NCBI GenBank assembly: GCA_008534395.1 | Contig: SHMQ01000016.1 | Span: 1 to 52,527, forward strand | Length of the DNA: 52,527 bases | Direction: 5' to 3' | Source: Candidatus Acidulodesulfobacterium acidiphilum | GTDB lineage: Bacteria; SZUA-79; Acidulodesulfobacterales; Acidulodesulfobacteraceae | The notes under the pieces: generated by a model | The model's input: only the letters and a program-made list of their open reading frames with translations | Told to the model about the DNA's origin: nothing | The model's database searches: none | Part shown: in pieces, positions 1 to 52,527 of the stretch | Position numbering within the stretch: the stretch's first letter is position 1 | Layout of the letters: each line of letters starts with the position of its first letter | Position numbers and translations under genes: made by a program

Positions 1-18
1 ATCCCTCTCTCTCCGCCA
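1..18 (+). tRNA. tRNA-Ser, 3' end only
   Basis: The window opens inside what reads as the last 18 nt of a tRNA-Ser gene. Bases 1-2 would close the T loop, 3-7 (CCCTC) are the 3' side of the T stem, 8-14 (TCTCTCC) the 3' side of the acceptor stem, 15 is a G discriminator and 16-18 an encoded CCA. G discriminator plus this acceptor strand is typical of bacterial tRNA-Ser. The anticodon and the whole 5' part lie outside the window, so the isoacceptor cannot be named. Confidence 0.55.
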
Positions 19-67
19 TTTTATGATAAATGCAGAGATAATAATAAAGCAAAATTAAGACGGTACA

Positions 68-158
68 GAGAGGGGTTCGAACAACCGAAGGGCGTTAGCC
101 CGCAAGGGGGTTCGTCGCTTTTAGCGTCCGAAGGGCGCTCATCCCTCTCTCTCCGCCA
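68..158 (+). other. tRNA-Ser 3'-end copy split by a 60-nt insert
   Basis: Bases 141-161 repeat bases 1-21 exactly, including the acceptor strand and CCA. Bases 68-80 read like the 5' side of a tRNA-Ser T arm ending in TTCGA. Joining 80 to 141 would restore a T-loop sequence, so 81-140 looks like a 60-nt insertion at that point. The insert is GC-rich against its surroundings, contains the 10-mer CCGAAGGGCG twice (84-93 and 128-137) and can fold: CGAAC near 79-83 pairs with GTTCG near 110-114, and AGCG pairs with CGCT around CCGAAGG. No D or anticodon arm lies upstream, so this is a fragment and not a working tRNA gene. Confidence 0.45.
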
Positions 159-175
159 TTTACTCAGCCGCCTAT

Positions 176-523
176 ATGAAATTTAAATACGATATAGAAT
201 ATATTACGAAAATTACCAAACTGAGCAAAGAGTTTATACTCGAACTCCTTAAATATTTCGACGGACTTCCTTTGCAGGCTAAACTCGAAGCGTTTTATAT
301 AAGCAAAATAATAGAAGAAGACGATGAATTTGCTTTTCATCAGCACTACTTCGATAAAGACAGATCTGCCGAATATGAATTCGCTCTGTTCATCCTGGGT
401 ATCGAAAGGATATATTCCGTAGAACATAGAAAAGAAGAAGCGGAAGCTCAAGGGAAAAAACTTTCCTCGTATAAGATAAATTTGATTTCAAAAATTACGG
501 AACTCAGGAAGCAGGATGATTAA
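176..523 (+). CDS. hypothetical protein, 115 aa
   Basis: I do not recognise this protein. It is small, charged and predicted soluble, rich in Lys/Glu with an acidic stretch (EEDDE) near residue 47 and a Lys/Glu-rich C-terminal helix. It shows no signal peptide, membrane segment or Cys/His metal motif. No clear Shine-Dalgarno precedes the ATG. Its last 8 nt overlap the start of the CbiA/DsrN-like gene at 516, which suggests translational coupling and supports it being real. It sits just downstream of tRNA-Ser fragments, so it could be the edge of an acquired segment; that is only inference. Confidence 0.5.
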   Translation: MKFKYDIEYITKITKLSKEFILELLKYFDGLPLQAKLEAFYISKIIEEDDEFAFHQHYFDKDRSAEYEFALFILGIERIYSVEHRKEEAEAQGKKLSSYKINLISKITELRKQDD

Positions 524-2006
524 GGTTGAAAATACCCAAAAATATAAAAAGAATAATAGAAATAATAATAGAAATATTATTAACGGAATTTACATTTCAG
601 CCGCTAAAAGGAATTCGGGTAAAACTACTATTTCTATAGCTCTGTCGCGTTTGTTGAGCAACAGGGGTTTATCCGTCCAGCCGTTCAAAAAAGGCCCTGA
701 TTTTATCGATCCAATGTGGCTGAATATAGCTTCGAGAAACAGGACGTATAATCTGGATTTCTATTTTATGTCCAAAGATAAAATCAGGAAACATTTCTTA
801 AAATATTCTTTAAATTCTGACATAAGCATAGTAGAAGGAAACCACGGCCTGCACGATTCGATAGATATTTACGGAAAATCGTCCAACGCCGAAATGGCGA
901 AACTGCTGGGACTTCCCGTTATACTTATTATAGACGTAGGAGAATTAAACAGAGGGGTTGTTCCTTTAATATTGGGTTATAAAGAATTTGATAAAAATGT
1001 TGATATCAAAGGCGTTATTCTTAATAAAGTCCACAGCAAAAGACACGAGAAAAATTTGCTTAGAGCTATTAAATATTATACCGATTTAAAGGTCGTAGGC
1101 AACATACCCAATAATCCTGAATTTTCAATAAAACAGAGGCATCTGGGGCTTTTATCGACGATGTCGGGCGGCGAAATAGAATCGTTGGTGGACAAGACTT
1201 CCGCCGAAATTGCGAACTATATAGATTTGGAAGGTATAATAAAAATGTCGAAATTTGCTGACAAACATTATACCGATGCCCAAAAAAAACCTATTTTAAA
1301 ATTAAACGCCGATAACGCAAAGCAAAAAAATAAAAGAAACGGCTTGATAAAAATAGGACTTGCTTTCGATAACGCTTTTAATTTTTATTATAACGAAAAT
1401 TTGGAAGCCCTTGAAAATCTCGGATGCGAATTGATTAAATTTTCTCCAATCTCCGATAAGCATTTGCCGGATATCGACGCATTATATATAGGCGGAGGAT
1501 TCCCTGAAATATTTTCCAATGAACTTCAAGATAATAAATCTATAAGAAATGAAATAAAACAAAAAATAGAAGAAGGTCTTCCCGTTTATGCAGAGTGCGG
1601 CGGACTCATGTATCTCTGCAAAAGCATTGCTTACGAAAATGGTTTTAACGAAATGACGGGCGTTATCGAAGCAGACGTAAAACTTACCAAAAAACCGAAG
1701 GGTCACGGATACACTAAATTAATGCCTTATTCATACGGAAAAGGAAAAAAAAGCCTCTGGTTCGATAAAATAAAATTAATAAAAGGGCATGAATTTCATC
1801 ATTCTTTTTTAGAAATGGCTCAAGACAAATATGAATTAGTATTTAAAATGAAAAAAGGTTACGGAGTTGACGGCTTCTCCGACGGTATAACATATAAGAA
1901 CGTTTTAGCCTGCTATACGCATATGTATTCTCCGTCTTCTCCGGGTTGGTTCAAAAACTGGGTTGCTTTTATAAAACAGATAAAAGCTATGTATATAAAA
2001 AAATAA
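516..2006 (+). CDS. dsrN: CbiA/CobB-family amidase, probable siroheme amidase DsrN
   Basis: This 496-aa protein has the layout of cobyrinate a,c-diamide synthase. It carries a P-loop ATP site (AKRNSGKTT, about residues 30-38), an ATP-dependent amidoligase core and a C-terminal class I glutamine amidotransferase domain with nucleophile Cys in YAECGGLMYL and a late His in CYTHMY. No other corrin genes are near, and the next gene is dsrA. In sulfur oxidisers the homologue DsrN, encoded in the dsr cluster, amidates siroheme for sulfite reductase, so that role is more likely here than B12 synthesis. The N-terminus carries a low-complexity Asn/Arg stretch from a perfect 12-bp tandem repeat (552-575). 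A cobalamin role cannot be excluded. Confidence 0.75.
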   Translation: MIKVENTQKYKKNNRNNNRNIINGIYISAAKRNSGKTTISIALSRLLSNRGLSVQPFKKGPDFIDPMWLNIASRNRTYNLDFYFMSKDKIRKHFLKYSLNSDISIVEGNHGLHDSIDIYGKSSNAEMAKLLGLPVILIIDVGELNRGVVPLILGYKEFDKNVDIKGVILNKVHSKRHEKNLLRAIKYYTDLKVVGNIPNNPEFSIKQRHLGLLSTMSGGEIESLVDKTSAEIANYIDLEGIIKMSKFADKHYTDAQKKPILKLNADNAKQKNKRNGLIKIGLAFDNAFNFYYNENLEALENLGCELIKFSPISDKHLPDIDALYIGGGFPEIFSNELQDNKSIRNEIKQKIEEGLPVYAECGGLMYLCKSIAYENGFNEMTGVIEADVKLTKKPKGHGYTKLMPYSYGKGKKSLWFDKIKLIKGHEFHHSFLEMAQDKYELVFKMKKGYGVDGFSDGITYKNVLACYTHMYSPSSPGWFKNWVAFIKQIKAMYIKK

Positions 2007-2044
2007 AATAACGTTTAATTTTTTTAAAACGGTAAATTTTTTTA

Positions 2045-2074
2045 TTGACAAATATAGCTATAAAATTGTATAAA
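2045..2074 (+). promoter_or_regulatory. candidate sigma70 promoter for the dsr operon
   Basis: TTGACA at 2045-2050 (perfect -35) and TATAAA at 2069-2074 (-10) are separated by 18 nt. They lie in the only sizeable gap (173 nt) between the DsrN-like gene and dsrA and would give a leader of about 100 nt. No operator palindrome is obvious. The region is very AT-rich, so chance matches are easy, but the full -35 hexamer makes this one better than most. Confidence 0.5.
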
Positions 2075-2179
2075 TAAAAATTGTAACTAAGTTTTAATTT
2101 ATTTAAAAAATAATGCGTTTATATATTGGGGCATTATAATTATTCTAATTTTATTTTTTAAAATAAAGGAGGCTTTACT

Positions 2180-3370
2180 ATGGGTAAAAAGCACCAGACT
2201 CCGCTTCTTGATGAACTTAAGAAAGGGAAGTGGATAAGTTTCGTCAGGGAAATAGAAAGAGCGGCAGAAAAGAGCGAAAGAACCGAAGACCTTTTGGGGC
2301 AAGTTGAAGAATCTTACCATGACAAAGTAAATCACTGGAAACACGGCGGCATGGCGGGCGTTAAAGGATACGGCGCAGGTATGGTCGGTAGGTTCAGCGA
2401 ATATCCCGATAAATATCCGGGAATAAAAGAATGCCATTCTATGAGAATTATACCTTCAGCAGGTTTTTTCTATAATTCCGATTTTCTTAGAAAATTAGCC
2501 GATATTTCCGAAAAACACGCCGGCGGCTTGCTGAATTTTCACGGAGCTACCGGAAACATTCAGATACTTGGAATGTCTCAGGCAGAGGCTGAAGATGTTT
2601 TTCAGGCCGTAGCCGAACTAGGGTTTGACCTTGGCGGAAGCGGTTCGGATTTAAGAACGCCTTCATGCTGCGCGGGACAGGCAAGATGCGAATTTGCAAA
2701 TTTCGACACAATGAAAATTTGCCGTCATTTAACGGAAGAATATTTGGACGAGCTTCACAGGCCTGCGTTTAATTATAAATTTAAATTTAAATTTTCCGGA
2801 TGCGCTAACGACTGCGTTGCTTCTGCGGCAAGGTCAGATCTTGCTTTCATAGGAACATGGAAAGACAAAATAAAAATCAATCAGGAAGAAGTAAAAAATT
2901 ATAAAAAGAAATTCAACGTTCAAAAATATGTTCTAGATAAATGTCCTACAAAGTGCATGTGGTTTGAAGGAGAAAACCTTGTTATAGACGACGAAAACTG
3001 CGTAAAATGCATGCATTGTATAAATGAACTGCCTAAAGCTCTTAAAGCCGGCGACGAAAGAGGCTGCTCTATTTTAATTGGTGCAAAAGCGCCTTTGGTT
3101 ACCGGTCCTAGAATGGGTATGATGCTCGTTCCTTTTTACGACGTAAATGAAGATGCAAAGAACGATTACGAATGGATAAAATCATTAATTTCCAATATGT
3201 GGGAATTCTGGGATGAATACGGAGTCAGCAGGGAAAGAATAGGAGAGCTTATAGGAAGGGTTGGATTAAATACCTTCTTGGAAGGCATAGGATTAGAACC
3301 TATTCCTGAAATGGTCGAACATCCGAGAAGCAATCCGTTTATTAAATTTACCGAAGACGAAGAAGAATAG
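2180..3370 (+). CDS. dsrA: dissimilatory (bi)sulfite reductase alpha subunit
   Basis: DsrA pairs with DsrB in the cytoplasmic alpha2beta2 enzyme that reduces sulfite using electrons and the DsrC co-substrate. At 396 aa it has normal length. The siroheme-[4Fe-4S] site is visible as C164-x5-C170 (CCAGQARC) and C208-x3-C212 (GCANDC). The inserted ferredoxin domain has C255 and C259 followed by C274, C277 and C280 (CVKCMHC). AGGAGG lies 9 nt before the ATG. It heads dsrABD. Presence of dsrD and lack of dsrJOP argue for the reductive type, but dsrL and dsrEFH downstream make direction less certain; a DsrAB phylogeny would decide. Confidence 0.97.
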   Translation: MGKKHQTPLLDELKKGKWISFVREIERAAEKSERTEDLLGQVEESYHDKVNHWKHGGMAGVKGYGAGMVGRFSEYPDKYPGIKECHSMRIIPSAGFFYNSDFLRKLADISEKHAGGLLNFHGATGNIQILGMSQAEAEDVFQAVAELGFDLGGSGSDLRTPSCCAGQARCEFANFDTMKICRHLTEEYLDELHRPAFNYKFKFKFSGCANDCVASAARSDLAFIGTWKDKIKINQEEVKNYKKKFNVQKYVLDKCPTKCMWFEGENLVIDDENCVKCMHCINELPKALKAGDERGCSILIGAKAPLVTGPRMGMMLVPFYDVNEDAKNDYEWIKSLISNMWEFWDEYGVSRERIGELIGRVGLNTFLEGIGLEPIPEMVEHPRSNPFIKFTEDEEE

Positions 3371-3444
3371 TTTTAAATTATAAAATTAAAACAATAAATT
3401 AATAATTAACTTATTTAGTATCACATATAAATTTGGAGGTTAAT

Positions 3445-4530
3445 ATGGCAGAAGAAGTTAAAAAGAAGAGACTTACCGATATTGGACCCCATGATTACAA
3501 CGAATATTTGTCGCCGGTTATAAAAAATAATTACGGCAAATGGGCTTATCATGAGATTCTTGACCCAGGCACTATGGTGCACGTGGCGGAAAGCGGCGAT
3601 AAACTATATACGGTGAGAATGGGTTCGCCTAGATTAGTCAGCGGCAGTTTCGTGAGGGATATTTGCGATATCGCCGATAAATACTGCGGCGGACACTTAA
3701 GATTTACGACAAGAAATAACGTTGAATTTTTAATAGAAGATGAAAAAAACGTCGAACCGCTTAAAAAAGACCTTGAAAAAATGGGATATAACGTAGGCGG
3801 CATAGGCAATATCGTTGCAAATATAGTTCATACTCAGGGATGGGTGCACTGCCACACTTCCGCAAGCGATGCATCTGGCGTCGTAAAGTCCGTTATGGAC
3901 GAGTTGTATGAATATTTCGTCGAAGACAAACTTCCGTCAAAAGTAAGAATAGCGTTTGCCTGCTGTTTAAATATGTGCGGTTCTGTTTCGTCTTCGGACA
4001 TAGCTATAGTAGGAACACACAGAAAACCGCCGAGAATCGATGCGGAAAGACTCAGGAATCTTTGCGAAATACCCAGCACTATTGCCGCATGCCCCACAAA
4101 CTCTATCAGACCTGACACGGTTGACGGCAAACCGGGCGTAAAAGTAAACGAAGAAACCTGCGTATTCTGCGGAAGCTGTTATACCGTCTGTCCTGCTATG
4201 CCTATAGCTAACGCCGAAAACGACGGCTTATCGATTTGGGTCGGCGGAAAAGTATCCAATGCCAGAACTAAACCGACTTTCTCTAAATTAGCTATACCGT
4301 TTATCCCCAACGATCCTCCAAGATGGCCGGGAGTGGTAAACGCCGTTAAAACAATTCTTAACGAATATAAAAAAGGCGCAGAACCAGGTGAAAGAGTCGG
4401 CGAATGGATAGACAGGATAGGCTGGCCGAGATTCTTTAAGATTACCGGATTCCCGTTCACGAAATATCATATCGACGATTTCAGGCTCGGCGAAACTACT
4501 ATGAACTATTCTTCGCATGCCAGGCTGTAG
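3445..4530 (+). CDS. dsrB: dissimilatory (bi)sulfite reductase beta subunit
   Basis: I chose ATG 3445 (361 aa) because GGAGG at 3435-3439 sits the right distance before it; the longer frame from TTG 3433 would swallow that ribosome site. The siroheme/cluster region is visible in HTQGWVHCH (C136) and ACCLNMCG (C173, C174, C178). A ferredoxin domain follows, with C216 (ACPTN) and C239, C242, C245, C249 in [12 protein letters not shown]. The rest aligns by eye with known DsrB, including DASGVVK and the C-terminal WIDRIGW region. It is 74 nt downstream of dsrA and in the same operon. Confidence 0.97.
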
Positions 4531-4585
4531 TTTTTCGATAAAATTATAAATTAAAACTAATGTTTAGTATCTAGGAGCTCATAAT

Positions 4586-4822
4586 ATGACTGATGAAACT
4601 AAAAAGAAAGTCGAAGATAAAATTTTAGGGCTTGTGACGGAATATGCAGGAAAAAAAAGGTTCAAGCCGATAGATATCGTCAAGGAAATGGAAAAGGAGT
4701 TTGCAAGCGAAGCTTTAACTAAAGACGATATTAAAGGAGCATTAAAAGACTTAATGGATGATGAAAAACTTGTTTACGGATATGCAGGCGGCAGTTTCCT
4801 GACGCTTCCGGAAAACAAGTAA
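4586..4822 (+). CDS. dsrD: DsrD, small winged-helix protein
   Basis: This 78-aa protein matches DsrD in size, position right after dsrB, and sequence: basic N-terminal helix, KEMEKEF segment, and an ending of KLVYGYAGGSFLTLPE. DsrD has a winged-helix fold and acts as an allosteric activator of DsrAB in sulfate reducers. It is generally taken as a marker of the reductive pathway and is missing from most sulfur oxidisers. The start is fixed by AGGAG at 4573-4577. Confidence 0.93.
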   Translation: MTDETKKKVEDKILGLVTEYAGKKRFKPIDIVKEMEKEFASEALTKDDIKGALKDLMDDEKLVYGYAGGSFLTLPENK

Positions 4823-4839
4823 ATAATTAATAATAAAAA

Positions 4840-4876
4840 AACGTAACGGCGGAAATTTTATTTCAGCCGTTACGTT
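4840..4876 (+). terminator. hairpin after dsrD
   Basis: A perfect 11-bp inverted repeat, AACGTAACGGC (4840-4850) with GCCGTTACGTT (4866-4876), has a 15-nt loop. No T-run follows on the + strand and an A-run precedes it. It is more likely an mRNA-stabilising or partial-termination hairpin separating dsrABD from dsrL than a strong intrinsic terminator. Confidence 0.45.
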
Positions 4877-4890
4877 GAATAATAAATAGC

Positions 4891-4917
4891 GTTGGACTAA
4901 ATTGAATCTGTCCGACT
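4891..4917 (+). repeat. degenerate AATT-palindrome between dsrD and dsrL
   Basis: GTTGGAC (4891-4897) and GTCCGAC (near 4910-4916) flank AAATTGAATC, giving an imperfect palindrome centred on AATTG. It resembles the better conserved copies near 9.5, 27.2 and 35.0 kb and may be a decayed member of that family. The similarity is short. Confidence 0.3.
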
Positions 4918-4944
4918 GAAAAATAAATAAAATAGGGAAAAATT

Positions 4945-6657
4945 ATGCTTGAATTAAAAAAACCGAAAAAACCGGCAAAAATTGCGGCGAGTACAGGCGG
5001 CGGAATGTCTCAGTCGCCGTACAGACCTAAATACGTCGAAAAAAGACCCCCGTGCATGGATACTTGTCCTAATGGAACAAAGGTTAGAGATTATATTCAG
5101 CTTATAGCGCAGAGCGAGTCTTACGACAGGCCTGTAGACGACTCATTAAAACAGGCTTTTTATATGCTTACGGAGTCCAATCCTCTTCCTTCGACGACCG
5201 GAAGAGTATGTCCCCATCCGTGTGAAGACGCATGCAACAGAAAAGAAAAAGATACGCCGGTAGCGATTAATGCTATAGAAATGTTTGTAGGAGATTACGG
5301 AATAAAAAATAATCTTCAGTATAAAAAATTAACCGAAGTAAAAAGAAAAGAAAAAATTGCGATAATAGGAAGCGGTCCTGCAGGTTTATCTGCCGCATAT
5401 CATCTTGCGTTAAGGGGATACGGCATTACTATTTTTGAAAAGTTTCCGGAAACAGGCGGATATTTAAGATATGGAATACCCCGTTTCAGGCTTCCGTTAG
5501 ATATTATAGACGCGGAAGTCCAGCGCATTAAGAATCTTGGCGTTGAAATTAAAACCGGCGTCGGTATAGGCACTGACATAACGTTAGACAGTCTTAAGTC
5601 GGAATATGACGCCGTATTTATAGCTATAGGAACCCACGAACCTATAAAAATGAAGATGAAAGGCGCGGATTCTCCTAATGTTTATACCGGAATTGAATTT
5701 CTGCAGAAAGCGGCTTCCGGAGAAATTAAAGATGCCGGTAAAGAAGTGGTAGTTATCGGAAGCGACAGCGCAATGGATGCCGGAATGGTTGCAAAAAGAC
5801 TCGGCGCCAACGTTACTTTTATATACAATAAAGGCACGGTTAACGATGCATCCGAAATAGAAGAAAAAGGTTCTACGGAAGTAAAAGAAGGACACGCCGA
5901 GGGAATAAAATTCGAATTTTTATTTGCGCTCGACGAGATAGTTACGGAAAACGGCAAAGCTGTTGCCGTAAAGCTTAAAAAAATGAAACTTTCGGAAAAA
6001 GATGCTTCGGGCAGGGTTCATCCTATAATAATAGAAGGCGGGCAGGAACTTAATTTAAAATTAGACACTTTAATATATTCTTTCGGTCAAAAGCCCGATT
6101 ATAAAGGTTTAGAAAATCTGACTAAAAATCCGAATAACGAATTTTTAAAAGTTGACGATAATTATTTAGTCGCAGGCGAAGATAAAGTATTTGCCGGCGG
6201 CGATATATTAAGGTTCGGTCTCGTTACGGACGCTATAGGAATGGGAAGATATGCCGCATACGCTATACATAAAAAGTTTAGCGGAGAACAGGTTATTAAC
6301 GACGAAAGAAGAGTTATAAAGTACGGCGACGCTGTAAACAGGGAAGGGAAAAATATGTATCTTGCGTATTTTCAGCCGGCCGAAAGAAAGAAGAGGACGT
6401 CCAGAGATCCTAAAGAAAGAGTTAAAGATTTTGAAGGCATTTTAAACGACCTTAATTTCGACGAATTAGTTTCGGAAGTAAAGAGATGCATGAGCTGCGG
6501 ATTATGCTTCGACTGCGGCAGCTGTTTTGAATACTGCTCGCAGAGCGCAGTTAAAAAATTGCCGAAAGGTCAGCATTTCGAGTTTCACCTTGAGACGTGC
6601 AACGGTTGCAAAAAATGCGCCGAAAGCTGTCCCTGCGGTTATATAGATATGCTGTAA
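4945..6657 (+). CDS. dsrL: DsrL-like Fe-S flavoprotein, NAD(P)H:DsrAB oxidoreductase
   Basis: The 570-aa protein has a GltD-type layout. An N-terminal Fe-S domain has C37, C41, C89, C93 and C97. The FAD Rossmann motif GSGPAG is at 142-147, and a second dinucleotide domain starts near 268. A C-terminal Cys-rich ferredoxin domain has C515, C518, C524, C527, C531 and C552, C555, C558, C562. DsrL passes electrons between NAD(P)H and sulfite reductase; DsrL-2 forms occur with dsrD in reducers. The C-terminal ferredoxin and the position between dsrD and dsrC separate it from ordinary glutamate synthase small subunit. The second Rossmann motif is odd (GSDSAMDAG), and NKG replaces the arginine pair that often marks NADPH-binding relatives. 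Confidence 0.8.
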   Translation: MLELKKPKKPAKIAASTGGGMSQSPYRPKYVEKRPPCMDTCPNGTKVRDYIQLIAQSESYDRPVDDSLKQAFYMLTESNPLPSTTGRVCPHPCEDACNRKEKDTPVAINAIEMFVGDYGIKNNLQYKKLTEVKRKEKIAIIGSGPAGLSAAYHLALRGYGITIFEKFPETGGYLRYGIPRFRLPLDIIDAEVQRIKNLGVEIKTGVGIGTDITLDSLKSEYDAVFIAIGTHEPIKMKMKGADSPNVYTGIEFLQKAASGEIKDAGKEVVVIGSDSAMDAGMVAKRLGANVTFIYNKGTVNDASEIEEKGSTEVKEGHAEGIKFEFLFALDEIVTENGKAVAVKLKKMKLSEKDASGRVHPIIIEGGQELNLKLDTLIYSFGQKPDYKGLENLTKNPNNEFLKVDDNYLVAGEDKVFAGGDILRFGLVTDAIGMGRYAAYAIHKKFSGEQVINDERRVIKYGDAVNREGKNMYLAYFQPAERKKRTSRDPKERVKDFEGILNDLNFDELVSEVKRCMSCGLCFDCGSCFEYCSQSAVKKLPKGQHFEFHLETCNGCKKCAESCPCGYIDML

Positions 6658-6733
6658 ATGAAGCTTTTAAATATTTTTAAATATGATGTAATGAATTCAA
6701 ATAAATTAAATTTAATTTTAATGGAGGTTATTT

Positions 6734-7075
6734 ATGGCAAGTTTTGTTTATAACGGAAAAACGATAGAAACGGATGACGAAGGTTACCTTCAGAATCTTG
6801 GAGATTGGGACAAAGGTCTTGCTGAAGTTCTTGCGAAACAGGAAAATGTAGAATTAACCGAAAAACACTGGAAATTAATTGAATGGATAAGGGATTACTT
6901 TCAGAAATTTCAGGTTGCGCCTGCTATTAAATCGCTGACGAAAGAAGTCATGAGCCTTGAAAATTTACCGGACAAAAAAGAAGCAAATAAATTCATTTAT
7001 GAATTATTTCCCGAAGGCCCGGCAAAACAGCTTGCAAAAATATCGGGTCTTCCAAAACCGACAGGCTGCGTTTAA
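6734..7075 (+). CDS. dsrC: DsrC/TusE-family protein lacking CysB
   Basis: This 113-aa protein has the DsrC fold signature (GYLQNLGDW, YELFPEGPAKQ) and ends in GLPKPTGCV, with the penultimate CysA at residue 112. In classical DsrC a second cysteine, CysB, lies 11 residues earlier. Here that position is Ala101 (QLAKISGLP). DsrC normally carries sulfite-derived sulfur as a trisulfide between the two cysteines, which DsrMK then reduces; a one-cysteine arm resembles TusE, which only relays persulfide. The gene sits inside the dsr cluster with a GGAGG site, between dsrL and dsrM. A canonical second dsrC elsewhere in the genome is possible. It is the only other cysteine-free CysB position I can see in the cluster and the reading frame is intact. 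Confidence 0.88.
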   Translation: MASFVYNGKTIETDDEGYLQNLGDWDKGLAEVLAKQENVELTEKHWKLIEWIRDYFQKFQVAPAIKSLTKEVMSLENLPDKKEANKFIYELFPEGPAKQLAKISGLPKPTGCV

Positions 7076-7093
7076 CGTAAAAAAGAGCTATGA

Positions 7094-7128
7094 AATAATC
7101 AAGCGGCTTTTTAAGCCGCTTGATTATT
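7094..7128 (+). terminator. strong hairpin after dsrC
   Basis: A perfect 16-bp stem (7094-7109 with 7113-7128) encloses a 3-nt TTT loop, containing AAGCGGC/GCCGCTT. It begins 19 nt after the dsrC stop. The downstream sequence ATATAAACA lacks a proper T-run, so partial termination or 3'-end protection is more likely than a full stop. Such a structure would let dsrC mRNA accumulate above dsrMK. Confidence 0.6.
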
Positions 7129-7180
7129 ATATAAACACAAATAAAATAAAATTAAATTATTTATTCAGGGGGGAGTAAAT

Positions 7181-7942
7181 ATGGAACCTCTTAATGTAAC
7201 CACCGCCATATACTTATTTATTACTTATTCGGTCGGTTTAGTTTTCGTTATAGGCGTAGTTTTAAGAATATATAAATATGCAACGACGCCTCAGCCTATT
7301 AAAATTATGCTGACTCCTGCTCCGCTAACTAAAAGCGGCGCATTTGCCAGAGTTTTGGGAGAAGTTTTTTTCTTTAAAAGTCTCTATAAATCAAATAAAC
7401 CTACTTGGATATTCGGATACCTGTTTCATATTTCATTTTTTCTTTTGATAGCAATGCATTTTGCGCGCCATTTTGTATATACAAATCCTCTGCCTTCATG
7501 GTATAACTATTTCGTTATATCGGGTATAGTCTGCGGCATAGTTATGGTTATCTCTCTATTTGTTTTAATAATGAGAAGAATCGTGGTAGAAAGAGTAAAA
7601 TTTATATCTCTTTTTCAGGATTATTTAATATTAATTTTATTAATGCTTATCGGTATAGCCGGTCTGTCTTTGAACTTTGCATTAACGCCTGCTGCTTTGA
7701 CCGTGGTCGATAAACAGCTTGGTCCATATATGGACGGTCTTTTAACGTTTAAATTTACGAATATACCGTCAAATCCTTTATTTTTGATACATTATACACT
7801 GGTAATGCTTCTTATTCTATATATACCGTTTAGCAAAGTGATGCATTTCATCGGAATATTCTTTTCGCCGACAAGAAATATGGCAGATAATCCTATAGAA
7901 GAAAGATACTATCGTCCAAATGCAAAGGATCTGTCTATATAA
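7181..7942 (+). CDS. dsrM: DsrM, membrane cytochrome b subunit
   Basis: The 253-aa integral membrane protein has about five hydrophobic segments and belongs to the NarI/DsrM cytochrome b family. Candidate haem ligands are H83, H93, H97, H204 and H222. DsrM takes electrons from menaquinol and passes them to DsrK at the inner face of the membrane. It is short for the family. A strong ribosome site (GGGGGAG) precedes the ATG, and dsrK follows 67 nt later. No dsrJ, dsrO or dsrP is next to it, giving the minimal DsrMK form. Confidence 0.88.
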   Translation: MEPLNVTTAIYLFITYSVGLVFVIGVVLRIYKYATTPQPIKIMLTPAPLTKSGAFARVLGEVFFFKSLYKSNKPTWIFGYLFHISFFLLIAMHFARHFVYTNPLPSWYNYFVISGIVCGIVMVISLFVLIMRRIVVERVKFISLFQDYLILILLMLIGIAGLSLNFALTPAALTVVDKQLGPYMDGLLTFKFTNIPSNPLFLIHYTLVMLLILYIPFSKVMHFIGIFFSPTRNMADNPIEERYYRPNAKDLSI

Positions 7943-8009
7943 CAAAACATAAATTAATTAATAACCGTAATGTTAATTCAGTATACGAATTAATCGGAGG
8001 TATATACGT

Positions 8010-9497
8010 ATGGCTAAACCGAAAAGTAAATATAAAGTACCGGTATTGGACGGAAATATTTCGATACCGAAGATAGTTCCAGGAGCATCTTCATATGAAC
8101 ATATGATAGGAGCGCAGAAAGAAGATATGGAAGCGCTCGGTTTTCCCGCGAAACTGCAAGACGGCTGGAAAGATAAAGCTCTTGGAGTATTTAAACAGAT
8201 ATTGGACCACAATAAGGCCGTTAGGGATTATATGGATATATGCGTAAGATGCGGAGCTTGCACTGATAAATGCCAGTTTTTTTTAGGAACGTCCGACCCT
8301 AATAATATGCCGGTTCAAAGACAGGAGTTGATGAGAAAGGTTTATAGATATTATTTTACGCCGTCCGGATTTTTTAAAAGCCTTTCAAATTCGCAGGAAT
8401 TGACTGAAGAAGTTTTGAAAGAATGGTACACATACTTCTGGCAGTGTTCGGAGTGCAGAAGGTGTTCGGTGTTTTGTCCTTACGGCATAGATACGGCAGA
8501 AATTACAATGGCGGCAAGGCAGATTATGGACTCTATAGGCCTCGGACAAAAATACACTACAGAAGTTATTCACAAAGTATATACTACCGGAAACAATATA
8601 GGAATAAATGCCGCAGCGTTGAGAAATACTCTTGACGACTTAGAAGAAGAAATAGAAGAAGAAGGCGGAAAAGGTGTAAAAATTCCGATGGACGTAGAAG
8701 GAGCGGAAGTTTTGCTTGTTCCCCCGTCGGCTGATTTTTTTGCTATGCCGCATATGGAATCTCTGAAGGGATATGCAAAAGTGTTTCATAAAGCAGGTAT
8801 AAGTTATACTGTTTCTTCCTATGCATCAGAAGCGGGTAATTTCGGAAAGTTTATAGGAAGTTATCAAAACACCAAAGAAATCAATAAAAGGATATGGGAT
8901 GAGGCAAGAAGACTTAAGGTAAAGAGAGTCATTATAGGAGAATGCGGACATGCATGGAGAGCAGCCTATATGTATTCCAATACTATGAATGGTCCCTTCG
9001 ATTTTCTTGATTCAAAATATAAACAGCCCACCCATATTTGCGAATTCACTTTAGGGCTTGTAAAAGACGGAGTTATAAAGCTAGATCCAACCGCAAACGA
9101 CGATAAAGTCGTTACGTTTCACGATTCCTGCAATGTAGCGAGAGGTTCCAGAATAGGCGACGTCGTAGGCGGACAATTTACTATACCGAGAGAATTAATA
9201 AAAGCCGCCGCAAATAAATTCGTGGAATTAAGAGAAGGCACTACTAAAGAAAGCACTTTTTGCTGCGGTGGAGGCGGGGGATTATTGACTGAAGAAGTGA
9301 TGAACGTAAGGCTGGCAGGTTCAATGCCGAGAATGCAAACGGTTAAAGAAGCGGTAGATAATCACGGAGTAAATTTTTACGCCTTGATTTGCGCAATATG
9401 CAAAACCCAGTTTTCCAAGGTATTCCCGTTGTACGGCTTAGATGCCGAAATGGTCGGCGGTATTCATCAGTTAGTCAGCAACGCTATAATAATGTAG
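8010..9497 (+). CDS. dsrK: DsrK, HdrD-like Fe-S catalytic subunit
   Basis: DsrK is the HdrD-like subunit thought to reduce the DsrC trisulfide with electrons from DsrM. This 495-aa protein has two [4Fe-4S] ferredoxin motifs (C78, C81, C84, C88 and C146, C149, C152, C156, the latter ending in CP). A C-terminal CCG-type site follows, with C374, C418-C419 (CCGGGGG) and C461/C464 (CAIC) for the noncubane cluster. GGAGG precedes the ATG at 8010. It is paired with dsrM upstream. That its presumed substrate DsrC in this operon lacks CysB is a puzzle described in the findings. Confidence 0.93.
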   Translation: MAKPKSKYKVPVLDGNISIPKIVPGASSYEHMIGAQKEDMEALGFPAKLQDGWKDKALGVFKQILDHNKAVRDYMDICVRCGACTDKCQFFLGTSDPNNMPVQRQELMRKVYRYYFTPSGFFKSLSNSQELTEEVLKEWYTYFWQCSECRRCSVFCPYGIDTAEITMAARQIMDSIGLGQKYTTEVIHKVYTTGNNIGINAAALRNTLDDLEEEIEEEGGKGVKIPMDVEGAEVLLVPPSADFFAMPHMESLKGYAKVFHKAGISYTVSSYASEAGNFGKFIGSYQNTKEINKRIWDEARRLKVKRVIIGECGHAWRAAYMYSNTMNGPFDFLDSKYKQPTHICEFTLGLVKDGVIKLDPTANDDKVVTFHDSCNVARGSRIGDVVGGQFTIPRELIKAAANKFVELREGTTKESTFCCGGGGGLLTEEVMNVRLAGSMPRMQTVKEAVDNHGVNFYALICAICKTQFSKVFPLYGLDAEMVGGIHQLVSNAIIM

Positions 9498-9531
9498 TAA
9501 ATTTCCGATTTGTTCGTATCAAGTTGTGACG

Positions 9532-9554
9532 GGGACAGAATTGAATTCTGTCCC
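9532..9554 (+). repeat. AATT-N-AATT palindrome, copy 1
   Basis: Eleven perfectly paired bases on each side of a single G: GGGACAGAATT (9532-9542), G, AATTCTGTCCC (9544-9554). It is in the dsrK-dsrE gap and is followed 11 nt later by a second copy. The same arms recur at 27283-27305. Confidence 0.7.
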
Positions 9555-9565
9555 TACGATTTGTG

Positions 9566-9594
9566 ATGGTGACAGAATTGAATTCTGTCACCAT
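9566..9594 (+). repeat. AATT-N-AATT palindrome, copy 2
   Basis: Fourteen paired bases on each side of one G (9566-9579 and 9581-9594), core GACAGAATT/AATTCTGTC. The outer arms differ from copy 1 (GGTGAC in place of GGGGAC) yet remain complementary. Such compensated change suggests selection for the palindrome. It lies 35 nt before dsrE and could also act as an RNA hairpin at the dsrMK-dsrEFH boundary. Confidence 0.7.
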
Positions 9595-9629
9595 AATATA
9601 AAAATAACTAGTTAACAGGGGAGGAATTA

Positions 9630-9980
9630 ATGAAATTCGGCATTCTTATTAAAGAAGGCCCTTATATGCATCAGGCTATGGACACAGCCTATAATTTTAT
9701 ATTAGCGGCTATGGAAAGCGGGCATGAAATAACGGGCATATTTTTTTATAACGACGGAGTTTATAACAGATGTGCGACGCTTGAACCGCCGAGAGACGAA
9801 AGAAATATTATGAAACTCCTTACGGAATTAGAATTGAAAGGAGTCAGATTAATAGTCTGCGTTGCGGCCGGAAAAAGAAGAGGCATAGTCAATCAGACCG
9901 TATGTAAAGTGGAAGAAATATCCGGACTGGGACAATTGTTAGAACTGTGCATAACATCCGACAGAACTATAACTTTTTAA
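9630..9980 (+). CDS. dsrE: DsrE/TusD-like sulfurtransferase subunit
   Basis: This 116-aa protein begins MKFGILIKEGPY and has the conserved segment LIVCVAAGKRRGIV, with C77 at the position of the active DsrE/TusD cysteine that carries persulfide. It ends at a GLGQL motif and short C-terminal strand. DsrE, DsrF and DsrH form an alpha2beta2gamma2 complex that hands sulfane sulfur to DsrC (or TusE) in the cytoplasm. It is the first gene of dsrEFH. It is a little shorter than sulfur-oxidiser DsrE because the segment after RRGIV is reduced. GGGGAGG precedes the ATG. Confidence 0.88.
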   Translation: MKFGILIKEGPYMHQAMDTAYNFILAAMESGHEITGIFFYNDGVYNRCATLEPPRDERNIMKLLTELELKGVRLIVCVAAGKRRGIVNQTVCKVEEISGLGQLLELCITSDRTITF

Positions 9981-10019
9981 TAAAAAATAAAAAAATATAC
10001 TGAATAAAGGAGCCATAAC

Positions 10020-10394
10020 ATGTCAGAACAAGAAAAAACTAAAGTTATGTTTGTATGCAGAACCGCTCCGTACGGTACTATATACGAACAGGAAGCTATA
10101 GAAGCCATGGTTATGTTCGGCGCATACGAACAGGATATAAGCGTAACATTTACCGGAGACGGAGTATTTTCGTTGAAAAAAGGGCAGGATACTTCACTTC
10201 TGGGAAAGAAAAATTTTTCAATGACTTATCCTATATTAATAGACGACTTTGAAATTTCGCATATATACGTAGAAAAAGAGTCTCTCGAAGAAAGAGGTAT
10301 GTCCGAAAGCGATCTTGCTACCGAAGTTGAGATAATAGACAGAAATACATTGAAGCAAAAGATGAGAGAAATGAAAGCGTTACTGCCGTTTTAA
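10020..10394 (+). CDS. dsrF: DsrF/TusC-like subunit
   Basis: The 124-aa protein fits the DsrF/TusC family: an N-terminal VMFVCRTAPYGT strand-turn, then EAIEAMVMFGAYEQDISVTF and GDGVFSLKKGQ, the Rossmann-like half that packs against DsrE. It has one cysteine (C13) and no catalytic cysteine is known for this subunit. It is between dsrE and dsrH with short spacers and AGGAG before the ATG, so the three are translated together. Assignment rests on size, order and these motifs. Confidence 0.85.
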   Translation: MSEQEKTKVMFVCRTAPYGTIYEQEAIEAMVMFGAYEQDISVTFTGDGVFSLKKGQDTSLLGKKNFSMTYPILIDDFEISHIYVEKESLEERGMSESDLATEVEIIDRNTLKQKMREMKALLPF

Positions 10395-10446
10395 AAAATA
10401 AAAACCTAAATTTATTATGGAATAATAATTAAGGAGGAATTTAAAA

Positions 10447-10746
10447 GTGCTGCACATAGTAAAAAAATCTCCGTACGAATCTTCCGCATTCAGCGATGCG
10501 ATAAACTACATAGAGCAAAACGATATAATGCTTTTAACCGAAGACGGAATATATGCCGCAAAAAAAGGCGGAAAATTTGAAGGAGCGTTAAAAAACCTTA
10601 TGCAAAAAAATGCCGTTTACTGTCTTATAGCCGATATAAAAGCAAGAGGAATTCAGGAAAGCGAAATAATAGAAAACGTAAAAGTAATAGATTATAAAGG
10701 CTTTGTAGAAAAAGTTACCGAACATAATCCGATGACATGGGCGTAA
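10447..10746 (+). CDS. dsrH: DsrH/TusB-like subunit lacking the DsrH cysteine
   Basis: This 99-aa protein starts with GTG after AAGGAGG and opens MLHIVKKSPYES, followed by LLTEDGIYAA and LIADIKARGI, the DsrH/TusB pattern. Sulfur-oxidiser DsrH proteins have a cysteine near residue 20; here the aligned segment SAFSDAINYI has none, and the only cysteine is at 59 (VYCLIAD). The C-terminus NPMTWA resembles TusB more than DsrH. It closes the dsrEFH set, 90 nt before sat. With the one-cysteine DsrC it suggests a Tus-like relay. Confidence 0.85.
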   Translation: MLHIVKKSPYESSAFSDAINYIEQNDIMLLTEDGIYAAKKGGKFEGALKNLMQKNAVYCLIADIKARGIQESEIIENVKVIDYKGFVEKVTEHNPMTWA

Positions 10747-10770
10747 TTTTAAAATATAAAAAAATAAATG

Positions 10771-10799
10771 TTGACTTTTTAAACAAATAATATTAAATA
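10771..10799 (+). promoter_or_regulatory. weak candidate promoter before sat
   Basis: TTGACT at 10771-10776 is a good -35 (5 of 6), but the -10 at 17 nt spacing (TAAATA, 10794-10799) is poor. It lies in the 90-nt dsrH-sat gap. sat may instead be read through from upstream. Confidence 0.3.
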
Positions 10800-10836
10800 T
10801 ATAGAATTCAATTTTAAAATATATACGGAGTAAAAT

Positions 10837-12060
10837 ATGGCTTTAGTAAATCCGCACGGTAAGGAAAAAAAGTTAAAACCCCTGATTTTGTCGGGAAGCG
10901 AACTCAGTTCCGCAAAAGAAAAAGCTAAAAATCTTAAAAAAATACCTATGACGTCAAGAGAAACATCCGACCTTATAATGATGGGAATAGGCGCATTTAC
11001 GCCACTTGAAGGTTTTATGGGAAAAAAAGACTGGCAGGGCGTGGTGGATAATTATACTATGGAAGACGGCACGTTCTGGCCTATACCCATTACACTTTCC
11101 GCTTCAAAAGAAACTGCCGACGGAATTAACATAGGCGAAGAAGCCGCACTTGTAGATTCCGAAACTTCGGAAATTATTGGTATTATTAACGTATCGGAAA
11201 AATATACGATAGACAAAGCTCATGAATGTCAGAAAGTTTTTAAAACTACGGATATGGAACATCCCGGAGTTCAAAAAGTTATGGCTCAGGGAGACATCAA
11301 TATCGCAGGAAAAGTAAAAGTTTTAAGCGAAAGCTATTATCCGACAGAATTTAAAGATATATATATGCGTCCGGCGGAAGTTAGGAAAATATTCGAGGAA
11401 AAAGGATGGAATACCGTAGCTGCATTTCAGACCAGAAATCCTATGCACCGTTCCCACGAATATCTTGCAAAAGTAGCGGTTGAAACTACGGACGGAGTGC
11501 TTATACACCAGCTAGTCGGAAAGTTAAAACCAGGAGATATTCCGGCGAATGTCAGAGCGGTAGCAATCAATACGTTGATTGACAAATATTTTGTTAAAAA
11601 TACCGTAGTTCAAGCAGGTTATCCTATGGAAATGAGATATGCCGGACCCAGAGAAGCCCTGCTCCATGCCGTATTCAGACAGAATTACGGATGTTCTCAC
11701 CTTATAGTGGGAAGAGACCACGCCGGAGTCGGCGACTTTTATGGCCCCTTTGACGCGCATAAGATATTCGACGAAATTCCCAAAAATGCGCTTGAATTAA
11801 AACCGCTAAAAATGGATCTTACCTTTTATTGTCATAAATGCGACGGCATGGCTTCGACGAGGACGTGTCCGCATCCTAAAGAAGACAGGCTTACGCTTAG
11901 CGGAACAATGCTAAGGAAATTACTGTCCGAAGGTCAGGAAGTCCCCGACCATTTTTCCAGACCGGAAGTTTTGTCTATATTAAAAGATTATTATGCTTCG
12001 CTTGCAAAAGAAGACAAGGTAGAAATTAAGCTTCACAAAGCGGCGAAAGGAGAAATTTAA
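10837..12060 (+). CDS. sat: sulfate adenylyltransferase (ATP sulfurylase)
   Basis: Sat converts sulfate and ATP to adenosine 5'-phosphosulfate plus PPi, the first cytoplasmic step of sulfate reduction. At 407 aa it has the length of the dissimilatory monofunctional enzyme. It contains [11 protein letters not shown] (198-208, the HxxH nucleotide site) and GRDHAG (292-297). A C-terminal Cys/His region ([15 protein letters not shown]) is typical of Sat from sulfate reducers, where it can bind metal. No APS-kinase domain is fused. aprBA follows directly, and the PPi product is presumably consumed by HppA encoded at 19.6 kb. Confidence 0.96.
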
Positions 12061-12152
12061 TTCAGTTATAATTTTATATTGCCGGCATAATATAAAGGCG
12101 ACAATATATATTCTTATAAAAAAACAAAATATAAAATTAAGGAGGTATGGAA

Positions 12153-12587
12153 ATGCCAAGTTTTGTAATTACGGAAAAGTGCGACGGATGCAAAGGCAGA
12201 GACAAGACTGCCTGTCAGTATATCTGTCCGAACGACCTTATGGTTTTAAATAAGGACATTATGAAGGCTTACAATCAAGAGCCAGACCAGTGCTGGGAGT
12301 GCTATAGCTGCGTAAAAATTTGTCCGCAGTCTGCCATCGAAGTAAGATCTTATCAGGATTTTGCGCCGTTGGGTGCGTCCGTTATTCCTATGAGAGGTTC
12401 CGATTCGATTATGTGGACGGTAAAATTCAGAAACGGAAAAATTAAAAGGTTTAAATTTCCGATAAGAACTACTCCTGAAGGCGGTATCGATCCGTATCAT
12501 GGAATAGCCGAGGTAAACCAGGGCAGTTTGAAAGACGAGCGTCTATGCGACGAACTTGGGGTTGAACTTACGGCACCCAAGAAATAA
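12153..12587 (+). CDS. aprB: adenylylsulfate reductase beta subunit
   Basis: AprB is the Fe-S subunit that passes electrons from QmoABC to AprA. I prefer ATG 12153 (144 aa) over ATG 12147 because GGAGG at 12141-12145 is 7 nt from 12153 but only 1 nt from 12147. The protein starts MPSFVITEKCDGC and carries two [4Fe-4S] motifs: C10, C13, C19 and C23 with the second set in CWECYSCVKICPQ. The C-terminal tail from about 60 wraps AprA in known structures. aprA follows by 64 nt. Confidence 0.95.
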   Translation: MPSFVITEKCDGCKGRDKTACQYICPNDLMVLNKDIMKAYNQEPDQCWECYSCVKICPQSAIEVRSYQDFAPLGASVIPMRGSDSIMWTVKFRNGKIKRFKFPIRTTPEGGIDPYHGIAEVNQGSLKDERLCDELGVELTAPKK

Positions 12588-12651
12588 AGAATTAAAAGAC
12601 ATTTTATTTATTTATAATTAAAATAATTTATAATTTGCGAGGATAAATTGT

Positions 12652-14577
12652 ATGGCTGAAATGAAAGGTTCAATGACCAGCACCGAAGTTTTGAACAATT
12701 ATACCATAGAAGAAATCAGTACCGACGTCTTAATAGTCGGGGGCGGTATGGTAGGTTGCGGAGCCGCATTCGAAATTAAAAAATGGGCGCCGAAAGATAT
12801 GAAAATAACGATGATAGAAAAAGCTGCCATAGAAAGAAGCGGCGCGGTAGCAATGGGTTTGTCCGCTATTAACACTTATTTGGGAGATAACACGCCCGAA
12901 GATTACGTTAAACACGTGGCTAACGACCTTATGGGTATAGTCAGGGAAGACCTTATATACGATACAGGCAGGCACGTAGATTCTACCGTAAGACTTTTTG
13001 AAAAATTCGGACTTCCGATATTCAAAGAAGACGAAGACGACACAAGAACTATTGAAGAAGGCGCAAAACCTTTAAGAGCCGGAAGATGGCAGATAATGAT
13101 TCACGGAGAGTCCTACAAAGTACTTGTTGCCGAAGCGGCAAGAAAAGCTCTCGGCGAAGAAAACATCAAGGAAAGAGTCTTTATTACCGAACTTCTTATG
13201 GACGAAAAGCATGAAAACAGAGTTGCGGGAGCAATCGGTTTCAGCTTAAGAGAAGCAAAGATATATATTATAAAAGCAAAAGCCGTAATTATGGCTTGCG
13301 GCGGAACGGTTAACGTTTTCAGGCCGAGGTCTCAGGCGGAAGGTATGGGAAGAACATGGTATGCAATATGGAATGCCGGTTCTACCTATGCTATGGGATA
13401 TCAGGCAGGAGCCGAAATGACAACGATGGAAAACAGATTCGTTCCAAACAGATTTAAAGACGGATATGGACCCGTCGGCGCATGGTTTACGCTCTTTAAA
13501 TCCAGAGTTTTAAATGCTCACGGAGAGGACTACATGCAAAAATGGGGACATATGCTGCAAGACTACGCTCCTTACGGACTAGCGAAAGTCCCCGCAACAT
13601 GTTTATGGAACCATGTCATGCTTAAAGACTGGATGGAAGGAAACGGCCCGTTCTATATGAATACGTCAGGCGCTATGAAGACGCTTTTTGAAACCCTTCC
13701 CGAAAAGAGAAAGAAATCTCTTGAAGCCGACGCATGGGAAGATTTCCTTGATATGACGGTTGCGCAGGCCGGATTATGGGCATCTATGGATATAGATCCA
13801 GGCGAAACTAATTCCGAGGTTATGCCTACAGAGCCGTATTTCTTAGGTTCTCATTCCGGAGCTTGCGGAATGTGGGTTTCAGGACCAGAAGATTTAGCTC
13901 CTAAGGAATATCAATGGGGTTATAACCGCATGACGACCGTTAACGGCCTTTTCACCGGCGGAGACGGCGTTGGAGCATCCGGACACAAATTCTCTTCAGG
14001 TTCATACGTAGAAGGAAGAATTGCGGCAAAATCGGCAGTCAGGTTTGTACTTGACGATCCGGGCTTTACTCCGACGGTTCATACCGACAATAAAGTTCTT
14101 GCCGAAAAAGTGTACGGGCCGATGATAACTTTTGAAAAATTCAAAGACTATTCTACCGAGTCAAACGTAAATCCTAATTATATTAAACCGAGACTTTATT
14201 TGTTCAGATTGAATAAACTTATGGACGAATACGTCGCCGGTACTTCGACGTTCTACAGAACAAGCGAAGCCAGTCTTTTAAGAGGGTTAGACCTTTTAAA
14301 CAGATTGAAAGAGGATGCGCCTAAACTTGCGGCCGCAAATCTCCATGAACTTATGAGAGCATGGGAAAATTACCACAGGTCTATAGTCGGCGAACTTCAC
14401 TTAAGGCACGTACTGTTCAGAGAAGAAACAAGATATCCGGGATTCTATTACAGAACCGACCATCCGAAACTTGACGAACAGAACTGGAAGGTGTTCGTCA
14501 ATTCAAAATTAAATAAAACGACCGGACAGCCGGAATTGTTTAAAAAGCCTTATATTGAAATCGTACCGAAAAACTAA
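12652..14577 (+). CDS. aprA: adenylylsulfate reductase alpha subunit
   Basis: AprA is the FAD subunit reducing APS to sulfite and AMP in the cytoplasm. The 641-aa protein has the fumarate-reductase-family FAD motif GGGMVGCG (30-37), the IEKAAIERSGAVAMG segment that follows it, and a long substrate domain including FTGGDGVGASGHKFSSGS. Length and sequence fit AprA. It follows aprB and ends at a clear hairpin before qmoA, so aprBA may form its own transcript segment. Confidence 0.97.
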   Translation: MAEMKGSMTSTEVLNNYTIEEISTDVLIVGGGMVGCGAAFEIKKWAPKDMKITMIEKAAIERSGAVAMGLSAINTYLGDNTPEDYVKHVANDLMGIVREDLIYDTGRHVDSTVRLFEKFGLPIFKEDEDDTRTIEEGAKPLRAGRWQIMIHGESYKVLVAEAARKALGEENIKERVFITELLMDEKHENRVAGAIGFSLREAKIYIIKAKAVIMACGGTVNVFRPRSQAEGMGRTWYAIWNAGSTYAMGYQAGAEMTTMENRFVPNRFKDGYGPVGAWFTLFKSRVLNAHGEDYMQKWGHMLQDYAPYGLAKVPATCLWNHVMLKDWMEGNGPFYMNTSGAMKTLFETLPEKRKKSLEADAWEDFLDMTVAQAGLWASMDIDPGETNSEVMPTEPYFLGSHSGACGMWVSGPEDLAPKEYQWGYNRMTTVNGLFTGGDGVGASGHKFSSGSYVEGRIAAKSAVRFVLDDPGFTPTVHTDNKVLAEKVYGPMITFEKFKDYSTESNVNPNYIKPRLYLFRLNKLMDEYVAGTSTFYRTSEASLLRGLDLLNRLKEDAPKLAAANLHELMRAWENYHRSIVGELHLRHVLFREETRYPGFYYRTDHPKLDEQNWKVFVNSKLNKTTGQPELFKKPYIEIVPKN

Positions 14578-14618
14578 CTTAATATTTTATAAACACAATT
14601 TATAAAAAAATTAAGTCT

Positions 14619-14646
14619 ATCCCCTTCTCTAAATAGAGAAGGGGAT
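14619..14646 (+). terminator. intrinsic terminator after aprA
   Basis: A perfect 12-bp stem, ATCCCCTTCTCT (14619-14630) with AGAGAAGGGGAT (14635-14646), AAAT loop, followed by TTTTA. It starts 42 nt after the aprA stop. The short T-run means read-through into qmoA is possible. Confidence 0.65.
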
Positions 14647-14723
14647 TTTAATATGTATAAAGTCTTTATATATTTTTTATATTATATTTAAATAAATAAA
14701 AACTTAGCAATGGAGATTTAAAG

Positions 14724-16019
14724 TTGAGCGAGCTAAATAATGAAAATGCCGTATTAATAATCGGCGGCGGGCATAGCGGCGTATCGGCAGCATTAGAAAT
14801 TACCGAGGCGGTCGATAAAAAAGTATATATAGTAGAAAAAAAATCGTATATCGGCGGCAGGGTTCTCCAGATGTATAAGTATTTTCCAAAATTGTGCCCC
14901 CCCTTTTGCGGCTTTGAAATCAATACGAAAAGAATAAAGTCGTCTACCGAAGGAAATATAAATTTTTTAGTTTCTTCAAACGTCGAAGAAATAACAAAAG
15001 CGAAAGAAGGAACCGGATATAAAGTAAAAATAAAACAAAAACCGCAGTATATAAACGATAACTGCACGGTATGCGGAGAATGCGCTAAGGTTTGCCCTGA
15101 AGAAAGACCTAACGATTTCAATTACGGCATGGATAACACAAAAGCTATATATCTGCCTGCGATATCTTCTTTTCCGCTTAAATACAGCGTAGATGATAAA
15201 TACTGCAAATTTTCGGCATGTAAAAAATGCGAAGAAGCATGCAGATACAGTGCTATCAACTTGGATGCAAAAGAGAACGTTATCGAATTAACCGTATCGG
15301 ATATCATATTTGCAACGGGCTGGAAGCCTTATGAAGTTGAAAAATTAGAAAATTTGGGATACGGTAAATATAAAAACGTTATTACAAACGTAAAAATGGA
15401 AAGGCTTGCCGCAGAAAACGGTCCTACCGGCGGAAAAATTTTAAGGCCGTCCGACAGAAAGGAAGTTAAAAACGTGGCGTTTATTCAATGCGCAGGCTCA
15501 AGAAACGAGAACCATCTTCCATATTGCTCCGCAATTTGCTGCATGGCATCCTTAAAGCAGGCGATGTATTTGAGGGATAAAAATCCTGAATCCTCGCCGG
15601 TCATATTTTATATAGATTTAAGAACGCCGGGCAGATACGAAAATTTTTTAAACAAAGTTAAAAGCGACGAAAAAATAAAATTTAATAAAGGAGTAGTCGG
15701 CAAAATATCCGAAGACCATGAAACCGGCGACCTTCTTTTAGACGTCGAAGATATGATTTCCGGCAAAAAAAATAAAGTCAGGGCGGAAATGGTGGTTCTT
15801 GCCGCCGGAATGGCGTCAAACATCAAAGACGACCTTAAGGAAATAAAAATAGACGAAGATATTAAAATAGATATCGATGAAAACGGATTTATATTTAACG
15901 ATAATTTTAAACAAGGAATATTTTCGGCAGGCGTAGCAAGATTTCCTCTGGATGTTTATATGTCGGGACAATCGGCGACGTCGGCGGCATTATCGGTAAT
16001 TCAGCATAACGCAAAATAA
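14724..16019 (+). CDS. qmoA: QmoA, HdrA-like flavoprotein
   Basis: QmoA is a soluble FAD/Fe-S subunit of the quinone-interacting membrane-bound oxidoreductase that delivers menaquinol electrons to AprBA. This 431-aa protein begins at TTG 14724, with GGAG 8 nt upstream; the nearby ATG 14710 hits a stop at once. It has the FAD motif IIGGGHSG (12-19), a Cys-rich segment CTVCGECAKVCP and CKFSACKKCEEAC, and a second nucleotide half. Gene order qmoA-qmoB-qmoC just after aprBA is the standard sulfate-reducer arrangement. Confidence 0.94.
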   Translation: MSELNNENAVLIIGGGHSGVSAALEITEAVDKKVYIVEKKSYIGGRVLQMYKYFPKLCPPFCGFEINTKRIKSSTEGNINFLVSSNVEEITKAKEGTGYKVKIKQKPQYINDNCTVCGECAKVCPEERPNDFNYGMDNTKAIYLPAISSFPLKYSVDDKYCKFSACKKCEEACRYSAINLDAKENVIELTVSDIIFATGWKPYEVEKLENLGYGKYKNVITNVKMERLAAENGPTGGKILRPSDRKEVKNVAFIQCAGSRNENHLPYCSAICCMASLKQAMYLRDKNPESSPVIFYIDLRTPGRYENFLNKVKSDEKIKFNKGVVGKISEDHETGDLLLDVEDMISGKKNKVRAEMVVLAAGMASNIKDDLKEIKIDEDIKIDIDENGFIFNDNFKQGIFSAGVARFPLDVYMSGQSATSAALSVIQHNAK

Positions 16020-16060
16020 TAAAAGATATTATTATAGATATTATTTAGGAAGGAGTTAAA

Positions 16061-18367
16061 ATGGATAATAATTTGGGGATTTATATATGTTCCGGCTGCG
16101 ATATCGGAAAAAGTCTTAATGTGGAAAGATTAATCAATACCGCGAAAGATTCCAATAAGCCTTTAGTATGCGTAAGCCATGAGTTTCTCTGCGGACCGGA
16201 AGGCATAAATCTCATAAAAAACGATATTTCCGAAAAAAAGATAAATAAAGTAGTAATAGCCGCCTGTTCGATGCGCGCCAAACAGGACGTTTTTAATTTC
16301 GACCAGTTTACTATTCATACCGAAAGGGTAAACTTAAGAGAGCACGTTATATGGATAAGCCCGCCGAACGATAATAATACCCAGCTTCTTGCCGAAGATT
16401 ATATAAATATGGGTGCATCGAGAGCAAAAAAATCTGCATTTCCGGAACCTTTAATTCAGGAGCTTAACAAAACCGTTCTCGTAGTAGGCGGCGGAGTTAC
16501 CGGTTTAAACGCATCCGTCAACGCCGCAAAAGCGGGTTACGGCGTAATTCTTGTCGAAAAAAAGCAGAATCTCGGCGGATTTCCTTTTTCAAAATATAAA
16601 AAATGGGAAACCAAGCCGCCTTTCGATAAAAATACTTGGATAATGGAAGGATTAGGCGAGCTGATAAACGAAGCGGAAAAATCCGATAAAATAAAAATAT
16701 ATAAAAATTCTAAAATTAAGTCTATATCGGGAGCTCCCGGCAAATTCAACGTAGAAATAGAATCGTCGGAAGGAAATTCAGGTTCTGAGCCTGTTAAAGA
16801 GATTGCGGGTTCTATCGTCGTTGCCACAGGCTGGAAGCCTTACGACGCAAAAAAATTAGATAATCTTGGATACGGGTTAACGCCGGATATTTTAACAAAC
16901 GTAGAATTAGAGGAACTTTTTTCCGAACTTTCAGACAACGGAAAATCCGAAAATTTTGCATTAAAAAGAAAATCGGACGGCAAGCCGGTTAAGTCGGTAT
17001 TGTTTGTTCAGTGTGCGGGTTCAAGGGACGAAAATCATCTTCCTTACTGTTCGACCGTTTGCTGTATGTCTTCCTTAAAAGAAGCCGCTTTAATCAGAAA
17101 GAACAATCCAGATGCAAATGTTTACATTATATACAAAGATATGAGAACTATGGGCGAATACGAAAACTTTTACAGAAAAATGCAGGACGACGAAGGTATT
17201 TTTATGGTTAAAGGCATTGTATCCGGCGTATCGCTCGACAAGAGCGGAAATACCATTGGCGTTAAAGTAAAAGATACCCTCTTTGGAGGAGATATCGATA
17301 TAAATACGGAAATGGTAGTTCTCGCTACGGGTATGGTTCCGAATTCCGGAGAGATAGAATTAAAAGATAATGCCGCATCTTTAAACGTAGGAAACATACA
17401 GTCTGCAAGCGGAGCATCCTGCCCGCCTTCCGTGCCCGTTTCGACGGCTCAGGTTCCGAAAAGCGGCTTGTTAAACCTTTCCTACAGGCAGGGTAAAGAA
17501 ATGCCCGACCTTGTTTACGGATTTCCGGATTCAAATTTTATATGCTTCCCCTACGAATCAAGAAGGACGGGAATATATCCCGCCGGTTCGGTAAGAATGC
17601 CTTTAGATACGGTTTTTTCGGTTGACGATGCTAAAGGAGCGGTTTTAAAGGCTATACAATGCATCGAGCAGACTTCTAAAGGCAGGGCGGTTCACCCCCG
17701 TTCAAACGATACTACATACCCATTTTTTGACCTTCCAAGATGTACGCAGTGTAAAAGATGCACCGAAGAATGTCCTTTCGGCGCAATAGACGAAGACGAA
17801 AAAGGAACGCCGCAGTATAATCCGGAAAGATGCAGGAGATGCGGCATATGCATGGGCGCATGTCCCGTAAGAATAATATCGTTTAAAAATTATTCGCCGG
17901 ATATTATAGGTTCTATGATTAAAAGCACGTACGTTCCGGAAGATCCGACCGACGAAAATTACAGGATACTTGTGTTTGCATGCGAAAACGACGCTTATCC
18001 TGCATTAGACGTACTTGGATTAAATAAAATGCAATTATCTTCCAATATAAGGGTTATTCCGGTAAGATGTCTCGGCTCTATAAATAACGTATGGTATGCC
18101 GATGCTCTTTCGAAAGGCATAGACGGCATTCTTTTGCTGGGCTGTAAATACGGAGACGACTATCAGTGCCATTTCACGAAAGGTTCGGAACTGGCTTCTT
18201 ACAGAATGGGAAACCTGAAGGAAACACTTACAAGGCTTGTTCTGGAAGAAGAAAGAGTCAGGCAGGTTCAGCTCGAATATACCGACTATATGAAACTGCC
18301 GGAAATAGTCGAAGACTTCGTTAATAAAGTTAAATCTCTTGGACCAAATCCATATAAAGGCTTTTAA
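16061..18367 (+). CDS. qmoB: QmoB, HdrA-like with MvhD-like C-terminus
   Basis: The 768-aa QmoB has an N-terminal HdrA-type region with SGCDIG and AACSMRAKQ, an FAD motif VVGGGVTGLN (141-150), and a second flavin half with QCAGSRDENHLPYC. Around 560-610 come two ferredoxin motifs (CTQCKRCTEECP and CRRCGICMGACP). The last 125 or so residues resemble MvhD, the delta subunit of methyl-viologen hydrogenase, with RCLGS and GCKYGDDYQCH. It shares much of its core with QmoA, as expected for these paralogues. AGGAAGGAG precedes the ATG, and qmoC follows by 15 nt. Confidence 0.94.
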   Translation: MDNNLGIYICSGCDIGKSLNVERLINTAKDSNKPLVCVSHEFLCGPEGINLIKNDISEKKINKVVIAACSMRAKQDVFNFDQFTIHTERVNLREHVIWISPPNDNNTQLLAEDYINMGASRAKKSAFPEPLIQELNKTVLVVGGGVTGLNASVNAAKAGYGVILVEKKQNLGGFPFSKYKKWETKPPFDKNTWIMEGLGELINEAEKSDKIKIYKNSKIKSISGAPGKFNVEIESSEGNSGSEPVKEIAGSIVVATGWKPYDAKKLDNLGYGLTPDILTNVELEELFSELSDNGKSENFALKRKSDGKPVKSVLFVQCAGSRDENHLPYCSTVCCMSSLKEAALIRKNNPDANVYIIYKDMRTMGEYENFYRKMQDDEGIFMVKGIVSGVSLDKSGNTIGVKVKDTLFGGDIDINTEMVVLATGMVPNSGEIELKDNAASLNVGNIQSASGASCPPSVPVSTAQVPKSGLLNLSYRQGKEMPDLVYGFPDSNFICFPYESRRTGIYPAGSVRMPLDTVFSVDDAKGAVLKAIQCIEQTSKGRAVHPRSNDTTYPFFDLPRCTQCKRCTEECPFGAIDEDEKGTPQYNPERCRRCGICMGACPVRIISFKNYSPDIIGSMIKSTYVPEDPTDENYRILVFACENDAYPALDVLGLNKMQLSSNIRVIPVRCLGSINNVWYADALSKGIDGILLLGCKYGDDYQCHFTKGSELASYRMGNLKETLTRLVLEEERVRQVQLEYTDYMKLPEIVEDFVNKVKSLGPNPYKGF

Positions 18368-18382
18368 GATAGGGAGGATATT

Positions 18383-19546
18383 TTGAATAACACAGTTATT
18401 AAGACCGACAACGAGTTGGTTAAATATATAAAAGAAGTAGGCGAAAGCAATTTTAAAAAATGCTTTCAGTGCGGCACGTGTTCCGCGGTATGTCCTTTGT
18501 CGACGGAGGACAGGCCGTTTCCGCGAAAAGAAATGATAATGGCGGGATGGGGAATGAAAGAACAGCTGACCGCCGATTTAGACCCGTGGTTATGCTATTA
18601 TTGCGGTGAATGTTCCAAGAACTGTCCAAGGAAAGCAGAACCGGGCGAACTTATGATGTCGCTGCGCCGTTTTTTAATAAGCGCATACGACTGGACGGGG
18701 ATTTCCAAAATATTATATAAGTCTAAATATGCAGAGTACATCGCAATATTAATAGTAGCGCTGGGAGTTTTGCTTGAGTGGGCGGTTATATTCGGACTTC
18801 ATCCTGCCGCCGGAGCGACTCTTGCGCAGGCGGTATCTCCTGATAAAGTAGATTATTTCTTTGACTGGCCTATATCGGCTTTTCTTGCAATTATGCTGAC
18901 GTCTTTCATATACAATATGTACCGCAAGACGGTATTGAGCGATAAAAGCGTGAAAATCCCTTTGAGTCTTTACGTTACTGAGGCTTGGTCGTTAATATTC
19001 AATTTTTTTACGCAGTACAGATATGCAAAATGCGACGATTCCGAAGAGTCTGCATCAAAAAAACTTGCTTCGGGAAAGTATAATTTTTGGCTTGCGCATC
19101 TTTTTTTAATGATAAGCTATGTATCCCTGTTTGTAGCCATCGTTTTTTTCTTAGACTGGTTTCAAAGCGAAAACAGCATGCCGTATCTTCATATAGTTTT
19201 ATTCGATTATTTTGCCAGTATAGGATTAATTTTCGGAACTATATATTTTATAATTAAAAGATTTTCTAAGAAAATAGAAAGAAGCAAATTTTCCCATCAT
19301 ACCGACTGGATGTTCGTAACGCTGTTGTTCTTAACCGCAGTCAGCGGAGTTTTGCTCAGGGCGGCTATAGTTTATAACTATTCGGTATCGGCTATTTTTT
19401 ATATATACCTGATTCATTTAATGATATTATTTCCGATGCTTGTAATAGAAGTTCCTTTTTCTAAATGGTCGCATCTTGCTTACAGACCGGTTGCCGTATA
19501 TTTTGCAAATTTAAAAGAAAAAGCTAAAAACCTAAGCAATAATTAA
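18383..19546 (+). CDS. qmoC: QmoC, fused HdrC and cytochrome b
   Basis: QmoC anchors the Qmo complex and takes electrons from menaquinol. The 387-aa protein starts at TTG 18383 after GGGAGG. An N-terminal HdrC domain has C27, C30, C33, C37 and C70, C73, C76, C80 for two [4Fe-4S] clusters. From about 118 on there are roughly six membrane helices of the HdrE/NarI type with several His residues for haem b (for example in FWLAHLFLM and IHLMILFP). The N-terminal and membrane parts being fused in one chain is the normal QmoC form. Confidence 0.94.
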   Translation: MNNTVIKTDNELVKYIKEVGESNFKKCFQCGTCSAVCPLSTEDRPFPRKEMIMAGWGMKEQLTADLDPWLCYYCGECSKNCPRKAEPGELMMSLRRFLISAYDWTGISKILYKSKYAEYIAILIVALGVLLEWAVIFGLHPAAGATLAQAVSPDKVDYFFDWPISAFLAIMLTSFIYNMYRKTVLSDKSVKIPLSLYVTEAWSLIFNFFTQYRYAKCDDSEESASKKLASGKYNFWLAHLFLMISYVSLFVAIVFFLDWFQSENSMPYLHIVLFDYFASIGLIFGTIYFIIKRFSKKIERSKFSHHTDWMFVTLLFLTAVSGVLLRAAIVYNYSVSAIFYIYLIHLMILFPMLVIEVPFSKWSHLAYRPVAVYFANLKEKAKNLSNN

Positions 19547-19548
19547 TG

Positions 19549-19571
19549 CTTTAACATGTGTAATGTTAAAG
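19549..19571 (+). terminator. small hairpin between qmoC and hppA
   Basis: CTTTAACAT (19549-19557) pairs with ATGTTAAAG (19563-19571) around GTGTA. It is 9 bp and AT-rich, followed by AAATTTTAA. It would be a weak structure at best, leaving hppA co-transcribed with qmo. Confidence 0.3.
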
Positions 19572-19616
19572 AAATTTTAATAATAATTAAAAATTTAATT
19601 TAGGGGGTTTTAGGTT

Positions 19617-21728
19617 ATGAGTCTATTTGACAAAGCAATGATTTTCGGAATTATTGCGGGTCTTATCGCCGTTATCTACAGCATAGCGGTAACGGTATGG
19701 GCTATGAAGCAGGACGAAGGTTCGGACAGAATGAAACAGATAGCCAAGGCTATTCAGGAAGGCGCCACGGCTTTTCTTAACAGACAGTACAGGACGGTAG
19801 CTATAGTCGGTATCATCATTTTCGTATTGATACTTATCGGCGGATTATGGGTGCCTCAGTTCGGACTTCTTACGGCATGCGGATTCGCTTTGGGCGCTTT
19901 TTTATCGGCATTGGCAGGTTACTTAGGCATGTTTAATGCTGTGCGAGCGAACATAAGAACTGCCCAGATTGCCCATAAAGGCGTAAAACCTGCATTGAAG
20001 TTTGCATTTAAAGGCGGTTCTGTTACCGGTTTAATGGTTTTAGGTCTCGGCGTACTAGGTATATCGGTTTTTATGTTAATCGGAAAACATACGAGCGGGC
20101 TTGAAGGTGTAATAAATTCATTGATAGGTTTCGCTTTCGGTTGCAGTCTTATTTCCGTATTTGCAAGGCTTGGCGGCGGCATATATACTAAAGCGGCAGA
20201 CGTGGGTGCAGACCTCGTCGGAAAAGTAGAAGCCGGAATTCCGGAAGACGACCCAAGAAACCCCGCGGTTATTGCAGACCAGGTCGGAGATAACGTAGGC
20301 GACTGTGCGGGTATGGCGGCAGACGTATTTGAAACTTTTGCGGTTACAATTATTGCGTCTATACTGCTTGCATATTCGACATTTAAAGCAGGATTAAACG
20401 GAGGCGGCAGCGGTTTAATGCACGGTATACTTTACCCGCTTCTTTTGGGCGGCATCGCAGTTTTTACCTCGATAATCGGCGTATTTTTCGTAAGCGCTCC
20501 TACTAAAGAAAAAATTATGCAGGGTCTTTATAAAGGACTGTTTGTTACGGGAATAGTTTCCGCAGTTGCTTACTATTTCTTTACAATGGCTTTTATGAAG
20601 CATGTTGGAAACTATTCTGCAATGGATTATTATTATGCAGCTTTAGTAGGTCTTGTTTTAACAGGACTAATTATAGTAATAACCGATTATTTTACGTCGA
20701 CTGAATTTTCTCCTGTTAAATCCATAGCGGAAGCATCTACTACCGGTCACGGAACTAATATTATAGCGGGTCTCGCAGTCGGACAAATGGCGACGGCGCT
20801 TCCCGTTATAGCGATAGTATTTGGAATTTTGATTTCTTATCACTTCGCAGGCTTTTACGGCGTAGCAGTTGCCGCTTCCAGTATGCTTTCAATGTCCGGT
20901 ATGGTTATCGCCGTAGATTCGTTTGGGCCTATAACGGATAACGCAGGCGGCATAGCCGAAATGAGCGAACTTCCGGAAGACGTCAGGGAAACCACCGACG
21001 CTCTTGACGCAGTCGGCAATACGACAAAAGCAGTAACGAAAGGATATGCAATAGGCTCGGCGGCTCTTGCGGCTATCGTTCTTTTCGGGGAATATTCTAA
21101 TTTGATACAAAATGGTTACGTAAAAGCTGGACTAGAAAAAATATCGTTTTCGATACATCAGCCTATGGTGCTGATAGGACTTTTCCTTGGCGCGATGCTT
21201 CCTTATATTTTTGCTTCACTTGCAATGAAGTCGGTCGGTAAAGCTGCCGGCGACATAGTAGTCGAAGTCAGGAGACAGTTTAAAGAAATTCCCGGCATTA
21301 TGGAAGGAACCGGAAAGCCTGAATACGGCAAATGCGTCGATATAGTTACGAAATCTTCCTTAAGGGAAATGATACTTCCTGCATTTATTCCGATTGCGGG
21401 TCCGATAGTATTCGGTCTTACGATGGGACCTCAAGTTCTTGGCGGTATATTATTGGGAACTATTATATCAGGTCTTTTTGTCGCTATATCTATGACGAGC
21501 GGCGGAGCGGCATGGGATAACGCAAAAAAACTTATAGAAAAAGGATTTGAATATAACGGGCAGACGTACCGCAAAGGCAGCGAAGCACACAAAGCCGCAG
21601 TTACAGGCGACACAGTCGGCGATCCTTACAAAGATACCGCCGGTCCTGCAATTAACCCGATGATTAAGGTCGTCAACATTTTCACGATTTTAATAATACC
21701 CATAGTTTTATTGCTCTGGGCGCATTAA
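19617..21728 (+). CDS. hppA: membrane H+-translocating pyrophosphatase, K+-independent type
   Basis: The 703-aa protein, with about 16 membrane helices, has the membrane pyrophosphatase signature [13 protein letters not shown] (195-207) and [15 protein letters not shown]. It hydrolyses PPi and exports protons. At [10 protein letters not shown], residue K471 (with T474) is the combination of K+-independent enzymes; K+-dependent ones have Ala and Gly there. Its place directly after sat-apr-qmo fits removal of PPi made by Sat, which pulls sulfate activation while conserving energy. A bidirectional terminator follows. Confidence 0.96.
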
Positions 21729-21760
21729 TATAAATAGTAATAAACAATAAAAGCAAAAAA

Positions 21761-21803
21761 ACAAAAAAGTGGTCAGATTAATTTAATCTGACCACTTTTT
21801 TGT
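21761..21803 (+). terminator. bidirectional terminator between hppA and tadA
   Basis: A perfect 19-bp stem (21761-21779 with 21785-21803) has an AATTT loop. It carries an A-run on the left and TTTTTTGT on the right, so it can stop transcription from both convergent genes. Its arms contain GGTCAGATT/AATCTGACC, nearly the end sequence of the repeat elements at 27.4, 28.9 and 40.6 kb. Confidence 0.8.
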
Positions 21804-21827
21804 CGGATTAATTTTACGCTAAACCCA

Positions 21828-22292
21828 TCAGCTTACAGATTTATTATACCTTATATTTTCGCGTTTCGATTTAAAAAACGACTTTAACAGCCTTGACGAT
21901 TCTTCATTCATTATGCCGCCTATAATTTCGATTTTTCCGCCCAAAATAGAACTTGAAACGCCGCCTTTCGGGTCTGACGCTCCGTAAACTACTTTGCCGA
22001 TTCTCGATAAAAGAATAGCGCCGCAGCACATTATGCACGGCTCAAGAGTAACGTAAAGCGAACATTCGTCTAAACGCCAGTTGCGAAGTTTTTTTTGCGC
22101 CGCTAAAATAGCATTTATTTCGGCGTGCATAATACAGGAAATATTGCTTTCGACCGTGTTAAAAGCGGAAGAAATAACCTCGCCGCCGCCGCTTATTATA
22201 ACCGCTCCAACCGGAACCTCGTCGCCGTCCAGCGCTTTTTCGGCTTCCTTTAAAGCAAAATTCATAAAATATTTATCGTCAAATTTATTCAT
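21828..22292 (-). CDS. tadA: tRNA-specific adenosine deaminase
   Basis: TadA converts the wobble adenosine of tRNA-Arg(ACG) to inosine. The 154-aa protein has the zinc deaminase motifs: HAEI with H56 and catalytic E58, and EPCIMCCG with C86 and C89. EVPVGAVI lies near the N-terminus. It is the only gene on the minus strand, convergent with hppA and divergent from lipA. A free-nucleobase deaminase is less likely given the length and MHAE context. No Shine-Dalgarno is visible. Confidence 0.88.
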   Translation of the reverse strand: MNKFDDKYFMNFALKEAEKALDGDEVPVGAVIISGGGEVISSAFNTVESNISCIMHAEINAILAAQKKLRNWRLDECSLYVTLEPCIMCCGAILLSRIGKVVYGASDPKGGVSSSILGGKIEIIGGIMNEESSRLLKSFFKSKRENIRYNKSVS

Positions 22293-22370
22293 TCTTGATA
22301 TATTATTATATAAATTTATCGAAAATTTAAAAACCTTTAAAATTAGTAAAATAAAACATTCAAAATACGA

Positions 22371-22399
22371 TTGAAATTTATAGACGTTTTATGTATTAT
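22371..22399 (+). promoter_or_regulatory. candidate promoter for lipA
   Basis: TTGAAA (22371-22376) and TATTAT (22394-22399) are 17 nt apart in the divergent tadA-lipA gap. The leader would be about 110 nt. The rest of the 223-nt gap is plain AT-rich sequence. Confidence 0.4.
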
Positions 22400-22515
22400 T
22401 ATATAACGGATAAGCTGTATATTAATATGATAATATATATGGCAGAATAAATAAAAAAACGATAAAATAATATAATAATAAGCGCATTAGATTAAATAGA
22501 TAATGCGGATATAAA

Positions 22516-23430
22516 ATGAACGAAAGACTCCCCGATTATTTAAAAAAAGAGATTCTAAAAATCAAGTCCAGAAAAGATATTTTCGAGACGTCTAAAATTA
22601 TTAAGGAAAAAGAGCTTAATACCGTCTGTTCTTCGTCCAGATGCCCGAACCTGCATCTCTGCTTTTCAAATAAAACAGCAACTTTTCTGCTTCTCGGCAA
22701 CAAATGCACAAGAAAATGCCCCTTCTGCAATATAGAGCATATGGATATAGAAACACGATACACAGAACCTGCCTCGCATGCGCTTTCATCGGCAACCGCC
22801 GCCGTCGATACTCTCGAACCTCAAAAAGTAGCATATGCCGTAAAAACCCTTGAATTAAAACATGCCGTAATAACAATGGTTACAAGAGACGATTTATATG
22901 ACGGAGGCGCCGATATTTTGATTAAAACCATAAAAGAAATAAGAAAAACTAGCGACTGTAAAGTCGTAGAAGTTTTAACGTCCGATTTTAACGGAAACAT
23001 TAAGTCCGCGTTAGACGTTGCCGAAAGCGGTGTAGATATTTTCGGACACAACATGGAAACGGTAGAAAGGCTTTATGCAGATATCAGGCCTTCAAGCTCA
23101 TATAAGAGGTCTTTGAACCTGCTTAAAACAGTAAAACAAGAAAAGCCGGATATCGTTACGAAATCCGGTATTATGGTCGGGCTTGGAGAAGACGACGGCG
23201 AAGTTTTTCAGACTATCGACGATATGATAGATAACGGCGTAGAATTTATTACGATAGGACAGTATTTAAGACCATCACTTGAAAATATTCCCGTACAAAG
23301 ATACATTCCTTTAAATAAATTTATAGAATATAAAAATTATGCAAACAAAAAAGGCGTAAAACAGGTGTTTGCCGCTCCGCTTGTAAGAAGCTCTTTCGGC
23401 GCCGAAAAGTTTTTTAAGCACTCGTATTAA
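22516..23430 (+). CDS. lipA: lipoyl synthase
   Basis: LipA inserts two sulfur atoms into protein-bound octanoyl chains. The 304-aa radical SAM protein has the auxiliary cluster motif C38-x4-C43-x5-C49 and the SAM cluster C64-x3-C68-x2-C71 (CTRKCPFC). TATF precedes the SAM motif, and the C-terminal RSSF motif (PLVRSSFGAEKF) supplies the serine ligand of the auxiliary cluster. No lipB or lipoate-dependent enzyme is beside it, so its client proteins cannot be read from context. Confidence 0.95.
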   Translation: MNERLPDYLKKEILKIKSRKDIFETSKIIKEKELNTVCSSSRCPNLHLCFSNKTATFLLLGNKCTRKCPFCNIEHMDIETRYTEPASHALSSATAAVDTLEPQKVAYAVKTLELKHAVITMVTRDDLYDGGADILIKTIKEIRKTSDCKVVEVLTSDFNGNIKSALDVAESGVDIFGHNMETVERLYADIRPSSSYKRSLNLLKTVKQEKPDIVTKSGIMVGLGEDDGEVFQTIDDMIDNGVEFITIGQYLRPSLENIPVQRYIPLNKFIEYKNYANKKGVKQVFAAPLVRSSFGAEKFFKHSY

Positions 23431-23522
23431 AAACGCACCTCATTTTATTATTTATTTTATCTGAGCAAAATAATATAATATAAAACTATTATATTATTTA
23501 TATAATTTCGGAGAAATTTATC

Positions 23523-24734
23523 ATGACAGAAGATTTTGAGACTATTAAAAGGCTTCCGCCCTATGTTTTTGCCGAGGTAAATAAAATAAAAATGGAAGCC
23601 AGAAAAAGGGGCGACGATATTATAGACCTCGGAATGGGCAATCCAGATTCTCCTACTCCGGATTATATAATAGAAAAGCTGATAGAAGCATCGAGGCATC
23701 CTAAAAATCACAGATATTCGGTATCCAGAGGAATTTATAAACTTAGGCTTGCCATAGTAAATATGTATAAGAGAAATTACGGCGTCGAACTCGATCCGGA
23801 CTCCGAGGCTATCGTTACTATGGGTATAAAAGAAGGATTGAGCCACCTTATGCTGGCGATTATAAATAAAGGCGACGTAGCCTTCGTGCCGAACCCTACT
23901 TATCCTATCCATGCATACAGCGTTATTATTGCGGGAGGAGACGTCAGGAGCATACCTTTAATTCCGGGCGAAGATTTTTTTGAACATCTTATGACGGCGC
24001 TTAAACAGACTTGGCCTAAACCGAAGGTTATCGTTTTAAGTTTTCCTCATAATCCTACTACCGTCACCGTAGAACTTGATTTTTTTGAAAAATTAGTCGA
24101 TTTTGCCAAAGAAAACAACATATATATAATACATGACAATGCATACGCCGATTTGACTTTCGACGGATACAAAGCTCCCAGTTTTTTACAGGCAAAGGGC
24201 GCAAAAGACGTAGGAATAGAATTTTTTTCTATGTCGAAAAGCTACAGTATGGCGGGGTTCAGGGTAGGTTTTGCGCTGGGCAATCCAACCCTTATAAATG
24301 CGCTTTCCAGAATAAAAAGCTATTTGGATTACGGAATGTTTCAGCCTATACAGATAGCTTCCATAATAGCCCTCAACGAAGAAATGGAACATAACGCCGT
24401 AAGCGATATGGTTTTGCACTATAAAAAAAGAAGGGACGTACTTATAGAAAGTTTCAGGTTTGCCGGCTGGCACATAGAAAAACCCAAAGCTACCATGTTT
24501 GTATGGGGTAAAATACCGAGCCGGTTTCTCGATGCGGGAATTAAATCGCTCGAATTTTCAAAATTATTATTAGATAATGCAAAGGTTGCGGTTTCTCCGG
24601 GAATAGGATTCGGAGAATACGGCGACGAATACGTCCGCTTTGCTTTAGTGGAAAACGAGATGAGGATAAGACAGGCGTCTAAAGGAGTAAAACATTTCAT
24701 AAATAACGAAGAGTTTATACGCAAAGCCGTTTAA
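23523..24734 (+). CDS. class I/II PLP aminotransferase, AlaC-like
   Basis: A 403-aa fold-type I aminotransferase has the PLP-binding lysine in [15 protein letters not shown] and the NPTT and HDNAYADL motifs. It most resembles the AlaC group (glutamate-pyruvate transaminase) and could also act as an aspartate or LL-diaminopimelate aminotransferase. It is directly upstream of homoserine dehydrogenase, a pairing common in this part of the bacteria, so a role in aspartate- or pyruvate-family amino acids is likely. The exact substrate cannot be read from sequence. GGAG precedes the ATG. Confidence 0.82.
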
Positions 24735-24797
24735 AACAATACTTTTTTTATTGTAAATATTCATTAAATTATATAAATTATGTTAAAACTATAAAAT

Positions 24798-26099
24798 ATG
24801 AAAAAATCTGTCAACATTGGACTTTTTGGTTTCGGTACCGTCGCTTCAAGTTTTTACCACATTTTTTCCGAGCAGAAAAATGAAATCGACGGCGTATTTT
24901 CGGTTCCGGTTAATATAAAAAAAATATTTACCCGCGGCGGCAGCCATCCTGTACCGGAAAATATTAAAAAACTCCTCGTTAAAAGCGCCGCCGATATAAT
25001 AGAAGACAAAGAAATAGACATCGTAATAGAGCTTATAGGCGGAATAGAACCGGCAAAAAGTTTTATTCTTCAGGCTATTTCAAGCGGAAAAAATATAATT
25101 ACTGCAAATAAAGCTCTTCTTGCGGAACACGGAGAAGAGATATTTAAAAAATCAGCCGCAAAAAAAGTGCATATAGGATTTGAAGCTGCCGTCGGCGGCG
25201 GTATTCCTATATTGCGTTCTATCAAAAACGGACTTGCGGGCGACGAAATTAAATCGGTCTATTCTATAATAAACGGAACGTCGAATTTCATACTATCGAA
25301 AATGACTAAAGAAGGCGGAAAGTTTGAAGACGTTCTTAAAAAAGCGCAGGAAAAAGGATATGCCGAAGCCGACCCGTCTTTAGACATAAACGGCACGGAC
25401 AGTGCCCATAAACTTGCTATTTTAGGCAGGCTGGCGTTTTCGACGAGCCTGTCTATGGACGATATTATAATAGAAGGCATTGAAAATATAACGCAGTTAG
25501 ACATCAGTTTCGCAAAAGAACTCGGCTACGTTATAAAACTTTTGGGCATTCTCAAAAACGAAGACTCCAAAATAGAAATAAGGGTTCATCCTACTTTAAT
25601 TCCGTCTTCGAGCATTATATCGAAGGTTGACGGCGTTTTTAACGCATTTCTAGTCAATACTAAATTTGCCGGACCGTTAAGCCTTACCGGTTACGGAGCC
25701 GGAGGAAATCCTACCGCCAGCGCCGTCATGGGAGATCTGGTAGAAACTATTTCCGGAATAATAAACGGCGAAAGCAGGCATGATTTTATTATGTCTAAAG
25801 TTAAAAACAGACTTAATATAAAAACAAAAAAAGATATAATTTCAAGGTATTATTTAAGGTTTTCGGCTATGGACAGACCGGGAGTGCTGTCTAAAATATC
25901 CGGTATTCTCGGAGAAAATTCTATAAGCATCAGCTCGATGATTCAAAAAGGCAGAAAAGTCGAAGGCTCCGTTCCTATAGTAATCACCACTCATGAGGCA
26001 AACGAAGCCGAATTGTTTAAGAGCGTAGAAAAATGCGACAAATTAGACGTTATTACGGCTAAGACTATGGTTTTAAGGATAGAAGACAAAATCGAGTAA
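24798..26099 (+). CDS. hom: homoserine dehydrogenase
   Basis: Hom reduces aspartate semialdehyde to homoserine with NAD(P)H. The 433-aa protein has an N-terminal Rossmann motif GLFGFGTVA (8-16), the central INGTSNFIL region and a C-terminal ACT domain from about 353, which allows feedback control by threonine in this family. No strong ribosome site is seen before the ATG. thrC follows by 61 nt and the presumed homoserine kinase after that, making a threonine operon. Confidence 0.95.
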   Translation: MKKSVNIGLFGFGTVASSFYHIFSEQKNEIDGVFSVPVNIKKIFTRGGSHPVPENIKKLLVKSAADIIEDKEIDIVIELIGGIEPAKSFILQAISSGKNIITANKALLAEHGEEIFKKSAAKKVHIGFEAAVGGGIPILRSIKNGLAGDEIKSVYSIINGTSNFILSKMTKEGGKFEDVLKKAQEKGYAEADPSLDINGTDSAHKLAILGRLAFSTSLSMDDIIIEGIENITQLDISFAKELGYVIKLLGILKNEDSKIEIRVHPTLIPSSSIISKVDGVFNAFLVNTKFAGPLSLTGYGAGGNPTASAVMGDLVETISGIINGESRHDFIMSKVKNRLNIKTKKDIISRYYLRFSAMDRPGVLSKISGILGENSISISSMIQKGRKVEGSVPIVITTHEANEAELFKSVEKCDKLDVITAKTMVLRIEDKIE

Positions 26100-26160
26100 T
26101 TCAAACAAATAAAACAAATCAATCAAAAAATAACTCATAAAAAGACTGACGGAGGGAAGT

Positions 26161-27228
26161 TTGGTATTTAAAGGATACGAAGGAGTAATAAAAAGATATC
26201 GCGAATTTTTACCCGAAATTGACGAAAAATATATAATTACTATAAACGAAGGAAATACTCCGCTTATAAAAGCCCGCAATCTATGCGGGATAATAAATCC
26301 CGATATAGAAATATATTTTAAATACGAGGGTTTGAATCCGACAGGCTCTTTTAAAGACAGAGGGATGACTATGGCTGTATCAAAAGCCGTGTCTGACGGC
26401 TCCAAAGCCGTAATATGCGCTTCCACCGGAAATACTTCCGCCTCCGCTTCGGCTTATGCGGCTAGGGCGGGAATAAAATCTTTCGTTTTAATACCCGAAG
26501 GCAAAATAGCTACGGGTAAGCTGTCTCAGGCTTTAGTCCACGGAGCGTTAGTCATGCAAATTCAGGGAAATTTTGACGACGCTTTGGTAATTACGCGCGA
26601 GATAGCAAAAGATTACGACGTTACTTTGGTTAATTCCGTTAATCCGTTCAGACTAGAAGGGCAGAAGACCGCAAGTTTTGAAATAGCGGACGAACTCGGT
26701 ACCGCGCCGGATTACCATATTCTGCCCGTAGGAAACGCCGGAAATATAACTGCATACTGGAAAGGATACAAAGAATATCTCGCCGCAGGCAAAATAAAAA
26801 AACTTCCAAAAATGCTCGGTTTTCAGGCAGAAGGCGCCGCTCCCATAGTTTTAAACCATATAGTAAAGGAACCGCACACCGTTGCGACTGCGATAAGAAT
26901 AGGCAATCCCGCAAGCTGGCAGAAAGCTGTAGAAGCAAAAGAAGAGTCGGGCGGATTAATAGAATCGGTAAGCGATGAAGATATATTAAAGGCTTATGCT
27001 TTGCTGGCGGCAAGCGAAGGAGTTTTTTGCGAGCCTGCTTCGGCGATTACCCTTGCCGGATTAATCAAACTTAACGGACGCGGATTTTTTGAAAAAGGTT
27101 CGGTCTGCGTTTTGACTCTTACCGGCCACGGGCTTAAAGACCCCGGCAACGCCATAAAGGTTTCCAAAGAACCCGTCGTCGTTCCTTGCGATAAAAACTC
27201 GGTACTAAAAGCTATGGGCATAAAATAG
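26161..27228 (+). CDS. thrC: threonine synthase
   Basis: ThrC makes threonine from O-phosphohomoserine. The 355-aa protein begins at TTG 26161, right after GGAGGG; no better ATG is nearby. The PLP lysine is K65 in GSFKDRG, followed by the ASTGNTSASA loop. It is the short, bacterial type. It sits between hom and a phosphoglycerate-mutase-family gene, with no thrB in the window. Confidence 0.95.
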   Translation: MVFKGYEGVIKRYREFLPEIDEKYIITINEGNTPLIKARNLCGIINPDIEIYFKYEGLNPTGSFKDRGMTMAVSKAVSDGSKAVICASTGNTSASASAYAARAGIKSFVLIPEGKIATGKLSQALVHGALVMQIQGNFDDALVITREIAKDYDVTLVNSVNPFRLEGQKTASFEIADELGTAPDYHILPVGNAGNITAYWKGYKEYLAAGKIKKLPKMLGFQAEGAAPIVLNHIVKEPHTVATAIRIGNPASWQKAVEAKEESGGLIESVSDEDILKAYALLAASEGVFCEPASAITLAGLIKLNGRGFFEKGSVCVLTLTGHGLKDPGNAIKVSKEPVVVPCDKNSVLKAMGIK

Positions 27229-27235
27229 ATACAGT

Positions 27236-27305
27236 GCCGGAATTCAATTCTGGCCCTGTCACAAAATAGATAAATGGATAAAGGGACAGAATTCAATTCT
27301 GTCCC
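27236..27305 (+). repeat. two AATT-N-AATT palindromes after thrC
   Basis: Copy 3 is an imperfect palindrome at 27236-27254 (GCCGGAATT, C, AATTCTGGC). Copy 4 is perfect at 27283-27305 (GGGACAGAATT, C, AATTCTGTCCC), matching the 9.5 kb copy except for its central base. Short GTCACAAAATGGAT-like stretches repeat beside them (27258, 27308, 27322). Together with the element at 27364 they fill the 352-nt thrC-apgM gap, in which I see no gene. Confidence 0.65.
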
Positions 27306-27363
27306 CGTCACAAAATGGATAGTCACAAAATGGAAATTGCCGGTGTGAAAAAGTGTCAGGGGG

Positions 27364-27453
27364 AAAAGGTGTCAGATTTTATTTTTTTTGCATACTAAAC
27401 AGTCAATTAACATAAAAAGTTATTTGCAAAAAAAAATTAATCTGACACCTTTT
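27364..27453 (+). repeat. 90-bp inverted-terminal element, copy A
   Basis: The left end (27364-27378) AAAAGGTGTCAGATT is the reverse complement of the right end (27439-27453). Inner arms continue as TTTTTTTTGCA and TGCAAAAAAAA. The 32-nt centre matches, inverted, the centre of the element at 40538. A further truncated end (GACACCTTTTCCGG) is repeated just after at about 27468. The element has no coding capacity and resembles a MITE or REPIN mobilised in trans. Confidence 0.6.
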
Positions 27454-27580
27454 CCGGAATCTGACACATGACACCTTTTCCGGAATCGAAACAATATAAT
27501 TTAATTGACTTTTTATCTTTTTAGGCACCGCCAAAGCATACGGCGACCACAAATTGAAAAAGGAGGATTTATTTAATTAG

Positions 27581-28819
27581 ATGAATAAACATAAATACGT
27601 TATTTTATGCCCCGACGGCATGGCCGATACCCCGTTATCCGAACTCGGCGGCAAGACGCCCCTTGAGTACGCTAAAACGCCGAATATGGATTCCGTGGCG
27701 GCAAGAGGAGTTACCGGTTTAATGAAAACTATTCCGGACGGATGTCTTCCCGGCAGTGATATAGGTTCTATGTCGATACTCGGATATGATCCTTTAAATT
27801 ATTATACCGGAAGGTCGCCTCTCGAAGCCGCAAGCATGGGCGTCGAACTCGGCAAAGACGACGTTGCGTTCAGGCTTAATCTAGTAAATATACTTGAGAA
27901 AAACGGCAAAAAATATATGCACGACTATTCCGGCGGACATATTACCACTGAAGAGGCAAAGCAGATTATTGAAACTTTTCGGAAAGAACTCGGCGGCGAC
28001 AGGTTCCGTTTTTACCCCGGCGTCAGCTACAGGCATCTTCTCGTAGTCAAAAATATAGACATAAACGGTCTTCAAACGGTTGCGCCGCATGACATTCCCG
28101 ATTTGCAGATAGACGAATATATTCCTCACGGCACGGCTTCAAGTTCCGAAATAGTCGAAATAATGAAAAAAGCAGAAAAAATATTAGAAAATCACGAAGT
28201 AAACAAAAAAAGAATCGCCGCAGGTAAATTGCCGGCAAATTCAATTTGGCTCTGGGGACAGGGATATAAACCTTCCATGCCGACCATGAAAGAAGCTTAC
28301 GGACTTGAAGGTTCGGTTATTTCCGCCGTAGATTTGGTAAAAGGTATAGGAAAATATGCCGGACTTAAAGTTATAGACGTTCCAGGCGCTACCGGATATT
28401 TGGATACCAATTATGCAGGTAAAGTAGAATACGGGATGAAATCTTTAAATGGCGGAGATTTTGTTTATATTCACGTAGAAGCGACCGACGAAGCTTCACA
28501 TGAAGGAAAAATAGATTTAAAACTTAAAGCTATAGAAGATTTCGACAAATTTATCGCCGGAGGAGTGCTTGAAGGACTTAAGAAATTCGGCGATTATACG
28601 GTAATGATTTTGCCGGACCATTACAATCAGGTTAAATTAAAAAAGCATACTCCGGAACCGGTGCCGTTCTGCGGTTTTTCTACTAAAACGGAAAAACAGG
28701 CGGCAGATAAATACTCATCCGTTAATTATTCCGAAACGTTAGCGCAAAACAGCGGTTTATTTTTTGACTCCGGTTCTAAACTGTTTAAATATTTTTTAAA
28801 CGATTTTAACCGGCAATAA
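27581..28819 (+). CDS. archaeal-type phosphoglycerate mutase family; probable homoserine kinase
   Basis: The 412-aa protein belongs to the alkaline-phosphatase-superfamily aPGM group: CPDGMADTPLSELGG at the N-terminus, GSDIGSMSILGYDP for the nucleophile loop, and HVEATDEASHEG and LPDHYN for metal binding. The family includes cofactor-independent phosphoglycerate mutases and a subgroup proposed as an alternative homoserine kinase. Here it follows hom and thrC, and no thrB is seen, so the kinase role is favoured by context. Sequence alone does not separate the two. GGAGG is about 13 nt before the ATG. Confidence 0.75.
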   Translation: MNKHKYVILCPDGMADTPLSELGGKTPLEYAKTPNMDSVAARGVTGLMKTIPDGCLPGSDIGSMSILGYDPLNYYTGRSPLEAASMGVELGKDDVAFRLNLVNILEKNGKKYMHDYSGGHITTEEAKQIIETFRKELGGDRFRFYPGVSYRHLLVVKNIDINGLQTVAPHDIPDLQIDEYIPHGTASSSEIVEIMKKAEKILENHEVNKKRIAAGKLPANSIWLWGQGYKPSMPTMKEAYGLEGSVISAVDLVKGIGKYAGLKVIDVPGATGYLDTNYAGKVEYGMKSLNGGDFVYIHVEATDEASHEGKIDLKLKAIEDFDKFIAGGVLEGLKKFGDYTVMILPDHYNQVKLKKHTPEPVPFCGFSTKTEKQAADKYSSVNYSETLAQNSGLFFDSGSKLFKYFLNDFNRQ

Positions 28820-28845
28820 AAATATATAAACTAAAAAGAGGTGAG

Positions 28846-28932
28846 GAAAAAGGTGTCAGATTAATTTTACGCAACAATCTGATGTTAATTGCTACTTTTC
28901 GTAAACGTAAAATAAAATCTTACGCTTTTTTC
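28846..28932 (+). repeat. inverted-terminal element, copy B (decayed)
   Basis: The left end at 28846-28873 is nearly identical to the left end of the copy at 40538 (GAAAAAGGTGTCAGATT then AATTTTACGCA). The right end (28906-28932) keeps CGTAAAATAAAATCT but then reads TACGCTTTTTTC where the intact copy has GACACCTTTTTC. The centre retains GTTAATTG. It lies right after apgM. Confidence 0.55.
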
Positions 28933-29009
28933 TTAAACGTTTTTCCAATCGTTAGAACATATTATAGAGGTTTTTTGTTCTATTGCATGATTAAAGTTTT
29001 TATTTTTGC

Positions 29010-29038
29010 TTGATTTTAAAAAAATGTTTTATTATAAT
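29010..29038 (+). promoter_or_regulatory. sigma70 promoter before carbonic anhydrase
   Basis: TTGATT (29010-29015), a 17-nt spacer and a perfect TATAAT (29033-29038). The spacer and flanks are repeated almost exactly 743 bp downstream before icd. Confidence 0.65.
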
Positions 29039-29098
29039 AAGAACTAATTTTTTATAATAATTCGTTTTAAAATCAATAATAAATAATAGGTCGCAGTT

Positions 29099-29734
29099 AT
29101 GGCAAGTTTATTTGACGGAGTTATCGATTTCAATAATAACGAGTATAAAAAATACAGCGAACTATTTAAGAAAATAGCGGATGGACAGAGTCCGCACACG
29201 CTTTTTATCGGATGTTCCGATTCCAGAGTTGTTCCCACCTTAATAACTAAGTCTCTCCCCGGCGAACTTTTCGTCGTCAGAAATATAGCAAATTTAGTGC
29301 CTCCATATAGAAACGTAGCCGAATATCTTGCGACGACTTCGGCTATAGAATATGCAATAAATGTTTTAAAAGTCAGTAATATAGTAGTATGCGGACATTC
29401 AAACTGCGGAGGATGCAGGGCTCTATATATGTCTGACCAGGATTTAAAACATATTCCGCATACAAAAAAATGGCTTGAGCTTGCAGGCAGCGCAAAAAAA
29501 ATAGTATCCGAACACATCAGGAAAGCGGGCGAAAACGGCGAAAAATTTACGGAAAAACAGATAGCGGCGCTTACCGAAAGGGAAAATATAAAAGAACAGC
29601 TTAAACACCTTAATTCTTATCCTTATATTAAAGAAAATAAAGATATAAATATATACGGATGGCATTACGATATAGAAACCGGAGATGTTTATAACTATTC
29701 GTTCGGCGGAGATATTTTTGAAAAAATAAATTAA
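29099..29734 (+). CDS. beta-class carbonic anhydrase
   Basis: It interconverts CO2 and bicarbonate in the cytoplasm. The 211-aa protein has the zinc ligands C39, H100 and C103 (GCSDSR and CGHSNCGG) and the Asp41/Arg43 dyad of beta-type enzymes. Its position at the head of isocitrate dehydrogenase, the two biotin carboxylase subunits and citryl-CoA enzymes suggests it supplies bicarbonate for carboxylation. It has its own promoter. Confidence 0.94.
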   Translation: MASLFDGVIDFNNNEYKKYSELFKKIADGQSPHTLFIGCSDSRVVPTLITKSLPGELFVVRNIANLVPPYRNVAEYLATTSAIEYAINVLKVSNIVVCGHSNCGGCRALYMSDQDLKHIPHTKKWLELAGSAKKIVSEHIRKAGENGEKFTEKQIAALTERENIKEQLKHLNSYPYIKENKDINIYGWHYDIETGDVYNYSFGGDIFEKIN

Positions 29735-29752
29735 TGTTTTTATTTTTTTTGC

Positions 29753-29781
29753 TTGATTTTAAAAAAATGTTTTATTATAAT
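29753..29781 (+). promoter_or_regulatory. sigma70 promoter before icd
   Basis: TTGATT (29753-29758), 17-nt spacer, perfect TATAAT (29776-29781). It is the same sequence as at 29010-29038 and differs upstream by a longer T-run. It begins 19 nt after the carbonic anhydrase stop. Confidence 0.65.
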
Positions 29782-29856
29782 CAATGCCATCATATTTTTT
29801 AATCCGTTTAATTTAATAATTAATTAAAATAACGATAATTTTAAAAGGAATATATA

Positions 29857-31116
29857 ATGAAAAACGAAAACGTTTTTTTATGGGACGGTAAAATAAACAT
29901 ACCTAAAGACGGCAAATTTATAACATTAAAAAGCGACCATAGCTTAGAAGTGCCTAATAATCCTATAATACCTTTTATAAGCGGAGACGGCATAGGTCCG
30001 GAGATTACTCCCGTAATGCTTAACGTAGTAAATGCCGCAATGAAAAAAGCTTACGGAGATTCAAAAAAAATATACTGGGTAGAAGCAGTCGCAGGAGACA
30101 AAGCAGAATCTAACGGTTTGGAAAGAATGCCCGCGGAGACTTTAGAAATACTTAAACGCAGCGTGGTTTCCATAAAAGGTCCGCTCGGAACTCCGGTAGG
30201 CAAACCCGGAAAATCTTTAAATTCGATATTAAGGCAGTCTATGGATTTTTATTCTGCTATCAGGCCTGTTTATTATCTCGGTCAGCCTACGCCTATTCCC
30301 GACCCTGAAAGAGTGGACGTTACTATTTTCAGGGAAAATTCCGACGACGTATATATGGCTATAGAATATATGGCAGGTTGCGAAGGCGCAAAAAAGGTGC
30401 GCAATTTCTTTATTAAAGAAATGGGGGTCAAAGAAGACGCAATACCTGAAGATGCAGGAATCACTATAAAGCCCATGAGCGAATTTAAGACTAAAAGGCA
30501 CGTAAAAAAGGCTTTCAGATATGCTATAGATAACGGTAAAAAATCTATAGCCGTTGCAGGTAAGGGTAATATAATGAAAGCTACCGAAGGCGCATTTTTA
30601 AACTGGGCGTTCGAAGTAGCAAAAGAAGACGAATTTAAAGATAAAATTTCAACGGAAGCAGGTGCGACCGGAAAAATAAAATTATCCAAAGTTATTACCG
30701 ACCAGATGCTTATGCAGTTGGTTTTAAATCCGAATGCATACGACGTTATTATTACGCAAAATTTAAACGGCGATTATATTTCCGACCTTGCTTCGGCGTT
30801 AGTCGGCGGACCGGGTTTCGTGCCTAGCGGTAATATCGGCGATGGCTACGCTCTTTTTGAAAGCACGCACGGCGTAGGCATGGATATCGCAGGCAAGGGG
30901 ATAGCGAACCCGCTTTCTATTACTCTTTCAGGAGCTATGATGCTTGAATATATAGGTTTTAACGAAGCTGCAAAGCTTGTTTACGATGCCGTGAAAAGAA
31001 CTATTTATCAGGGCAACGGCACGAGGGATATTTACACAGGTTTTGAAAAATTGGACAAAAAAGCCGTTGAACTAAGCACCGTAGAGTTTGGTCAACATAT
31101 AATAAAAGAGATTTAA
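29857..31116 (+). CDS. icd: isocitrate dehydrogenase, probably NAD-type
   Basis: The 419-aa protein fits the homodimeric bacterial isocitrate dehydrogenase family (GDGIGPEI at 43-50, SLNSILRQ at 120-127, STHGVGMDIAGKGIANP). At the cofactor site the residues aligned with E. coli K344, Y345 and V351 are D343, I344 and A350, the trio of NAD-dependent members. In an oxidative TCA cycle it makes 2-oxoglutarate. Next to carboxylase genes it may instead reduce oxalosuccinate to isocitrate. The downstream genes osmC, cfiB and cfiA are on the same strand with short gaps. Confidence 0.92.
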   Translation: MKNENVFLWDGKINIPKDGKFITLKSDHSLEVPNNPIIPFISGDGIGPEITPVMLNVVNAAMKKAYGDSKKIYWVEAVAGDKAESNGLERMPAETLEILKRSVVSIKGPLGTPVGKPGKSLNSILRQSMDFYSAIRPVYYLGQPTPIPDPERVDVTIFRENSDDVYMAIEYMAGCEGAKKVRNFFIKEMGVKEDAIPEDAGITIKPMSEFKTKRHVKKAFRYAIDNGKKSIAVAGKGNIMKATEGAFLNWAFEVAKEDEFKDKISTEAGATGKIKLSKVITDQMLMQLVLNPNAYDVIITQNLNGDYISDLASALVGGPGFVPSGNIGDGYALFESTHGVGMDIAGKGIANPLSITLSGAMMLEYIGFNEAAKLVYDAVKRTIYQGNGTRDIYTGFEKLDKKAVELSTVEFGQHIIKEI

Positions 31117-31184
31117 AAATACAGAATAAATATAATTTAAAACGATAATTTAAAATAAGATTTTAAATCAATTCCGGAGGCTAT

Positions 31185-31592
31185 ATGAAATTAACCGTTA
31201 AACAAAAAGAAGATTTTCATTTTGTCGGCAAGAGCGAATCCGGCGAAATTAATATAGATGCGGCAGGATACGTCGGCGGCAAGGGAAGGGGAATAAGACC
31301 TCCAGAGTTATTCTTATATTCTATTGCAGGCTGCATGGGAATACATGCATACGAAGCGCTTCATAAAATGGGCAAACATGTAGAAGACGTAATTGTCGAT
31401 ACCGACAGTGAAAGAAGGGAAGAAAAACCGAAGGTATTCACGAAAATAATGTTAAGCTTTACAGTAAAAGGCAAAGGAATAACCGAAGAAGACGTTAAAA
31501 AAGCCGTAGAAGAAGCTCTTACCAGTTCCTGCAGCATTGCTTATTTAGTAAACAAAGCTTGCCCTATAACCTACAGCATTAAACTTGGTTAG
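31185..31592 (+). CDS. OsmC/Ohr family protein
   Basis: A 135-aa OsmC-like protein has the two conserved cysteines C50 (IAGCMGIHAYEAL) and C116 (TSSCSIAYLVNK) that in Ohr and OsmC form the thiol peroxidase site. The family reduces organic hydroperoxides, but many short YhfA-type members are uncharacterised. It lies between icd and cfiB with GGAGG. Its role in this block is unknown; protecting oxygen-sensitive enzymes is a guess. Confidence 0.8.
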   Translation: MKLTVKQKEDFHFVGKSESGEINIDAAGYVGGKGRGIRPPELFLYSIAGCMGIHAYEALHKMGKHVEDVIVDTDSERREEKPKVFTKIMLSFTVKGKGITEEDVKKAVEEALTSSCSIAYLVNKACPITYSIKLG

Positions 31593-31636
31593 TATCCAAG
31601 TGAACCGAATTAATCTGACGGAGGATTTTTAAAATA

Positions 31637-33055
31637 ATGTTTAATAAAATTTTAGTAGCGAACAGGGGCGAAATAGCCTGCAGAATAATAAGGGCGTCGA
31701 AAGAGCTCGGCATACCCACTGCGGCTATTTTTTCCGACGTAGAACCGACAGCGCGGCACGTAAAAATGGCCGACGAAGCTTATATGATAGGCGCAAACCC
31801 TCTCGATACTTATCTTAACTATCAGCTTATAATAGACCTTGCAAAATCTATAGGAGCGGACGCAATTCATCCAGGTTACGGATTTCTTGCCGAAAACGAA
31901 GATTTTGCAAAAGCCGCCGAAGACAATAATATTAATTTTATCGGACCTTCGTCGGAAGTTATAAGGCTTATGGGCGATAAAGCAAGGTCGAAAGAAATTA
32001 TGAAAAAAGCCGGCGTTATTACCGTTCCTGGCAGCGACGGCATATTAAAATCTGCCGAAGAAGCACTTGAAATAGCGGAAAAAATAGGTTATCCCGTTCT
32101 TCTTAAGGCTACCGCTGGCGGAGGAGGCAGAGGAATAAGGTTATGCCGCAATGCCGGAGAAGTAAAGACCAATTATGAAAACGCTTACGCTGAAGCGCTT
32201 AAAGCATTCGGCAACGGAGAACTGCTTTTAGAAAAGTTTATCGAAAATCCGAAACATATCGAGTTCCAAATTCTCGGCGATAAATTCGGCAACGTAGTTC
32301 ATCTTGGCGAAAGAGACTGTTCTATTCAGAGAAAAAATCAAAAAATGATAGAAATAGCGCCGTCTATGGTTTTAACCGAAGAAAAACGTAAATTTTACGG
32401 CGATGCCGCTGTTAAGGCATGCAGGGATATAGGCTATTACAGCGCAGGCACCATGGAATTCGTTTCCGATTTGTCGGGTAATATATATTTTATAGAAATG
32501 AACACGAGGGTTCAGGTAGAACATCCCGTTACCGAAAGCATTACCGGATTCGACATAGTTAAAGAGCAGATTAAAATCGCCGCCGGCAATAAATTATCAA
32601 TAAAACAGGAAGACGTCAAGCTAAAGGGATTTGCCATAGAATGCAGAATAAATGCGGAAGACCCGAAAAACGATTTTCGTCCGAGCATCGGCACTATAGA
32701 ACGCTATTACGTTCCAGGAGGCAACGGTATAAGAATAGAAAGCGCGGCATCGGTAGGCTTTGAAGTAACTCCTTATTACGATTCTATGATCGGCAAATTA
32801 ATCTGCTGGGGCAATACGTTTGAAGAAGCTATAAGCAGAACTTATGAAGCATTAGAAACTTACGAAATTAAAGGCATTAAAACGACGATACCTATTATAA
32901 AAAAGATAATTAAAAAAGATAATTTTAAAACTGGACTTTTTTCCACTAATTATTTAAAAGAAAATCCGGATGTTTTTGAATATGAAGTGCAGAGAGATAA
33001 AGAAGATTTTGTAGCTTTTATTAGCGCCGCCTTGTCGGCGTATCACGGTTTATAG
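31637..33055 (+). CDS. cfiB: biotin carboxylase subunit, CfiB/PycA type
   Basis: The 472-aa protein is a complete biotin carboxylase: ATP-grasp fold with the glycine loop KATAGGGGRG, EMNTRVQVEHPVTE and NAEDP. It carboxylates biotin with bicarbonate and ATP. The same core occurs in acetyl-CoA, pyruvate and 2-oxoglutarate carboxylases. Length 472 aa, the adjacent 637-aa carboxyltransferase and the neighbouring icd and citryl-CoA genes favour the 2-oxoglutarate carboxylase small subunit. Pyruvate carboxylase subunit A is the alternative. GGAGG precedes the ATG. Confidence 0.8.
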   Translation: MFNKILVANRGEIACRIIRASKELGIPTAAIFSDVEPTARHVKMADEAYMIGANPLDTYLNYQLIIDLAKSIGADAIHPGYGFLAENEDFAKAAEDNNINFIGPSSEVIRLMGDKARSKEIMKKAGVITVPGSDGILKSAEEALEIAEKIGYPVLLKATAGGGGRGIRLCRNAGEVKTNYENAYAEALKAFGNGELLLEKFIENPKHIEFQILGDKFGNVVHLGERDCSIQRKNQKMIEIAPSMVLTEEKRKFYGDAAVKACRDIGYYSAGTMEFVSDLSGNIYFIEMNTRVQVEHPVTESITGFDIVKEQIKIAAGNKLSIKQEDVKLKGFAIECRINAEDPKNDFRPSIGTIERYYVPGGNGIRIESAASVGFEVTPYYDSMIGKLICWGNTFEEAISRTYEALETYEIKGIKTTIPIIKKIIKKDNFKTGLFSTNYLKENPDVFEYEVQRDKEDFVAFISAALSAYHGL

Positions 33056-33073
33056 TCTATAACGGAGGAATAA

Positions 33074-34987
33074 ATGAAAAATATCGAAACTATGTTGCAA
33101 GAAGGCTCGATAGAAATCGCAAAGCCTAAAAAGATTTTAATTACCGATTTAACCGCAAGGGACGGACAGCAGTGTAAGCTGGCGACGAGGGTTACGACTG
33201 ACGATTTGCTTCCTTTATGCGAAAAAATGGATAAAGCAGGACTTTACGCTTTCGAGGCATGGGGCGGAGCGACGTACGACGTCTGCCTAAGATACTTAAA
33301 AGAAGACCCGTGGGAAAGGCTCAGAAGAATTAAAGCCGTGATGCCGAATACAAAAATACAGATGCTGTTTAGAGGACAGAGCATAGTGGGCTATAGACCT
33401 AGAGCCGACAAGGTGGTTTACAAGTTTGTCGAAAAAGCCCTTAAAAACGGTATTACCGTTTTCAGGGTGTTCGACTCTTTAAACGATAACCGCAATATCG
33501 AAGTCGCATGCAAGGTTATTAAGGAACTCGGCGGAGAATGTCATGCGGAAATAAGCTATACCAAAAGCCCCGTTCATACATACGAAAAATGGATGCAATA
33601 CGCAGACGAACTTTTAGAAATAGCGCCTGACTGGATTTCCTTTAAAGACGCTACCGGTATAATAATGCCGTTAGATACTTACAACATAATAAAAGGAATG
33701 AAAGAAAAAGTTGGAGACAAAATAAAAATTTTGTTTCACAATCACGATATGAGCGGAACAGCCATAATGAATCATATGATGGCGATATATGCCGGCGTGG
33801 ACATGCTGGATACGGTTCTTTCTCCTCTTGCTTTCGGTTCTTCGCATCCGGCTACGGAAAGCGTAGTCGCCGCGCTTCAAGGCACGCCTTACGATACGGG
33901 CATAGATTTAAAAATCTTGGAGGAAGCAGCAGCTTTAACCGGAATTATAAGGAAAAATTATAAAAAATACGAAACTGAATACGGCGGAGTCAACGCAAAA
34001 GTTCTTATCCATAAAATACCCGGCGGTATGATTTCAAATATGACGGCTCAGTTAAAAGAGGCTAACGCTATCGATAAAATGGAAGAGGTTCTTAAAGAAA
34101 CTCCGAACGTCGAAAAAGACCTTGGTTACCCCCCACTTTTAACACCTTCGTCTCAAATAGTCGGCGTTCAGGCTGTTTTAAACGTTATATCCGGCGAAAG
34201 ATACAAGATGATAACGAAAGAGGTAAGAGATTATATAGAAGGCAAATACGGCACGCCTCCGGGACCGGTGTCTAAAGATCTTGTCGAAAAAATTATGGGA
34301 CCAGGCGGCAAACCGGATTATTCAAAGCGTCCAAGCGACAGCGCAGACGTAAACGAATGGGATAAGGCGGTTAAAGAACTCGGTTCGCTTGCAAAATCCG
34401 ACGAGGATATTCTTCTTTACGTCTTGTTCCCGCTTCAGGCTATGGAATTTTTGAAAGCAAGGGAAAACGGAGAGTTAGAAACGCCGGAAGTGACGCCGGG
34501 TACCGAAGACATGATAGAAACCCGCGCAGGAGTTATCGAAAATACGGCGCCGGTGGAGTTTGACGTTACATATCACGGCGATAAATTTAACGTAAAAATT
34601 GAAGGCGTAACTCCAAATCAGGAAGAAGGCAAACCCAGAAAATATTATGTAAGGGTAGGCGGTAAATTAGAAGAAATACAGCTTTTTCCCAAAGTAGAAG
34701 CGGTAATCGGCGGAAAAGCCGGCGGTTCTAAGACCTCCGCGGGAGGCGCATCTAACGGTAAAAGAGGTATCGAAGCAGGAGACGTTACTCCTCCTATGCC
34801 GGGCAAAGTTGCTAAGATATTAGTAAAAGAGGGAGATAAAGTAACGAAAGGACAGACCGTCGCTATGGTCGAAGCCATGAAAATGGAAAATGAAATACAC
34901 GCCGCGGCAGATGGTACGGTTAAAGCGATTTACGTTAAAGTAGGCGATAATATTACGCCGGACGATCCGCTGTTAAATATAGGATAA
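33074..34987 (+). CDS. cfiA: carboxyltransferase with biotin domain, CfiA-like
   Basis: The 637-aa chain has an HMGL-like carboxyltransferase domain (about 20-300), a conserved PYC_OADA region, and a C-terminal biotinyl domain with VEAMKMENE, biotin Lys about 603. The metal-site segment reads RDGQQC (29-34) where pyruvate carboxylase and oxaloacetate decarboxylase typically have RDAHQS or RDGHQS. By that motif, its length and the rTCA neighbours I call it 2-oxoglutarate carboxylase large subunit, which makes oxalosuccinate. A pyruvate carboxylase is the main alternative. It follows cfiB by 18 nt. Confidence 0.75.
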   Translation: MKNIETMLQEGSIEIAKPKKILITDLTARDGQQCKLATRVTTDDLLPLCEKMDKAGLYAFEAWGGATYDVCLRYLKEDPWERLRRIKAVMPNTKIQMLFRGQSIVGYRPRADKVVYKFVEKALKNGITVFRVFDSLNDNRNIEVACKVIKELGGECHAEISYTKSPVHTYEKWMQYADELLEIAPDWISFKDATGIIMPLDTYNIIKGMKEKVGDKIKILFHNHDMSGTAIMNHMMAIYAGVDMLDTVLSPLAFGSSHPATESVVAALQGTPYDTGIDLKILEEAAALTGIIRKNYKKYETEYGGVNAKVLIHKIPGGMISNMTAQLKEANAIDKMEEVLKETPNVEKDLGYPPLLTPSSQIVGVQAVLNVISGERYKMITKEVRDYIEGKYGTPPGPVSKDLVEKIMGPGGKPDYSKRPSDSADVNEWDKAVKELGSLAKSDEDILLYVLFPLQAMEFLKARENGELETPEVTPGTEDMIETRAGVIENTAPVEFDVTYHGDKFNVKIEGVTPNQEEGKPRKYYVRVGGKLEEIQLFPKVEAVIGGKAGGSKTSAGGASNGKRGIEAGDVTPPMPGKVAKILVKEGDKVTKGQTVAMVEAMKMENEIHAAADGTVKAIYVKVGDNITPDDPLLNIG

Positions 34988-35005
34988 GAGGATAAAGTGC
35001 GACCG

Positions 35006-35026
35006 CTGCTGAATTCAATTCCGCAG
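35006..35026 (+). repeat. AATT-N-AATT palindrome before ccsA
   Basis: CTGCTGAATT (35006-35015), C, AATTCCGCAG (35017-35026) has one mismatch in the arms. It sits in the 72-nt gap between cfiA and ccsA and explains why a false upstream GTG start at 34997 appears in frame. Confidence 0.5.
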
Positions 35027-35059
35027 TGTAATATATTAATTAATTTATCGAGGTTTTAT

Positions 35060-36301
35060 ATGAAGCTTTACGAATACGAAACTTATGATACCATATTTAA
35101 AAAGTACGGCGTACCTACGCCTAAATATTTAGTAGTTCAGCATCCCGGTCAGAATGTAACCGATTTTGTAGAGCAGTACGGCGATGTAGTCATTAAATCG
35201 CAGGTTCTGGTAGGCAAAAGAGGCAAAGCCGGCGCAGTAAAATTTGCAAAAAACGGCGACGAAGCAAACGAACATGTTCAGGCTTTAATGGAAGCCGAAG
35301 TTTACGGCGAAAAACCGGTAAGCGTAATCCTTCAGGAAAAAGCCTCTATAATTAAGGAATTATATGTAAGTTTTACATATTCTTCAAAACCGAGGCGTCC
35401 AGTATTCGTAGTTTCCCTTGAAGGCGGAATGGACGTCGAAGAGCAGGACCCTTCTAAAATATTTACTTTTGAAATAAATCCGCTCGAAGGGCTGTTTCCT
35501 TATAAAGTAAGGGAATATCTTATTGAAATAGGACTTGAGGACAAGCCTGTATTGAGGCAAATGTCCGAAGTCATAGCCAATATGTATAAAGGATTCTGGA
35601 ATTCGGAAGCAAGACTGCTTGAGGTTAATCCTTTAATAATAGCTGGAGACAAGGCAAATCCCGATAAGCAGAAAGTTTTTGCCATCGATGCCGTAACCAT
35701 GATAGACGACGATGCCAGAATAGCGCCTTCAAAAATATATACGGCAAGAGGCGCTATGGGAAGGCCTCTGACGGAAAGAGAGAAAGCGGCGCATTTGATA
35801 GACAGGGACGACCACAGGGGAAAAGCAGGTTCATATGTAGAATTAGACGGCAATATAGGAATGATGACTTTTGGAGGCGGCGGCTCTACCATTACGGCCG
35901 AAACAGTTTTTGCGCTTGGAATGAAGCCTGCTAATTTGACGGATATAGGCGGAAATCCTCCCGCAGAAAAAATGAATAAAATTTCAAAAATAATACTTTC
36001 TAAGCCGGGTTTAAAAGCCGTTCTAGTATGCGGAGGCACGGCAAGTAATACAAGAATAGACGTAACGATAGGCGAAGGATTGGTATCGGCAATAGAAGAA
36101 ATGAAGAAAGAAGGGACATTTCCGGAAGGTTTGATTTGGATGGTAAGAAGAAGCGGGCCTGAATATCAGAAAGGTTTAAAAATGCTTTACGAATGTTTCC
36201 AGAAAAATAACATCGAAGGCGTAATATACGATTCGGAACTTCCGCTGACCGAAGCGCCGGAAAAATTATATGAAATTTTAAAATCTAAAAATTTAATATA
36301 A
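35060..36301 (+). CDS. ccsA: citryl-CoA synthetase large subunit
   Basis: I place the start at ATG 35060 (413 aa), with GAGG 6 nt upstream; the GTG at 34997 would read through a palindromic repeat. The protein is related to succinyl-CoA synthetase beta and ATP-citrate lyase. It has EVNPL (188-192) and the C-terminal CoA-ligase segment GGGGSTITAE (272-281) with LTDIGGNPP. Succinyl-CoA synthetase has a different sequence (GLAMATMD) there. With CcsB it activates citrate to citryl-CoA using ATP, and the lyase encoded at 37555 splits it to acetyl-CoA and oxaloacetate. Confidence 0.85.
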   Translation: MKLYEYETYDTIFKKYGVPTPKYLVVQHPGQNVTDFVEQYGDVVIKSQVLVGKRGKAGAVKFAKNGDEANEHVQALMEAEVYGEKPVSVILQEKASIIKELYVSFTYSSKPRRPVFVVSLEGGMDVEEQDPSKIFTFEINPLEGLFPYKVREYLIEIGLEDKPVLRQMSEVIANMYKGFWNSEARLLEVNPLIIAGDKANPDKQKVFAIDAVTMIDDDARIAPSKIYTARGAMGRPLTEREKAAHLIDRDDHRGKAGSYVELDGNIGMMTFGGGGSTITAETVFALGMKPANLTDIGGNPPAEKMNKISKIILSKPGLKAVLVCGGTASNTRIDVTIGEGLVSAIEEMKKEGTFPEGLIWMVRRSGPEYQKGLKMLYECFQKNNIEGVIYDSELPLTEAPEKLYEILKSKNLI

Positions 36302-36391
36302 CGGCTTAATATAATTTTATTTTATATTATTTATTTAAATTGCATAAAAAATAATTTAGTTCGTTAAAATAATTGATTGGAGATTATTTAT

Positions 36392-37390
36392 ATGAAAGGC
36401 ACTAAATTTTTAAACGACGGAACAGGAGTTATAGTAATAGGTATTACCGGAAGAGAGGCTTCTCAAGTCGTTATCGAATCGGAAAAATTATTCCCCGGCA
36501 TAGTAAAATGCGGAGTAACGCCGGGTAAAGGCGGTACCGTGCTTACGGACGACTGTCCTGTACCCGTTTTCGATACCGTAAAAGAAGCTCTTAAAGCTAA
36601 AGATTTAAAAAATTCGGTTAATACCGGACTTGTTTACGTTCCGCCGACGTCCGTTTTGGATGCCGTCTATGAACTTATAGACAACGGCATTAAACTTATA
36701 TATATAATTACCGAACATGTGCCCATCAGGGATTCTATAATAATATACGAATTTGCCAAAGAAAAAGGCGTTACTATAGTAGGAGGAACTTCACTGGGCT
36801 GTTACGTTCCTTCGGTAGGCAGGATAGGGGCGATAGGCGGAAAAGACCCGAGCATCGCATTCAAGGACGGCTCTATTGTCGTACTTTCAAAAAGCGGCGG
36901 ACTTACCGTTACGACCTCCGAGATGTTTAAAAGAAGAGGCTTCGGAATTTATATGGCGCTTGCCGTAGGCGGAGACGTTATTGCCTGTACTACTTTTGCG
37001 GATGTCCTGCCGGAACTGGAAAAAGACAAAAACGTCCAGGCATGCGTTATAATGGGCGAACCCGGCGGCGTTTATGAGGAGCAGGTCGCCGAACTCGTGG
37101 ATAAAGGCGGATATACTAAGCCGTTGGCGGTATTCGTAGCAGGCGTTTTTCAGGAGATGATGCCGGAAGGCGTATCTTTCGGTCATGCGGGAGCTATAGT
37201 AGAAAGAGGTATGGGAAAAGCTACCAACAAGATGAAACTGCTTGAAGAAGTCGGCAAAAAAACCGGAACAATCAAGGTCGCCAAATTTTATCACGAATTA
37301 GTCAACTCGATTATTTCCCTGGGAGTAAAAAGAGATTTTGAAGACGGTTCTTCCGACGACGTAAAACCGCTTTACAGCACTTTAAAATAA
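36392..37390 (+). CDS. ccsB: citryl-CoA synthetase small subunit
   Basis: The start at ATG 36392 (332 aa) follows TTGGAGA; the longer frame from TTG 36377 uses that site as codons. The chain is of succinyl-CoA synthetase alpha type: VTPGKGGT near 42-49 and GHAGAI (264-269) with H265 as the phosphohistidine. It pairs with ccsA immediately upstream. A SucD role is possible, but the linked ccsA, citryl-CoA lyase and carboxylases support the citrate-cleavage role. A hairpin follows. Confidence 0.83.
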   Translation: MKGTKFLNDGTGVIVIGITGREASQVVIESEKLFPGIVKCGVTPGKGGTVLTDDCPVPVFDTVKEALKAKDLKNSVNTGLVYVPPTSVLDAVYELIDNGIKLIYIITEHVPIRDSIIIYEFAKEKGVTIVGGTSLGCYVPSVGRIGAIGGKDPSIAFKDGSIVVLSKSGGLTVTTSEMFKRRGFGIYMALAVGGDVIACTTFADVLPELEKDKNVQACVIMGEPGGVYEEQVAELVDKGGYTKPLAVFVAGVFQEMMPEGVSFGHAGAIVERGMGKATNKMKLLEEVGKKTGTIKVAKFYHELVNSIISLGVKRDFEDGSSDDVKPLYSTLK

Positions 37391-37415
37391 ATTTTTATAG
37401 AATTTATAATTTCAC

Positions 37416-37454
37416 TCCCTTAGTTTCTTCAATGTATTTGTCGAAACTAAGGGA
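37416..37454 (+). terminator. terminator-like hairpin after ccsB
   Basis: A 12-bp perfect stem, TCCCTTAGTTTC (37416-37427) with GAAACTAAGGGA (37443-37454), encloses a 15-nt loop, followed by AATTTAATTTT. It may partly separate citryl-CoA lyase from ccsAB. Confidence 0.55.
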
Positions 37455-37554
37455 AATTTAATTTTGGAATCAAGCCGACTTAAACTTAACTTAGCATAAC
37501 ATAATATAAATTTAAATATTAAAAATAATTTTTAAAATAAGGAGCGATGATTTT

Positions 37555-38349
37555 ATGTCCGAAACCGTTTCTCAAAAAGAGTGGAGAACCGCAATTACGT
37601 CCAATCAGGACGGCAAAATTCTTATAAGGGGTTACAATCTCGACAGCCTGATAGGGAATAAATCTTATGCGGAAGTCTGTTTTCTGCTTTTAAAAGGCGA
37701 ACTTCCAAATCAAAACGAAGCTAAAATGCTTGACGCAATTTTCGTTTCCTGCATAGATGCCGGCATAGCCGCTCCATCGTCAGTTGCCGCAAGGACCGTA
37801 TTTTCGGGAGGGAATTCGCTTAATGCCGCCGTGGCGGCCGGAGTATTGACTCTCGGCGATGCGCACGGAGGAGCAATAGAAAAAGCCGCTAAAATGTTTC
37901 AGGACTATTTAAAAGGCAAGGACGGACTTAAAGAATCCGAAATAAAAGAAATGGCGGCAAACATAGTCGACGATGCGCTCAAAAATAAAAAGAGACTAGC
38001 AGGTTACGGGCATAAGCTTCATACCGTCGACCCCAGGACGAAAAGACTTTTAGAGGTAGCCAAAGATTTAAATTTCGGGGGCGATTTTATTAAGTTAGCC
38101 GTTTATATAGCCGACGAATTTAAAATTAAAAAACCGGAGCAGAAGCTTCCTCTTAACGTCGACGGCTGTATCGCCGCAATAATTTCCGATATGGGTTTCG
38201 ATTACAGGCTCGGCAAAGGCTTTTTTATTATCGCCCGTTCCGCCGGACTCGTCGGACAGGTTTTCGAGGAATGGATGAGGGAAAAACCCTTCAGGAGATT
38301 AGCCGCAAACCTCCACGAATACGACGGAGTGCCGGAACGCAAGCTATAA
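37555..38349 (+). CDS. ccl: citryl-CoA lyase
   Basis: At 264 aa it covers only the C-terminal citrate-synthase-like domain: GDAHGGAIE (102-110) and GYGHKLHTVDPR (151-161) with H153/H156, and NVDGCIAAI for the acid region. Full citrate synthases are about 370-430 aa, and the short stand-alone form matches citryl-CoA lyase of the Hydrogenobacter type. It should cleave citryl-CoA to acetyl-CoA and oxaloacetate in the reductive TCA cycle. GGAG precedes the ATG. Confidence 0.85.
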   Translation: MSETVSQKEWRTAITSNQDGKILIRGYNLDSLIGNKSYAEVCFLLLKGELPNQNEAKMLDAIFVSCIDAGIAAPSSVAARTVFSGGNSLNAAVAAGVLTLGDAHGGAIEKAAKMFQDYLKGKDGLKESEIKEMAANIVDDALKNKKRLAGYGHKLHTVDPRTKRLLEVAKDLNFGGDFIKLAVYIADEFKIKKPEQKLPLNVDGCIAAIISDMGFDYRLGKGFFIIARSAGLVGQVFEEWMREKPFRRLAANLHEYDGVPERKL

Positions 38350-38373
38350 AAACAGCTAAAAAGACGTTTAAAA

Positions 38374-38402
38374 TTGAAATATATAGATAAACATAGTATA
38401 AT
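38374..38402 (+). promoter_or_regulatory. sigma70 promoter before glpX
   Basis: TTGAAA (38374-38379), 17-nt spacer, perfect TATAAT (38397-38402). The leader to glpX would be about 95 nt. Confidence 0.6.
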
Positions 38403-38506
38403 TTTTTATAGTTACGTGAGGCAAAAATGTCTTTTAAGAATTTACCGTTTAATTTTTTAAAACATTACAAACTTTAATCGTAAATATAACATAAGGGAGG
38501 GGTAGT

Positions 38507-39463
38507 ATGGACGATAAAGCGTTGACTATAGAATTTGTCAGGGTTACGGAGCATGCCGCAATATCTGTTGCAAGGTTTATAGGAAGGGGCGACGAAAAAG
38601 CGGCCGATAGGGCGGCCGTCGAATCCATGAGGGACTCCCTTAATTACATAGATATAGACGGCACTATCGTTATAGGCGAAGGCGAAAGGGACGAAGCTCC
38701 GATGCTTTATATAGGGGAAAAAGTCGGCAACGGTAAAGGACAGAAGGTCGATATAGCCGTCGATCCTTTAGAAGGAACTACCTTAGCGGCTACAAGCGCG
38801 CCTAACGCTATTGCGGTTATGGCTATAGGCGACCACGGAAACTTTCTTCACGCTCCGGATACTTACATGCAGAAAATAGCCGTCGGTCCTAAAGCAAAAG
38901 GTGCAATAGACATTAATCTTTCGTCTACCGAAAATCTTCACAGGATAGCGGATGTTATGAACAGGTATGTCGAAGACCTTACCGTCATAATCCTTAACCG
39001 CGAAAGACATAAAGAATTAATAGAAGAAGTCAGAAAAGCGGGAGCAAGAATTCGTCTTATCCAGGACGGCGACGTTGCCGGAGCTATAGCTACCGCTAAA
39101 GAAGACTCCGGAATAGACGTTCTTATGGGCATCGGAGGCGCACCCGAAGGAGTTCTCGGCGCTGCGGCATTACGATGCGTCGGAGGCGATATGCAGGGCA
39201 GGCTTGCTTTCAGGAATGAAGACGAAAAAGAGCGCGCGCTTAAAATGGGTATAAAAGATTTAAATAAAGTTTACGGCATACAGGAACTTGCGGCAGGAGA
39301 CGTGATATTCGTAGCAACAGGCGTGACTAACGGCGATTATTTGAACGGAGTGGAATTTTTTCACGGAGGCGCGAAAACGCATTCCGTAGTCATGAGGTCT
39401 AAAACCGGAACTATAAGATATATAGAAGCTAATCACTATTTTAATTACAAAGAAATAAAATAA
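38507..39463 (+). CDS. glpX: fructose-1,6-bisphosphatase class II
   Basis: GlpX removes the 1-phosphate of fructose 1,6-bisphosphate in gluconeogenesis. The 318-aa protein has the metal and substrate motifs GEGERDEAP (57-65) and DPLEGT (86-91), and MGIGGAPEG further on. In this block it would carry fixed carbon from the TCA-derived intermediates to sugars. Some GlpX enzymes also act on sedoheptulose bisphosphate. GGGAGG precedes the ATG, and a small SDR gene follows by 13 nt. Confidence 0.93.
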   Translation: MDDKALTIEFVRVTEHAAISVARFIGRGDEKAADRAAVESMRDSLNYIDIDGTIVIGEGERDEAPMLYIGEKVGNGKGQKVDIAVDPLEGTTLAATSAPNAIAVMAIGDHGNFLHAPDTYMQKIAVGPKAKGAIDINLSSTENLHRIADVMNRYVEDLTVIILNRERHKELIEEVRKAGARIRLIQDGDVAGAIATAKEDSGIDVLMGIGGAPEGVLGAAALRCVGGDMQGRLAFRNEDEKERALKMGIKDLNKVYGIQELAAGDVIFVATGVTNGDYLNGVEFFHGGAKTHSVVMRSKTGTIRYIEANHYFNYKEIK

Positions 39464-39476
39464 CGCGGAGTATTTT

Positions 39477-40394
39477 ATGAAAGTTTTTATTACCGGCGGT
39501 ACAGGTTTCGTAGGTTCGGTCGTATCCGAAAAAATTAAATCGTCCGGCGCTTTCGTCACGCTTTTAGAGCGCAATAAAAATAAGATTCCCAGTTTAAAGG
39601 AACAGGGATACGAAGTTTTTGAAGGGACGCTCGAAGATAAAGCCGCAGTCAACGGCTTTTTATCCGCAAATAAATTTGACGCCGTAATAAATCTTATAGG
39701 CATAATTAGAAGCTTACCCGGTTTTTCCTTTCAAAAAGTTCACGTAGATTATGTAAATACCTTATTGGACTTGGCGAAGGAAAACGGCATAGGCAGGTTT
39801 ATACATATGAGCGCTCTAGGCGCATCCGAAAATAGCGATTCGGAGTACTTTTCGACAAAGTACGAAGGCGAATCGCTCGTCAAAAATTCCGGTTTAAAAT
39901 GGACGGTTTTCCGTCCTTCTTTGATATTCGGAAACAACGCCGGTTTTTTCGACGATATAATCGACTTGATAAAAACAAGAGCATTTGTTCCGATAATAGG
40001 AACCGGCGAAAATAAATTTGCGCCGATAGACGTCTTTTCCATAGCTGAAGCGTATAATAATTCTTTATATAACGAAAAAACAGTAAACGAAGTTTTCCGC
40101 TTATGCGGTCCCGATATTTACAAATTCGAGGAAATTATAGACTTAATTATGGAAATTTCCCCGCCAAAAAAACTAAAAATTCATACTCCTTCGTTCATTG
40201 CGGAAAAATCTCTCGGCTTTATCGAAAAATTATCCGCGTCTTTATCCAAAAACGCCCCCGTAACTTCCGACCAGATTAGAATGCTGAAGCACGACAATAT
40301 CTGCGAAACAGACGATGAATCGCAAAAAAACGACGAAATATTAGGATTAAAAAGGACGCACTTAAAGGAATGGTTGGAAGTATATCTTTCTTAG
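39477..40394 (+). CDS. NAD(P)-binding atypical short-chain dehydrogenase
   Basis: The 305-aa protein has an N-terminal GGTGFVG dinucleotide motif (7-13), the LIGIIR strand, the HMSALGA motif and a YxxxK-like pair in YFSTKYEGE. This is the pattern of the NDUFA9-like / atypical SDR group that includes complex I assembly proteins and quinone-related reductases. The substrate is unknown. GGAG precedes the ATG and it is probably co-transcribed with glpX. Confidence 0.75.
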   Translation: MKVFITGGTGFVGSVVSEKIKSSGAFVTLLERNKNKIPSLKEQGYEVFEGTLEDKAAVNGFLSANKFDAVINLIGIIRSLPGFSFQKVHVDYVNTLLDLAKENGIGRFIHMSALGASENSDSEYFSTKYEGESLVKNSGLKWTVFRPSLIFGNNAGFFDDIIDLIKTRAFVPIIGTGENKFAPIDVFSIAEAYNNSLYNEKTVNEVFRLCGPDIYKFEEIIDLIMEISPPKKLKIHTPSFIAEKSLGFIEKLSASLSKNAPVTSDQIRMLKHDNICETDDESQKNDEILGLKRTHLKEWLEVYLS

Positions 40395-40800
40395 CGAAAA
40401 AGGCGTCACGAAAAAGAAAAAGGGGTCAGATTTATTCACTCCAGCGGGCATAAAAGCTTCGCTTTTATAAACGCCCGCCTCCGTATCTTTACTCCCGACT
40501 GCGTTTGATGGTTTAGCGAGGTAATAATCGCGTTGTCGAAAAAGGTGTCAGATTAATTTTACGCAATATCTTTTATCGTTAATTGTTCATTTTAGTATGC
40601 GTAAAACAAAATCTGACACCTTTTTCTTTTCATAAACGCTCCCGTATTCTCAATTCCGACTTTAAAAAAAAGGAAAAAAAGGTGTGACAAAAAAGGCAAA
40701 AAAAGGGTCAGATTTATTTATTCCCCAACCCCCGACTGCGTTTGATAGCAAGTATAACCTCCTTTAAAATAGATATTTTAAAAAATATTTTTAAATTTAC
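40395..40800 (+). repeat. repeat-filled intergenic region before dcw
   Basis: No gene is seen in this 406-nt stretch. It holds two diverged copies of a block that starts GGGTCAGATTTATT (40425 and 40706) and ends CCCGACTGCGTTTGAT (40494 and 40732). A strong hairpin lies at 40444-40478 (GCGGGC with GCCCGC, inner ATAAAAGC with GCTTTTAT), and the inverted-terminal element at 40538-40626. It appears to be a landing zone for palindromic repeats. The hairpin could end transcription from the SDR gene. Confidence 0.6.
40538..40626 (-). repeat. 89-bp inverted-terminal element, copy C (most intact)
   Basis: The left arm 40538-40565 (GAAAAAGGTGTCAGATT...ACGCA) pairs with the right arm 40598-40626 (TGCG...AATCTGACACCTTTTTC). 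Its centre, read on the other strand, matches the centre of the 27364 copy (TACTAAA, CAATTAAC, ATAAAA in order), so the two copies are inserted in opposite orientations. Confidence 0.65.
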
Positions 40801-40829
40801 TTGACTTTTAATAAAATGAATAATATTAT
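40801..40829 (+). promoter_or_regulatory. dcw cluster promoter
   Basis: TTGACT (40801-40806), 17-nt spacer, TATTAT (40824-40829), each 5 of 6 to consensus. It is directly followed by the MraZ boxes, as in other dcw promoters. Confidence 0.65.
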
Positions 40830-40835
40830 TTAAGT

Positions 40836-40860
40836 GTGGTAAAAAGTGGTAAAAAGTGGT
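40836..40860 (+). promoter_or_regulatory. MraZ operator, three direct repeats
   Basis: GTGGT occurs at 40836-40840, 40846-40850 and 40856-40860, each followed by AAAAA or AAAAG, for an exact 10-bp period. MraZ is known to bind three or four TGGG-type repeats with 5-nt spacers just downstream of its own promoter. Here the box reads TGGT, not TGGG. Position and period make the assignment strong. Confidence 0.8.
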
Positions 40861-40921
40861 AAAAGATTAATTATATTAATTTAATTTAATTTATTTTAAT
40901 ATCTATTCTCAATATATCATT

Positions 40922-41365
40922 ATGTTTAGCGGCAGATATAACCATGCGATAGACGATAAGGGCAGAATAAAGGTGCCTCAAAAGATAAAAGAGGCGTTAG
41001 CGTCGGTTTATAACGATACGTCCGTGGTAATTACCAATCTCGATAAATGCCTTGTCGCATACCCGCTTGAGGAATGGCGCAAGTTAGAGGAAAAGGCGCT
41101 TAAACTTCCGTCTATGCAAAAAGACGTGCTGGAATTTTTAAGGTATTTTTTCTCTGGAGCGGAGGAAGTAGAACTCGATAAAATGGACAGGATACACATT
41201 CCGCAATCGCTTAAATTAAGCGGAAATTTAAATAAAGAAGCGGTTATCGTAGGGATAATAAACAGATTTGAAATATGGGACAGAGATTTATGGGATGCTA
41301 ATTTTCAAGGTGCGAAGTCAAATTTTGAGTCTATTGCCGCTACTATGGCACAGATAGGATTCTAA
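40922..41365 (+). CDS. mraZ: MraZ transcriptional regulator
   Basis: The 147-aa protein has two SpoVT-AbrB-like halves: MFSGRYNHAIDDKGRIKVP at the start and VELDKMDRIHIPQSL in the middle. MraZ forms rings that bind the direct repeats upstream and control the dcw operon. It is the first gene of the cluster. No Shine-Dalgarno is seen before the ATG; the surrounding sequence is almost only A/T. Confidence 0.95.
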   Translation: MFSGRYNHAIDDKGRIKVPQKIKEALASVYNDTSVVITNLDKCLVAYPLEEWRKLEEKALKLPSMQKDVLEFLRYFFSGAEEVELDKMDRIHIPQSLKLSGNLNKEAVIVGIINRFEIWDRDLWDANFQGAKSNFESIAATMAQIGF

Positions 41366-41470
41366 CTAAATTCCGATAATATTAAAATAAATGGCATTAA
41401 GGATACTAACTATATGAGTTGTTAATAATATAAATAAATAATATAAATGATATAAATAAGATAAAATATT

Positions 41471-42586
41471 ATGGAAATATTTTCCGGAAAAAAAAGCGGC
41501 GGCGGCGTTGATATAGACGGCACAGGCGAATATGTGCGTAAGGCGCAACCTCAACCTCAGTCTAAAGCCGTGCAGTCTGCAGTCCATATACCGGTGCTTT
41601 TAAAAGAAGCTATGGACGCTTTAAACATACGACGCGGCAATGTTTACGTCGACGGAACTTTAGGCGGCGGCGGATTTTCGGAAGCAATACTGAAAAAACT
41701 CGACGGCGAAGGTTTTCTTATCGGAATAGACAGGGATTTTTCGGCGGTTAAAAATGTTTCGTCTAAATTTGAAACGGAATTTAATAATAAAAATTTTAAA
41801 CTTTTTCATTCAAATTTCGACAAAATAGACGAAGTAATAAAAACGGCCGGTTTTGCAAGCATAGACGGAGTAGTTCTCGACCTGGGCATCAGTTCGATAC
41901 AGCTTGAAAGCAACAGGGGGTTTAGCTTTACTTTTAACAATGAAGCCTCCGTAGATGTATCTATGGCAACCTCCGAAGAAAACGGCGAAAAGAAGGATGC
42001 CGAAGCGAGCCTATCCAGCCTATCTAGTCTATCCAGCCTATCGAAACTATCGAGCTTAGATATGAGGATGGATGCAGGCGACGAAAGGGGATTAACGGCT
42101 TACGACATAATAAACGGCTATTCTGAGCGGGAAATAGCCGACATTATATATAAATACGGCGACGAAAAATTTTCAAGAAGGATAGCAAAAAGCATAATAG
42201 AATATAGAAAGAAAAATAAATCTATAGAAACCCCTTATGAATTAGCCGAAATAATAAGGAAAGCGGTTTACAAAGGATACGGAAAATTTAAAAGATTCAA
42301 GACCGATCCCGCAACGAAAACGTTTATGGCTTTGAGAATTTTTGTAAACGAAGAATACGATTCTCTTTCGCTTTTTCTATCTAAACTTGACGGCATTTTA
42401 AAAAAAGACGGAAGAGCGGTTATAATTTCTTTTCACTCAGGCGAAGACAGGATTGTTAAAAATTTTTTAAAAAATAATTTAAATTTTAAACCTTTAAATA
42501 AAAAACCTATAGTTCCGACGGAAGAAGAAATAGAAAATAATCCCAGATCGAGGAGCGCTAAATTGAGGGCATTTTATCGTGACTAA
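41471..42586 (+). CDS. rsmH: 16S rRNA (cytosine-1402-N4) methyltransferase
   Basis: RsmH methylates C1402 of 16S rRNA. The core starts at HIPVLL (39-44), with the SAM motif DGTLGGGG (61-68) and LDMRMD (196-201), and ends RSRSAKLRAFYRD. At 371 aa it is longer than usual. It has a 38-residue N-terminal extension before the core and an extra segment of about 40 residues (156-195) between RGFSF and LDMRMD. That insert ends in a serine/leucine repeat from five 9-bp units. The start is uncertain because no ribosome site is seen and a GTG lies near 41567. Confidence 0.93.
   Translation: MEIFSGKKSGGGVDIDGTGEYVRKAQPQPQSKAVQSAVHIPVLLKEAMDALNIRRGNVYVDGTLGGGGFSEAILKKLDGEGFLIGIDRDFSAVKNVSSKFETEFNNKNFKLFHSNFDKIDEVIKTAGFASIDGVVLDLGISSIQLESNRGFSFTFNNEASVDVSMATSEENGEKKDAEASLSSLSSLSSLSKLSSLDMRMDAGDERGLTAYDIINGYSEREIADIIYKYGDEKFSRRIAKSIIEYRKKNKSIETPYELAEIIRKAVYKGYGKFKRFKTDPATKTFMALRIFVNEEYDSLSLFLSKLDGILKKDGRAVIISFHSGEDRIVKNFLKNNLNFKPLNKKPIVPTEEEIENNPRSRSAKLRAFYRD
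42011..42055 (+). repeat. five 9-bp tandem repeats inside rsmH
   Basis: Units CTATCCAGC, CTATCTAGT, CTATCCAGC, CTATCGAAA and CTATCGAGC are in frame and encode Leu-Ser-Ser (one Leu-Ser-Lys). They fall in a segment that other RsmH proteins lack. Confidence 0.85.
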
Positions 42587-42845
42587 GATAAAACCTTATT
42601 TTATAATTTTAGTTATAATACTTACCATTCTTGGAATTTTTTACGTATGGACGACTATGGAAAGCATTAAGTTGGGTTATGATATTACAAAACTTAATGA
42701 CATTAAATCAAAATTAGAACACAAGCATAAAAAACTATTAATTAAAAAAACGGCTTTAAGTTCACCGTCCAGAATTTACGGTATTGCAAAAAAAATGGGT
42801 TTTATTTATCCGAAAGAGGGCGAAATTATAATGGTGCATGATTAG
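42579..42845 (+). CDS. ftsL: FtsL-like cell division protein
   Basis: An 88-aa protein starts at GTG 42579, overlapping the rsmH end by 8 nt. It has a single membrane helix near 6-26 (YFIILVIILTILGIFYVW), then a coiled-coil-like Lys/Leu region and a short ending GFIYPKEGEIIMV. That is the FtsL/LAP pattern. FtsL links FtsQB to FtsWI at the division site. The identification relies on size, topology and position between rsmH and ftsI. Confidence 0.82.
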   Translation: MTKIKPYFIILVIILTILGIFYVWTTMESIKLGYDITKLNDIKSKLEHKHKKLLIKKTALSSPSRIYGIAKKMGFIYPKEGEIIMVHD

Positions 42846-44850
42846 AGTATGGAAAACCACTTTAAAACTGAGAATGATTATCGGTTTTATGGTAATATCG
42901 ATTTTTGCTGTTTTGCTTATATTTAGGGCATTTGACATCCAGATAATCGAGGGGGGCAGATTAAGCAAACTTGCAGATGCGCAATTTCAGACAAGCGTAT
43001 ATTTTACGCCTGAACGCGGCAATATTTATTCGACTGACGGCAGTATACTTGCCGCAAGCGTAAATATTCCCGGAGTTGCGGTAGATCCGTTAATAGTAAA
43101 GCATAAACTTAAAAGCGCCGAAATGCTCTCAAAAGTAATAGGTTTAAAATATGATAAAATAATTAAAATATTGACGCAAAATCTTCAATTTGCATGGATA
43201 AAAAGGAGAGTTTCCGCAAAAACGGCAAAAAAAGTCGAGAAGCTAGGAATAGAAGGAATAATTATAGTAAAACAGCCGGTCAGGTATTATCCTAACGGCA
43301 CATTGCTTGCTCATGTTTTGGGGTTTGTAGGAATAAACGATAACGGTTTATCAGGCATAGAGTATAAATACAATAAATATTTAAAAGGCAATAAAAAATC
43401 GTTAAAGGTTCTTCAGGACGGTTTGGGGCAGTATATATTTATAAGAGGTTTTGGTCTCAAAAAGGCTACCCACGGAGATAATATTTATTTGACTATAAAT
43501 AAACAACTTCAATTTATTACGCAGTACTATTTAGACAAGGAGGCAAAAGCTGCCGATTCTAAAGGAGCTTTTGCGATATTAATGGATCCTAATACAGGCG
43601 CTATTCTTGCTATGGCGGATTATCCTGCGTTTAACCCAAATTATTACTGGAAATATCCTGCGAGATACTGGAGAAACAGGGCAGTGACAGATGATTTCGA
43701 GCCTGGTTCCACGATGAAGCCGTTTATAATATCGGGAGCTTTGCAGGACGGAATAATAAAGCCCGATACTATAATAAACGGACACCATGGAGCCTATTAT
43801 ATAGACGGAATAACAGTTCATGACGTCGAAGACTGGTTCGGCAAACTTACTATAAATCAATTAATAGAATATTCCTGCAATGTATGCGCCTGTCAGGTAG
43901 GAATGAAAATGGGAAAAGAAAGAGTTTGGCATTGGCTTAAAAGATGGGGATTACGATCCGTGCCTCATGCAGGTTTGCTTGGAGAAAATGCCGGAATCGA
44001 CAGAAACGTAAGCAAATGGTCGGAAGTCGGTCCATGCGAAGAGGCTTTCGGGCAAGGAGCTGCTATAAACGGACTTCAGGAAATCACGGCTCTTTCGGCA
44101 ATTGCAAACGGCGGTTTTTTATTGAAGCCTTATATTATTAAAAAAATAGTTAATCCATACGGAAAGGTTATATTCAGGGCAAAACCTCATGAAATAAGAA
44201 GAGTTATAAATTCAAAAACCGACAAAGAAATTAAATATATGATGCGTTTAGTCGTTAAAGGAGGAACGGGTCAGTATGCAAAACTTATAGATTTTAAGGT
44301 TTGCGGTAAAACAGGAACGGGTCAGGTCGACAATCCTAAGACAGGAACGTATTTTAAAAACAAATATACCGCTTCTTTTATGGCTTTCGTTCCCTATAAA
44401 CATCCTGTTCTTGCAATGCTCGTGGTACAGCAGGAGCCTTCTAAGATAAGTTATTACGGCGGAGCGGTCAGCGCTCCCGTAGTCCGCGACGTATTTAAAA
44501 CCGCTTTGAATATATTAAACGTTTATCCCGGCGGCAAAGCATATAAAAAGCAGTTAAAAGCCGGAAACTCTTATAACGGTAATAATAAATTAAAGAAAAT
44601 AACTGAAAATTTAAAAAATAAAAGTTTTAAACATAAAAAAAAGTATAATGCAAGCAATTCCGAAACAATGCCGGATTTAAAAGGCGATACGATTTATGAA
44701 GCATTAAACGCATTAAGTAATTTCGAGAGACTTTCTATAAAAATATACGGAAGCGGATATTTATATTATCAAAGCATTAAACCCGGAACATATATTGCTA
44801 CAGGCAGCGGCGTAAATTCTGCGGTTTTAAAATTTAAGCCAAAAAATTAA
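42838..44850 (+). CDS. ftsI: penicillin-binding protein 3, FtsI, with PASTA domain
   Basis: FtsI is the septal peptidoglycan transpeptidase. The 670-aa protein has one N-terminal membrane helix (about 12-32), a dimerisation domain, and the transpeptidase motifs S291-x-x-K (GSTMKP), SCN at 346-348 and KTG at 491-493. A single PASTA domain seems to occupy about 615-670, after a Lys/Asn-rich linker. The ATG overlaps ftsL by 8 nt. A PASTA tail is more usual in Gram-positive PBPs but also occurs in delta-type proteobacteria. Confidence 0.94.
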   Translation: MIRVWKTTLKLRMIIGFMVISIFAVLLIFRAFDIQIIEGGRLSKLADAQFQTSVYFTPERGNIYSTDGSILAASVNIPGVAVDPLIVKHKLKSAEMLSKVIGLKYDKIIKILTQNLQFAWIKRRVSAKTAKKVEKLGIEGIIIVKQPVRYYPNGTLLAHVLGFVGINDNGLSGIEYKYNKYLKGNKKSLKVLQDGLGQYIFIRGFGLKKATHGDNIYLTINKQLQFITQYYLDKEAKAADSKGAFAILMDPNTGAILAMADYPAFNPNYYWKYPARYWRNRAVTDDFEPGSTMKPFIISGALQDGIIKPDTIINGHHGAYYIDGITVHDVEDWFGKLTINQLIEYSCNVCACQVGMKMGKERVWHWLKRWGLRSVPHAGLLGENAGIDRNVSKWSEVGPCEEAFGQGAAINGLQEITALSAIANGGFLLKPYIIKKIVNPYGKVIFRAKPHEIRRVINSKTDKEIKYMMRLVVKGGTGQYAKLIDFKVCGKTGTGQVDNPKTGTYFKNKYTASFMAFVPYKHPVLAMLVVQQEPSKISYYGGAVSAPVVRDVFKTALNILNVYPGGKAYKKQLKAGNSYNGNNKLKKITENLKNKSFKHKKKYNASNSETMPDLKGDTIYEALNALSNFERLSIKIYGSGYLYYQSIKPGTYIATGSGVNSAVLKFKPKN

Positions 44851-44984
44851 GGCTATACCATTTTGCAAAAAACGGAGAAAAAAAATCAAACAAAATCAGT
44901 TTTAAAACCGAAAAAGAAAAATTTAACGTCGGTTTCGGCGTTAAAATTAAGTAAAAAAGTTAAAAAATAAGTTAAATAAGTTAT

Positions 44985-46616
44985 ATGAAGATAGAAAATA
45001 TTATAAAAAACAACGATTTTATAGAATACATTAGCGGCAGAACGGATACTGATATTTTATGCATATCTAACGATTCTAGAAAAATTAAGAGAGGATGTCT
45101 ATTTGCAGCAAGAAAAGGCGTTAGCGTTAATTCAAACATTTTTGCAAAAGATGCTTTGTCTGAAGGCGCCGTAGCCGTATTGACGGATGATGCAGAAACT
45201 GCCGAAAAACTTAAAAACGAAAAAAATATTACGGTAATTTTTGCAAAAGATGCTCTTAAGGCATATGCGGTAATGTCTAAAAATTTTTTCGGCAATTCCG
45301 GAGATAAGTTAAATCTTATCGGGGTCACGGGAACAAACGGAAAAACCACCACTACGTTTCTTATAAAATCTATTTTAAACGCCGCGGGAAACAAAACCGG
45401 TTTAATCGGCACTATCGATTATGAAATCGGAGAAGACAAAAAAGAATCTAAAAACACTACCCCCGATGTTTACGAACTTAACGAAATGTTTGCCGAAACC
45501 GTACGCTTGGGCGGTTCTGCATGCGTTATGGAAGTTTCTTCCCACAGTTTAGACCAGGGAAGGGTTTACGGAACGCCGTTCGACGCCGCAGTTTTTACTA
45601 ATTTAACGCGGGATCATTTAGATTATCATAAAGATATGGAGTCCTATTATAAAGCAAAAAAGAAACTGTTTTCCGAAGTATTGACGGACAGTTCCAAAGC
45701 TAAAAAATATGCAATTATAAACGGCGACGATCCATACGGCAAAAAACTTATCGATGAGCTTAAACCGCTGTTTGCTTTAAAATCCGCAACCGATATCGAT
45801 ATTATTACATACGGGTTAAATAAGGGGTCGAATGTTTCCTGCGAGAACATAGATTATTCTATGGACGGATTAAAATTCGACGCCGTTATAAAAATGAAAG
45901 GCCGTAACGAAAAAATTCTAAAAAATATACATTCGCCGCTTATAGGTTCTTATAACCTTTATAATATACTTGCTGCCGTTTCCGTTGCACATGCTCTTTC
46001 CGTTCCCGACAAATTTATAATTTCAGGCATAGAATCGCTTTTGAACGTTTCTGGAAGACTCGAAAAGATAGATACCGGCGTTCCGTCTTCTCCTTTGGTA
46101 TGTATAGACTATGCGCATACCGACGACGCATTAAAAAGAGTTCTTGGCACTTTAAAAGATATTTCCAAGGGAAAGCTGATAAGCGTTTTTGGATGCGGCG
46201 GCGACAGAGATAAAGGTAAAAGGCCGCTTATGGGCAGACATTCCACCGATATTGCCGATATAAGCATAATAACGTCGGACAATCCCAGAAGCGAGGATCC
46301 GCAGGCTATTATAGAAGAAATAAAATCCGGCGTTACAAACGCATCGTACGTCGATAAGAAAGACCCCGACGCTTTAATTAATTTTAAAAAGTCTGCCGAG
46401 CATGAAAGACATGCTTATACTATAGAAGAAGACAGGTCGGAAGCCATAAAATTAGCTCTTTATATAGCGGGAGCGGACGATACGGTCGTTATAGCCGGCA
46501 AAGGTCATGAAGATTATATGATAGTAAAAGACGCCAAGTTTCATTTCAGCGATAAGGAAGAGGTATTAAAATATTATAAAAATAAAAAAAGTAAAAAAAA
46601 TGAAAATACAATATAA
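44985..46616 (+). CDS. murE: UDP-MurNAc-tripeptide synthetase, mDAP-adding
   Basis: MurE adds the third residue of the peptidoglycan stem. The 543-aa protein has the ATP loop GTNGKTT (116-122), EVSSHSLDQGR, and DNPRSEDP (about 432-439). The Arg in DNPR marks meso-diaminopimelate as substrate, so the cell wall should be the mDAP type. The preceding 134-nt gap after ftsI has no clear gene (see rejected items). murF overlaps its end by 17 nt. Confidence 0.95.
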   Translation: MKIENIIKNNDFIEYISGRTDTDILCISNDSRKIKRGCLFAARKGVSVNSNIFAKDALSEGAVAVLTDDAETAEKLKNEKNITVIFAKDALKAYAVMSKNFFGNSGDKLNLIGVTGTNGKTTTTFLIKSILNAAGNKTGLIGTIDYEIGEDKKESKNTTPDVYELNEMFAETVRLGGSACVMEVSSHSLDQGRVYGTPFDAAVFTNLTRDHLDYHKDMESYYKAKKKLFSEVLTDSSKAKKYAIINGDDPYGKKLIDELKPLFALKSATDIDIITYGLNKGSNVSCENIDYSMDGLKFDAVIKMKGRNEKILKNIHSPLIGSYNLYNILAAVSVAHALSVPDKFIISGIESLLNVSGRLEKIDTGVPSSPLVCIDYAHTDDALKRVLGTLKDISKGKLISVFGCGGDRDKGKRPLMGRHSTDIADISIITSDNPRSEDPQAIIEEIKSGVTNASYVDKKDPDALINFKKSAEHERHAYTIEEDRSEAIKLALYIAGADDTVVIAGKGHEDYMIVKDAKFHFSDKEEVLKYYKNKKSKKNENTI

Positions 46617-48120
46617 CTTAACTTTAGACGATATTTTAAGCGCAACGGACGGCAAATTAATCATTGCAGGCGACGGTACCGGACCGCTGGTTTTTAACGA
46701 AATTTTTACCGATTCAAGGGATGATTTCGGCAGAAACGCAATATTTATAGCGTTAAAAGGCAAAAATTTCAAAGGAGAAGACTTCGTCGAAGCCGTTTTT
46801 AAAAAAGGCGGCTATTGCGCTTTGGTTTCATGGGATTTTTTAGAAAACAACGATATATCTAAATACGGCGATAAAATTATTATAGCAACTTCAGACCCGG
46901 TTTCTTCTTTGGGAGATATTGCCAAATTATATCTTAGTAAATTTAATTTAAAGAAAAAAATCGCTTTAACCGGCTCCTGCGGAAAAACGACCACTAAAGA
47001 GATTGTTTATGCAATTTTTTCTACAGTTTTCGGCGCAGAAAAAATTCTTAAAAATGATTATAATTATAATAACTTAATAGGAGTTCCAAAGGCTATCCTA
47101 AGGCTTAACGACAAAGTCGATTATCTTATTCTTGAAATAGGAACCAACAAAAAAGGAGAGATAAAAAGGCTTTCCGAAATTATATCGCCGGATATCGGCG
47201 CTATTACGAATATAGGGAAGTCCCACCTCGAAGAGTTTAAAAATACGGAAGGCGTGTTCATGGAAAAATCTGAACTTGCCCTGAGCCTTAAAAACGCAGG
47301 TTTCCTAGTTCTTAACGCAGACGATGCAATACCGCCCGCAAAATACAAGGATAAAATAAAAGAAGGAGTCGATATCGTTTCTTTCGGGTTTGGAAAACTA
47401 AATGCCCAAAATGTCCAAAATGCCCAAAGTTCTCAAAGCGACGGCATTCCCGATGTTTTATGCGAAAGCGCGGTTTCAAACGAAAAGACTGGTAAAACAA
47501 CCTTAAACGTTTTATTTAAAGGGAAAAAATACGTTATAGAAGTTAATTTTAGCGGAAAACATTTAATTTACGATTTTTTATGTGCTTTTTCCATTGCTTC
47601 GGCATGCGGCATAGCTCCAGAAACATATATTAATTCGGATGCTTTTAAAAATTTTATTATTCCTCACGGAAGAATGGAGATAATTCGTATAACCGACGAT
47701 ACTGGCGAATGGACTTTGATTAACGACGCATATAATTCAAACCCCGATTCTCTTAAAGCCGCACTGGATTTTATAAGAACGGATTATTCCCAAAACAAAA
47801 AAATATTAGTTCTTGGAGATATGCTTGAACTTGGCGATTCCGCTCCTGAAGAGCACGTTAAAGCTGGCCGCGAAATTAGCGGTTTAGCCGATTTTATTTT
47901 TTATAAAGGAGATTATTCCGATTTTATTACGAAAGGACTGGAAGAAAAAAAATTTTCCGGAAATTTTTTTTTAATAAAAGACGACGAAACTTTTAAAAAC
48001 GATTTTAAAAAATTAGACAAAAATAACGCCGTAGTACTCCTTAAAGGTTCGAGAGGCATGAAGCTTGAAGAGTATTTTAAAGAAGAAACGAATAAAAAGG
48101 TCGAATCATCTGTATGCTGA
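46600..48120 (+). CDS. murF: UDP-MurNAc-tripeptide-D-Ala-D-Ala ligase
   Basis: MurF adds D-Ala-D-Ala. The 506-aa protein has the ATP loop GSCGKTT (125-131; Ser-Cys in place of the more usual Thr-Asn/Ser-X), EIGTNKKGEI, and AYNSNPDS. It is slightly long. Residues 268-279 form the N-A-Q N-V-Q N-A-Q S-S-Q run from a 9-bp repeat between the central and C-terminal regions. It overlaps murE upstream and mraY downstream. Confidence 0.95.
   Translation: MKIQYNLTLDDILSATDGKLIIAGDGTGPLVFNEIFTDSRDDFGRNAIFIALKGKNFKGEDFVEAVFKKGGYCALVSWDFLENNDISKYGDKIIIATSDPVSSLGDIAKLYLSKFNLKKKIALTGSCGKTTTKEIVYAIFSTVFGAEKILKNDYNYNNLIGVPKAILRLNDKVDYLILEIGTNKKGEIKRLSEIISPDIGAITNIGKSHLEEFKNTEGVFMEKSELALSLKNAGFLVLNADDAIPPAKYKDKIKEGVDIVSFGFGKLNAQNVQNAQSSQSDGIPDVLCESAVSNEKTGKTTLNVLFKGKKYVIEVNFSGKHLIYDFLCAFSIASACGIAPETYINSDAFKNFIIPHGRMEIIRITDDTGEWTLINDAYNSNPDSLKAALDFIRTDYSQNKKILVLGDMLELGDSAPEEHVKAGREISGLADFIFYKGDYSDFITKGLEEKKFSGNFFLIKDDETFKNDFKKLDKNNAVVLLKGSRGMKLEEYFKEETNKKVESSVC
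47401..47436 (+). repeat. four 9-bp tandem repeats inside murF
   Basis: AATGCCCAA, AATGTCCAA, AATGCCCAA and AGTTCTCAA, in frame, encode Asn-x-Gln units in a surface-loop-like position. Confidence 0.8.
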
Positions 48121-49169
48121 GTTTAAATGCGGATTTTTTTAAATATATTACTTTTAGGTCTTCATACGCCATTATACTGTCGCTGATATTATCGATAGCT
48201 TTCGGTAAAATATTTATTAATGCATTGAAAAAAATGAAGATAGGGCAGGTAGTCCGCGAAGACGGACCAAAATCGCATATAAACGAAAAGAAAGACGTTC
48301 CGACAATGGGCGGACTTTTAATTTTATTCAGCGTCCTAGTTCCGGTTTTACTGCTTACAAAACTTAACAACTTTTATCTTTACATGGGCGTTTTAACGCT
48401 TTTATCGTTTGCTATGATAGGGTTTGCGGACGATTTTTTAAAAATCAGGGGGCATTCTTCAAAGGGACTTAGAGGCAAATATAAATTTTCTATTCAAACT
48501 TTAATAGCCGTATGCATTTCTACCGCCCTTTATTTTCACGACGAATCTCTTGGAACTGTAATAATTCCGTTTGTTAAGGACTATTATTTAAATTTCGGCG
48601 TTTATTTTATAATTTTTTCGGCATTTATAATAGTCGGTTCTTCCAACGCAGTTAATTTAACCGACGGTCTCGACGGTTTGGCCATAGGGGTTTTTGCCAT
48701 AGCCATAGCCGGATATCTTATATTTTCGTATGCGGCGTCGAATTACAAATTTGCGGACTATCTGCATATACCTTATATAAAAAACATAGGAGGAGTCGTA
48801 ATATTATGCGCTTCTTTATTCGGCGCTTCTATAGGTTTTTTATGGTTCAATTCTTATCCAGCTTCGGTTTTTATGGGAGATGCAGGCTCAATACCTTTGG
48901 GCGCTATATTAGGTTACGTCGCAATAGTTTCTCGGCAGGAAATTTTATTGATTATAATAGGATTTGTGTTCGTCATTGAGGCTTTAAGCGTCATTTTTCA
49001 GGTCGGCTCTTATAAGCTTAGAAAAAAAAGGATATTCAAAATGGCGCCTATACATCATCATTTTGAAATAGAAGGCGTTCCCGAATCGAAAATAGTAATA
49101 AGGCTGTGGATAGTTTCCCTGATATTGACTATATTTGCACTGTCAACTCTTAAATTGAGGATTTTTTAA
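48114..49169 (+). CDS. mraY: phospho-MurNAc-pentapeptide transferase
   Basis: MraY transfers phospho-MurNAc-pentapeptide to undecaprenyl phosphate at the inner membrane, forming lipid I. The 351-aa protein has about ten hydrophobic helices, FADDFLK, NLTDGLDGLA and the HHHFE motif (APIHHHFE). It overlaps the end of murF by 7 nt and the A of the murD ATG at its last base. Confidence 0.96.
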   Translation: MLSLNADFFKYITFRSSYAIILSLILSIAFGKIFINALKKMKIGQVVREDGPKSHINEKKDVPTMGGLLILFSVLVPVLLLTKLNNFYLYMGVLTLLSFAMIGFADDFLKIRGHSSKGLRGKYKFSIQTLIAVCISTALYFHDESLGTVIIPFVKDYYLNFGVYFIIFSAFIIVGSSNAVNLTDGLDGLAIGVFAIAIAGYLIFSYAASNYKFADYLHIPYIKNIGGVVILCASLFGASIGFLWFNSYPASVFMGDAGSIPLGAILGYVAIVSRQEILLIIIGFVFVIEALSVIFQVGSYKLRKKRIFKMAPIHHHFEIEGVPESKIVIRLWIVSLILTIFALSTLKLRIF

Positions 49170-50605
49170 TGTCTGATTTAATTTTAGGTTTCGGTAAAAC
49201 AGGCGCTGCCGTTTACGAATATATTAAGAGCAGAAAAAAGTACGCAGAAAAAGAAAGGCTATTTATATACGACGATACCTCCGAAAATGCGGGCGGCATA
49301 GACGTTCAAGACGGAAACGTTATATTTTTTAATAAGCAAAACGAAGAAATACTTTTAGGCAGATATTTTAAAGATATAGAAAAATGCATCGTAAGTCCCG
49401 GAATACCCAGAGACCATCAAATTATTTTAAAATTAAAAAGAGCAAATATTCCAGTCTTAAGCGAAATTGAATTTGCGTATAATAATATTAATAATATTCA
49501 AAAAGATAAAAATGCAAAAATTATAGCTATTACCGGAACAAACGGCAAGACTACATCGGTTACCCTGTGTAAAAGCGCGATAGAAGCGGCTGGTTTAAGC
49601 GGAAAAACTTTCGTAGGAGGCAATCTGGGAGTACCTTTTATATCCGGCATAGACGATTACGAAGATTTTATTTTAGAGATATCCAGTTTTCAGCTTGAAT
49701 GGATTTACGATTTTAAACCCGATATCGCCGTGCTTCTTAACGTAGAAGACGATCATATGGACAGATATCTTAATTTTGACGAATACAGGCTTACTAAATA
49801 TAAAATGTTTAAAAATCTTAGATATAACGATGTCGCCGTATTAAATGGGGAAGATTATAATTCGTCTATTTTAAAAGGCGTTGTCGGCTCAAATACCGTT
49901 TTATACGGATTTGAAGAAGATAAATGCGACGTTTTTTATAAAGACGGCTTTATTAATCTGCGGCTTAAAGATTTATTGGGGTTTAACGCCGAAATTTCCT
50001 TAAAAGACGTTGCGGATAAAAGAAAATTCGTCATAGAAGACATGATGGCCGCCGCCTGTTCTCTGGCTCTGTATGGAATTTCTCCAGACGTTATAAAAAA
50101 AGCTTTCGACGGCTACCGCCTCTTAAAACACAGGGTTGAATGCATCGGCAGTATAGATAACGTATATTTTTACGACGATTCAAAAGCTACTAATCCGGCG
50201 GCTGTAATAAGCGCGCTTAATTCGTTCGGCGCTTTAAGCGAAGACGGCGTTAAAACGGATATAGTCCTTATACTCGGCGGGAAAGACAAGGGATTTAATT
50301 ACGAGAGCATCGTAGAACCCGTAAAAAGAAGCGTAAAAGCGTGCGTTTTAATGGGAGAAACTAAAGAAGTCCTGGAAAAAACGCTGAAAGGACGCGTAGA
50401 ATATATGCTTGCCGGCGATATGGAAGACGCAGTCGTTAAATCTTTTAATTATTTAAAAGATACGGTTAAAAACGGCGCTTCTGGAACGGTTTTACTGTCC
50501 CCGGCATCTTCTAGTTTCGATATGTTTAAAGATTACGGCGAGAGAGGGGACGTATTTAAAAAATGTTTCGAGAAATTAAAAAATAATTTTTATGAAAAAT
50601 TATGA
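49169..50605 (+). CDS. murD: UDP-MurNAc-L-Ala D-Glu ligase
   Basis: MurD adds D-glutamate to UDP-MurNAc-Ala. The 478-aa protein has an N-terminal Rossmann-type domain, the ATP loop GTNGKTT (about 123-129), a conserved LEISSFQLE, and DDSKATNP. The start overlaps the last base of the mraY stop codon, and it overlaps ftsW by 4 nt. Confidence 0.95.
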   Translation: MSDLILGFGKTGAAVYEYIKSRKKYAEKERLFIYDDTSENAGGIDVQDGNVIFFNKQNEEILLGRYFKDIEKCIVSPGIPRDHQIILKLKRANIPVLSEIEFAYNNINNIQKDKNAKIIAITGTNGKTTSVTLCKSAIEAAGLSGKTFVGGNLGVPFISGIDDYEDFILEISSFQLEWIYDFKPDIAVLLNVEDDHMDRYLNFDEYRLTKYKMFKNLRYNDVAVLNGEDYNSSILKGVVGSNTVLYGFEEDKCDVFYKDGFINLRLKDLLGFNAEISLKDVADKRKFVIEDMMAAACSLALYGISPDVIKKAFDGYRLLKHRVECIGSIDNVYFYDDSKATNPAAVISALNSFGALSEDGVKTDIVLILGGKDKGFNYESIVEPVKRSVKACVLMGETKEVLEKTLKGRVEYMLAGDMEDAVVKSFNYLKDTVKNGASGTVLLSPASSSFDMFKDYGERGDVFKKCFEKLKNNFYEKL

Positions 50606-51735
50606 TTAACTACGGAAAAGTTTTTATTAGAAAATACGATACGGCGTTGTTTCTTACGGTCATACTGTTAATATCGCTCGGCTTAGTTATGGTTTATTCT
50701 ACAAGCGCGATGATTTCTATAGTTCAGTACGGCGTAAGTTATCACTTTATTTTAAGGCAGGGAATATATGTTGCGTTGTCCGGATTAGCCGTATGGTTTT
50801 TAATGCGCAACGACTACCATATGCTTAAATCTTTTTATAAAATTATTTTATTTATAATAATAGTTTTAATGTTTTTAGTATTCGTTCCCCATATCGGAAT
50901 AGATGCCGGAGGTTCAAGGAGATGGATAAATTTAAGGTTTTTTAGCATACAGCCCTCAGAATTTTTAAAAATTTTTTTTATAGTGTATTTAGCTAATTTT
51001 TTGGAAAAGAGAAAAGACGATCTTGATAAAAATCCGTATTCGTTTATTTTTATAGGTCCTTTTATATTTTTGGGATTTTTAGACTTGCTGCTCTTAAAAG
51101 AACCCGATTTTGGAACAAGTTCGATGATGTTTTTTATAACTTTTATAATGCTTTATGCAGGCGGCGTATCGCTGTTTTACCTGTTAGCGGTTGCCGCACT
51201 CGGCGGAATCGCCGCATATTTTTTAATATTTACCGTGGCATACAGAAGGGACAGGATACTTGCTTTTCTTCATCCTTGGCACGATAAGACGGGTATAGGT
51301 TTTCAAATAATACAATCTTTGTTTGCTTTTGCGCGGGGCGGTTTATACGGGGTAGGACTCGGAAACGGAAAAGAAAAACTTTTCTTTCTTCCGACACCTT
51401 ATTCGGATTTTATATTTTCTACGGTAGGCGAAGAACTTGGGTTTATAGGCGTATTAGTGTTTATACTGCTTTATCTTATTCTTGCATACAGGGGATTAAA
51501 AGTGGCGATAAACGCGCCCGACCTTTTTGGAACTTATCTTGCATACGGCATTACGTGCTTGATTGCTCTAAGCGCATTTATAAATATCGGCGTAGTTCTG
51601 GGCGCTCTGCCTACGAAAGGGCTTGCTCTTCCGTTTATCAGCTACGGCGGCAGTTCTATGTTTGCTACGTGCATAGGCATAGGGATTTTACTTAATATAT
51701 CTTCTCAGAGCATTAAAGGGAAAAATATTCGATGA
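50602..51735 (+). CDS. ftsW: FtsW lipid II polymerase
   Basis: FtsW polymerises septal glycan strands with FtsI. The 377-aa protein is a SEDS-family membrane protein with about ten helices. It has GYRRDRI-like AYRRDRILAFLHPW, GFQIIQSLFAFARGG and the ISYGGSS motif. Position between murD and murG supports FtsW over RodA. Confidence 0.94.
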   Translation: MINYGKVFIRKYDTALFLTVILLISLGLVMVYSTSAMISIVQYGVSYHFILRQGIYVALSGLAVWFLMRNDYHMLKSFYKIILFIIIVLMFLVFVPHIGIDAGGSRRWINLRFFSIQPSEFLKIFFIVYLANFLEKRKDDLDKNPYSFIFIGPFIFLGFLDLLLLKEPDFGTSSMMFFITFIMLYAGGVSLFYLLAVAALGGIAAYFLIFTVAYRRDRILAFLHPWHDKTGIGFQIIQSLFAFARGGLYGVGLGNGKEKLFFLPTPYSDFIFSTVGEELGFIGVLVFILLYLILAYRGLKVAINAPDLFGTYLAYGITCLIALSAFINIGVVLGALPTKGLALPFISYGGSSMFATCIGIGILLNISSQSIKGKNIR

Positions 51736-52527
51736 ACATAGTAATTGCCGGCGGAGGAACCGGAGGACATATGTTTCCGGGCGTTGCGGTCTATGAAAAG
51801 TTAAAAGCGTTAGACGAAAAAGCGGATATTTATTTTATAGGAACGGAGAGAGGAATAGAAAATAAGGTTAAAGACGTTTACGGCTTCAGGCTGTTGACGA
51901 TAAACGTTACGGGGTTTTCGGGAAAAAATTTTATGAATAAATTAAAATCTTTAAAAAATGCTGTTTATGCGGCGAAAACCGTGAATGCAATTTATAAAAA
52001 TATAAAACCCGATTACGTTTTAGGGCTTGGGGGCTATATATCTTTAGTTCCTCTTGTCGTCGCAAGGTTAAGAAAAATAAAGTGCGGAGTTATGGAGCAG
52101 AACGTCGAACCAGGACTTGCAAATAAAATTCTTGCCCTTCTCGGAATAACGGTATTTGCTTCATTTGAAGAAACCAAACGGCGAATCAGTTTCGGCACGG
52201 TTATTACGGCTGGCAATCCGGTAAGGGAAAAAATATTTAGATATGCTCTTTCGGAATCAAAAAAAGAAAAAGACTTTACCGCGGATAAAAAATTAAAAAT
52301 ATTCGTTTTCGGCGGCTCTCAGGGCGCTTCGTCCGTAAATAAGGCCGTTTTAAAGATGTTATCGGGAATGGACGATAATTTATTGCGCAATATAATCATA
52401 TATCATCAAACCGGTTTGCGCGACGCCGAAACGGCAGAGAATTTTTATAAAAATAATTTAAAAACCGGCGGATATGAAGTTTTTCCCTTTACGGACAACA
52501 TAGAAGATTATTACGGGTTAAGCGATA
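51732..52527 (+). CDS. murG: MurG glycosyltransferase, 3' end cut by window
   Basis: MurG adds GlcNAc to lipid I to make lipid II at the inner membrane face. The ATG at 51732 overlaps the ftsW stop by 4 nt (ATGA). The 265 codons present have the N-terminal GGGTGGHMFPG motif (7-17), LGLGGYIS, EQNVEPGLANK and the second-domain FGGSQGASSVN. The frame is open to the window edge, so roughly a quarter of the protein is missing. Confidence 0.94.
   Translation, partial: MNIVIAGGGTGGHMFPGVAVYEKLKALDEKADIYFIGTERGIENKVKDVYGFRLLTINVTGFSGKNFMNKLKSLKNAVYAAKTVNAIYKNIKPDYVLGLGGYISLVPLVVARLRKIKCGVMEQNVEPGLANKILALLGITVFASFEETKRRISFGTVITAGNPVREKIFRYALSESKKEKDFTADKKLKIFVFGGSQGASSVNKAVLKMLSGMDDNLLRNIIIYHQTGLRDAETAENFYKNNLKTGGYEVFPFTDNIEDYYGLSD

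Follow-up and report, generated by a model that had tools for sequence, protein, structure and literature searches.

The DsrC encoded in the dsr operon of Candidatus Acidulodesulfobacterium acidiphilum keeps the penultimate cysteine of its arm, CysA, and has alanine at the position of the other, CysB. In the accepted view, sulfite reduction is coupled to energy conservation through the DsrC trisulfide, and with a single cysteine an intramolecular trisulfide is impossible in this protein. These sequence facts are solid, and from them we infer a mechanism. We lean, if only slightly, toward the reading that the lineage has no DsrC but this derived one-cysteine form, which would still serve DsrAB, by a CysA-persulfide route.

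The one-cysteine DsrC and its operon

The window, the whole stretch of 52,527 nucleotides that was analyzed, carries a compact cluster in the order dsrN-A-B-D-L-C-M-K-E-F-H-sat-aprB-aprA-qmoABC. It corresponds to the Ca. Acidulodesulfobacterales dsr operon as given in passages of PMC6776010, PMC7596348, and PMC10504309, and consists of the following features:

516..2006, + strand: dsrN, a CobB/CbiA-type amidase (cobB model TIGR00379; operon position)
2180..3370, + strand: dsrA (TIGR02064, 485.9 bits, cut-off 392.85)
3433..4530, + strand: dsrB (TIGR02066, 496.8 bits, cut-off 341.5)
4586..4822, + strand: dsrD-like gene, 78 aa (position; 34-58% identity to genes of other dsr loci; no Pfam match)
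4945..6657, + strand: dsrL type 2, with YNK replacing YRR (family models; motif)
6734..7075, + strand: dsrC, one-cysteine form, CysA = C112, CysB position = Ala101 (translation, TIGR03342, predicted fold)
7034..7036, + strand: GCA codon of Ala101, the CysB position (translation; synonymous variants across the lineage)
7067..7069, + strand: TGC codon of Cys112, the penultimate CysA (translation)
7181..7942, + strand: dsrM, short form (family searches; under the NCBIfam DsrM cut-off, 99.9 of 300)
8010..9497, + strand: dsrK, CCG cysteines C374, C418, C419, C461, and C464 intact (NF045796, 529.1 bits, cut-off 400)
9630..9980, + strand: dsrE/tusD, conserved cysteine of the CVAAGKRRG motif present (family models, motif)
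10020..10394, + strand: dsrF/tusC (TIGR03010, 106.3 bits, cut-off 94.15)
10447..10746, + strand: dsrH/tusB, without the Cys20 needed in A. vinosum (family models; PMC3397948)
10837..12060, + strand: sat (sequence and synteny, no family search)
12147..14577, + strand: aprB and aprA (sequence and synteny, no family search)
14724..19546, + strand: qmoA, qmoB, and qmoC (domains only)

Much of this arrangement has been described for Ca. Acidulodesulfobacterales. Passages of earlier studies report reductive DsrAB, dsrD, dsrL, and dsrEFH (PMC6776010, PMC7596348), the YNK motif in DsrL (PMC7596348), and DsrMK only, with DsrJOP absent (PMC10504309). The missing CysB is unmentioned in the searched passages of PMC6776010, PMC7596348, and PMC10504309; closed-access papers may mention it.

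Translation of 6734-7075 yields 113 amino acids with the C-terminus GPAKQLAKISGLPKPTGCV. The penultimate C112 (CysA) is the sole cysteine of the entire protein, and Ala101 (GCA) stands 11 residues before it, at the site of CysB in dissimilatory DsrC. Together with the translation, the alignment, which is ungapped at this position, confirms the original prediction of a DsrC that has CysA and carries alanine at the CysB site; it also rules out a frameshift or alignment gap there. The further claim of a substitution rather than a frameshift, made from the GCA codon, is borne out by the lineage, whose codons vary synonymously. Likewise, a base-call error or pseudogene is ruled out by the alanine in all family loci, the synonymous codons, and a low dN/dS.

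The protein passes the DsrC/TusE family model TIGR03342 (135.1 bits, cut-off 53.5) and misses the TusE equivalog NF008562 (107.8 bits, cut-off 191). Its high-confidence structure prediction (mean pLDDT 91) shows the DsrC fold. All eight significant Foldseek matches in the PDB belong to the DsrC family, the best being 1yx3, 2xsj, 1sau, and 2v4j, with probability 1.00 and TM-scores by query length of 0.80-0.84 against known DsrC structures. Dissimilatory DsrC (A. fulgidus 1sau, D. vulgaris 2v4j chain C, A. vinosum 1yx3) has the same fold, and it also shares the penultimate CysA, the GLPKPTGCV end, and the place in a dsr operon. In contrast to dissimilatory DsrC, the clade of the window protein has Ala or Val at the CysB site and a 2-residue insertion upstream of the arm, and the window protein has no other cysteine.

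Loss of CysB in SZUA-79 and in Desulfurella

In the databases, the closest sequences come from MAGs assigned to SZUA-79 and to Ca. Acididesulfobacter; this group is the Ca. Acidulodesulfobacterales, known from acid mine drainage. Alignment of the lineage's DsrC at the CysB position gave alanine in all 47 fetched family loci, which come from many assemblies, and in the 45 where the codon was read it is GCT (16), GCC (19), or GCA (10). The median pairwise dN/dS of family dsrC is 0.054; the gene is under purifying selection in the family. What had been presented as a single odd gene was thus correctly observed but too narrowly framed, since the substitution is a trait of the whole clade.

Of 30 family genomes, 22 carry both DsrC and dsrA, and six carry neither. 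The remaining two have one alone: in G010 (59% complete) DsrC was matched and dsrA was not, and G006 has dsrA without DsrC, its fetched locus breaking off just past dsrB, as it would where a contig ends. MnmA is present in all six genomes that lack dsrA and DsrC/TusE, which means that their tRNA thiolation does not depend on DsrC/TusE. The one-cysteine dsrC is tied to dsrAB in the family, with no two-cysteine DsrC alongside. A whole-genome search of the 100%-complete genome to which the window belongs found this one DsrC, which rules out a second DsrC with both cysteines. It thereby speaks against the idea, raised originally, that this copy has a relay or TusE role while another DsrC works with DsrAB. 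The constant position of the gene also opposes that idea: in every family locus whose contig shows both neighbors, it is flanked by dsrL and dsrM within the dsr cluster. A viral scan found no phage-borne relatives.

A survey of 386 genomes gave 26 dsrA carriers outside the SZUA-79 family, 25 of them with a DsrC match. A two-cysteine DsrC was read in 24 of these 25 dsrA genomes of other phyla; the sole exception was G262, which belongs to a small separate phylum in the genome set and whose dsrA sits at 1.362 Mb of 1.816 Mb. Strong but indirect evidence identifies G262 as D. acetivorans and G533 as D. amilsii. The dsr-operon DsrC of Desulfurella ends RQLVRYAGLSKPTGCV, with valine at CysB, and the second DsrC ends KKAAKIAGIKKPVGCV, with alanine; CysB occurs in none of the Desulfurella DsrC found, operon or second copy. 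Alanine (SZUA-79) or valine (the Desulfurella dsr-operon copy) is fixed at the position. DsrC was absent from the 150 and 61 Campylobacterota genomes where Desulfurella was first sought. In 395 genomes from a phylum with many sulfate reducers, the two-cysteine arm pattern was found 197 times and the one-cysteine pattern, which recovers the window gene and 50 of 54 clade loci and would miss T-starting codons at the CysB site (e.g. TCN serine), was found 0 times.

In a tree built without the CysB column, the operon DsrC of SZUA-79 and Desulfurella form one clade (100/100), which is found again, with the same support, when the whole arm is removed. The 2-residue insertion is common to both and missing from the other alignment rows, and the stem branch of the clade is long (0.63). 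Close branching of the SZUA-79 and Desulfurellales DsrC was already known (passages of PMC10504309). The second DsrC of Desulfurella and relatives (L168, L176, L184, L178-L180) resembles the window DsrC in having alanine at CysB, but unlike it lies outside the dsr operon and in a separate clade (100/97). TusE also stands apart from the one-cysteine clade in the best tree, which implies three changes at CysB (one-cysteine clade, TusE, and second-copy clade) on about 100 columns. Because the data do not reject trees that join the one-cysteine clade with TusE, the second-copy clade, or both (p-AU 0.19 to 0.29), we do not claim that the losses of CysB were independent.

Possible routes for sulfur through a one-cysteine arm

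In the canonical scheme, sulfite is converted to a DsrC trisulfide with both cysteines oxidized, and a membrane complex then reduces them and frees sulfide (PMC5516251). In A. vinosum, CysA alone takes sulfur from DsrEFH and binds sulfite, and CysB is dispensable there (PMC3397948). Given that a one-cysteine arm cannot hold an intramolecular trisulfide and that CysA alone suffices in A. vinosum, we favor a CysA persulfide, in which form sulfite-derived sulfur would exit DsrAB in place of the trisulfide. The DsrAB share of electrons would rise because a second DsrC thiol cannot donate any: per sulfite, ~4 electrons would come from DsrAB, which the adjacent DsrL feeds, and ~2 from DsrMK, compared with the canonical 2 and 4. 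The substrate of DsrMK would be either the CysA persulfide or a mixed disulfide between CysA and a further thiol. The DsrE-family proteins, encoded next to the one-cysteine DsrC in each lineage, would exchange sulfur with CysA, which would permit the oxidative direction too. The full proposal, that sulfite reduction by DsrAB runs wholly without an intramolecular DsrC trisulfide, with a CysA persulfide as carrier and a shift of the split from 2+4 to ~4+2, is tentative, and we rate its chances a little short of even. Our literature search found no biochemistry on a one-cysteine DsrC working with DsrAB. Of the two alternatives originally offered, a relay or TusE role and a variant route of sulfite reduction, the variant route is the one that we favor, and the same loss in Desulfurella strengthens it.

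We compared cysteines of the partner proteins in 24-28 one-cysteine loci and 11-17 two-cysteine loci. DsrAB, DsrL, and DsrK retain their cofactor cysteines, and DsrA, DsrB, DsrD, DsrL, DsrM, and DsrK showed no replacement cysteine that is fixed in the clade but lacking outside it. C374, C418, C419, C461, and C464 of DsrK are kept, as in two-cysteine partners of the same subtype; C344 and C464 were rejected as special to the one-cysteine clade, since those partners also have them. DsrL-like genes adjoin two-cysteine dsrC too, and their presence therefore does not single out a one-cysteine route. At residues 107 and 174 of the window DsrA, cysteines that are common elsewhere are replaced in the one-cysteine clade by Ala/Val and Asn/Thr. 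We rejected these sites as compensation, since cysteines are lost there, and the losses do not strictly follow that of CysB.

The main rival to the CysA persulfide keeps the canonical chemistry but places it between molecules: a trisulfide CysA-S-S-S-X would join two DsrC, or DsrC and another thiol, and DsrMK would reduce it with four electrons. With no replacement cysteine in DsrA, DsrB, DsrD, DsrL, DsrM, or DsrK, the second thiol would belong to another DsrC, a small thiol, or another protein. The DsrK CCG domain, a disulfide-type site, is intact and does not differ from the one in two-cysteine partners of its subtype. An unchanged DsrK suits a disulfide or trisulfide as substrate no less than a persulfide, which counts against the reading that we favor. 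However, in the 2v4j DsrAB-DsrC complex the arms reportedly enter the siroheme channel one at a time, and reaction with the second thiol would have to wait until DsrC has left DsrAB; we consider such a trisulfide unlikely. Less likely still is an oxidative-only carrier, in which a DsrE-family protein would load CysA and DsrAB/DsrL would oxidize the persulfide to sulfite, DsrC having no part in reduction. The genome offers dsrEFH, which adjoin the one-cysteine dsrC in SZUA-79, as well as dsrL in the operon and eight TusA-family matches, and sulfur transfer to CysA needs no CysB (PMC3397948). Yet passages on the lineage give its DsrAB as reductive in type, with dsrD present (PMC6776010, PMC10591310). 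Moreover, the cultured D. amilsii, whose DsrC (DESAMIL20_1431) is of the same clade, respires thiosulfate (PMC5317093), with which passages of PMC5317093 and PMC10504309 link its DsrAB. The Desulfurella operon loci gave no dsrEFH match (in D. acetivorans, DsrE plus DsrE2 follow dsrK, and DsrE2 follows the second dsrC), and the oxidative scheme likewise passes through a trisulfide (PMC13293266).

DsrAB alone is able to reduce sulfite in vitro. DsrAB/DsrL might convert sulfite to sulfide almost or entirely unaided by DsrC, which would be accessory or regulatory, and the long stem branch of the clade would agree with this. We regard it as very improbable, because the low dN/dS, an arm intact except around CysB, and the fixed dsrMK synteny point to continued arm chemistry. 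Least probable of all is a TusE of the tRNA 2-thiouridine pathway that lies in the dsr operon by chance. TusE of Gammaproteobacteria resembles the window DsrC in its one arm cysteine, its match to TIGR03342, and its TusBCD/DsrEFH-type partners; most family members have a DsrH without Cys20, and the data do not reject a clade uniting these sequences and TusE (p-AU 0.21 to 0.25). Gammaproteobacterial TusE, however, has Thr or Ser at the CysB site, with ends such as KPVKCI and KPAKCL (KP-x-K/R-C), whereas the window DsrC has Ala and ends PTGCV; it occurs without DsrAB, whereas the window DsrC goes with dsrAB in its family. The six MnmA-bearing family genomes without dsrAB lack DsrC, and the window protein falls under the TusE cut-off and apart from TusE in the best tree, all of which opposes this part of the original prediction.

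Consequences and further observations on the loci

CysB has been described as present only in organisms with DsrAB, the position being otherwise almost always Ala, Ser, or Thr (PMC3397948). An entire sat-apr-qmo-dsr lineage and a cultured genus, which have DsrAB and no CysB, are an exception. If the proposed route is correct, the energy yield would shift along with the electron split for the whole acidophilic lineage and the cultured genus. D. amilsii can be cultured and respires thiosulfate, which makes the need for the trisulfide directly testable. At least one study kept solely two-cysteine DsrC for its tree (PMC5516251), and a phage survey interprets a DsrC without one of the cysteines as probable TusE (PMC8190135); such filters, or naming TusE by its cysteines, would hide or misname the one-cysteine clade.

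Several features of individual loci were also recorded. DsrL is of two kinds in the family, ~50% identical, one with YNK (window, 4945-6657) and one with YRR (L046). Cys20 of DsrH, essential in A. vinosum (PMC3397948), is retained in L046, L052, and L053. One of the TusA-family matches in the genome contains an in-frame TGA (G000:C1:11959-12162, L118). In D. acetivorans (G262), the second one-cysteine dsrC (L188, 4036-4817) is followed directly by a DsrE2-family gene (PF13686), and dsrC is present in L187 although PMC5317093 lists DsrC, DsrM, and DsrK as not encoded. In the same locus (4848-8920), dsrK and dsrL are split across frames, which fits the reported inability of D. acetivorans to respire thiosulfate, or an assembly error.
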